Assembly: GCF_021502675.1 (NCBI RefSeq) | Contig: NZ_JAKFHA010000008.1 | Span: 1 to 35,633 of the forward strand | Source of the DNA: Yinghuangia soli | Lineage (GTDB): Bacteria > Actinomycetota > Actinomycetes > Streptomycetales > Streptomycetaceae | Reading direction: 5' to 3' | DNA: 35,633 nucleotides | In this document: positions 1-35,633 of the stretch, in pieces | How the letters are laid out: every line of letters starts with the position of its first letter | Numbering within the stretch: position 1 is the stretch's first letter | Program-made: the position numbers and the translations under genes | The notes under the pieces: model-generated | Database searches by the model: none | What the model was told of the DNA's origin: nothing | The model's input: the letters and a program-made list of their open reading frames with translations, nothing else

Positions 1-123
1 GGCGGGGTCGGCGGGGCGGATGTCGACGGTGGTGTCGGTGCGGTCCGCGGCGATGACCTGGATGCGGCCGGCGGGCAGGTCGACGGTGACGGCGGCGGGG
101 GCGGCGGTGGCGAACTGCAGCAT
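1..123 (-). CDS. DUF4097-family beta-repeat protein, N-terminal part only
   Basis: The first 41 codons of a leftward gene lie in the window; the rest runs off the left edge. The reading begins ATG at 123 and gives MLQFATAAPAAVTVDLPAG followed by a strand-like RIQVIAADRTDTTVDIRPAD. This is the usual opening of actinobacterial DUF4097 proteins, which are predicted to form repeated beta strands and have no established activity. It diverges from the regulator at 360, an arrangement I recall as common in Streptomyces and which suggests the regulator controls it. The family call rests on a short N-terminus. Confidence 0.72.
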   Translation of the reverse strand, partial: MLQFATAAPAAVTVDLPAGRIQVIAADRTDTTVDIRPADPA

Positions 124-250
124 GGTGGGGGCTCCGTTGCGTGGTGACTGCTCGGTGTTTCTGACATGAGAAACGCTACGTTGCGTTCACAGATTGAGCA
201 ACAAGCAAATTGCGTATGGAATGAGTCTATGCAGCTCAGAGCCTATAAAT

Positions 251-304
251 CGTTGCAACGGCTCTGTATGTAATGCAACTGCGATCGCGCATTTCATTGC
301 AATG
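251..304. promoter_or_regulatory. Divergent promoter region with two TTGCAA/ATTGCAAT-type palindromes
   Basis: The 124-359 gap between the DUF4097 gene and the divergent regulator is much more A+T-rich than its surroundings. It holds two perfect 10-bp palindromes, CGTTGCAACG (251-260) and CATTGCAATG (295-304), with centres 44 bp apart, plus GCGATCGC at 281-288. The two share the core TTGCAA. They are candidate operators for the regulator starting at 360; binding is inference. Confidence 0.4.
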
Positions 305-359
305 GGATGAAAGTGAACGCTATGCTGCGGGGGTTCGAGGACCGTCGAAGGGAGGCCCG

Positions 360-1106
360 ATGCCGGGCGGCAGGCTCACGCAGAAGGAACGCCAGCAGAT
401 CGCCCTGGGGCTGGCCGACGGCCTCGCCTACGCGGAGATCGCCCGCGGGCTCGACCGCCCCACCTCGACCGTCACGCGCGAGGTCATGCGCAACGGCGGC
501 CCGGCCGGGTACCGCGCCGACCTCGCCCAGCGCGCCACGGAGCGCCGCACGCAGCGCCGCCGCCCGGCCGCCGCCCGCGCCGCGGGCGGGCCCGACGCCG
601 GACAGGACGACGAAGCACTGCGCGAGTACGCGGAGTCGCTCACCACCGTCCTCATGCAGTCGGGCCTGCCCAAGATGCTGGCCCGCGTCCTGACCAGCCT
701 GTACATCGCGGAGAGCGGCAGCCTCACCGCCGCCGAGCTCGTGCAGCGCCTGCAGGTCAGCCCGGCGTCCGTGTCCAAGGCCATCGCCGCTCTCGAGGGC
801 ATGACCCTCGTGCGCCGCGAGCGCGACGAACGCCGCCGCGAGCGCTACGTGGTCGACGACGACATCTGGTACCAGTCGATGATCGAAAGCGCCCGCGCCA
901 ACTCCCTGCTCGCCGAGACGGCCCGGCAGGGCGTCGGCGTCCTCGGCCGGGACAGCCAGGCCGGCGCCCGCCTGGAGAACATCGCCCGGTTCCTCGACTT
1001 CGTCAGCGAGAGCCTCGTGCGCGCCACCGAGCAGGCCCGCGAGATCTTGTACGCCCAGAAGCCCGGCGGCGTCCCGGCCCCCGCCCGTGCGGACGACGAG
1101 GCCTAG
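360..1106 (+). CDS. Transcriptional regulator, IS30-like HTH plus GbsR/MarR-type winged helix
   Basis: The start at ATG 360 (248 aa) was chosen because GGGAGG at 350-355 sits just upstream; an in-frame ATG at 273 exists without a good ribosome binding site. Residues about 5-45 form an IS30-transposase-like helix-turn-helix (LTQKERQQIALGLADG, then YAEIARGLDRPTSTVTREV). After a basic, alanine-rich linker, residues about 85-180 form a MarR/GbsR-like winged helix (LTAAELVQRLQVSPASVSKA, then a wing rich in RRERDERRRERY). The C-terminus is helical and probably dimerises. The gene faces a DUF4097 gene across a palindrome-bearing promoter, so autoregulation and control of the neighbour are likely. 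The ligand is unknown. Confidence 0.85.
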   Translation: MPGGRLTQKERQQIALGLADGLAYAEIARGLDRPTSTVTREVMRNGGPAGYRADLAQRATERRTQRRRPAAARAAGGPDAGQDDEALREYAESLTTVLMQSGLPKMLARVLTSLYIAESGSLTAAELVQRLQVSPASVSKAIAALEGMTLVRRERDERRRERYVVDDDIWYQSMIESARANSLLAETARQGVGVLGRDSQAGARLENIARFLDFVSESLVRATEQAREILYAQKPGGVPAPARADDEA

Positions 1107-1251
1107 GGTCCCGTCCCCGCGTCCCCGCGTCCCCTCTCCTCCTCTTCCTCCTCGGTCCTCCTCTTCGTGCGTGCCCCCGATCGGCTCACCTGTGTCGCCG
1201 CACCGCGGCCGCCGTGTTTGCCTGGTGTGCACCGCTATGTGAGGAGTGCCC

Positions 1252-1707
1252 ATGCAGCCGCTCGGCGAACGGATCATCGGCGCCTGGCGCCTGGAGTCCT
1301 ACACGGTCCAGGGCATCGACGGAGAGGTCCGCGCCCCGCTCGGCGGGGACGCCGACGGGTTCATCATCTACACCGCGGACGGCCACGTCTCCGCCCAGCT
1401 GATGGCCCGGAGCAGGCCCGATTACGCGTCCGGGAACTGGCTCGGCGGCACCAGCGAGGAGCACCACACCGCGGCGGCCGGCTACCTCGCGTACTCCGGC
1501 ACGTACACCGTGGACGAGGAGACCCAGACCGTCCGGCACCACATCGCGGTCAGCCTGTTCCCCAACTGGGTGGGCGAGACCCAGGTCCGGCTCGTCCAGC
1601 AGGAGGACGACGGCCTGGTGCTGTTCCCCGCGACCGAACCCGGCCCGCAGGCCCAGACGATCGCGTGGCGCCGCGTCGCCGGCGCGCCGGGGGAGGCGGG
1701 CCGCTGA
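1252..1707 (+). CDS. Lipocalin-like domain protein
   Basis: ATG 1252 is preceded by GAGGAG at 1241-1246; the GTG two codons earlier overlaps that site and is less likely. The 151-aa product is one lipocalin-like domain (Lipocalin_5 type): an opening GAWRLESYTVQG, a GFIIYTADGHVSAQLM strand pair, a GTYTVDEETQTVRHHI pair and a final TIAWRR. There is no signal peptide, so it should be cytoplasmic. Such domains bind small hydrophobic molecules, but the ligand here is unknown. Its stop codon overlaps the start of the exporter at 1707 by one base, so the two are almost surely cotranscribed and translationally coupled. The 145 bp before it is mostly a pyrimidine-rich tract without a clear promoter. 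Confidence 0.8.
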   Translation: MQPLGERIIGAWRLESYTVQGIDGEVRAPLGGDADGFIIYTADGHVSAQLMARSRPDYASGNWLGGTSEEHHTAAAGYLAYSGTYTVDEETQTVRHHIAVSLFPNWVGETQVRLVQQEDDGLVLFPATEPGPQAQTIAWRRVAGAPGEAGR

Positions 1708-3260
1708 TGGCGACGAATCCCGCAGGCGGCTCCGGCGCATCGGGCGCGTCAGGCACCGGGCCCGTGGCGCCGGACAAGAACGCGGGCCTGGACCCGCGGC
1801 GCTGGATGGTCCTGGGCGTGGTGGCCCTGGCGCAGCTCATGGTGGTACTGGATGCCACGATCGTGAACATCGCGCTGCCGTCCGCACAGGAGGACCTCGG
1901 GTTCGACGACGGCGACCGGCAGTGGGTGGTGACCGCGTACGCGCTGGCGTTCGGCTCGCTCCTGCTGCTCGGCGGCCGGATCGCGGACCTCGCGGGCCGC
2001 AAGCGCGCGTTCCTGGCCGGACTCGTCGGCTTCGCCACCGCATCCGCGATCGGCGGCGCCTCGGTCAGCTTCGAGATGCTGGTCGCCGCGCGGGCCCTGC
2101 AGGGCGCGTGCGGCGCCCTCCTCGCCCCCGCGGCGCTGTCGCTGCTGACCACGACGTTCACCGATCCGGCCGAACGCGGCAAGGCGTTCGGCATCTACGG
2201 CGCGGTCGCGGGCGGCGGCGGTGCGGTCGGTCTGCTGCTCGGCGGCATCCTGACCGAGTACCTCGACTGGCGCTGGTGCCTGTACGTCAACCTCATCTTC
2301 GCGGTGATCGCCCTGGTGGCGGGCGCGCGCGTACTCGCCCCGGGGGCGCCCGCGGACCGCAACGGCCTGGACATCCCGGGCACGCTGCTGGCCTCGGCCG
2401 GCCTGTTCTGCATCGTGTACGGCTTCTCCAACGCCGAGCAGCACGGCTGGCGCGACGCCGGAACGTGGGGGTGCCTGCTGCTCGGCCTGGCGTTCCTGGT
2501 CGGCTTCGTGCTCTGGGTGCGCCGCGCGCCGCATCCGCTGCTGCCGCTGCGCGTGGTCCTGGACCGCAACCGCGGCGCGTCGTACTTCGCGGTGTTCGTC
2601 GCCGGTGCGGGCATGTTCGGCGTGTTCCTGTTCCTGACGTACTTCCTGCAGCAGTCGCTGCGCTACTCGCCGGTCGAGACCGGTCTGGCGTTCCTGCCGA
2701 TGGTCGCGATGATGGTCGCCACCTCGGTGACCGCGCAGAACATCCTGGTCCCGCGCCTCGGGCCGCGGCCGGTCGTGCCGGTCGGCATGGCCCTGGCCGC
2801 GGCCGCGATGGCCTGGCTGACCGCGCTCGACCTGAACAGCACCTATGTGCCGCACGTGCTGCTGCCGCTGATGCTCGCGGGCACCGGCCTGGGCCTGGTC
2901 ATGGCCCCGGCGATGGCCGTGGCCACCGCCGCGGTCCGCACCGAGGACGCCGGCGTGGCCTCCGCGATGGTCAACACCTGCCAGCAGATCGGCGGTTCGA
3001 TCGGCATCGCGGTGCTCAACACCCTGGCGGCGAGCGCCGCGACCCGCTACGCCCAGGGCAAGCCGCCGACCCCGCAGACCCTGGCCCAGGCCCAACTGCA
3101 CAGCTACGACACGGCGTACTGGTGGTCGGCCGGCTTCTTCGCCGTCGGCGCGGTCGTCACCGTCCTCCTGTACCGCAGCGGCCCGCCCGCGACCAAGGCT
3201 CCGGAGGGGGCCTCCTGGGAAGCCGGCCGCGCGGCCCCGGAGCGCATGCCCTCGGTGTAG
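1707..3260 (+). CDS. MFS drug exporter, DHA2 (EmrB/QacA) family, 14 TM segments
   Basis: ATG 1707 overlaps the preceding stop and has GGGAGG about 10 bp upstream, giving 517 aa. After a ~30-residue Gly/Ala-rich cytoplasmic leader, TM1 carries the DHA2-type motif QLMVVLDATIVNIALPSAQ, followed by motif A (GGRIADLAGRKR) and motif C (GAVAGGGGAVGLLLGG). The length and hydrophobic pattern fit the 14-TM DHA2 group: proton-driven export of amphipathic drugs or metabolites at the cytoplasmic membrane. Coupling to a lipocalin-like protein suggests that the small protein binds the exported compound (inference). No biosynthetic genes adjoin that would reveal the substrate. Confidence 0.9.
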   Translation: MATNPAGGSGASGASGTGPVAPDKNAGLDPRRWMVLGVVALAQLMVVLDATIVNIALPSAQEDLGFDDGDRQWVVTAYALAFGSLLLLGGRIADLAGRKRAFLAGLVGFATASAIGGASVSFEMLVAARALQGACGALLAPAALSLLTTTFTDPAERGKAFGIYGAVAGGGGAVGLLLGGILTEYLDWRWCLYVNLIFAVIALVAGARVLAPGAPADRNGLDIPGTLLASAGLFCIVYGFSNAEQHGWRDAGTWGCLLLGLAFLVGFVLWVRRAPHPLLPLRVVLDRNRGASYFAVFVAGAGMFGVFLFLTYFLQQSLRYSPVETGLAFLPMVAMMVATSVTAQNILVPRLGPRPVVPVGMALAAAAMAWLTALDLNSTYVPHVLLPLMLAGTGLGLVMAPAMAVATAAVRTEDAGVASAMVNTCQQIGGSIGIAVLNTLAASAATRYAQGKPPTPQTLAQAQLHSYDTAYWWSAGFFAVGAVVTVLLYRSGPPATKAPEGASWEAGRAAPERMPSV

Positions 3261-3444
3261 CCGGCCGCGGCGCGACCCCGTTCTGGATTCGCGGCGGGGT
3301 GGTTGATATTCTGGACTGAAAATTCACTCAGGATCCGTCGGGGCACATGGGGCCTCGTGCGACCGGGACCGCCTGCCGTCCGCAGGCGGTCCCGGGCTGC
3401 GCGCCTCGAACCGTTCGACCGGACCATCCAGGAGGCAACCCCGC

Positions 3445-5181
3445 ATGACACGCGGATTCGACGTCGTGGAGACAAGCATCGCCGACCTGCGCGCGGCGCT
3501 GGAGAAGGGCGAGACCACCGCGGTCGGGCTGCTCGACGCCTACCTCGCCCGGATCGAGGCGTACGACCGGCCGGGCACCGCCACCGCGCTCAATGCGATG
3601 GTCGTGATGAACCCGGACGCCCGCGCCGACGCCGAAGCCTCCGACGCCCGCCGGGCCCGCGGCGCGACCCTCGGCCCGCTCGACGGCATCCCGTACACCG
3701 CCAAGGACAGCTACCTCGCCAAGGGGCTGACCGCGGCAGCCGGCTCGCCTGCTTTCGAGAACCTCATCGCGCAGCGCGACGCCTTCGCGATCGAGCGGCT
3801 GCGCGCGGGCGGCGCCGTGCTCATCGGCCTGACCAACATGCCGCCCATGGCCAACGGCGGCATGCAGCGCGGCGTGTACGGCCGCGCCGAGAGCCCGTAC
3901 AGCGCCGACTGGCTGACCAGTGCCTACGGCTCCGGCTCGTCGAACGGCTCGGGCACCGCGACCGCCGCCTCGTTCGGCGCCTTCGGCCTCGGCGAGGAGA
4001 CCTGGTCCTCGGGCCGCGCGCCCGCGTCCAACAACGCCCTGTGCGCCTACACGCCCAGCCGCGGCGTGATCTCGGTACGCGGCAACTGGCCGCTCGTGCC
4101 GACCATGGACGTCGTCGTGCCGCACACCCGCACCATGGCCGACCTCCTCGAACTGCTCGACGTCGTGGTCGCCGACGACCCCGACACCCGCGGCGACCTG
4201 TGGCGCGCCCAGCCCTGGGTGCCGGTGCCCGCGGCCTCGCAGGTACGCCCGGCCTCGTACCCGGCCCTGGCTCCGGCCGATGCGGCGGCGGCTCGTGCAG
4301 GGCTCGCCGGCAAGCGCGTCGGCGTGCCGAAGATGTACATCAACGCCGACCCCGAGGCCGGCACGAACCCCGACGGCGGCATCGGCGGCCAGACCGGGCA
4401 GCGCATCGACACCCGCGCCTCGGTGCTCGCCCTGTGGGAAGCCGCCCGCCGCGACCTGGAAGCGGCCGGCGCCGAGGTCGTCGAGGTCGACTTCCCCGTG
4501 GTCACCAACTATGAGGCCGACCGCCCCGGCGCGCCCTCGCTGCTCACCCGGGGCCTGGTCGCCCGCGAGTTCCTCGACGTCGAGATCCTGGACCTGTCGG
4601 CCTGGGCCTGGGACGACTTCCTGCGGGCCAACGGCGACCCCGCACTCGGCACCCTGGCGGAGGTCGACGGCGCCCGGATCTGGCCCAAGCACGAAGGCGA
4701 ACTCCCGGACCGCTACGCCGGGTTCGACGACACCATCACCGACTACCCCAAGTGCGTGCGGGAGCGCCCGTACGCGTCGTTCACCGACATGCCGCACATG
4801 GAGCAGGGGCTGCGCGGCCTGGAGGAGACGCGCCGCCTCGACCTGGAAGTGTGGATGGACGAACTGGGCCTGGACGCCGTGGTGTTCCCCACCTCTGCGG
4901 ACGTCGGCCCGGCGGACATGGACACCGTCGAGGCGTCCGCCGATCTCGGCTGGCGCAACGGCGTCTGGGTCGCCAACGGCAACCTCGTGCCGCGGCACCT
5001 CGGCATCCCGACCGTCACCGTGCCGATGGGCACCATGGCCGACATCGGCATGCCGGTCGGCCTGACCTTCGCGGGCCGTGCGTACGATGACAACGCCCTG
5101 CTCGGCCTGGCCGCCGCCTTCGAGGCGACCGGCGACCGCCGCACCGAGCCGACGCGCACCCCGCGGCTGCCCGCGCACTGA
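3445..5181 (+). CDS. Amidase-signature hydrolase
   Basis: ATG 3445 follows GGAGG at 3431-3435; 578 aa. The amidase-signature fold is recognisable from the Ser-cisSer-Lys triad: Lys87 in PYTAKDSYLAKG, cis-Ser at 165/166 in GSGSSNGSG, and nucleophile Ser189 in EETWSSGRAPASNN. The 23-24 residue spacing between the two serines is as in characterised members. The usual DTGGSIR segment is replaced by ETWSSGR, marking a divergent branch, so it should not be called GatA. The product lacks a signal peptide and should hydrolyse a carboxamide in the cytoplasm, with unknown substrate. It is separated from the exporter by 184 bp, which contains an A+T-richer stretch (3301-3332) that may be its promoter. 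Confidence 0.88.
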   Translation: MTRGFDVVETSIADLRAALEKGETTAVGLLDAYLARIEAYDRPGTATALNAMVVMNPDARADAEASDARRARGATLGPLDGIPYTAKDSYLAKGLTAAAGSPAFENLIAQRDAFAIERLRAGGAVLIGLTNMPPMANGGMQRGVYGRAESPYSADWLTSAYGSGSSNGSGTATAASFGAFGLGEETWSSGRAPASNNALCAYTPSRGVISVRGNWPLVPTMDVVVPHTRTMADLLELLDVVVADDPDTRGDLWRAQPWVPVPAASQVRPASYPALAPADAAAARAGLAGKRVGVPKMYINADPEAGTNPDGGIGGQTGQRIDTRASVLALWEAARRDLEAAGAEVVEVDFPVVTNYEADRPGAPSLLTRGLVAREFLDVEILDLSAWAWDDFLRANGDPALGTLAEVDGARIWPKHEGELPDRYAGFDDTITDYPKCVRERPYASFTDMPHMEQGLRGLEETRRLDLEVWMDELGLDAVVFPTSADVGPADMDTVEASADLGWRNGVWVANGNLVPRHLGIPTVTVPMGTMADIGMPVGLTFAGRAYDDNALLGLAAAFEATGDRRTEPTRTPRLPAH

Positions 5182-7810
5182 CCCGGCGGCGGGGGGGGGG
5201 GGGCCGGGGGCCCCGGGGGCGCCGCGCCCCGGGGGCGGGGCGCGGGCGGGGGCCCGCTGCGACGCCGGCCCCGGGTCCGGGCGCGAGGCGGGCGAGGGCG
5301 GCGGCCAGGTAGGGCGCGGTCACGCTGGCCGTCGCCGTCGCGACCTCGGCGGGCGTGCCCGCGGCGACGATCGTGCCGCCGTGGCGTCCGCCGCCCGGCC
5401 CCAGGTCGACGACATGGTCGGCGCGGGCCACCACGCTCATGTCGTGCTCGACGAGCACCACGGTGCCGCCCTCGTCGACGAGTCCGCGCAACTGGCCGAG
5501 CAGCAGCTCCACATCGGCCGGATGAAGACCGGTGGTGGGCTCGTCCAGGACGTACAGCGTGCGGCCGCGGCGGGTGCGCTGGAGTTCGGCGGCGAGCTTG
5601 ATGCGCTGGGCCTCGCCGCCGGAGAGCGTGGTGGCGCTCTGCCCGAGGGCCAGGTAGCCGAGGCCGACGCGTTCGAGCAGCGTGAGGACCTGGCGGGCGG
5701 CCGGGAGGTCGGCCAGGAATTCCAGGGCGTCCTCCACGCTGAGCGCGAGGACGTCCGCGATGTTGCGGCCGCGGTAGGCGACTTCCAGCGTCTTTGGGTT
5801 GTACCGGGCGCCCGCGCAGGTGGGGCAGACGGCGCTGGTGGTCGGCAGGAAGAGCATCTCGATGCTGACCACGCCCTCGCCCTGGCAGTCGGGGCAGCGG
5901 CCTTCCGGGCGGTTGAACGAGAACCGGCCTGCCGTATAGCCGCGTGCGACGGCTTCGGGCTGCGCGGCGAACAGCCGGCGCACCGCATCGAAGAGGCCCG
6001 TGTAGGTGGCGAGGTTCGAACGCGGGGTCCGGCCGATCGGCTTCTGGTCGACGCACACGATGCGGTCGACCGCATCGAGCCCTTCGGCGACGACAGGGGT
6101 GACCGCAAGTTCCGTGTCGGTGGGGCCGCCCGGCCCGTCGGCGCCGTGGTCGGCGTCGGTTTCCGGGCCGTCCTGCGATTCGTCGGCTGCACCGCCGACG
6201 TGGTGGCGCACAGTGGCGACGAGGACCTGGCCGACCAGACTGCTCTTGCCCGATCCGGAGACCCCGGTCACTGCGGTGAGCCGGCCCAGCGGGAAGCGGG
6301 CGGTGACGCCCTGCAGGTTGTGGTGCCGGACGTCGTGCAGGGTGATCCAGCCGGCCGCCGCGGTCCCGGGGCCGGCCGGGGCGGCGCCGTCAGGTGCCGG
6401 GACTCCGGTCAAGTACCGTGCGGTGGCGGACTCCTGGACCGCGGCCAGGCCGTCGACCGGCCCGCTGTACAGCACCCGGCCGCCGCGCACTCCCGCACCG
6501 GGCCCGACGTCGACGATCCAGTCGGCGCGGGCCATCACGTCGAGGTCGTGCTCCACCGCGAAGACCGAATTCCCGGCCGCGCGCAGCCGGTCCAGGGCGC
6601 CGACCAGCGTCTCGGTGTCGGCCGGATGCAGCCCCGCGGACGGCTCGTCGAGGACGTACAGCACCCCGAACAGGCCCGACCTCAGCTGCGTGGCCAGCCG
6701 CAGCCGCTGCAGTTCGCCCGCCGACAGCGTGGCCGTGGTCCGGTCCATGGACAAGTAGTCCAGGCCCAGGCCGGTGAGCGCCTCCAGATGGCCGAGCGCC
6801 GACTCGCGCAGCCGGTCCGCCGCATCCCGCTGCGCCGCGGGCAGAGCGACGGTGTCCGGGTGTTCGGCGGCAGCGCGCAGCGCGGCGTCCAGGTCGCGCA
6901 GCGGGAGCGCGGCCGTCGCGGTGATGTCGCGGCCCGCGAAGGTGACGCGCAGCGCGTCCGGGTTCAGGCGGCGGCCCGCGCACGCCGGGCAGGTCTCGGT
7001 GGTCAGGAACCGGGCCGCCTTGGCCCGCAGAGCGGCGCTCTTGGTGGTCGCGTACGTGTGCCGCACCCACCGCTGCGGACTCGAATAAGTGCCCTGGTAG
7101 GGGCGGGTGATGCGGTCCGCCGACCGGACCGGGTGGACGGTGACCACCGGCTGCTCGTCGGTGGTGAGGATCCACGTGCGGCGGTCGGCCGGCAGCTCGC
7201 GCCACGGCGCGTCGAGGTCGACGCCCAGTTCGCCGAGGATGTCGCGCAGGTTCTTGCCCTGCCAGGCGCCCGGCCACGCGGCAATGGCCCCCTCCCGGAT
7301 GCTCTTGCCCGGATCGGGGACCAGCGCGTCGACGTCGACCGTGTGCAGCAGCCCGACGCCGTGGCACGTCGGGCAGGCTCCTGCCGGGGTGTTGGGGGAG
7401 AAGGAGTCGGAGTCCATGGCCGCGACGCCGGGCGGGTAGGTCCCGGCCCGCGAGTAGAGCATGCGCAGCACGTTCGACAGGCGGCTCACGGTGCCCACGC
7501 TGGACCGGCTGCTGCCCGACGTCCGCTGCTGCTGCAGCGCGACCGCGGGCGGCAGGCCGGTGATGTCCCCGACCCGCGGGGCGGGGGCCTGGTCCATGAG
7601 CCGCCGGGCGTACGGCGCCACCGACTCCAGGAACCGCCGCTGCGACTCGGCGAACACGGTGGCGAACGCCAGGGACGACTTGCCCGAGCCGGACACCCCC
7701 GTGAACACAACCAGGCGGTCGCGCGGGATGTCGACGTCGACGTGGTCGAGATTGTGCTCCTGCGCATCCCGTACCCGCACCATGGCGTGGGGGGAGTGCC
7801 CGCCGGTCAC
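5015..7810 (-). CDS. UvrA-like ABC ATPase (short UvrA/UvrA2 type), 3' end unreliable
   Basis: Two ABC modules are clear. The first has Walker [10 protein letters not shown] (Lys44), signature SAGELQRL and Walker [14 protein letters not shown]; the second has another [17 protein letters not shown] and [13 protein letters not shown]. Zinc modules CPTCHGVG (Cys146/149), [16 protein letters not shown] and [11 protein letters not shown] are present. The credible protein is about 852 residues, ending near 5254, shorter than canonical UvrA (~940) and typical of UvrA2-like proteins linked to DNA-damage or drug tolerance. The frame given runs on to 5015 only because no stop survives in the G/C run; residues beyond ~852 are Arg/Pro-rich nonsense antisense to the amidase. 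The GTG start at 7810 forms a GTGA overlap with the upstream gene; ATG 7783 is the alternative. Confidence 0.85.
5182..5253. other. G/C homopolymer run, probable sequencing or assembly artefact
   Basis: Thirteen consecutive G (5191-5203) are followed by alternating blocks of G5 and C4-C5 to about 5253. This resembles the last 80 bases of the window far more than any coding or ordinary terminator sequence. It lies between the 3' ends of two convergent genes and hides the true stop of the UvrA-like gene. A GC hairpin terminator may underlie it, but the text is probably wrong in length. Confidence 0.6.
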
Positions 7811-10128
7811 GCGACCGCCGCGGCGAAGACGTTGCGCAGGATGCGGGATGCGACAGCGTCGTGCGCGAGCACGCCGTTGAAGGACACCGAGCCGGTGGAG
7901 AAGACCCAGCCGCCGTTGCCGCGGTCGAAGTGCACCATGTGCGCGCCCAGCGGCGTCGTGCCGTGCGCGAGGACCGCGACGCCGGGGAGCGGCGGCCCCT
8001 CCATGTTGCTGCTGTCCATCTCCCAGCCGCTCGCGCCGAAGTTGTAGCCGGTCCGGCCGAATTCACTGCCGGCGCGCAGTCCGGTGCCGGTCAGGAAGGG
8101 ATGGCCGGGCGCGAGCACACGGTAGGGCGCGAAGTCCATGAAGGAGCCGTTGTACGCCACCCCGATGACGTTGCGCTCCGGCAGTCCCTGGTCGCGCCAC
8201 AGCCAGCGGGCGCCCCGCGCGTCGCGGTGCAGGACCGCGGTGCCGTCTGCACTGATGTCGACCCGCTCGTACATGGCGTTGCCGCCGGTGTTGACCACGC
8301 GTCCGCCGCCGGTGAGGTACGCCTCGAGCCGGTTGCGCATGGCCGGCGTCCAGTACTCGGGGTGCGTGGTCAGGACGACCGCCTTGTAGCGGCCCGCCCA
8401 GCTGCCGTCGCGGTGCAGGTCGAGGTCCTGGTAGCAGTCGTACGCGATGTTGTTGTCGGCCAGCCAGCGCAGCAGGAGCAGGTCGCCGTAGAAGCGGGCG
8501 TCCATCGCGCCGGACGGTTCCAAATTGCAGGCGGCGAAAGGCCGCAGCATCGTGTGGGTGCGGCGGTGCGGGTACTCGTCCCAGGAGTACTGAGAGTGCC
8601 CGCCCCACGTGTTGTAGGCACTGTGGGTCAGGAACGGCAGCAGGACCGCGACCCGGGCGGTCGGGGCCGCGGGCCGGACGACGAACGGGATGTAGCGGCG
8701 CACGCCGTTCTCGCCGGTGAGGCGGACCGCGTAGAACCCGGACCGCCAGCCGGGCTGCACGGTGACCGTGAAATCGGGCGGCCAGCCGCAGCCGCCGCTC
8801 CGGTAGCCGGCGGGCAGCTTGCGCATGCGCCCCGCATACGTCGCCGGGGCGACCACCACTTGGCTGTTCGCCGGGTCGGGGGCGACCCCGGGGGCCAGCG
8901 GACCGTCCAAGCGCAGCACGGTGACCTGGTACCGGGGGAACGCCGACGAGACGGACACCGCGATCGTCTCGCCGGGCGCGGCCGACCAGCGGTCGGTGTA
9001 GCCCTGCAGGTTCGCGGTGCGGCAGGTGGTGAACCCGGTGCCGACCAGGACGCCGTGCGCGCTGGTCCACACGGGCCGGCCGTCCAGATGCACGGTGCGC
9101 CAGTTCGCCAGCCGGTACCAGCGCAGTTCGTGGTCCGGCCGGGCCGGGTCCGCCCGGTCGATCCACACGCAGTAGAAGACCCCGGCGTCGGCGAAGCGCT
9201 CGACCGTGGTGCCCCACTCCCAGCCTCTGCCGATGGGGATGGCCGTGCCGCCGTTGGCCCAGGCGCCCGGGCCGTTGCTGCCGTCCCCGGCCAGGTAGCG
9301 GAACCAGTCGAGCGAACCGCCGTGCCGCACCCCGTAGATCACCCCGTCGAGGTCGGCGAAGTGGAGGTCGTAGTCGCGGCGCCCGGTGGCGATCCGGGAC
9401 CCCACCCCGTTGTCGGCCCACGCTCCCGGGCTGGTGCTGCCGTCCCCGGCGAGATACCGGAACCAGTAGATGTCGCCGTCGGCGTCGACGGCGTAGATGA
9501 CGCCCTGCCGGCCGCCGAAGATGTAGGCGAAGTGCCCGAAGCCCTGGTGGATGACGTTGTTGGTGTTCGGATGCCAGGTGCCTTCCCCGGTGTCCCAATT
9601 GCTCAGGGTGTACTTGGACCACACGAGCGTGCCGTCCCCGCGCAGCCCGAACAACTGGCCGTCGTCCGCGGCGAGCACCTGGGTGTACGACTGCCAGCCG
9701 ACCCCGATGTCGCGCGGGGAGCCGTTGGCAGCCCAGCTCATCCTGCCCGTCTCGCGGCCCAGGTGCCGGAACCACTTCAGCCGGCCGTCGGCCTGCACGC
9801 TGTAGATGATCCCGTTGCCGCCCGGCACCATCGCGAGTTGGCTCTGCTCGGTGTCGACCGGCCCGATCTGGCGTGCCGACGGCCCCGGGCCCGGCGCCGG
9901 GTCAGGTCCGGACCCGGGGCGCGGCGCGGCGATGGCGCGGGACATCCCCTGCGGCAGGACCGCGGCACCGGCGAGAACGGCCGCGCCGCTGACGACCCGG
10001 CGCCGCGAGAGCACCGCTTCCCCGGTGTCCCCGGAGGGGCCTCCGGCGGCACGGGCAGGGACAGGGGACGCGGGGTGCGGCAGCGACGGTCCGCCTTCAG
10101 CGAGAGACATTAACTGCATAAGGTACAT
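7807..10128 (-). CDS. Tat-exported tachylectin-type propeller fused to N,N-dimethylformamidase-like domain
   Basis: The reading starts at ATG 10128 (773 aa), with alternatives at 10119 and 10110. A Tat signal is visible: SRRRVVSG (Arg42-Arg43), a hydrophobic AAVLAGAAVLP stretch and an AIAA cleavage region. Residues ~95-330 contain repeated blades of the type LxWFRYLAGDGS...GAWADNG, as in tachylectin-2-like sugar-binding propellers. The C-terminal ~350 residues resemble the large subunit of N,N-dimethylformamidase (FYGDLLLLRWLADNNIAYD, then TTHPEYW, whose His and Glu match positions I recall as iron-site residues). It is probably an extracellular, sugar-anchored hydrolase of unknown substrate. 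The two longer starts include a TTA codon (10113-10111), which would make it bldA-dependent in Streptomyces; start 10110 would not. Confidence 0.8.
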   Translation of the reverse strand: MYLMQLMSLAEGGPSLPHPASPVPARAAGGPSGDTGEAVLSRRRVVSGAAVLAGAAVLPQGMSRAIAAPRPGSGPDPAPGPGPSARQIGPVDTEQSQLAMVPGGNGIIYSVQADGRLKWFRHLGRETGRMSWAANGSPRDIGVGWQSYTQVLAADDGQLFGLRGDGTLVWSKYTLSNWDTGEGTWHPNTNNVIHQGFGHFAYIFGGRQGVIYAVDADGDIYWFRYLAGDGSTSPGAWADNGVGSRIATGRRDYDLHFADLDGVIYGVRHGGSLDWFRYLAGDGSNGPGAWANGGTAIPIGRGWEWGTTVERFADAGVFYCVWIDRADPARPDHELRWYRLANWRTVHLDGRPVWTSAHGVLVGTGFTTCRTANLQGYTDRWSAAPGETIAVSVSSAFPRYQVTVLRLDGPLAPGVAPDPANSQVVVAPATYAGRMRKLPAGYRSGGCGWPPDFTVTVQPGWRSGFYAVRLTGENGVRRYIPFVVRPAAPTARVAVLLPFLTHSAYNTWGGHSQYSWDEYPHRRTHTMLRPFAACNLEPSGAMDARFYGDLLLLRWLADNNIAYDCYQDLDLHRDGSWAGRYKAVVLTTHPEYWTPAMRNRLEAYLTGGGRVVNTGGNAMYERVDISADGTAVLHRDARGARWLWRDQGLPERNVIGVAYNGSFMDFAPYRVLAPGHPFLTGTGLRAGSEFGRTGYNFGASGWEMDSSNMEGPPLPGVAVLAHGTTPLGAHMVHFDRGNGGWVFSTGSVSFNGVLAHDAVASRILRNVFAAAVA

Positions 10129-10165
10129 ACCGCCGCGCGCCGCGCCCGGCCATTCGGATCCGCGT

Positions 10166-10185
10166 GTCGGAGCCCGCAGTTGCTC
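10166..10185 (-). terminator. Weak hairpin downstream of the DUF6882-like gene
   Basis: CGGAGC and GCTCCG form a 6-bp stem around an 8-base loop just after the leftward gene ending at 10210 and before the next leftward gene. No T-run follows, so termination is uncertain. Confidence 0.25.
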
Positions 10186-10209
10186 CGAACGGGCGTTCCC
10201 GCGGCAGCC

Positions 10210-11343
10210 TCAGGCGCGCGGGACCAGCGGGTCGTCGATGCACACGTACACGGTGCCGCCGTCGTCGCCGGGAAGGTCGACGCAGCAGCCGCCGTCCAGC
10301 AGGCCCGCGGCGCCGTGGCTGAGCAGGGTCAGCGCCTCGGCGGGGTCGGCGCAGCCGGACAGGTCGACGACCGGGGCGGCCTCGGGAGCCTGGGCGAGGC
10401 CCGGGAGGGCGGCGAGCCGGCCGTGGGTCCCGGTGTCCCAGGTCCAGGTGGTGCGGGCCGCGTTCACCCGGCCGAGGACCCGGATGCGGACGTCGTGCGG
10501 GCCGCACCGCAGGGTGCCCGCCGCCAGATCGTGGCCCTGGTAGGGGAACTGCTCCAGGAAGGCGTTGAACGCCGCGTCGTACCGCAGGACTTCCGCGGCC
10601 GCGTCGCCTGCGTTGTGCCGCCAGGCGCCGGACGGCACCGCGCGCGAGCCCGCCTGGACGCCGATGCGGCCGATCCGGCCCTGGTCGTCGAAGTCGACCG
10701 TGACGTTGTCGCCGCTCGGCAGCACGGCCAGGAGCGCGGGCCCGGTGCGGACCGAGGCCATGCCGTGGTGCGCGAAGTAGCCCGCCACCACGGCGTCCGG
10801 CGGTCCGGGCAGGAAGCCCGCGCCGGTCATCAGCATGCGCGGCATCGTGATCGCGTCGGGACGAGCCCGCGGTACGCCCTTGTCGTCGTCGGCGACCACC
10901 ATGTAGAGGCGTCCGGTCGGGTTCGAGGTCACCCCGATGTAGCCGCGCGAACCCAGCACCGCCATGGCACCGAGCGCGAGCGTCTCGGCCGCCATGCGCG
11001 GATCCGAGAAGCCCGACAGGTGCACGAGGTCCGTGGTGAACTCCGGGATCCCGTCCCGGACCCCCGCGGCCCGCACCGCGTCCGCCGCCTCGACCGCGGG
11101 CGAACCCGCCCACTGCGGGTTCGCCCAGCCCCAGAGCCAAGTGTCGTCGTCCATCGCGTAGCTGCCCAGGACCGAGACCGACACGTCGCGGCCGCTCTGC
11201 CGGAAGATGCGCTCGGTCAGATTGACGGTCCAGTCGCCCGTCGGCAGGTACTCGTTGAAGGCTTCGAGCTGTTCGAACGCCCACGCACCGTGCGGCGCCA
11301 CGGTGCGGACGAACTCGGGGGAGAAGAAGTCGTTTCCGGTCAT
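10210..11343 (-). CDS. DUF6882-like protein of unknown function
   Basis: This 377-aa cytoplasmic protein has no signal peptide or membrane segment. The N-terminal ~130 residues contain SVLGSYAMDDDTWLWGWANPQW, a pattern I associate with DUF6882 proteins of actinomycetes, where a WxWxWANP core recurs. The middle carries a possible beta domain (GRLYMVVADDD) and a strand pair NVTVDFDDQGRIGRIGV. The C-terminal region is acidic with a Gly-Gly-Cys-Cys pair near residue 355. No catalytic motif is apparent. It lies 40 bp downstream of the glycosyltransferase on the same strand and may be cotranscribed with it, but nothing else ties it to that gene. Confidence 0.6.
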   Translation of the reverse strand: MTGNDFFSPEFVRTVAPHGAWAFEQLEAFNEYLPTGDWTVNLTERIFRQSGRDVSVSVLGSYAMDDDTWLWGWANPQWAGSPAVEAADAVRAAGVRDGIPEFTTDLVHLSGFSDPRMAAETLALGAMAVLGSRGYIGVTSNPTGRLYMVVADDDKGVPRARPDAITMPRMLMTGAGFLPGPPDAVVAGYFAHHGMASVRTGPALLAVLPSGDNVTVDFDDQGRIGRIGVQAGSRAVPSGAWRHNAGDAAAEVLRYDAAFNAFLEQFPYQGHDLAAGTLRCGPHDVRIRVLGRVNAARTTWTWDTGTHGRLAALPGLAQAPEAAPVVDLSGCADPAEALTLLSHGAAGLLDGGCCVDLPGDDGGTVYVCIDDPLVPRA

Positions 11344-11348
11344 GCCCG

Positions 11349-11376
11349 GGCAGCCTACTGATCTTCCGAGGCTGCC
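11349..11376 (-). terminator. Possible hairpin between glycosyltransferase and DUF6882-like gene
   Basis: GGCAGCC and GGCTGCC form a 7-bp stem with a 14-base loop in the 40-bp gap. It could attenuate read-through or be incidental; no T-tract follows. Confidence 0.25.
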
Positions 11377-11383
11377 GAGCGCG

Positions 11384-12655
11384 TCAGGCCGTCGCCGGAC
11401 CCCGGGCGGCGAGCGCCTCCAACTCGGCGACCGCGCGGTCCTCGGCGGTCTCGGCGGCGATCGCGTCCGCCATGCGCTGCGCCGCGGTCCGGTACGCCGG
11501 ATCGTCCAGCACCTTCCGGACGGCTGCGGCGATCGCCTGCGCCGAACTCCCCTTGCCTACGGTCACTCCGGCGCCCGCGAGCCGCACGTGGCCGGCCACC
11601 TCGATCTGGTCCCGGCCGAGCGGTACACAGACCATCGGGACGCCGGCGGCCAGCGACTTGACGGTCGTCCCGTGCCCGGCGTGGGTGACGGTCAGGGCGG
11701 CGTGCCGCAGCGCGAGGGTGTGCGGTGCGGACGCGGTCACCAGGACGTTGGCGGGGGCGCGCACCGAGGCCGGGTCCACCGCGGGGCCGGTGGTCAGCAG
11801 GCCGCGCACCGGCAGGGAGCCGAGGGCGTCCGCGATGCGCTGCAGCAGGTCCTGCTGCTTCATGTAGGAGGAGCTCAGGCCCACGACGACGAGCGGCGCG
11901 TCCCCTTCGGGAAGCGTCAACTCGCCGGCCCAGGCCGGGTCTTCCAGGCGCGCTCCGACGTGCCGGATGTGGTCCGGGAACTGCCGCCCGGCGTGGTCGA
12001 AGGCCCGGGGGGACAGCACGAGCACCCGGTCGACGTGCTCGAACGCCTCGGGGACCGAGCCGATCGGCGCGAGTCCGTTCCCGGTCCGCGCGGCCTGCAG
12101 GGCGGGCAGCCCCTTGGCCCACGGCATCGTGGTCATCCGGGCGAGCAGCCGGTCGCGCAGCCGGCCGACCGGGCCCTCGGCCGGCGCGAGGCCCAGGCCG
12201 GGGGGCGGTGCGCCGGGGGTCGCGAACGGGTAGACGGTCGTGGCGAGCGACGCCACCGGTATGCCGGCCGCCTCGCCCGCGGTGGCCGCCCCCAGCAACA
12301 TGTGCTCGCACACCAGGACATCGGTCGGCTGCGCATGCAATTCGGCCAGGGTGTCCCGGGCGTAGTCCGCCGCCGGGCCGCAGACGATGCGGTCCCGCAG
12401 CCGCGCGGCCGCACCGAGCGGCGTACGGGCCTCGAAGTCGCGGATCACGTCCTTGGCCGGGTCGCTCGGGTCGCCCTGCGGAGCGGTGGTCCACGCAATC
12501 GGCTTCAGACCCGCGGCGACGATCTCGCCGTGCACCGACTCGTCGGCCAGCACCCGCACCCCGTGGCCGCGTTCGGCGAGCGCACGGGCGACGGAGAGGA
12601 CGGGAGGAACGGCTCCGCCGCCGGCCCACGTGGCGAAGAGGAAGTTACTGGGCAT
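11384..12655 (-). CDS. GT1-family glycosyltransferase (macrolide/UGT type)
   Basis: ATG 12655 lies inside the end of the TetR gene (11-nt overlap) and has GGAGG just upstream; 423 aa. The two-domain GT-B fold is evident. The N-terminal acceptor domain begins FLFATWAGGGAVPPVLSVA and continues with RALAERGHGVRVLAD. The C-terminal donor domain has the UGT signature region VTHAGHGTTVKSLAAGVPMVCVP followed by RDQIEVAGHVRLAGAG. It is expected to transfer a nucleotide-activated sugar to a small hydrophobic acceptor in the cytoplasm. Overlap with a TetR repressor, and the absence of other biosynthesis genes, fits a stand-alone detoxification or antibiotic-inactivating enzyme better than a tailoring enzyme (inference). 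Confidence 0.87.
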   Translation of the reverse strand: MPSNFLFATWAGGGAVPPVLSVARALAERGHGVRVLADESVHGEIVAAGLKPIAWTTAPQGDPSDPAKDVIRDFEARTPLGAAARLRDRIVCGPAADYARDTLAELHAQPTDVLVCEHMLLGAATAGEAAGIPVASLATTVYPFATPGAPPPGLGLAPAEGPVGRLRDRLLARMTTMPWAKGLPALQAARTGNGLAPIGSVPEAFEHVDRVLVLSPRAFDHAGRQFPDHIRHVGARLEDPAWAGELTLPEGDAPLVVVGLSSSYMKQQDLLQRIADALGSLPVRGLLTTGPAVDPASVRAPANVLVTASAPHTLALRHAALTVTHAGHGTTVKSLAAGVPMVCVPLGRDQIEVAGHVRLAGAGVTVGKGSSAQAIAAAVRKVLDDPAYRTAAQRMADAIAAETAEDRAVAELEALAARGPATA

Positions 12656-13250
12656 GCTGATCCCTCCGAGGGTCGATGGCGTCGAGCAGGTCGCGCATGG
12701 CCCGCTCCGCGTCCGCACGGGACAGGCCGAGATCGCGGCGCCAGAGCTTCCACAGGTAGATGTCGGTGGCCGCGTAGTGCAGGTCGAGTGCGTGCTCGCG
12801 CTCGCGGCCGGCGTCGGGCAGGCGGTCCGCGAAGACCCTTTCCAGCCAGGCCCGGTGGAGGCCGCGGGCATGTGCCGCGGCGCGCCGGGCGGCCGGGATC
12901 CGGTCCATCTGCGCGATCCAGAGGACGTTGGCGTCGCCCTGCCGCTCGTAGTCCGCGAAGAGCGCCGCGACGATGCCCGGCACGTCGCCGACCGGGGCCT
13001 GTCGGGACAGTCCGGTCTGCGCCGCCACTGCGTCGGCGAGGGCGTCGTACAGCGCGTCCTTGCTGCCGAAGTGGTTGACGATCGTCTGCACGGACACGCC
13101 CGCCGCTTCGGCGATGTGCTGCAGCGTGACCTCGTCGTGCCAGCGCTGCGACCAGACCTCGGCCGCGGCCTGGACGATCCGGGCCCGCGTGGCCTCCAGG
13201 GCCGCGGCCCTGGCTCCCATGCGGTACGAGCGCTTGCCTTCGCTTTCCAT
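12645..13250 (-). CDS. TetR-family regulator
   Basis: The N-terminal TetR helix-turn-helix is clear: RIVQAAAEVWSQRWHDEVTLQHIAE, then AAGVSVQTIVNHFGSKDALYDALAD. The C-terminus is a helical ligand pocket without a recognisable subfamily signature. I favour ATG 13250 (201 aa): a promoter-like TTGACT-17-TGGAAT pair at 13286-13258 would start transcription at about that ATG, making the message leaderless. In-frame ATGs at 13259 and 13286 exist, but the latter would lie inside the -35 element. The 3' end overlaps the glycosyltransferase start by 11 nt, so the regulator probably controls its own two-gene operon and responds to the acceptor compound (inference). Confidence 0.88.
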   Translation of the reverse strand: MESEGKRSYRMGARAAALEATRARIVQAAAEVWSQRWHDEVTLQHIAEAAGVSVQTIVNHFGSKDALYDALADAVAAQTGLSRQAPVGDVPGIVAALFADYERQGDANVLWIAQMDRIPAARRAAAHARGLHRAWLERVFADRLPDAGREREHALDLHYAATDIYLWKLWRRDLGLSRADAERAMRDLLDAIDPRRDQHAQ

Positions 13251-13257
13251 GGACGCC

Positions 13258-13286
13258 ATTCCATATTCAATTGAGTCATGAGTCAA
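13258..13286 (-). promoter_or_regulatory. Candidate promoter of the TetR/glycosyltransferase operon, with direct repeat
   Basis: Read leftward, TTGACT (13286-13281), a 17-bp spacer and TGGAAT (13263-13258) form a sigma-70-like promoter in an A+T-rich island. The region also holds TCAATTGA (13267-13274) and two directly repeated TGAGTCA units at its outer end, which could serve as operator. The predicted start is within a base or two of ATG 13250. Confidence 0.45.
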
Positions 13287-13328
13287 ACGAAACTTCGCGC
13301 GTAATGGCTAGCCGCCGCGCCGAACGCA

Positions 13329-13362
13329 GAGGACCCCGCGGCCGGAGCGGCGCGGGGTCCTC
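13329..13362 (-). terminator. Hairpin terminator of the dioxygenase gene
   Basis: GAGGACCCCGCG and its complement CGCGGGGTCCTC form a perfect 12-bp stem around a 10-base loop, 17 bp beyond the stop of the leftward gene ending at 13380 and upstream of the TetR promoter. Confidence 0.65.
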
Positions 13363-13379
13363 GGGATGCTGCGGGGTGG

Positions 13380-14624
13380 TCAGTGCGTGGTGGCGCGGGC
13401 GCCGATGCGGCCGGTGCGGTCGGCGTGGAACAGCGCGTCGTTGTAGTGCGCGCCGGACGGCACCCACGTGAACGTCTTCTCCTCGGAGAACTTGTAGTAC
13501 AGCGCGCGGCGCCCGGCGTCGGGTCCGGTGGGCGGCGGGGTGCTGTGCATGATGTCGCCGAAGTGCAGGGTCAGGTCGCCGGGTTCGGTCTCCAGGGCGA
13601 CGACGGGCAGGTCGCCCTCGTCGCCCCAGGCCAACCAGTGGCTTACGTACCGGTGCGAGCCGGCCAGCACCATGAGCTGCCCGTTCTCCGGGGTGGCGTG
13701 GTCGAGTTGGATGCCGGCCTGGATCAGCGGGCACAGCACGGGGTGGCCGCCGATGCCGTCGTCGGTGTGCCAGCCCAGATTGCCGTTGCCCTTGACGATG
13801 CCGGACGACTTCACGAACACCATCGGGCCGTCGAGCCGGTCGTCGCAGACCCGGTACGCGGGATCGGCCAGCCGGGCGAGCTCGGTCATGCGCGGCTCGA
13901 AGCACAGCTGCTGGAGCGTGTCGGAGAAGCGCCCGAGGTAGTTGATGCGGGTGACGACCTCGTCGCCGCGCGCGTCGACCGACCACCAGGAGAAGTGGTC
14001 CTCGGGCGTGGTGCGGGTGCGGGCGTACTCGACCTCGGCGCCGAACCGGGCGGCTTCGTCCGCGGTGTACACGCCCTTGACGTGCAGGAAGCCCGCGGTC
14101 AGCAGGAAGTGCCGCATCTCGTCGCGGTCGCCGTCGGCGGGGAAGCTGCGCTGCAGGTCGAGCGGTTCGCCGCGGCGGTCGACCAGGGACGCGCGTACCG
14201 CGGAGGTGTAGATCGGCCGGCCGGTCAGCAGCGCGCGGGTGGCCGGCTCCCAGCGCTTCCAGTCCTGCAGTGAGCCGCGGACGATCTCCGCGCGCCGGGT
14301 GCGTATGCAGCCGGTGGCCGTGAGGAGTTCGTTGATGTACTCGGAGAACGTCTCCTCGTCGAGCTCGACGAGGGCGGCCGCGTCCGCATCGCCGCCGACC
14401 GCGGTGACGCCGTCCGGGCCCGCGGTCCACGTGTAGGTGCGGCCGTCGGGCAGGCGGAACGCCAGCGGCGGCACGCCGGCCAGGTCGTCGACGACCAACT
14501 TGGCGCGCTGGGCGTTGAGTTCGCCCAGCTCGAGGCCATGGAAGCGGTCGAACGAGTACCGGGGGAAGGAGTCCGCGATCGCCTCGACCCAGGGGAGGCC
14601 GCTACCGGTGCTGTCGGCGCCCAT
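13380..14624 (-). CDS. Phytanoyl-CoA dioxygenase (PhyH)-like Fe(II)/2-oxoglutarate oxygenase
   Basis: ATG 14624 has GAGGAG 8 bp upstream; 414 aa. The iron facial triad is visible as His286-x-Asp288 (GWHTDDG) and His360 (GDIMHST), with Arg372/373 positioned to bind the 2-oxoglutarate carboxylate. The NGQLMVLAGSHR and PGDLTLHFGD strands are typical of PhyH. The N-terminal ~150 residues are an extra domain, so the protein is longer than the ~290-300 aa common for the family. It should hydroxylate or oxidatively modify a small molecule in the cytoplasm; the substrate cannot be read from sequence. It is transcribed divergently from an IclR regulator across overlapping palindromes, which suggests induction by its substrate. 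Confidence 0.85.
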   Translation of the reverse strand: MGADSTGSGLPWVEAIADSFPRYSFDRFHGLELGELNAQRAKLVVDDLAGVPPLAFRLPDGRTYTWTAGPDGVTAVGGDADAAALVELDEETFSEYINELLTATGCIRTRRAEIVRGSLQDWKRWEPATRALLTGRPIYTSAVRASLVDRRGEPLDLQRSFPADGDRDEMRHFLLTAGFLHVKGVYTADEAARFGAEVEYARTRTTPEDHFSWWSVDARGDEVVTRINYLGRFSDTLQQLCFEPRMTELARLADPAYRVCDDRLDGPMVFVKSSGIVKGNGNLGWHTDDGIGGHPVLCPLIQAGIQLDHATPENGQLMVLAGSHRYVSHWLAWGDEGDLPVVALETEPGDLTLHFGDIMHSTPPPTGPDAGRRALYYKFSEEKTFTWVPSGAHYNDALFHADRTGRIGARATTH

Positions 14625-14641
14625 GCTGACGCTCCTCGTCC

Positions 14642-14667
14642 GTGTTACTATGTAACACACGTGTGTT
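14642..14667. promoter_or_regulatory. Overlapping palindromes in the dioxygenase/IclR divergent promoter
   Basis: GTGTTAC-TAT-GTAACAC (14642-14658) is a perfect 7-bp inverted repeat with a 3-base centre. It overlaps AACACACGTGTGTT (14654-14667), a perfect 14-bp palindrome. They lie 18 bp from the dioxygenase start and 25 bp from the IclR start, where one bound regulator would control both. IclR binding is inference from position and symmetry. Confidence 0.6.
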
Positions 14668-14691
14668 TCTTTATGATGCTAGGAGCGCCGT

Positions 14692-15417
14692 GTGTCCTCG
14701 GTCAAGGAAATCCGGTCGGTCCGCAATGCCTGCCTGCTGCTCGAAGAGGTCGCGCGGCGGCAGCCGGTCGGGGTCAGCGACCTGGCCCGCGGCACCGGGA
14801 TCGAGAAGAGTGCGGCACACCGGCTGGCGGTGACCCTGCACGCGGCGGGATGGCTGCAGCGCACCGCGGACGGCCGCTGGTACCTGGCCCCCGGGTTGCT
14901 TGCGGTGCTCCGCGAATCCTCCGCGACGTCGCTGGTGGAGAGCGCCCGCCCGCTGGCCGAGGCGGCCCGCGATGCGACGGGGGAGACCGCGATGCTGGTG
15001 GTGCCGGACGGCAACCGCCTGGTCATCGCGGCCGTGGTGGAGAGCACCCATACGCTGCGCGTCGCGGTCCCGGCCGGCTCCGAGATGCCCGCGAAGTCGA
15101 GTTCGGCGCTGCGGGTGATCGCCGCCCGGCTGCCCGCCGAGCAGCTGCCCGGATGGCGCCGGGTGGATCCCGGGCTGACCGACAAGGTCCTGCGCGCCAC
15201 GCGCGAGCGCGGTTGGGGCCTGAACGACAACGAAGTGGCGGACGGCACCCGGGCCGTGGGCGCGGCGCTGTGCGGTGCGGACGGTCTGCCGCTGGCCGCG
15301 CTGGTGGTGGTCGGGCCGTCCACCCGGTTCGGCCGCGACCAGATGCCGCGGCACGGCGAGCTGCTGGCCCGCCTGGCGGCCGGCTGGGACGGACGCCGGG
15401 ATGCCGGAGACGCATGA
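14692..15417 (+). CDS. IclR-family regulator
   Basis: GTG 14692 has AGGAG at 14681-14685; 241 aa, normal for the family. The N-terminal winged helix (residues ~7-60) includes PVGVSDLARGTGIEKSAAHR, typical of IclR. The C-terminal effector domain (~75-235) is GAF-like, with ETAMLVVPDGNRLVIAAVVE and RGWGLNDNEVADGTRAVGAAL, the usual ligand-pocket strand. It faces the PhyH-like oxygenase, and probably both represses itself and controls that gene in response to a small organic acid or related compound. It ends near a strong bidirectional hairpin. Confidence 0.92.
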   Translation: MSSVKEIRSVRNACLLLEEVARRQPVGVSDLARGTGIEKSAAHRLAVTLHAAGWLQRTADGRWYLAPGLLAVLRESSATSLVESARPLAEAARDATGETAMLVVPDGNRLVIAAVVESTHTLRVAVPAGSEMPAKSSSALRVIAARLPAEQLPGWRRVDPGLTDKVLRATRERGWGLNDNEVADGTRAVGAALCGADGLPLAALVVVGPSTRFGRDQMPRHGELLARLAAGWDGRRDAGDA

Positions 15418-15420
15418 CTC

Positions 15421-15456
15421 GGGCTTGAGCTCTGCCCGGGCTTGAGCTCTGCCCGG
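15421..15456. repeat. Two tandem copies of a 17-bp unit
   Basis: GGGCTTGAGCTCTGCCC is repeated exactly twice (15421-15437, 15438-15454) followed by GG. Each unit is itself partly palindromic (GAGCTC core). It lies between the IclR stop and the terminator hairpin and appears non-coding. Confidence 0.8.
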
Positions 15457-15469
15457 AACACGCTTGGGT

Positions 15470-15504
15470 CCGGCGGCGCCTGAGGGTGAGTCAGGCGCCG
15501 CCGG
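15470..15504. terminator. Bidirectional hairpin terminator
   Basis: CCGGCGGCGCCTGA and its exact complement form a 14-bp stem with a 7-base loop between the convergent IclR and HbpS-like genes. Neither side has a T-run, which is normal for very G+C-rich actinomycetes. Confidence 0.75.
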
Positions 15505-15541
15505 TGCCCAGGATGCGCAACCGTGCGCGGGATGCTCCGGA

Positions 15542-16102
15542 TCAGCCGTTCAGCGCCGCGACGCCGGCCGCGGCGAACTTCTGGTCCAGGTCGCCGGACG
15601 GGGCGCCGGCCACGCCGATGCCCGCGATCGGCGCGTTGTCCACCGCGACGGGAGCGCCGCCGCCGAGGAACAGGGTGCCCGGGATGTCCTTCAGGTTCGG
15701 GGTCTGCTCGAGGCGCTTGACCAGGTCGGTGGTCGGCGCGTTCCACGACACCGCGGTGTACGCCTTCTTCTCCGCCGACTCGTACGACTGCGGGCCGGCG
15801 CCGTCGCCGCGCAGCGTCACGATGGTGTTGCCGTTGCGGTCGACGACCGCGACCGAGACCCGCTGGTTCTCCTTCTCCGCGGCGTCCAGCGCGGCCTGCG
15901 CGGCCTTGGTCGCGGCGTCGATGGTCAGGTGGGTGCTCTGCGTGGTGTTCGCAGCCGGCGCGGCGGCGGCCGGCGGCTGGGCGGCGTTGCCGTTCCCGTT
16001 GCCGCCGGTGTTGGCCGAGGCGACACCCGCGACCGCGACGCCGAGGGCGGCGGTGGCGACGGCACCGGTGATGACACGGGAGCGGATCGAGGTCTTGTCC
16101 AT
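15542..16102 (-). CDS. Secreted HbpS/GlcG-family heme-binding-like protein
   Basis: ATG 16102 has AGGAG 8 bp upstream; 186 aa. A Sec-type signal (ITGAVATAALGVAVAGVASA) is followed by an Asn/Gly/Pro/Ala linker to about residue 55. One GlcG/HbpS domain then follows: LTIDAATKAAQAALDAAE, SVAVVDRNGNTIVTLRGDG, SAEKKAYTAVSWNAPT, GGGAPVAV and GIGVAGAPSGDLDQ. Family members include HbpS of Streptomyces, an extracellular heme-binding octamer that senses redox stress with the SenS/SenR two-component system. No senS or senR lies beside this gene, so it may act alone or with a distant partner. The domain assignment is firm; heme binding is inferred. Confidence 0.87.
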   Translation of the reverse strand: MDKTSIRSRVITGAVATAALGVAVAGVASANTGGNGNGNAAQPPAAAAPAANTTQSTHLTIDAATKAAQAALDAAEKENQRVSVAVVDRNGNTIVTLRGDGAGPQSYESAEKKAYTAVSWNAPTTDLVKRLEQTPNLKDIPGTLFLGGGAPVAVDNAPIAGIGVAGAPSGDLDQKFAAAGVAALNG

Positions 16103-16208
16103 GGCTGAGCTCCTGGGGAGTAGTCGGGTCCGGAGAGATTCCGGTGCGGGCCGCGGGCCGCGGGCCGGGCCTGAGGCCTTGGCTTGCTGCCCTGTGCTCT
16201 CAATCCTG

Positions 16209-16224
16209 GGCCCGGATCCGGGCC
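16209..16224. promoter_or_regulatory. 16-bp perfect palindrome upstream of the HbpS-like gene
   Basis: GGCCCGGATCCGGGCC is self-complementary and lies 107 bp upstream of the HbpS-like start, within the 348-bp divergent gap (16103-16450). It could be an operator, but G+C-rich palindromes arise easily here. The rest of that gap shows GC-repeat text and the separate site at 16344-16374. Confidence 0.3.
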
Positions 16225-16343
16225 TCACCGGTCGGCCCACCGGTTCGTTCGCGGACCGCGGCCCGGCGGACCCCGGCATCGACCGATCGGATGACCCGAA
16301 GGGCATAAGGGCAGCTCAGAGGTGGTGCAGTGGGGAATGGGGG

Positions 16344-16374
16344 TTGACTTTCGCGAGGATTAGCCATTGGCTAA
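16344..16374 (+). promoter_or_regulatory. Promoter/operator of the decarboxylase operon
   Basis: TTGACT at 16344-16349 is a good -35 match. About 10 bp downstream lies the palindrome TTAGCCA-T-TGGCTAA (16360-16374, perfect 7-bp arms), covering the expected -10 position. It is the most symmetrical A+T-richer element in the gap and is well placed to block polymerase. The TetR protein encoded at the end of the same operon (19550) is the likely ligand, by inference. Confidence 0.5.
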
Positions 16375-16450
16375 CCGCGCATCGGCCCGGCACCCGCGGC
16401 CGTGCGCCGGCCCCGGCCGGCCGGTCGCTCGGCCCGGAGGAGACCGCACG

Positions 16451-18190
16451 ATGAGCACCGAGACCCCCGCCGCCCCTGTCGTCCCCGCAGACCGCGCAGA
16501 CCGCGCAGACCGCGCGGCCGCCGGACCCGGCACCACCACGATCGCCGCCCGGCTCATCGCCCGGCTGCGCGAGCTCGGCGTCGAGCACCTCTTCGGGGTC
16601 CCGGCCGACTACAACCTGGCCTTCCTCGACCGCGTGCACGGAACCGAGCTCGCCTTCGTGGGCACCTGCAACGAGCTGGGCGCCGCCTACGCCGCCGACG
16701 GCTACGCCCGGCTGCGCGGCGCCGGGGCGCTGCTCACCACCTTCGGCGTCGGCGAGCTCAGCGCGGTCAACGGCATCGGCGGCGCCTACGCGGAATCCGT
16801 GCCGGTCGTCGAGATCGTCGGCGCCCCGGCGACCCGCGTCGCCGACGCCGGGCTGCCGATGCACCACACCATGGCGGACGGCGACTTCGGCCGCTTCGAA
16901 CGCCTGCACGCGGAAGTCACCTGCGACCGCGTCACGCTGACCGCCGACCACGCCGCCGAGGAGATGGACCGCGTCCTGCGCGCCTGCCGGCAGCACAGCC
17001 GCCCGGTCCGCATCGCCCTCCCCGCCGACCTCGTGGACGCGCCCGCCCCGGTCCCCGAGGAACCGCTCGTCTCCGGCGCCCCCGTCCCGGCGGAACTGCT
17101 CGACGCGTTCCGCACCGCCGCGGGCGCGCTGCTCGCCGGTGCCGTGCGTCCCGCGGTGCTCGCCGACCATCTGGCCGAGCGGCACGGCGCGTTCGAGGCC
17201 TTGGCGGACCTGGTGGCCGCCGGGCCCCTGCCGGTCGCGGTGATGAACATGGGCAAGGGCGTCGCCGACGAGAGCGCCCCGACGTTCGCCGGGATGTACG
17301 TCGGCGCCGGCAGCGCCCCGGCCACGCGCGCCGTCGTCGAGGACGCGGACTGCCTGATCGCCGTCGGCGTGCTCATCAGCGACGGCAACTCCGGGGGCTT
17401 CAGCCACGCCTTCCCGGCCGGCCGCACGATCGACGTGCAGCCGTACCACGCGCGGATCGGCGACGCGTCCTTCCCCGGACTGCCCATGGACCAGGCCCTC
17501 GCAGTGCTGACCGACCTGGTCAAGGGCAGCGTGCGCGGCGTGCTCCCGGTCCTGCCCGCGCGGCCGGCCGCACCCGCCGGTGCACCGGACGAGCCGCTGA
17601 CCCAGGCGGTGCTGTGGGACCGCTTCGCGGCGTTCGTCCGCCCGGGAGACGTCGTCGCCGCCGAGCAGGGCACCTCGTTCTTCGGCGTGGCCGAGACCCG
17701 CATGCCCGCGGGCGTCACCGTCGTCGCGCAGGTGCTGTGGTCGTCCATCGGCTACACGCTGCCCGCGGCGCTCGGCACCTGCGTCGCCGCTCCGCACCGG
17801 CGTACCGTGCTGGCCATCGGCGACGGCTCGCTGCAGCTGACCGCCCAGGAGATCGGCACCTTCGCCCGGACCGGCAGCACGCCGGTGATCCTCGTCGTCA
17901 ACAACGGCGGTTACTCGATCGAACGCGCGATCCACCCCACCGACGCGCCGTACAACGACATCGCGCCGTGGCGCTACACCGAACTGCCCGCGGCACTGGG
18001 CTGCGGCGACCACGCGCTGGCCTTCCGCGCGACCACCCCCGCGGAACTCGACGCCGCGCTCGCCGCCGCGGACCGCAATCCCGACCGCATGGTCCTCGTG
18101 GAAGCCGTCGTCGGCCCCGAGGACTACCCCGGCCGCCTCGCCGCGATCGCCGCCAAATACCGCCGCCCGGCACCCGCGTCCCAGGCCTGA
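16451..18190 (+). CDS. Thiamine-diphosphate 2-oxoacid decarboxylase (pyruvate/indolepyruvate decarboxylase type)
   Basis: ATG 16451 follows GGAGGAG at about 16436; 579 aa. The fold has an N-terminal PYR domain with catalytic Glu75 (GTCNELGAAYAADGYAR), the tandem His138-His139 (MHHTMADGDFGRF) characteristic of pyruvate/indolepyruvate decarboxylases, and a C-terminal cofactor motif Gly457-Asp-Gly-Ser ending at Asn484-Asn485 (VVNNGGYSIERAI). The reaction is non-oxidative decarboxylation of a 2-oxoacid to an aldehyde in the cytoplasm. A branched or aromatic substrate is more likely than pyruvate because the next gene makes 2-oxoacids from 2-hydroxyacids. The first 25 residues are an unusual leader with three tandem Ala-Asp-Arg units, encoded by a 9-bp repeat at 16487-16513. 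Confidence 0.88.
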   Translation: MSTETPAAPVVPADRADRADRAAAGPGTTTIAARLIARLRELGVEHLFGVPADYNLAFLDRVHGTELAFVGTCNELGAAYAADGYARLRGAGALLTTFGVGELSAVNGIGGAYAESVPVVEIVGAPATRVADAGLPMHHTMADGDFGRFERLHAEVTCDRVTLTADHAAEEMDRVLRACRQHSRPVRIALPADLVDAPAPVPEEPLVSGAPVPAELLDAFRTAAGALLAGAVRPAVLADHLAERHGAFEALADLVAAGPLPVAVMNMGKGVADESAPTFAGMYVGAGSAPATRAVVEDADCLIAVGVLISDGNSGGFSHAFPAGRTIDVQPYHARIGDASFPGLPMDQALAVLTDLVKGSVRGVLPVLPARPAAPAGAPDEPLTQAVLWDRFAAFVRPGDVVAAEQGTSFFGVAETRMPAGVTVVAQVLWSSIGYTLPAALGTCVAAPHRRTVLAIGDGSLQLTAQEIGTFARTGSTPVILVVNNGGYSIERAIHPTDAPYNDIAPWRYTELPAALGCGDHALAFRATTPAELDAALAAADRNPDRMVLVEAVVGPEDYPGRLAAIAAKYRRPAPASQA

Positions 18191-18254
18191 CCGGCCCCGG
18201 ACTCCCGGTCCCCGCCGCAGCGGCGGACCGCCGAACGACCTCGGAGGACCAACC

Positions 18255-19553
18255 ATGGCCGACCGCCTCGGCGGGCTCCCCGCCCTCGCCAGACCGCTTC
18301 TGTCCGACCTCGCCGCGCTGGCCACCGGCCGCAACGGGCGCGGCGGCGTCGGACCGCTCAACATCGACGACGTCCGGGCGCGGGCCCGCAAGCGCTCGTG
18401 CGCCCTGCCCTTCTCGTACGTCGACTCCGCGGCCGAGGACTTCGCCACCCACCGGGCGAACCTGCGGGCGTTCGACGAGGTCACCCTGCGGCCCGACCTG
18501 CTCACCGACGTCCGCGACCGGGACCGCTCGATCACGCTGTTCGGCCGCACGCTCGCCTCGCCCGTCCTGCTCGCGCCCACCGGGATGCCCGGCATCCAGC
18601 ACGCCGACGCGGAGTTCGCCGGCGCCGGGGCGGCGCACGCCGCGGGGACCGTCTTCACCGTGAGCATGGCGTCCAGCCACTCCGTCACCCGCATCGCCGA
18701 ACGCTGCCCCGGGCCGCTCTGGTTCCAGCTCTACCCGTGGGGCAATGCCGACGACTTCACCCCGTACGTCGAACTCGCCGCCCGGGCCGGGTGCGAGGCC
18801 CTCGTCGTCACCCTCGACACCCCGGTCGGCGGCAACCGCGAAGCCGACATCCGCACCGGATTCACCATGCCGCCCCGGCTCTCCCGCGCGAACGCCGGCG
18901 AAGTCCTGCGCCACCCGGTCCGGTTCGGCCGCTGGATCCGGACCCTGGCGGCCGGCCCCGGCATCGCCATGGGCAACATCGCCGAGACCGGCGTCACCGG
19001 CGGCATGAACGCGGTCCACCAGGCCACCAAGTTCGAGGCCAAGTTCGTGCCGGGTTTCTCCGCCGCCGAACTCGCCCTGGTCCGCCGCCTCTGGGACGGC
19101 CCGCTCCTGGTCAAGGGCATCACCACCGCCGAGCAGGCCCGGCGGGCCCGCGCCGCGGGCGTCGACGGCGTCATCGTGTCCAACCACGGCGGACGCCAAC
19201 TCGACGGCCTCCCCGCCTCTTTGCGCGCCCTCCCGGAGGTCGCCGAGGCGCTGGACGGCACCGGAACCGAGATCCTCCTGGACGGCGGCATCCGCCGCGG
19301 CACCGACGTCCTCAAGGCCCTCGCCCTCGGCGCCCGCGCGGTCATGATCGGCCGTCCGTGGGTCTGGGGCCTGGCCGCAGCCGGGCGCCCCGGTGTCGAC
19401 ACCGTGCTGCGGATCCTGCACACCGAGATCGAGCGCGACATGGCCCTGATGGGCGTCCGCACCCTCGCCGATCTCGGCCCGCGCCACGTCAACGTGCCCG
19501 CGGCCTGGGCCTACGCCGCGCCCCGCGAGGCATCCACGACACTGGCCCCATGA
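18255..19553 (+). CDS. FMN-dependent alpha-hydroxy-acid oxidase/dehydrogenase
   Basis: ATG 18255 has GGAGG at 18243-18247; 432 aa, somewhat longer than the ~360-400 aa norm because of an N-terminal extension. FMN-enzyme landmarks are LLAPTGMPGIQH, WFQLYPWG, Lys287 (LLVKGIT), catalytic His311 with Arg (VSNHGGRQLDG) and DGGIRRGTDVLKALALGA with IGRPWVWGL. It oxidises an L-2-hydroxyacid such as lactate, mandelate or a related compound to the 2-oxoacid. Next to a 2-oxoacid decarboxylase it suggests a two-step route from hydroxyacid to oxoacid to aldehyde, like the mandelate pathway (hydroxyacid oxidase plus benzoylformate decarboxylase). The decarboxylase's His pair argues against true benzoylformate decarboxylase, so the substrate stays open. 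Confidence 0.88.
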   Translation: MADRLGGLPALARPLLSDLAALATGRNGRGGVGPLNIDDVRARARKRSCALPFSYVDSAAEDFATHRANLRAFDEVTLRPDLLTDVRDRDRSITLFGRTLASPVLLAPTGMPGIQHADAEFAGAGAAHAAGTVFTVSMASSHSVTRIAERCPGPLWFQLYPWGNADDFTPYVELAARAGCEALVVTLDTPVGGNREADIRTGFTMPPRLSRANAGEVLRHPVRFGRWIRTLAAGPGIAMGNIAETGVTGGMNAVHQATKFEAKFVPGFSAAELALVRRLWDGPLLVKGITTAEQARRARAAGVDGVIVSNHGGRQLDGLPASLRALPEVAEALDGTGTEILLDGGIRRGTDVLKALALGARAVMIGRPWVWGLAAAGRPGVDTVLRILHTEIERDMALMGVRTLADLGPRHVNVPAAWAYAAPREASTTLAP

Positions 19554-20164
19554 CGAACGACCCGGCCTCCGCCCCCGAGCAGATCCTCGCCGCCGCGACC
19601 GAGCTCTTCCACGAACGCAGCCCCGCGGCGGTCTCGCTCCGGGAGATCGCCCGGCGGGCGGAGGTGAACTACGGGCTGATCCACCACTACTTCAAGAGCA
19701 AGGAGGCCGTGCTCGGCGAGGTCTTCCGGGCCTCCGCCCAGCAGGGCGGCCGCCTCGTCGCGGACGCCCCGGACAGCGCCACCGCCTTGGCCCGTCTCGC
19801 GCAGGACCCGCGCGCCTTCGCCCGCATGCTGGCCTGGGCGGTGCTCGACAGCGACACGTCCCAGGTCTTCGCGCACTCCTCCCCGGCGATGCGGCACATC
19901 GCCGACCTCATCGCCGCGGAGTGGGCCTCCGCCCCGGCGGCAACCCCGCCTGCCGCGGAGCCCCCCGCCCACGACCCGCGCGTGGTCGCCGCCACATCGG
20001 TGCTGACCCTGCTCGGCTGGAGCCTGTTCGCCCCGTACGTCTTCCCGGCCGCGGGCCTCGAGGACCGCGACGAGGACGACGTCCGCACCGAGGTCCTGGC
20101 CCTGCTCGCCAAGATGACCACCGCCGCAGCACCGCCGGCCCCCCGGGGAACGGCAGACGCGTAG
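19550..20164 (+). CDS. TetR-family regulator of the hydroxyacid operon
   Basis: ATG 19550 overlaps the oxidase stop in an ATGA arrangement, so the 204-aa regulator is translationally coupled. Its N-terminal HTH is typical: ILAAATELFHERSPAAVSLREI, then ARRAEVNYGLIHHYFKSKEAVL. The C-terminal helices have an Ala/Pro-rich loop near residue 130. A regulator at the operon end implies autoregulation; the palindrome at 16360-16374 is the best visible target. The ligand is probably a hydroxyacid, oxoacid or aldehyde of the pathway (inference). Confidence 0.9.
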   Translation: MTNDPASAPEQILAAATELFHERSPAAVSLREIARRAEVNYGLIHHYFKSKEAVLGEVFRASAQQGGRLVADAPDSATALARLAQDPRAFARMLAWAVLDSDTSQVFAHSSPAMRHIADLIAAEWASAPAATPPAAEPPAHDPRVVAATSVLTLLGWSLFAPYVFPAAGLEDRDEDDVRTEVLALLAKMTTAAAPPAPRGTADA

Positions 20165-20308
20165 GCGGGAGAGCACCGACACGGCTCCTGCGGCAGGCCC
20201 GACCATCGGATCACGTTCGGGGGACGGGCGATTTCCTCTACCGCGCCCCGCTCGTTTGGCACGGCGTATGCCGAGGGGCGGCGTGCTTGGGGCGATGGGG
20301 GAGCTGCT

Positions 20309-22702
20309 TTGCGGCGTCGGCGTTGGGGCACTGCGGCTGCCGGGGCGGTGGCCGCTGCGGTGGCGGGACTGGCGGCCGCCTGGGCGGTGCTGGGCGTGGA
20401 GTACGCGGGCAACGCGGCATCGGTCCTCGCCGCGACGAGCGTGCTGGGCGCACTGTGGATGTGGGCCGACCGGGCCCGGTACGGGCGTTCCACGGCCGGT
20501 CAGATCGACGAGGCCGCCGGTGCGCTGTCCCGCCTCGTCCTCCAGCAGTGGAGCCGCGAGGCCGCACTGCGCCGACTGCAGGACCCTGCACCGCTGTCGG
20601 TCCGCTGGAAGGACACCGCACGGCCGGTCGCCGACCACCGCGGCCTCACCGGTGGCGCGTTCACCTGCTCGGTGGCGGATCCGGGTGAACTGGCATCCGC
20701 CTTCCGGGCGTTGGCCCGCCGCAGACTTGTCGTCCTCGGCCCGCCCGGGTCCGGCAAGACCACCTTGGCCGTGCTGCTGACCCTGGAACTCGCGCGTACC
20801 CGGGCCCCCGACGAGCCGGTGCCGGTCCTGCTCTCCCTGGCCTCCTTCGACCCGGCCCGCAGCACCTTGCCGCACTGGCTGCGGCGGCAGATCGCCGCCG
20901 AGTACCCGGCGCTGCGCGACACTGCGGCCTACGGTCCCAGCGCGATCGCCGACCTGGTCGCCGCGCAGCGGGTCCTCCCGGTCCTGGACGGCCTCGACGA
21001 GATGACCGAGCACCACCGGGCGCAGGCGCTGGCCGCGGTCAACGATGCGCTGGCGGGCGGCGGTTCGGTCGTCCTGACCAGCCGCACCCCGGCCTACGCC
21101 CAGGCCGTCGCGGCCGGCGACGTGCTCACCGCGGCCGCGGTCGTCGAACCCGACCCGGTGCCGCCGGACAGCGCGACCGACTACCTGCGGCTGGCCACGC
21201 CACCCTCCCTCGGCCCCGACCGCTGGCAGTTGCTCGCCGAGCACCTCCGCCGCGACCCCGCGGGCCCGGCGGCCACCGCGCTGTCGAGTCCGCTGATGCT
21301 CTCGCTGGCGCGGACCGTATACGCCACCCGCACCGCGGATCCCGCGGAACTCGCCGACCAAGCCCGGTTCCCGAACGCCCGCGCCGTCGAACGGCACCTG
21401 CTGGACGCCTTGGTCCCCGCCCTCTTCGCCCGCTCCGCCCGCCAGGACCAGGACGCCGACCGCCCGCTCCGCGCCTGGCGGCCGGAGCAGGCCCGGCAAT
21501 GGCTCACCCACCTGGCGCGGCGCCTGGACACCGCGGGCACCTACGACTTCGCCTGGTGGCGCATGCACCGGATGCTCCCCGCACTGGCCAAGCCCGCGCG
21601 CCGGGCTTGGGCGGCCGCGTCAGGGGCGGCGGTCCTGGCGATGCTCGGCAACATCGCCGCCGCGCTCGTCGAATCGCCGGTCTTCGTCGGCTTCACCGCG
21701 GCGGACTACGTGCTGTGGGCCGTCATGCCCGGGTTGCGCCTCGGGCTGCCGGTCCTGACCGTCGCCCTCGCCGCGGCCCAGGTGCGGACCTGCCGGCCGC
21801 GGCTTCCCCAAGCCCTGTCCGCGATCGGCCTCGCACTCGCCTACGGAATCGCGTACGGGTGCGCCGACGCGCTGGAGTGGCTGGTGTTCGGCTGGTGGTC
21901 CCAAGGCCGGTGCCCGCCCCTGGGCGTGGTGCTGGACAGCATGGTCCGCGTCGCCATCCTGCCGACATTCGCCGCGCTGCTGGTTCTCGCCTGTTCGGGC
22001 CTGCCGGTGCCGCCGGCGAGTCCGCAGCAGGCGACCGTGCGGGCCGGGGGAGTCCGGCTGCTCCGGTCCCTTGCCGTGGTGCCCGGCACCGTCGCCGTGT
22101 TCGTGCTGCTGTTCGTGGCCCTGCAGCAAGTGGCCTTCCCGGACAACCCGGGGTACGTCCAGGCGGGTGTCCTCGGCGTACTGCCGGGGGTCGGCCTGGC
22201 CGTCCTGCGCTGGGTGCGCGCGCCCGTCGCCGACGACGACCTGGTCACGCCGAGGTCGGGCCTGGCCGCCGACCGGCTCGTCTGCCTGCTCCTCGGCGCC
22301 TACGCAGCGGCCACGACCGTCCTCGTGATCGCCTGCCTGCCCGCGACCCACTACCAGGTCGGCAGCAGCGTCCTCGACACCTTGCAGGCCTTGTGGACCT
22401 GGACCGATACGTACGCACTGCCCTACGCGCTGGCCGCGGCGGTCCTGGGGGCGCTCGCGACCGCGTTTCCCTACTATCTGGCCGCGCGCCTCCGCTTGGC
22501 CGCCCGCGGCGAGCTGCCCTTCCGGCTGCAGGCCTTCCTCGAGGACGCCCATCGCCTGGGCGTCCTGCGCCGAGTGGGTCCCGTCTACCAGTTCCGCCAT
22601 GCGCTTCTGCAGGACCACCTCGCCACGACACCCGTACCCGCCCAGCGGCAGCCTGCGCACACCACCGCCCAGGGCACTCTGTCCGGTCATTCTTATCTTT
22701 GA
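20309..22702 (+). CDS. NACHT NTPase with polytopic membrane C-terminus
   Basis: The start is TTG 20309, supported by GGGGGAG about 5 bp upstream; 797 aa. Two N-terminal hydrophobic helices (~8-50) are followed by a NACHT domain: Walker A GPPGSGKTT (Lys150), Walker B LPVLDGLDEM (Asp227, Asp230-Glu231) and a VVLTSRTPAYAQ sensor segment. A winged-helix-like portion extends to about 410. The remainder has roughly eight hydrophobic segments (~430-740), ending with a QFLEDAHRLGVLRRVG-like segment, QAFLEDAHRLGVLRRVG, and YQFRHALLQDHLA, seen in related actinomycete NACHT proteins. NACHT proteins act as ATP-driven switches, some in anti-phage immunity. No effector or sensor gene adjoins, so that role is unproven. 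The stop is 41 bp before the VanB-like gene. Confidence 0.82.
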   Translation: MRRRRWGTAAAGAVAAAVAGLAAAWAVLGVEYAGNAASVLAATSVLGALWMWADRARYGRSTAGQIDEAAGALSRLVLQQWSREAALRRLQDPAPLSVRWKDTARPVADHRGLTGGAFTCSVADPGELASAFRALARRRLVVLGPPGSGKTTLAVLLTLELARTRAPDEPVPVLLSLASFDPARSTLPHWLRRQIAAEYPALRDTAAYGPSAIADLVAAQRVLPVLDGLDEMTEHHRAQALAAVNDALAGGGSVVLTSRTPAYAQAVAAGDVLTAAAVVEPDPVPPDSATDYLRLATPPSLGPDRWQLLAEHLRRDPAGPAATALSSPLMLSLARTVYATRTADPAELADQARFPNARAVERHLLDALVPALFARSARQDQDADRPLRAWRPEQARQWLTHLARRLDTAGTYDFAWWRMHRMLPALAKPARRAWAAASGAAVLAMLGNIAAALVESPVFVGFTAADYVLWAVMPGLRLGLPVLTVALAAAQVRTCRPRLPQALSAIGLALAYGIAYGCADALEWLVFGWWSQGRCPPLGVVLDSMVRVAILPTFAALLVLACSGLPVPPASPQQATVRAGGVRLLRSLAVVPGTVAVFVLLFVALQQVAFPDNPGYVQAGVLGVLPGVGLAVLRWVRAPVADDDLVTPRSGLAADRLVCLLLGAYAAATTVLVIACLPATHYQVGSSVLDTLQALWTWTDTYALPYALAAAVLGALATAFPYYLAARLRLAARGELPFRLQAFLEDAHRLGVLRRVGPVYQFRHALLQDHLATTPVPAQRQPAHTTAQGTLSGHSYL

Positions 22703-22710
22703 TAAATTAT
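22693..22710. promoter_or_regulatory. GATAA/TTATC element upstream of the VanB-like operon
   Basis: TTATC-TTT-GATAA (22693-22705) is a 5-bp inverted repeat; GATAAATTAT (22701-22710) is the exact reverse complement of ATAATTTATC in the site at 28985-29004. It spans the end of the NACHT gene and the A+T-rich 41-bp gap before GTG 22744. This is the weakest of the three related sites. Confidence 0.45.
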
Positions 22711-22743
22711 TGGAAGATGGAATGAGCGAGCGAGGGGTCCCCT

Positions 22744-23733
22744 GTGACGCTGTCGGCCGAGACCGTGCTTCATGAACTCGAGATGGATGTGGTCGTGCGC
22801 TCGGTGCGCGTCGAGTCGGACGGTGTGCGTTCGCTCGAACTCGCGCCGGCCGCCGCGGGCGACCGGCTGCCGCCGTGGACGCCCGGCGCGCACATCGACG
22901 TGCTGCTGGGCAGCGGCGCCGATGCGCTGGTACGGCAGTACTCACTGTGCGGCGACGCGGGCGAAGCGGAGGACCGGGGCAGTTGGCGGATCGCGGTGCT
23001 CCGCACCGAGGACTCGCGCGGCGGGTCGCGCTACGTGCACGACACCCTCCGCGAGGGCGACATCGTCACCGTGCGCGGACCCCGCAACCACTTCGCGCTG
23101 GCCGGCAGCCCGCGCTACCTGTTCATCGCCGGCGGCATCGGCATAACGCCGATCCTCCCGATGCTCGCCCAGGCCGAGGCGGCCGGCGCCGATTGGCGGC
23201 TCGTCTACGGCGGCCGCAGCCGCGCCGCGATGGCCTTCACGGACCGGCTGGCGGCGTACGGTGGCAAGGTCGCCCTGGTTCCGCAGGACGAGCAGGGGCC
23301 GCTCGACCTCGACGGCCTGCTCGGCACCCCCGAGCCCGACACCCTGGTCTACTGCTGCGGCCCCGCCGGACTCCTCGACGCGGTCGAGGCCAAGTGCGCG
23401 TCCTGGCCCTCCGGCGTCCTGCACATGGAGCGCTTCACGCCGATCGCGGCGGACGACGCGCAGAACCTGGAGTTCACCGTCGTCCTGCAGCGCTCCGGGC
23501 TGACGCTGACCGTCCCCGCGGACAAGTCGGTCTACAGCGTCTGCCGGGAGAACGACGTCTCGGTCCTCGCCTCGTGCCTCGAAGGCATCTGCGGCACCTG
23601 CGAGACCGAGGTCCTGGACGGCGAGGTCGAGCACCGCGACGCGATCCTCGACGAACACGAACGGGCCGCGAACAACACCATGATGATCTGCGTCTCGCGC
23701 TGCCGCGGCGGCAAGCTCACGCTCGACCTGTGA
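22744..23733 (+). CDS. VanB-type oxidoreductase (flavin reductase with 2Fe-2S ferredoxin domain)
   Basis: GTG 22744 has GAGGGG just upstream; 329 aa. Domain order is a flavin-binding barrel (RQYSLCG, then SRYVHDTLREGD), an NAD(P)H domain (FIAGGIGITPILPML and VYCCGPAGLLDAV) and a C-terminal plant-type ferredoxin with ligands Cys278, Cys283, Cys286 and Cys316. All four cysteines are intact. This is the class Ia reductase architecture (VanB, phthalate dioxygenase reductase) that passes electrons from NAD(P)H to a Rieske oxygenase. The gene directly precedes a Rieske-like subunit in an operon with an aldehyde dehydrogenase. Because that subunit has lost ligands, the reductase may instead serve the P450 at 31832 (speculative). 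Confidence 0.92.
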   Translation: MTLSAETVLHELEMDVVVRSVRVESDGVRSLELAPAAAGDRLPPWTPGAHIDVLLGSGADALVRQYSLCGDAGEAEDRGSWRIAVLRTEDSRGGSRYVHDTLREGDIVTVRGPRNHFALAGSPRYLFIAGGIGITPILPMLAQAEAAGADWRLVYGGRSRAAMAFTDRLAAYGGKVALVPQDEQGPLDLDGLLGTPEPDTLVYCCGPAGLLDAVEAKCASWPSGVLHMERFTPIAADDAQNLEFTVVLQRSGLTLTVPADKSVYSVCRENDVSVLASCLEGICGTCETEVLDGEVEHRDAILDEHERAANNTMMICVSRCRGGKLTLDL

Positions 23734-23747
23734 CCCCGGAGGCCACC

Positions 23748-24800
23748 GTGAAGCCACACAAGACAGGCCGGGCGCACGCGAGCGGCACCGGCAGCGTGAC
23801 GCGGTTCCCCAGGGACGCCTGGTACGCCCTCGCCCGCGCCGATGAGGTCGGCCGATCGCCGGCCGGCCGCGTCGTGCACGGCACCGGCGTCGTCCTCTAC
23901 CGGACCTCGGCGGGGACCGTCGCCGCCCTTGCCGACCGGTGCGCGCACCGGCCGTACCCGCTCAGCCTCGGCCGGGTCGCAGGCGACCTGCTCATCTCCT
24001 CGTACTCCGGCTTCGCCTACGGCCCCGACGGGCGCGTCGTTTCGGTGCCGACCCAGAAGCGCGTCCCGGTCGGCGCGGCGGTCCGCGCCTATCCCGTACG
24101 GGAGTACGCAGGGTTGGTGTGGGTCTGGACCGGCAGCCCGGGGCTCGCGTCCCGGCGCCCGCTGCCCGCGCTGCCCTGGCTGACCGAGCCGGACTGGACG
24201 ACCTTCGGCGCCGACTGGGAGACCGCCGCGGCCGGCGGGCTGCTGCAGGACAACTTCGCCGACATCACGCACGTCCCGCACCTGGACCCGGCACTCGCGC
24301 CGCCTGTCCTGCACCAGGTGCCGCCGCGCCTCGACGTCGAGGTCACCGAGCAACAGGTGCGCTTCCGCCGGGACTTCCCACCCGCCCGGCTGCAGACCTG
24401 GCAGAGCGAGGCGACCGGACTGCCGCCCGAAGGGGAGTACGCGCAGCACGAAGAAGGCTGGTTCGCGGCCCCCGGGCTCTGGGCGGACCGCTGGGACGTC
24501 CTGGTCCCCGGCGAGCCGCTCACCCTGCACTTCACGCACGCTCTCACGCCCGTCGACGAACGCCGCACCCGCCACTACTGGGCGGTCAGCCGCAACTTCT
24601 CCCCGAAGCCCGAGACCACCGGCATCCTGCGGCCGATCCTCGACGGGTACTACCGCAAGGTGAAGGACGCCCTCGAAGTGATGCAGGCACTCGTCGACCG
24701 CGAAGGCCCCGCGCCCGAGGTCCGGGTGCGGGCGGACGCCGCCCTGCTGGAAGTGCGCCGGGTCATGCGCCGCCTGCTCACGGAGGACACCGCACGATGA
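23748..24800 (+). CDS. VanA-like Rieske oxygenase alpha subunit with altered metal ligands
   Basis: GTG 23748 is preceded by GGAGG (23739-23743 region) and gives 350 aa; a GTG at 23730 overlapping the VanB stop is the alternative. The overall VanA-type pattern is present: PRDAWYALARADEVG, ADRCAHRPYPLSLGRVAGD, VPTQKRVPVGAAVRAYPV and LVWVWTG. The Rieske first pair is intact (Cys65, His67), but the second Cys and His are Ser84 and Ser87 (ISSYSGFAY where CxYHGF is expected). In the catalytic domain, N169-x2-D172-x2-H175 is kept, while the second iron His is shifted or lost (HVPHLD; Asp180 at the usual His position, His178 nearby). The codons read cleanly in a frame with good neighbours, so this does not look like a frameshift. 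Family membership is secure; oxygenase activity is doubtful. Confidence 0.85.
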   Translation: MKPHKTGRAHASGTGSVTRFPRDAWYALARADEVGRSPAGRVVHGTGVVLYRTSAGTVAALADRCAHRPYPLSLGRVAGDLLISSYSGFAYGPDGRVVSVPTQKRVPVGAAVRAYPVREYAGLVWVWTGSPGLASRRPLPALPWLTEPDWTTFGADWETAAAGGLLQDNFADITHVPHLDPALAPPVLHQVPPRLDVEVTEQQVRFRRDFPPARLQTWQSEATGLPPEGEYAQHEEGWFAAPGLWADRWDVLVPGEPLTLHFTHALTPVDERRTRHYWAVSRNFSPKPETTGILRPILDGYYRKVKDALEVMQALVDREGPAPEVRVRADAALLEVRRVMRRLLTEDTAR

Positions 24801-26188
24801 ACGACACGACGAGCCCCTACCGCGTCACGAACCCCGCCACCGGCGAGCAGGGCTCGCCGCACCCCACCGCGAGCCCGGACCAGGTGGAAGCCGCCCTCTC
24901 CGCGGCCGCGGCCGCCTACCCCGCGTGGCGGGCCACCCCGCTTTCCGAACGCCGGGCGCTGCTGCACCGGGTCGCCGACCTGCACGACGAGGCAGCCGGC
25001 GAACTCGCCGCCGTCATGGCCCGGGAGATGGGCAAGCCGGTCCGCTCCGGGCGCGGCGAGATCGGCCTGTGCGCCGAGATCTACCGCTACTACGCGGACC
25101 ACGCCGAGGAGTTCCTCGCCGACGAAGTCCTGCCGCAGCGGGACGGCGCCACCGCACTCCTGCGCATGGCCCCCGTCGGGCCACTCCTCGGGGTCATGCC
25201 GTGGAACTACCCGTACTACCAGGTCGCCCGGTTCGCCGCGCCGAACCTGCTGCTCGGCAACACCATCCTGCTCAAGCACGCCCCGCAGTGCCCCGAGAGC
25301 GCCCTGCGGCTGGCCGAGATGTTCGCCGGCGCCGGACTGATACCCGGCGGCTACACCAACCTCTTTCTGGACAACGACCAGGCCGCCGCGGTGATCGCCG
25401 ATCCGCGCGTCCAGGGGGTTTCGCTGACCGGCTCGGAGCGCGCCGGCGCGGCGGTCGCCGAGGCCGCCGGCCGCCACCTGAAGAAGGTGGTGCTCGAACT
25501 GGGCGGCGCCGACGCGTTCATCGTCCTGGACACCGCCGACCTCGACGCCCTGATCGCCGAGGCGGTGGTGGGGCGCATGGGCAACTGCGGCCAGGCCTGC
25601 AACGCGGCCAAGCGGTTCATCGTGGCCGCGGAACTGCACGACGAGTTCGTGGCGCGCTTCGCGGCGGCCGTCGCGGACATCCGGGTGGGGGACCCGTTCG
25701 ACGAGTCCATCGCCATGGGGCCGCTGTCGTCGCACGCCGCCCGCGACCAGGTCGCCGCACAGGTCGACGACGCGCTCGCCAAGGGCGCGGTCGCGCACAC
25801 CGGCGGTACGGCGGTCCCCGGCGCCGGGGCGTACTACCGGCCGACCGTACTGACCGGCGTCGTGCCGGGCATGCGGGCGTGGGACGAGGAGATCTTCGGG
25901 CCGGTCGCCGTGGTGCACAAGGCCGCCGACGCGGCGGAGGCCGTGCGGCTCGCCAACGACTCGCCGTACGGGCTGTCCGCCTCGGTACACGCCGCGGACC
26001 CCGCCGACGCCCTCGCGCTGGCGGACCTCCTCGACGTCGGCATGGTCTACATCGGCGAAGCCCCCTCGACCGCGGCCGACCTGCCTTTCGGCGGCACCAA
26101 GCGCAGCGGCTTCGGCCGCGAGCTCGGCCGCCTGGGCATCCAGGAGTTCGCCAACCGCAAGCTGGTCAAAGTGCGCGCCCAGGGTTAG
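24797..26188 (+). CDS. NAD(P)-dependent aldehyde dehydrogenase (succinate-semialdehyde/aminoaldehyde type)
   Basis: ATG 24797 overlaps the Rieske gene stop (ATGA); 463 aa, the length of short GabD-like enzymes. Catalytic Glu234 (LELGGADAF) and Cys268 (GQACNAAKRF) are 34 residues apart as expected, and the oxyanion Asn is in MPWNYPYYQ. EEIFGPVAVV and PFGGTKRSGFGRELG complete the fold. It oxidises an aldehyde to a carboxylate in the cytoplasm. In context, the substrate is probably an amino- or gamma-glutamylamino-aldehyde formed from the amine, the PuuC-like step, or a semialdehyde from the aminotransferase. It is the last gene of the reductase-Rieske-dehydrogenase operon and is closed by the strong hairpin at 26215-26251. 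Confidence 0.92.
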   Translation: MNDTTSPYRVTNPATGEQGSPHPTASPDQVEAALSAAAAAYPAWRATPLSERRALLHRVADLHDEAAGELAAVMAREMGKPVRSGRGEIGLCAEIYRYYADHAEEFLADEVLPQRDGATALLRMAPVGPLLGVMPWNYPYYQVARFAAPNLLLGNTILLKHAPQCPESALRLAEMFAGAGLIPGGYTNLFLDNDQAAAVIADPRVQGVSLTGSERAGAAVAEAAGRHLKKVVLELGGADAFIVLDTADLDALIAEAVVGRMGNCGQACNAAKRFIVAAELHDEFVARFAAAVADIRVGDPFDESIAMGPLSSHAARDQVAAQVDDALAKGAVAHTGGTAVPGAGAYYRPTVLTGVVPGMRAWDEEIFGPVAVVHKAADAAEAVRLANDSPYGLSASVHAADPADALALADLLDVGMVYIGEAPSTAADLPFGGTKRSGFGRELGRLGIQEFANRKLVKVRAQG

Positions 26189-26214
26189 CAACTTCCTCGG
26201 TACGTAAGCCGAAT

Positions 26215-26251
26215 GCCTGAAGGGGCGGGTCTCGGACCCGCCCCTTCAGGC
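26215..26251. terminator. Strong bidirectional terminator
   Basis: GCCTGAAGGGGCGGGT and its exact complement ACCCGCCCCTTCAGGC form a 16-bp stem with a 5-base loop (CTCGG) between the convergent aldehyde dehydrogenase and permease genes. Confidence 0.85.
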
Positions 26252-26283
26252 GTCTTCACAGGCTTTGCGCAGGGTGCCGGGCG

Positions 26284-27804
26284 TCAGCTCACGAACTCCT
26301 TGAGCAGCGCGTTTTCGCTGCGCTTCTTCGCGGTGGCCAGCGCGTACACGACGGCGCCGCCGAACACGGCGAACGGGCACAGCGCCAGGATCCAGCCGGT
26401 CGCGGACATGTGCCAGGCGTCCATGCTGGTGCCGGCCGTCCCGCTGATGAGCCCGAACCGGGCCAGCAGCAGATACAGGATCCCGACCATCGCCGCGAGG
26501 CTCAGCGCCGGGGCTATGAGCACGTTCCACGGCCGCGTGTCGCCGCCGTTGCGCCGGAAGTAGACGATGACCGAGATGCTCACGAGCGCCTGGACGAAGG
26601 TGAGCGCCACGATCGCGGTGATCGCGAACCAGTAGAAGAGGTTCACCACCGGATCGAGGTCGAACAGCGCGAACGCGGCCACCACGAGACCGGCGATCGA
26701 CGTCTGCAGGAACGACGCATAGGCCGGTACGCCACGGGAGTTCGTGCGCCCGAACGCCTTCGGCAGCAACTCGGCGCGGCCCATCGCGAAGAAGTAGCGG
26801 GTCGCGGAGTTGTGGAAGGCCAGCACGCACGCGAACGCGCTGCTGATCAGCAGCCACTTCATCAGCTCCGCCAGCCAGCCGCCCACATAGACGTCCGCCA
26901 CGTGGAAGAGCACCTGGGCGGGGTCGGCAAGCGGTACGTCGCCGACCGTGGTCAGCCGCACGGTCTCGTCGGCCACCTGGGTGTGCCCGACACCGCTCAC
27001 CACGCCGAACGACACGACCGCGAAGACGGCCGTGATGATGCCGACCGACAGGTACGTGGACAGCGGCACGGTACGCCGGGGGTTCCGCGACTCCTCGCCG
27101 TAGATCGCGGTGGCCTCGAAGCCGATGAAGCCGGCGAATGCGAAGGCGAACGCGATGCCCGGCGCGCCGTCCATGATGGCCGACGGACTGAACGAGGCGC
27201 CCAGGTCGATGCCGTCCGGGCCGCCGCCGTCCAGGAAGACCGCGAGCGCGGTCAGCATCATCGACCCGACCTCCAGGACCAGGAGCAGGCCGAGCAGCTT
27301 CGCGCCGAACTCGACGTGCAGCAGGCCCAGCACCTGGACCAGGGCGACCGCGGCGAGCGACCACACCCACCAGGGGACGTCCAGGGACGGCAGCGTCCCG
27401 GCGACCGTCGCCCCGAGGTAGCCGTACACCGCGGCCTGCACGAGGCAGTACGCCATGACGGTCACGAACGCGGACGCGACGCCCCAGGTCACCCCGAGGC
27501 CGCGGCCTATGTAGGCGAAGAAGGCGCCGGTGTGCACCACGTGGTTGCTCATCGCGGCGTAGCCGACCGAGAAGAGCATGAAGACCAGGCCCGCGACCAG
27601 GAAGGTCCCGGGCGCGGCGGCGCCGTTCCCGATGACCAGGATGCTGGGCACCAGGCCGGTCATCCCGGCGATGGGCGCGGCCGCCGCGATGACGAAGAAG
27701 CAGATTCCGAAGACCCCGATGGCATTCCGGGTGAGCGACGTGCCGCCCGTTCCTCCCGGATCCCTCGGTTCTCTGTCGGTCGGCTCGGCGGTCTCGGTGC
27801 TCAC
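26284..27804 (-). CDS. APC-superfamily amino acid/amine permease
   Basis: The start is GTG 27804, which has GGGAGGG just upstream; a longer in-frame ATG (27948) would add 48 proline-rich residues without a ribosome binding site. The 506-aa protein has about 12 hydrophobic segments after a ~35-residue acidic leader. TM1 carries the APC pattern AAAAPIAGMTGLVPSILVIGNG, and GFIGFEATAIYGEESRNPRR is the diagnostic TM6-loop motif. It should import an amino acid or amine by proton symport. The position inside the cluster makes it the likely importer of the pathway substrate, the role PuuP plays in E. coli. Confidence 0.9.
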   Translation of the reverse strand: MSTETAEPTDREPRDPGGTGGTSLTRNAIGVFGICFFVIAAAAPIAGMTGLVPSILVIGNGAAAPGTFLVAGLVFMLFSVGYAAMSNHVVHTGAFFAYIGRGLGVTWGVASAFVTVMAYCLVQAAVYGYLGATVAGTLPSLDVPWWVWSLAAVALVQVLGLLHVEFGAKLLGLLLVLEVGSMMLTALAVFLDGGGPDGIDLGASFSPSAIMDGAPGIAFAFAFAGFIGFEATAIYGEESRNPRRTVPLSTYLSVGIITAVFAVVSFGVVSGVGHTQVADETVRLTTVGDVPLADPAQVLFHVADVYVGGWLAELMKWLLISSAFACVLAFHNSATRYFFAMGRAELLPKAFGRTNSRGVPAYASFLQTSIAGLVVAAFALFDLDPVVNLFYWFAITAIVALTFVQALVSISVIVYFRRNGGDTRPWNVLIAPALSLAAMVGILYLLLARFGLISGTAGTSMDAWHMSATGWILALCPFAVFGGAVVYALATAKKRSENALLKEFVS

Positions 27805-27916
27805 GGTTCCCTCCCGGGGGTCGGCGGGGAATGCGCCGGTCGGCGCGTCCCCGGCTTGGCGTACGGAGTCGTCAGGCGGTGGTTCGGGCGGGTGCGCCGG
27901 GCGGGGCGCAGCGGGC

Positions 27917-27946
27917 GCCGCGGCCGGATGGCGGTCCGGCCGCGGC
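27917..27946 (-). terminator. Hairpin downstream of the alcohol dehydrogenase
   Basis: GCCGCGGCCGGA and TCCGGCCGCGGC form a perfect 12-bp stem with a 6-base loop, starting 5 bp after the leftward dehydrogenase stop. It probably separates that gene from the permease 147 bp away, which would then need its own promoter. Confidence 0.65.
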
Positions 27947-27951
27947 ACGGT

Positions 27952-28920
27952 TCAGGAGGTGGTCAGCACGATGCGGCCCCGGGAAGCGCCGGAGCGCAGC
28001 AGTTCGTGGGCCCGGTTGGCCTCGCTCAGCGGGAGGTGTTCGACGACGTGCCGCAGCGGCTCGCGGCGGGCCATGCCCAGCAGGTCGTGCAGGTCGGCGA
28101 GGCTGCCCCAGATGCTGGTGGTGAGCGAGACCTCGCTGGGCAGGCGGCCCAGGCCGAAGGGCACGCTGCCGCCGAACATCCCGACCAGGACGACTACTCC
28201 GCCGCGCTGCACGTTGGCCACCGCGGCGCCGAGCGTCGCCTCGGCGCCCACGAAGTCGACCACGGCGTCGTACGGCGCGCCGCCGACCTCCTCGGGCGTG
28301 AGCGTCGTGTCGGCGCCGAGTTCGCGCGCCACCGAGAGCCGGGCGGGCAGCGTGTCGACCACCGTGATGTGCACGCCCGGGGTGCGGCGCAGGAACTGCA
28401 CCGCGTACTGGCCCAGGCCGCCCGCGCCGATGACCAGCACGCGCGACGAACGACCGGCCTCGCGCAGGGTCATGGCCCGCCGCACCGCGCGGAACGCGGT
28501 CAGCCCGCCGCACGCGAGCGGGGCGACTTCGAGCGGGTCGAGGCCCTCCAGCGGCACCAGGTACTCGCGGTGGGGGACCAGCATCTTGTCGGCGTAGCCG
28601 CCGTCGTCCACAATCCCGGCCTCGTGGCTGTCGGCGCAGATCATCTCCTGCCCGGCCGCGCACTGCAGGCATCCCGGGCGGCGGCAGCCCCACGGGGCGT
28701 ACACCATGACGGGACCCAAGCGGGCGTCCAGGCCGACCACTTCGTGGCCGAGCACGATCGGGGTGCGGCCGATGCTGCCGTCCGCGACATGCAGGTCGGA
28801 ATGGCAGACGCCGCACCCGAGGACGTCGATCACCGTCTGGTCCGGGCCGGCCGCCACGGGGTCCGGCACCTCGCGTGCGACAAGGGGTTTTCCGGGGGCC
28901 TCAAGAGTCATCGTCCGCAT
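27952..28920 (-). CDS. Zinc-dependent alcohol dehydrogenase (MDR family)
   Basis: The 322-aa reading from ATG 28920 has the catalytic zinc set Cys39 (GVCHSD), His59-Glu60 (LGHEV) and a Cys in PLACGGL. It also has a complete structural zinc lobe, Cys79, Cys84, Cys87 and Cys95 (CRRPGCLQC...C). The nucleotide-binding motif is VIGAGGLGQYAVQ. It interconverts an alcohol and aldehyde with NAD(P). It is slightly shorter than the usual ~340-350 aa because the loop after GHE is trimmed. It diverges from the gamma-glutamyl ligase at 29017 across a shared operator, so it is probably induced with it and may oxidise an amino-alcohol or hydroxylated intermediate made by the P450. Confidence 0.9.
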   Translation of the reverse strand: MRTMTLEAPGKPLVAREVPDPVAAGPDQTVIDVLGCGVCHSDLHVADGSIGRTPIVLGHEVVGLDARLGPVMVYAPWGCRRPGCLQCAAGQEMICADSHEAGIVDDGGYADKMLVPHREYLVPLEGLDPLEVAPLACGGLTAFRAVRRAMTLREAGRSSRVLVIGAGGLGQYAVQFLRRTPGVHITVVDTLPARLSVARELGADTTLTPEEVGGAPYDAVVDFVGAEATLGAAVANVQRGGVVVLVGMFGGSVPFGLGRLPSEVSLTTSIWGSLADLHDLLGMARREPLRHVVEHLPLSEANRAHELLRSGASRGRIVLTTS

Positions 28921-28984
28921 CGGCCAGCCTTTCCGAGGTGCCTTGGGTGCCTTGCCGCTCCCGCCTGATGGCCGGTAAGGTAGC

Positions 28985-29004
28985 TGATAGACGATAATTT
29001 ATCT
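28985..29004. promoter_or_regulatory. 20-bp operator-like site between the alcohol dehydrogenase and ligase genes
   Basis: TGATAGACGATAATTTATCT lies 12 bp before the ligase GTG and about 65 bp before the divergent dehydrogenase. It contains the 11-bp palindrome GATAA-T-TTATC. It matches the reverse strand of the site at 34069-34088 at 16 of 20 positions. The A+T content is exceptional locally, and it overlaps likely -10 elements in both directions. Confidence 0.65.
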
Positions 29005-29016
29005 ACGGGAGGGGCC

Positions 29017-30354
29017 GTGGCGAACGAGCCAGGCAGAAACCTCGACGAATGCGCACGGATCGCCGAGTCGGCAGGCGTGCACACCGTCATCTGCCTCTTC
29101 ACCGACACCTGGGGGGTCCCGCGCGGGAAGCACCTCCCGATCCGCCAGTTCCTGCGCGGCGGACGCTTCACCACGGCCGCGGTCGCGCTGTCGTGGAACC
29201 CGCGCTCCGACGTCCAGCCCACGCCGTGGGCCGAGATGGACAGCGAGTTCAAGGACATGGCGGTGGTCGCCGACCTGGACACCTTCCGGATCGCCGGCTG
29301 GACCGAGGGCACCGCGGTCGTCGTCTGCGACACGGTCGACCTGGAGACCGGCGAGCCGACCGCGATGGACGCACGCGCGATGCTCAAGCGCACGCTGCGC
29401 GAGTACGCCGAGCTCGGGATGACCGTGAACCAGGCCCCCGAGCTGGAGTTCCACCTCTTCGGTGCGGACTGGAAGCCGATATCGGACAAGTCGCTGTGCT
29501 ACTCGGTGGACCGCGCCGACGAACTGGACACGGTCCTCGGCGCGATCCGCGGGGCCCTGCTGCGCACCGGTATCGACTGCGAGGCGAGCAACGTCGAGTA
29601 CGGCCCGTCCCAGATCGAGATCAACCTGCGCTACGCCGCGGGGATCACCTCGATCGACGAGACGGTCCTGTTCCGGTTGATCACCCGCGCGGTCGCGCGC
29701 CGGCACGGCTACCACGCGACCTTCATGGTCAAGCCGATCAACGGCGGCGCCGGCTCCGGCATGCACATCCACCAGAGCCTTGTCGACACCCAGGGCCGCA
29801 ACGTCTTCGCGGTCCCGGACAGCCCCGGCCACGCGCTCCCGTCCAAGGCGATGCAGGGCTACGTCGCCGGACTGCTGCGCCGCCAGCTCGACCTGCAGGT
29901 GCTGGCGATGCCCACGGTGACCGCGTACCGCCGGGCCGAGGACTACTCCTTCTCGCCCACCCAGGTCTGCTGGGGCATGGACAACAGGCTGGTCGGCGTC
30001 CGCTGCCTGACCCCGGACGAGCCGGGCACCCGCGTCGAGGTGCGCTGGGGCGCCGCCGACGCCAATCCGTACCTGCTCGCGCACGGCTACCTGCAGGCCG
30101 GGCTCGAAGGCATGCGGGACAACGCGCCGCTGCAGCCGGTCTCGACCGGCGACCCGCACGCCGACACCGCGCTGCCGCGCCTTGCGCCCAGCCTGGACAA
30201 GGCCGTCGAGGCCTTCCACGGCAGCGAGTTCGCCCGCCGCGCCTACGGCGACATGTTCGTCGACACGTTCACGGTCATGCAGCGCAACGAGCTCGCCGCC
30301 TTCGGTGCGCACATCACCGACTGGGAGTTCGCGCGCTATGCCGACATCTTCTGA
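29017..30354 (+). CDS. Glutamine-synthetase-like gamma-glutamyl-amine ligase (PuuA/GlnA3-GlnA4 type)
   Basis: GTG 29017 follows GGGAGGGG (29008-29014); 445 aa. Glutamine synthetase motifs are present: metal-binding NQAPELEFHLFG, EYGPSQIEIN, the GSGMHIHQSL histidine segment, PTVTAYRRAEDYSFSP and RVEVRWGAADANPYL. The N-terminal pattern TDTWGVPRGKHLPI and absence of the adenylylation-loop sequence of assimilatory GlnA place it with ligases that join glutamate to amines (putrescine, ethanolamine, isopropylamine). The reaction would be ATP + glutamate + amine giving the gamma-glutamylamide. It leads an operon with two gamma-glutamyl/amidotransferase-type hydrolases and a P450. The amine is unknown. 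Confidence 0.88.
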   Translation: MANEPGRNLDECARIAESAGVHTVICLFTDTWGVPRGKHLPIRQFLRGGRFTTAAVALSWNPRSDVQPTPWAEMDSEFKDMAVVADLDTFRIAGWTEGTAVVVCDTVDLETGEPTAMDARAMLKRTLREYAELGMTVNQAPELEFHLFGADWKPISDKSLCYSVDRADELDTVLGAIRGALLRTGIDCEASNVEYGPSQIEINLRYAAGITSIDETVLFRLITRAVARRHGYHATFMVKPINGGAGSGMHIHQSLVDTQGRNVFAVPDSPGHALPSKAMQGYVAGLLRRQLDLQVLAMPTVTAYRRAEDYSFSPTQVCWGMDNRLVGVRCLTPDEPGTRVEVRWGAADANPYLLAHGYLQAGLEGMRDNAPLQPVSTGDPHADTALPRLAPSLDKAVEAFHGSEFARRAYGDMFVDTFTVMQRNELAAFGAHITDWEFARYADIF

Positions 30355-31081
30355 GCCCGCCGGCGACCCGCTGCGCGCCACCGGCCGGCCGCCGAGGGCC
30401 GTGCTCGTCACGCATGAGGCCTTCGGCGCCGACGACACCGGAGCGGTCCGCGGACTGCTCGCCGACCGCGGCTTCGAGGTCGTCCACCACACCGTGTTCC
30501 CGCGCGGCGAGGCCCGCGACCCCGACCTGGCCCTGCCCGACCCGGCCGGCGCCGACCTGGTGATGGTCTTCGGCTCGTTCGCGCACGCCTGGGAACCGCG
30601 GAACAAGGACTGGGTCGCCACCGAGGTCGCCTGGGTCCGGCGGGTGCTGGCCTGGGACATCCCCTATGTCGGCATCTGCTTCGGCGGCCAGCTGCTGGCC
30701 GACGCCTGGGGCGGGCGGATAGAACCCGGGGACGGCCACGAGATCGGCATGCTGACCTTCGCGACCGTCCCCGAATGCCCGGTCCCGGGCGGCCCGTGGT
30801 TCTCCTGGCACAGCGACCGCGTGGTCCTGCCGCCGGACGTCGCGGTGTGGTCGCGCAGCGACTTCGGGCCGCAGATCTTCACCCGCGGCCGGTCCATCGG
30901 GGTGCAGTTCCACCCCGAGGTCACCCGGGCCCTGGTCGAGTCCTGGATCCGCACCGACGAAGCCGGCGTCGACCGGCTGCACGGCGCGGACCGGCTGCGC
31001 GCCGAGGTCGACGAGAACGTGGACACCGCGCAGGAGAACCTGCGGCGCTTCCTCGACTGGGTGATCGGAGCCTGGGTATGA
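30338..31081 (+). CDS. Class I glutamine amidotransferase-like protein
   Basis: ATG 30338 lies 17 nt inside the ligase gene; 247 aa. The triad is visible as Cys114 (GICFGGQLLA), His192 and Glu194 (GVQFHPEVT). Other GMP-synthase-type amidotransferase features are VMVFGSFAHAWE and FSWHSD. No partner synthase domain is present, so it is a free-standing hydrolase or amidase. Its position between a gamma-glutamyl ligase and a PuuD-like hydrolase suggests it cleaves or channels a gamma-glutamyl intermediate, like amidotransferase-type hydrolases in alkylamine degradation (inference). The heavy overlaps imply coupled translation. Confidence 0.85.
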   Translation: MPTSSEPAGDPLRATGRPPRAVLVTHEAFGADDTGAVRGLLADRGFEVVHHTVFPRGEARDPDLALPDPAGADLVMVFGSFAHAWEPRNKDWVATEVAWVRRVLAWDIPYVGICFGGQLLADAWGGRIEPGDGHEIGMLTFATVPECPVPGGPWFSWHSDRVVLPPDVAVWSRSDFGPQIFTRGRSIGVQFHPEVTRALVESWIRTDEAGVDRLHGADRLRAEVDENVDTAQENLRRFLDWVIGAWV

Positions 31082-31800
31082 CCGGGCGCCCCCGCATCGC
31101 CGTCCCGGGCCGGTTCAGCGCATCCGCCTCGGCGCTGCGCTACCGGGCGGTCGTCAATGCCCATGCTCTCCTCGAAGCGGTCTGGGCCGCGGGCGGCGAC
31201 CCTGTCACCCTGCTGCCGACCCCGGATCCGACGCCCGAGGAGACCGCGGCCCGGCTCGCCGCGTACGACGGCGTGCTGCTGCCGGGCGGTGCCGACATCA
31301 ACCCGGCCCTGTACGGCGCCGCACCGGAGCCCGGGACCGACCCGCCCGACGACGTCCAGGACGCCTTCGACCTGGCCGTACTGGAGTACGCGATCGGGCA
31401 TGCGGTGCCGCTGCTCACCGTGTGCCGCGGCACGCAGCTCCTCAACGCCGCCCTGGGCGGCACCCTCGACCAGGCCTTCGCCGATCCGCACGTGCACGTC
31501 GTGCAGAAGGTCACGCCGGTCGACCCGGTCCTGTTCGGACCGGACTCCATCCCGGTCAGCTGCTACCACCGGCAGCGCATCGACGTGCTGGCCGACGCGC
31601 TGGAGCCGTTCGCGTACGCCGAGGACGGCACCATCGAGGCGGTCCGCTACCGGGCCGCGCCCGGCTGGGTCTTCGGCGTGCAGTGGCACCCCGAGGACAC
31701 CGCCGCCACCGATGCGCACCAGCAGCTCCTGCTCGAACACTTCGTGGCCGCGGCCCGGGACCGCGGCCGGGACGCACGGCACCTCCGGCAGACCTCGTAA
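31078..31800 (+). CDS. Gamma-glutamyl-GABA hydrolase-like peptidase C26 (PuuD type)
   Basis: ATG 31078 overlaps the previous stop (ATGA); 240 aa. The nucleophile is Cys116 (LLTVCRGTQLLNAALGG), with His204 and Glu206 (GVQWHPED). DGVLLPGGADINPALYG and the SCYHRQRID segment are typical of peptidase C26/PuuD, which frees glutamate from gamma-glutamyl-aminobutyrate after oxidation. Here it probably removes the glutamyl group once the amine part has been oxidised to an acid. It follows a second amidotransferase-like enzyme, so the operon encodes two potential deglutamylases. Confidence 0.9.
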   Translation: MTGRPRIAVPGRFSASASALRYRAVVNAHALLEAVWAAGGDPVTLLPTPDPTPEETAARLAAYDGVLLPGGADINPALYGAAPEPGTDPPDDVQDAFDLAVLEYAIGHAVPLLTVCRGTQLLNAALGGTLDQAFADPHVHVVQKVTPVDPVLFGPDSIPVSCYHRQRIDVLADALEPFAYAEDGTIEAVRYRAAPGWVFGVQWHPEDTAATDAHQQLLLEHFVAAARDRGRDARHLRQTS

Positions 31801-31831
31801 GCCCAGCAAGTCCGGCAAGAGAAGGAACGTC

Positions 31832-33103
31832 ATGGGACCCAATGACATCGACCTCACCGACCTCGACCTCTTCGGGAACGGAACCCCGCACGAGGCGTTC
31901 CGGACCCTGCGCGACCAGGCGCCGCTGTTCTGGAACGACGAGACCGGCGGCAACAAGGGCTTCTGGTCGGTCACCCGCTACGACGACGTCGCCGCGGTGG
32001 ACAAGGACGCCGCGACGTACTCGTCCGAGCAGCAGGTCACGCTGGAGGAACTCGACGAGGACCAGCTCCTGGTGCGCAAGTCGATGATCGACACGGACGG
32101 CGCCCGGCACTGGGCCCTGCGCAAGGTGCTGCTGCGCGAGTTCAGCCCGCGCGCGGTGGCGCTCTACGGCGACTTCCTGACCAAGCTGACCGGCGCCACT
32201 CTGGACCGCGCGCTGGCGCTGGGCGAGTTCGACTTCGTCGAGCAGATCAGCGCGGACATCCCGATCCGGCTGCTGGCGCGCATGCTGGACGTCCCGATCG
32301 AGGACACCGACAAGCTGATCGACTGGGGCAACCAGATGATCGCGAACTCGGACCCGGACTACACCGACGTGCTGGCCGGCAGCCCGGAGTCCGAGCAGTA
32401 CCGCGACCTGCCGTTCCGCTCGCCCGCCGCACTGGAGGTCTTCGAGTACGGCTTCCGGCTGGCCGCGCAGCGCCGCGGCGGCACCGGCACCGACCTCGTG
32501 TCCAAGCTGGTCAACACCACGCCGGAAGACGGCATCCCGCTCTCCGACCTGGACTACCAGAACTACTTCTCGCTGCTGATCATCGCCGGGAACGAGACCA
32601 CCCGGCACACCATCTCGCACACCGTCCGGGCGCTGGCCTCGCACCCGCAGGCCTGGGCCGACCTCAAGGCGGACCCGTCGCTGGTGGGCAACGCGGTCGA
32701 GGAGTTCCTGCGCTGGGCCACCCCGATCGTGCACTTCCGGCGCACCGCGACGCGCGACGTCGAACTGCACGGGCAGCGGATCCGCGAAGGCGACAAGGTG
32801 GTGATGTGGTTCGGCTCGGCCAACTTCGACGAGCGCAAGTTCGCCGACCCGCACGTGTTCGACGTGCACCGCAAGAACGTCGAGCACGTCTCCTTCGGCA
32901 AGGGCAGCCCGCACTTCTGCCTGGGCAACGCGCTGGCCCGCCTGGAGATCAAGATCGTCATCACCGCGCTGCTGGAGCGCCTGGAGCGCATCGAGCTCCT
33001 CGAGACGCCCAGCATGGTCCGCTCGAACCTGGTGCACGGCATCAAGAAGATGCCCGTGCGCGTACACCCCGACCCGGCGTTCCCGGCGACTGCCACCGCC
33101 TGA
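31832..33103 (+). CDS. Cytochrome P450 (CYP125/142-like motifs)
   Basis: ATG 31832 has GAAGGA at 31821-31826; 423 aa, soluble. The I-helix oxygen-activation motif is AGNETTR (Ala252-Thr257), the K-helix is EEFLRW, and the heme thiolate is Cys363 in FGKGSPHFCLGNALARLE. The heme loop has one residue more than the common FGxGxHxCxG, as in CYP125-type FGGTGAHYCIG; AGNETTR also fits that group. It sits 31 bp after the PuuD-like gene and ends the ligase operon. No ferredoxin gene is adjacent, so the electron donor must come from elsewhere, possibly the VanB-type reductase. It may hydroxylate or N-dealkylate the amine or its glutamyl conjugate (inference). Confidence 0.92.
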   Translation: MGPNDIDLTDLDLFGNGTPHEAFRTLRDQAPLFWNDETGGNKGFWSVTRYDDVAAVDKDAATYSSEQQVTLEELDEDQLLVRKSMIDTDGARHWALRKVLLREFSPRAVALYGDFLTKLTGATLDRALALGEFDFVEQISADIPIRLLARMLDVPIEDTDKLIDWGNQMIANSDPDYTDVLAGSPESEQYRDLPFRSPAALEVFEYGFRLAAQRRGGTGTDLVSKLVNTTPEDGIPLSDLDYQNYFSLLIIAGNETTRHTISHTVRALASHPQAWADLKADPSLVGNAVEEFLRWATPIVHFRRTATRDVELHGQRIREGDKVVMWFGSANFDERKFADPHVFDVHRKNVEHVSFGKGSPHFCLGNALARLEIKIVITALLERLERIELLETPSMVRSNLVHGIKKMPVRVHPDPAFPATATA

Positions 33104-33116
33104 GGCACCGGTCGGC

Positions 33117-33195
33117 GCCGGCCGGGCTGCAACCCGGCCGGCACAGGGAAGGGCCCGCTCCGCGCAACCTGGCTCGGTACGCGCGGGGCGGGCCC
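33117..33195. terminator. Two tandem hairpins between convergent P450 and GntR genes
   Basis: The first hairpin pairs GCCGGCCGGG with CCCGGCCGGC (33117-33142, 10-bp stem, 6-base loop). The second pairs GGGCCCGCTCCGCGC with GCGCGGGGCGGGCCC (33151-33195, 15-bp stem with one U-G pair, 15-base loop). Confidence 0.75.
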
Positions 33196-33203
33196 GTCCG
33201 CTC

Positions 33204-33258
33204 GTCTTCGGTTTGTCTTCGGTTTGTCTTCGGCTCGGCTTCGGCTCGGCTTCAGCGC
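33204..33258. repeat. Five tandem copies of an 11-bp unit
   Basis: GTCTTCGGTTT occurs twice exactly, followed by GTCTTCGGCTC, GGCTTCGGCTC and a degraded GGCTTCAGCGC. The array begins after the terminator pair and runs over the GntR stop codon. The 11-bp period is not a codon multiple and is close to one helical turn. Confidence 0.8.
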
Positions 33259-33971
33259 GCGGGGGTCTCCGTGCCGCCCTCGCCGGCCGCCCCGCCGGTG
33301 GCGAAGAAGCCCGCTTCGGTGAGGGCGTCCACGGCCCGGCGGCCGTTGATGCTGAGGTGGTGCTCCATGGCCGCCCGGGCGGTGTCGGCATCCCGGGCGC
33401 GCAGCGCGGCGATGATCGCATCGTGCTCGTTCGCGGCGTTGTTCTGCCAGCCCGGGATGATCACGCCGAAGCGCACGTCCATGCCGTGCGACAGCGGGCG
33501 CAGCACCGAGCGCAGCCGGCGGGACGCGCCGATCCGGTTGATCCGGCTGTGGATCTCGTTGTTGAGCTCTTCCTGCTCCTGCGGGTCCTCGGCGGTGCGC
33601 ATGCGCTGGTTGAGGGCGTGGAGTTCGTCGATCTCGTCGTCGCTCATCGCCTTCGAGGCGCGGGCCGCGGCGATGCCGGAGATCTTGCCGTAGATCTCGT
33701 AGTGGTCCAGGACGTCGACCGGGTCCAGCTCCTCCACGTAGTAGCCGCGGCGCGGGACGGTGCGGACCAGGCCCTCCGCGGACAGCGCGATGAGCGCCTC
33801 GCGGACCGGGAGTTGGCTGACGTCCAGGTCGGCGGCCAGGCCCGAGACGTCCAGCCGACTGCCGCGGCGGAGGTCGCCGACCATGATGCTGTTGCGGATC
33901 ACATCAGCGACGTCCTCGCGCAGAACCCGGCGGGCCGGGACTCGTGACGTGGGGGAGATATGTCCGCTCAT
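33252..33971 (-). CDS. GntR-family regulator with FCD domain
   Basis: I chose ATG 33971 (239 aa); a start at 34049 would add 26 arginine-rich residues encoded within the promoter region. The N-terminal GntR winged helix (~10-80) includes GSRLDVSGLAADLDVSQLPV and REALIALSAEGLVRTVPRRGY. The C-terminal FCD domain has metal-site-like residues in NNEIHSRINRIG and the closing NEHDAIIAAL...MEHHL, as in the FadR/VanR subgroup. It is divergent from the aminotransferase and shares with it an operator-like site at 34069-34088. Related elements before the ligase/dehydrogenase and VanB-like genes make it the probable regulator of the whole cluster. The inducer is presumably the amine or a pathway acid. 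Confidence 0.9.
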   Translation of the reverse strand: MSGHISPTSRVPARRVLREDVADVIRNSIMVGDLRRGSRLDVSGLAADLDVSQLPVREALIALSAEGLVRTVPRRGYYVEELDPVDVLDHYEIYGKISGIAAARASKAMSDDEIDELHALNQRMRTAEDPQEQEELNNEIHSRINRIGASRRLRSVLRPLSHGMDVRFGVIIPGWQNNAANEHDAIIAALRARDADTARAAMEHHLSINGRRAVDALTEAGFFATGGAAGEGGTETPAR

Positions 33972-34068
33972 GACTCCGCAATCTCTTCGGCCACCACGGG
34001 CGGCCGCGACGCTGCGTCCCCCGGACCGGATCGGCTCCGGTCGCGCCATGTTACTCGCGCGATCACTC

Positions 34069-34088
34069 TGATAGTTTATCGTATATCA
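34069..34088. promoter_or_regulatory. 20-bp operator-like site between GntR and aminotransferase genes
   Basis: TGATAGTTTATCGTATATCA has TGATA/TATCA arms. Its reverse strand matches the 28985-29004 site at 16 of 20 positions, including the shared block ACGATAA. It lies 98 bp upstream of the GntR start and 168 bp upstream of the aminotransferase start, in an A+T-rich island. Confidence 0.65.
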
Positions 34089-34094
34089 ATTCAG

Positions 34095-34245
34095 TACGGC
34101 GGCTTTGTCGCTTGCCTTCGCCCGCCGCGGCCTGCCTTCCGGCGTGTGCTCCGCCGTGTCGTGCGTCTTGCCTTCGTCCGGCCTTCCCCCGCCGCCTGGC
34201 TTCGCCGCCTCCTTTCGCCGGTTCCTTCCGTCGTCTTCTTCTGCC
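34095..34245 (+). other. Pyrimidine-rich leader before the aminotransferase
   Basis: This stretch is dominated by recurring CCTTC and CCGCC words with few A residues. It is open in one frame but lacks coding character and a ribosome binding site of its own, so I read it as a long, C/U-rich 5' untranslated region. Confidence 0.4.
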
Positions 34246-34255
34246 GAGGAGTCTC

Positions 34256-35530
34256 ATGTCCGCCACACCGACCCTGGTGACCCCCGCCGCCACGCTGTCC
34301 GGCGTCTGGAGCCGGATCACGCAGCTGAACGTCGTCTCGGGCTCCGGGGCATGGGTGGAGACCGTCGAAGGGGAGCGCTACCTGGACTTCACGGCCGGGA
34401 TAGCCGTCTGCTCGACGGGCCACGCGCATCCGCGGGTCGTGGAGGCCATCCGCACGCAGGCGGGCCGGATCGTGCACGCGCAGGTGAACTGCTACCAGCA
34501 CGACCTGCTGGCGCCGCTGGCCGACCGGCTGGCCGAGCTGACGCCGCCGGCCATCGAGCAGTTCTTCTTCAGTAATTCCGGCGCCGAGGCGGTCGAGGCC
34601 GCGGTCAAGCTGGCCAAGCAGGCCACCGGGCGCACCGGGGTGGTGGTCTTCCAAGGCTCGTTCCACGGCCGCACCCACCTGACCGCGGCGATGACCACGT
34701 CCAAGGCCGTGTACCGCGTGCACGCCCAGCCGCTGCCCGCGGGCGTCTTCGTGGCGCCGTTCCCGTCCCTGGTCGGCCGTGCGGAGGCCGATGCGGATGC
34801 CGAGGTCGCGCGCTGCCTGGACGGCCTCCGGGAACTCCTGGAGACGACCTGCCACCCGTCCGACATCGCGGCGTTCGTGATCGAGCCGGTCCAGGGCGAG
34901 GGCGGCTACCGCCCGGTGCCCGCGGCATTCCTGCGCGGGCTGCGGGAGATCTGCGACGCACACGGGATCCTGCTCGTCGCGGACGAGGTGCAGACCGGAT
35001 TCGGCCGCACCGGCACGATGTTCGCCATCGAGCATTACGACGTCGAGCCCGACGTGATGGTGCTGGCCAAGGGCATGGCGTCCGGGATGCCGCTCAGCGC
35101 GGTCGGCGCGCGGGCCTCGGTCATGAGCGCCTGGGTGCCCGGCTCGCACGGCGGCACCTACGGCGGCAATGCGGTCGCCTGCGCCGCGGCCCTGGCCACC
35201 ATCGACGTGCTCACCGAACCGGGCGCGCCGGAGCACGTCCGCGACCTGGGCGACGCCCTGCGGGACGCGTTGCTCGGGCTCCGGGCCGCACACCCCGAGG
35301 CCGTCGTGGACGTGCGCGGCCTCGGCCTCATGCTCGCCGTCGAGTTCGCCGACCCGGCGGTCACCGCCCGCATCGTGGCGGCCTGCCTCGCCCGCCGCCT
35401 CATCCTCACGACGGCCGGCGCCCGCGGTGCCGCGATCCGCTGGATGCCGCCGCTCGTCGTGACGCGCGCCGAACTCGACCAGGCGATCGGCATCTTCGCC
35501 GCGGCCGTCGCCGAGGCGCTCGCGGACTGA
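34256..35530 (+). CDS. Class III PLP aminotransferase (4-aminobutyrate aminotransferase/PuuE type)
   Basis: ATG 34256 has GAGGAG at 34246-34251; 424 aa. PLP-site features are SNSGAEAVEAAVKLAK, FQGSFHGRTHLT, Asp243 (VADEVQTGFGRTG) and the Schiff-base Lys272 (LAKGMASGMPLSA). EPVQGEGGY and GGTYGGNAVAC complete the 4-aminobutyrate-type fold. It moves an omega-amino group to 2-oxoglutarate (or pyruvate), giving a semialdehyde that the cluster's aldehyde dehydrogenase could oxidise. By analogy with PuuE, it would act on the free amino acid released by the PuuD-like hydrolase. It is transcribed alone after a long leader and divergent from the GntR regulator. Confidence 0.92.
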   Translation: MSATPTLVTPAATLSGVWSRITQLNVVSGSGAWVETVEGERYLDFTAGIAVCSTGHAHPRVVEAIRTQAGRIVHAQVNCYQHDLLAPLADRLAELTPPAIEQFFFSNSGAEAVEAAVKLAKQATGRTGVVVFQGSFHGRTHLTAAMTTSKAVYRVHAQPLPAGVFVAPFPSLVGRAEADADAEVARCLDGLRELLETTCHPSDIAAFVIEPVQGEGGYRPVPAAFLRGLREICDAHGILLVADEVQTGFGRTGTMFAIEHYDVEPDVMVLAKGMASGMPLSAVGARASVMSAWVPGSHGGTYGGNAVACAAALATIDVLTEPGAPEHVRDLGDALRDALLGLRAAHPEAVVDVRGLGLMLAVEFADPAVTARIVAACLARRLILTTAGARGAAIRWMPPLVVTRAELDQAIGIFAAAVAEALAD

Positions 35531-35552
35531 CGGCTGCCGGACGCCGGCGCAC

Positions 35553-35633
35553 CGGGGGCGGGGGGGGGGGGGGGGGGGGGGGCGGGGCCCCCCCCCCCGG
35601 GGGGGGGGGGGGGGCGCCCCCGGGGGGGGGGGG
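35553..35633. other. Terminal G/C homopolymer run, probable contig-end artefact
   Basis: After the last gene the text becomes almost pure G with blocks of C up to the window edge, including over twenty consecutive G. Such text is typical of low-quality reads at an assembly end rather than genomic sequence. Confidence 0.7.

What the first reader, a model, noticed from the sequence alone, without database searches (positions are those of the whole stretch)
22744..35530. Puu-like gamma-glutamylation pathway in which the flavin amine oxidase is missing and a P450 and VanAB-like pair are present
Known: the putrescine Puu pathway uses permease, gamma-glutamyl ligase, flavin oxidase (PuuB), aldehyde dehydrogenase, hydrolase and transaminase. 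Seen: every one of these except PuuB, plus a P450, a VanB reductase, a Rieske-like protein and a zinc alcohol dehydrogenase. I recall mycobacterial morpholine/piperidine loci that also put a P450 near a glutamine-synthetase-like gene. Inference: an oxygenase performs C-N oxidation or N-dealkylation of an unusual (secondary, cyclic or hydroxylated) amine before or after glutamylation.
Basis: partly seen in the sequence, partly recalled or inferred. Interest (0 to 1): 0.78.

Follow-up and report, generated by a model that had tools for sequence, protein, structure and literature searches.

The report
P450-driven glutamylated-amine catabolic gene cluster
An actinobacterium carries a co-regulated gene set that appears to tag a small branched amine with glutamate, oxidise it with a P450 instead of the usual flavin oxidase, and feed it into central metabolism; the 'Rieske oxygenase' in the set has lost its iron-binding residues and looks like a recycled partner of the P450.

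Summary
In detail: permease, gamma-glutamyl ligase, two amidotransferases, P450, Zn-alcohol dehydrogenase, GntR regulator, class-III aminotransferase and a VanB–VanA–aldehyde dehydrogenase unit; no PuuB. The window cuts the cluster: 7 kb more follow (acyl-CoA dehydrogenase, itaconyl-CoA-hydratase-like and citramalyl-CoA-lyase-like genes, CoA-transferase III, PuuC-like dehydrogenase). One 12-bp palindrome occurs exactly four times in the 9.7-Mb genome, all at this cluster's promoters, VanB's included: probably one regulon. Closest known system: the Ipu (isopropylamine) pathway, where a P450 hydroxylates the glutamylated amine. P450 kinship (CYP125/124/268) and the methylsuccinate-type tail suggest omega-hydroxylation of a glutamylated C5 branched amine (isoamylamine or 2-methylbutylamine); the substrate is inferred. 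VanB is probably the P450's reductase: a P450–VanB fusion exists in a relative, and the congener keeps VanB–ALDH under the operator without VanA. By sequence the VanA-like protein is no working oxygenase: 13 of 14 homologues near a P450 or in a ligase cluster lack an iron-site histidine, against 0 of 24 with neither in the stretch held. That conserved P450-associated 'dead Rieske oxygenase' is the most novel point. Nothing was tested biochemically.

The parts
22701..22712 (+). operator-like site GATAAATTATTG upstream of VanB
   Evidence: 4 exact sites in G000, all at this cluster; 0 for the reversed control
22744..23733 (+). VanB/PDR-type reductase (NAD-binding + C-terminal 2Fe-2S domain), proposed electron donor of the P450
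   Evidence: Pfam; Fer2, RxYS and GGxGxT motifs intact; fused to a P450 in a Tsukamurella plasmid
23748..24800 (+). VanA-like Rieske oxygenase homologue with lost Rieske and iron-site residues (start GTG 23748 judged from the GGAGG before it; frame open from 23730)
   Evidence: Pfam (PF00355, PF19112); residue loss
24797..26188 (+). aldehyde dehydrogenase, last gene of the VanB unit
   Evidence: Pfam/NCBIfam; 84% in G001 directly behind VanB
26284..27948 (-). amino-acid/amine permease
   Evidence: Pfam; 34% to the Ipu permease, 22% to PuuP
27952..28920 (-). Zn-dependent alcohol dehydrogenase
   Evidence: Pfam; homologue divergent to the ligase in 13 of 13 distinct outside-genus loci
28992..29003 (-). 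operator-like site between ADH and ligase
29017..30354 (+). gamma-glutamyl-amine ligase (GS-like; lacks the GS ammonium-site Asp and flap Glu)
   Evidence: Pfam; residue alignment; tree
30338..31081 (+). class-I amidotransferase GAT1 (Cys-His-Glu present), proposed gamma-glutamyl-amide hydrolase
31078..31800 (+). C26 amidotransferase GAT2, PuuD-like (30%)
31832..33103 (+). cytochrome P450 of the CYP125/124/268 neighbourhood, proposed omega-hydroxylase of the glutamylated amine
33252..34049 (-). GntR/FCD regulator, likely reader of the operator (inference)
   Evidence: Pfam; site in its own promoter
34069..34080 (-). operator-like site between GntR and aminotransferase
34112..35530 (+). class-III aminotransferase, 41% to E. 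coli PuuE (true start probably 100-140 nt further in, from the G001 alignments)
35551..35633 (.). poly-G/C assembly junk at a scaffold gap; cluster continues beyond (G000:C78 35839-43006: acyl-CoA DH, Ccl-like lyase, Ich-like hydratase, LysR, CoA-transferase III, PuuC-like ALDH)
   Evidence: 35, 37, 47

Best explanation
A catabolic regulon for a small primary alkylamine, most likely a C5 methyl-branched one (isoamylamine or 2-methylbutylamine). The permease takes up the amine; the GS-like ligase makes the gamma-glutamyl amide; the P450, reduced by the VanB-type reductase, hydroxylates the terminal methyl; Zn-ADH and an ALDH oxidise it to the acid; one of the two amidotransferases removes glutamate to give a methyl-GABA; the class-III aminotransferase and another ALDH give methylsuccinate; CoA-transferase III, acyl-CoA dehydrogenase, hydratase and lyase yield acetyl-CoA and pyruvate. 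The GntR regulator controls four promoters. The VanA-like protein can no longer be a Rieske oxygenase; it is a dispensable accessory of the P450-VanB pair. Shown by computation: gene content, synteny, shared operator-like site, ligand loss, a P450-VanB fusion in a relative. Inferred: every reaction, the substrate, the electron route, which protein reads the site.
For: Operator: GATAAANTATYR has exactly 4 exact hits in G000 (9.7 Mb), all at this cluster's promoters; reversed control 0. G001 has 3 of its 4 hits at the same promoters and the fourth in front of VanB-ALDH without VanA. Outside the genus (13 distinct loci): ADH divergent from ligase 13 of 13, GAT1 13 of 13, CoA-transferase III 13 of 13, a P450 of 40% or more 11 of 13. 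P450 profile: best solved relatives CYP125, CYP268, CYP124 'methyl-branched lipid omega-hydroxylase'. Tail: G001 hydratase's best solved relatives are itaconyl-CoA hydratase (E 4e-61) and an unnamed MaoC_dehydrat_N protein (9e-61), then 7e-4; lyase nearest RipC_Ccl in NCBIfam (below cut-off); a set with these four functions was shown to use methylsuccinate in P. aeruginosa (PMC9875883, passages). Ligase lacks the GS ammonium-site Asp and flap Glu. Ipu precedent. VanB: fused to a P450 in Tsukamurella; P450 beside VanB-VanA in 10 of the 11 other genomes with the closest VanA homologues.
Against: No biochemical data. NCBIfam matches of lyase and hydratase are below curated cut-offs, and below-cut-off matches to both families occur in 10 of 10 genomes searched, G002 without the ligase included. 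The acyl-CoA dehydrogenase is closest to FadE3 and to no family over its cut-off, so it does not itself point to methylsuccinyl-CoA. The aminotransferase is in 0 of 13 outside-genus loci; in the Nanopelagicales-type loci the acyl-CoA dehydrogenase is only about 33% alike and the lyase and hydratase lie elsewhere, so the end product may differ there; their P450 next to ADH is of another lineage (40-42%). VanB/VanA are absent from the stretches held of all 13 (though on one of these contigs, G554:C19, they lie about 14 kb from the ligase), so another reductase must serve in most. One VanBA locus (L181) sits in a ligase cluster with no P450 found in 18 kb. Ligase specificity cannot be read from sequence. 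Identities to CYP124/125 were not computed.
Confidence: 0.58

Rival explanations
1. Same pathway logic (glutamylate, P450-oxidise, hydrolyse) but another substrate: a different alkylamine or amino alcohol whose skeleton also enters the CoA-transferase/acyl-CoA dehydrogenase route.
For: Ligase is only 32% to IpuC and 29% to PuuA, so specificity is open; Nanopelagicales-type clusters share the ligase but have a different acyl-CoA dehydrogenase.
Against: The combination CoA-transferase III + acyl-CoA DH + itaconyl-CoA-hydratase-like + Ccl-like resembles the published methylsuccinate route, which would narrow the skeleton to methyl-branched C5.
Confidence: 0.25
2. N-dealkylation: the oxygenase hydroxylates the carbon next to nitrogen, releasing an aldehyde and glutamine (or opening a cyclic amine).
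For: P450s with neighbouring GS-like genes are discussed for piperidine/morpholine/azepane degradation (PMC9477822, passages); ALDHs are present.
Against: Would leave the two amide hydrolases, the ADH and the aminotransferase without a step; the P450's best solved relatives are CYP125/268/124. PipA/MorA themselves were not compared. Gaps between the window's cluster genes are 150 bp or less, leaving no room for the ferredoxin described there (coordinates).
Confidence: 0.1
3. VanB-VanA-ALDH is an unrelated neighbouring operon (e.g. aromatic demethylation) that merely lies beside the amine cluster.
For: Not contiguous with the P450 operon; absent beside the permease in G001 (L011) and in the stretches held of the 13 outside-genus loci.
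Against: Same operator-like site; VanB-ALDH kept under that site in G001; the six closest VanA homologue loci are all ligase clusters, five with a P450.
Confidence: 0.07

Closest known systems
Ipu pathway (isopropylamine; IpuC, P450, amidotransferase; Pseudomonas KIE171, Paenarthrobacter aurescens TC1)
   Same: GS-like ligase, P450 reported to act on the gamma-glutamyl amide, class-I amidotransferases, permease, ADH, ALDH, class-III aminotransferase in one cluster (the KIE171 paper itself is not held)
   Different: Ligase 32%, P450 28% identical; Ipu has ferredoxin + ferredoxin reductase, here VanB; product there L-alaninol, here a methylsuccinate-type tail; no VanA-like gene annotated there
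Puu putrescine pathway (E. coli)
   Same: PuuE-like aminotransferase 41%, PuuC-like second ALDH 42% (outside the window), PuuD-like GAT2 30%, PuuA-like ligase 29%
   Different: No PuuB; P450 + ADH in its place; CoA-dependent tail
P. aeruginosa itaconate/methylsuccinate cluster PA0878-PA0883
   Same: CoA-transferase, methylsuccinyl-CoA dehydrogenase, Ich, Ccl functions together (PMC9875883, passages)
   Different: Here apparently fed by an amine; the MmgE/PrpD epimerase and transporter of that cluster were not seen; no direct comparison with the PA sequences was made
GcoAB guaiacol O-demethylase (two-component P450)
   Same: P450 served by one multi-domain reductase resembling those of Rieske oxygenases (PMC6021390, passages)
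   Different: GcoB has its 2Fe-2S domain at the N-terminus (BenC-like); VanB has it at the C-terminus; no VanA-like protein
VanAB vanillate O-demethylase
   Same: VanB- and VanA-family pair
   Different: VanA-like protein here lacks Rieske and iron-site residues; the 24 homologues with no P450 or ligase found nearby keep all seven checked

Membership tests
Ipu-type gamma-glutamyl alkylamine pathway | GS-like amine ligase without ammonium-site residues | tested here: met
   GS Asp (FDGSS/A) and flap Glu (EAP) absent; which residues matter is from PMC11335346 passages and recall
Ipu-type gamma-glutamyl alkylamine pathway | P450 in the same regulon acting on the glutamylated amine | tested here: inconclusive
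   same operon as the ligase, which carries the operator-like site; reaction not testable
Ipu-type gamma-glutamyl alkylamine pathway | orthology of ligase and P450 to IpuC and its P450 | tested here: not met
   32% and 28%; ligase forms its own 10-row clade
Puu pathway | PuuB flavin oxidase | tested here: not met
   no hit at E<1 in window, extension or relatives' loci searched
Rieske non-haem iron oxygenase (VanA) | CxH...CxxH Rieske ligands | tested here: not met
   C,H,S,S
Rieske non-haem iron oxygenase (VanA) | His-His-Asp facial triad | tested here: not met
   H, D, V at the aligned positions; identity of the distal Asp column is my inference from invariance in 25 of 25 intact proteins
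VanB/PDR reductase | flavin/NAD motifs and four-Cys 2Fe-2S | tested here: met
   (motif patterns recalled)
methylsuccinate/itaconate module | CoA-transferase III, acyl-CoA DH, hydratase, lyase together | tested here: met
   (outside the window, G000:C78 35839-41463); family-level matches, below NCBIfam cut-offs
methylsuccinate/itaconate module | activity on methylsuccinyl-CoA | not testable with these tools
   -

The most novel reading that the evidence does not exclude
A hybrid monooxygenase class in which a VanAB pair has been captured by a P450: VanB became the P450's reductase and VanA decayed in steps (first the mononuclear iron site, then the Rieske cluster) into a conserved non-oxygenase accessory subunit, here used to omega-hydroxylate gamma-glutamylated branched amines on a previously undescribed route to methylsuccinate.
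Probability: 0.42. Interest if true: 0.82.

Novelty: new variant of a known kind. Interest (0 to 1): 0.66.

Why it matters
It gives a concrete, testable gene-to-reaction map for catabolism of leucine/isoleucine-type amines in actinobacteria, including Aurantimicrobium and Nanopelagicales-type MAGs. It also exposes a recurrent P450-VanB-'dead VanA' set whose VanA member is named in public records as a Rieske or ring-hydroxylating dioxygenase protein, and it offers a natural series (intact, iron site lost, cluster lost) for asking how an oxygenase subunit is turned into a partner protein.

Tried and rejected
The first working idea, that VanB-VanA-ALDH was an unrelated neighbour, was held after (no VanA/VanB in the 14 outside-genus ligase loci printed, 13 distinct) and given up. 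N-dealkylation and cyclic-amine readings were considered and ranked low (see rivals). RipC/RipB family hits as proof of the endpoint: weakened, which found below-cut-off matches in 10 of 10 genomes each. A scan for GATA-N3-5-TATC in 21 loci, two of them the host's and congener's second cluster, gave one hit (L033), so the operator was seen only at the genus's own cluster and at G002's single site. The inverted-repeat scan otherwise gave mostly GC-rich repeats. In the first VanA table most 'no P450' loci had 1.5-kb flanks, too short to see past VanB; I fetched wider stretches for the remaining 20 and repeated the test with 16 P450 queries: the result stood. Literature searches (listings only, passages where cited) listed no paper that I recognised as describing isoamylamine catabolism by glutamylation or a P450-associated degenerate Rieske oxygenase; several listings were cut to the best few of many, and the library lacks most subscription journals. 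AlphaFold was not used: the tool does not name loci from the genome search or the fetch from genomes among those it takes, and a model from the single window sequence would have been weak. Alignment A1 had one row on the wrong strand and was replaced by A2.
Full report
Observation. The order is VanB-type reductase > VanA-type Rieske homologue > ALDH >; < permease < Zn-ADH; GS-like ligase > GAT1 > GAT2 (C26) > P450 >; < GntR/FCD; class-III aminotransferase >. Ligase and GAT1 overlap by 17 bases, GAT1 and GAT2 by 4, and the P450 starts 31 bp behind GAT2, so they read as one operon. PuuB is absent: E. coli PuuB finds only itself among the 16 sequences searched, which include the window and its right-hand extension. 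Relative to E. coli Puu proteins the window has 41% (aminotransferase/PuuE), 30% (GAT2/PuuD), 29% (ligase/PuuA), 32% (window ALDH/PuuC) and 22% (permease/PuuP) identity.

The window cuts the cluster. The last about 80 bases are poly-G/C, followed on the contig by Ns and a repeat of the aminotransferase end: a scaffold gap. Beyond it on the same contig (G000:C78) follow an acyl-CoA dehydrogenase, a Ccl-like lyase, an itaconyl-CoA-hydratase-like gene, a LysR regulator, a class-III CoA-transferase and an ALDH 42% identical to PuuC, in the same order in a congener, G001. Lyase and hydratase were characterised with the G001 copies (75-76% identical to the host's).

Distribution. The ligase is rare: 3 of 61 relatives at E<=1e-60 (own, G001 89%, G019 38%), 3 of 293 genomes of the order at E<=1e-60 (own and two at 37-38%), 9 of 394 of the class at E<=1e-65 (own, seven at 48-50% in one family of small genomes, one at 37%); only the first few candidates per genome were scored. 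In the genus, 2 of 3 genomes have an orthologue; the third has only a 32% match. A tree of 28 ligases puts window, G001, Aurantimicrobium, the Micrococcales MAG and six of these/f36 rows (below 'Nanopelagicales-type', my label) in one clade of 10 (100/100), apart from IpuC, PuuA, an aniline-type ligase and the host's other five GS genes (the program flags several long branches).

Synteny. I counted 13 distinct loci outside the genus (L037, L043, L042, L038, L041, L044, L039, L040, L027, L029-L032). ADH divergent from the ligase: 13 of 13. GAT1: 13 of 13. Class-III CoA-transferase: 13 of 13. P450 at 40% or more (rounded): 11 of 13 (L039 is a 5-kb contig; L031 has only a 27% P450). Permease: 10 of 13 (absent from three shorter loci). 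Acyl-CoA dehydrogenase: 12 of 13, but 69% alike only in L037 and L043 and about 33% in the rest. Aminotransferase: 0 of 13. VanB/VanA: 0 of 13. In the Nanopelagicales-type loci the P450 next to ADH (40-42%) is of another lineage; a P450 closer to the window's (51-57%) lies nearby beside a second ligase, GS2, in L042, L188, L190 and L191. In Aurantimicrobium the CoA-transferase, lyase and a RipB-type hydratase without detectable similarity to the host's sit together about 7-10 kb from the ligase.

Regulon. Comparison of promoters in host and congener showed a shared palindrome. GATAAANTATYR, up to one mismatch, has 3 matches in the window against 0.04 expected from shuffles. In the whole host genome it has exactly 4 exact matches, all here: upstream of VanB (22701), between ADH and ligase (28992), between GntR and aminotransferase (34069) and upstream of the acyl-CoA dehydrogenase (C78:35790); the reversed pattern has none. 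The pattern was made from these sites, so the informative facts are that nothing else in 9.7 Mb fits it, and G001: three of its four matches are at the same promoters and the fourth (C109:2433) is in front of VanB-ALDH (79% and 84% identical) with VanA missing; the sequence after the VanB stop codon there leads straight into ALDH through a ribosome-binding region like the one that precedes VanA in the window. G002, without the ligase orthologue, has one site, about 70 bp before a match to the CoA-transferase family (34%). The GntR gene, with the site in its own promoter, is the likely reader (inference).

The VanA-like protein. Against 17 homologues found in relatives, the window protein has Ser in place of the second Rieske Cys and of its His, and Asp in place of the second iron His. 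A class-wide search found 11 other genomes with E<=1e-56 (12 of 394 with own), and I fetched a neighbourhood for each (G570 has a second match that I did not fetch). In the six closest (44-56%; L180-L185) the neighbours are a GS2-type ligase in 6 of 6, a P450 53-60% identical to G001's (itself 93% to the window's) in 5 of 6, an ADC-family protein in 5 of 6; in four the order is P450-VanB-VanA in one direction. One of them, G554:C19, is also the contig of a ligase orthologue (L038), about 14 kb away. In the other five (36-40%; L192-L196) a P450 (34-36%) lies by VanB-VanA in 5 of 5, without a ligase. So a P450 is near in 10 of 11. On plasmids, Tsukamurella encodes one 828-residue protein in which residues 78-479 match the window P450 (34%) and 519-828 match VanB (52%), followed by a VanA-like gene; Mycobacterium paragordonae has P450-ALDH-VanB-VanA-like; a Streptomyces plasmid has VanA-VanB with protocatechuate genes and no P450 in 6 kb.

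Scoring the 38 different VanA homologues held (identical and short matches dropped): 12 have a P450 within 3.5 kb and two more (window, L165) are in a ligase cluster; 13 of these 14 lack at least one iron-site His (exception L171). The other 24 keep all seven residues checked. For all 24, wider stretches (for 20, for three, for one; mostly 5-9 kb a side, with L221 and L225 cut to 2.5 and 1.0 kb on one side by contig ends) show no P450 and no GS-like gene at the thresholds used. Fisher p is 2.6e-9, a guide only, since the proteins are related and the affected ones are mostly also the nearest to the query. The losses form tiers: iron-site His to Asn/Asp/Tyr with Rieske motif kept (L195, L217, L173, L196, L219; L172 also has one Rieske Cys lost); CxH...CxxC with Gln/Ala at the iron site (L167-L170); no complete cluster motif (window C,H,S,S; L165 D,H,S,S; L166 C,H,S,T). 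An Asp that is invariant in 25 of 25 intact proteins, probably the distal iron ligand, is Val in the window and L165-L170. VanB keeps its cofactor motifs in the eight copies checked. My reading: VanB serves the P450; VanA is a spent oxygenase kept as accessory and lost in G001. The first tier might still carry an electron-transferring cluster (inference).

P450. A profile of seven cluster P450s finds, among solved structures, an entry named CYP125MRCA, then CYP268A2, CYP124 ('methyl-branched lipid omega-hydroxylase') and CYP125; the single-sequence search has CYP125 entries first and CYP124/CYP268 soon after. The acid-alcohol pair, ExxR and haem Cys are present. It is 28% identical to the Ipu P450.

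Downstream tail. The hydratase's best solved relatives are itaconyl-CoA hydratase 8khg (E 4e-61) and an unnamed MaoC_dehydrat_N protein 8huc (9e-61); the next is at 7e-4. The lyase is closest to entries named acyl-CoA lyase beta chain and to NCBIfam RipC_Ccl, below cut-off; the CoA-transferase to a formyl-CoA-transferase entry, SUGCT and NCBIfam succinate-glutarate CoA-transferase, below cut-off; the acyl-CoA dehydrogenase to FadE3, with (2S)-methylsuccinyl-CoA dehydrogenase 8ciw far down the list. Four homologous genes stand together without a ligase on Streptomyces and Mycolicibacterium plasmids (CoA-transferase/hydratase/lyase/dehydrogenase 69/57/60/76% and 62/49/58/73%). In P. aeruginosa a set with these functions was shown to convert methylsuccinate through mesaconyl-C4-CoA and citramalyl-CoA (PMC9875883, passages). 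Below-cut-off matches to the lyase and hydratase families occur in all 10 genomes searched, so the endpoint is an inference, not a proof.

Mechanism and substrate. Keeping nitrogen until after oxidation gives every gene a step: ligase, P450+VanB, ADH, ALDH, amide hydrolase, aminotransferase, ALDH, CoA-transferase, dehydrogenase, hydratase, lyase. A methylsuccinate endpoint by omega-oxidation corresponds to isoamylamine or 2-methylbutylamine (chemistry worked out by me, no call). The precedent for glutamylate-then-hydroxylate is the Ipu pathway (PMC6776027, passages; gene neighbourhood on pTC2). The precedent for a one-protein reductase of Rieske-oxygenase type serving a P450 is GcoAB (PMC6021390, passages).

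Limits. No expression, binding or enzyme data exist here. Organism names of G genomes are withheld. Where the aminotransferase is missing from the cluster, class-III homologues exist elsewhere in the three named-collection genomes searched (those of L037, L043, L042) and in G484 (30-46%). The literature library lacks most subscription journals.

Noticed in passing
window 35551-35633: Poly-G/C junk, then (beyond the window) an N run and a repeated aminotransferase 3' end: a scaffolding artefact at the window's end.
   Followed up: partly
L186 (G000:C1:241001-260000) 8330-15317; L187 (G001:C80): A second ligase-P450-ADC-family-permease-GAT cluster in the same genome and its congener, with no VanB/VanA found; the ADC-family protein's role is unknown.
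   Followed up: partly
window 20309-22702: NACHT-type STAND ATPase directly upstream of VanB; its stop codon overlaps the operator-like site.
   Followed up: no
L162 and L163 (plasmids): Stand-alone CoA-transferase/hydratase/lyase/acyl-CoA dehydrogenase module; on L162 a P450, an NDMA-dependent ADH and an ALDH lie a few kb away.
   Followed up: partly
L219 (M. paragordonae plasmid) 2166-10756: P450-ALDH-VanB-degenerate VanA beside 3-hydroxyisobutyrate dehydrogenase, acyl-CoA dehydrogenase and methylmalonate-semialdehyde dehydrogenase: perhaps the same oxygenase set on an isobutyl substrate.
   Followed up: no
window 16367-19553: TPP-dependent enzyme and FMN-dependent dehydrogenase side by side, with HbpS-like and IclR genes upstream; a mandelate-like route is possible (guess).
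   Followed up: no
window 7807-10128: Protein with N,N-dimethylformamidase-beta-like C-terminal domain and tachylectin-like stretches.
   Followed up: no
L042 3705-5848: Distant P450 without the usual acid-alcohol motif next to a luciferase-like monooxygenase inside a Nanopelagicales ligase cluster.
   Followed up: no
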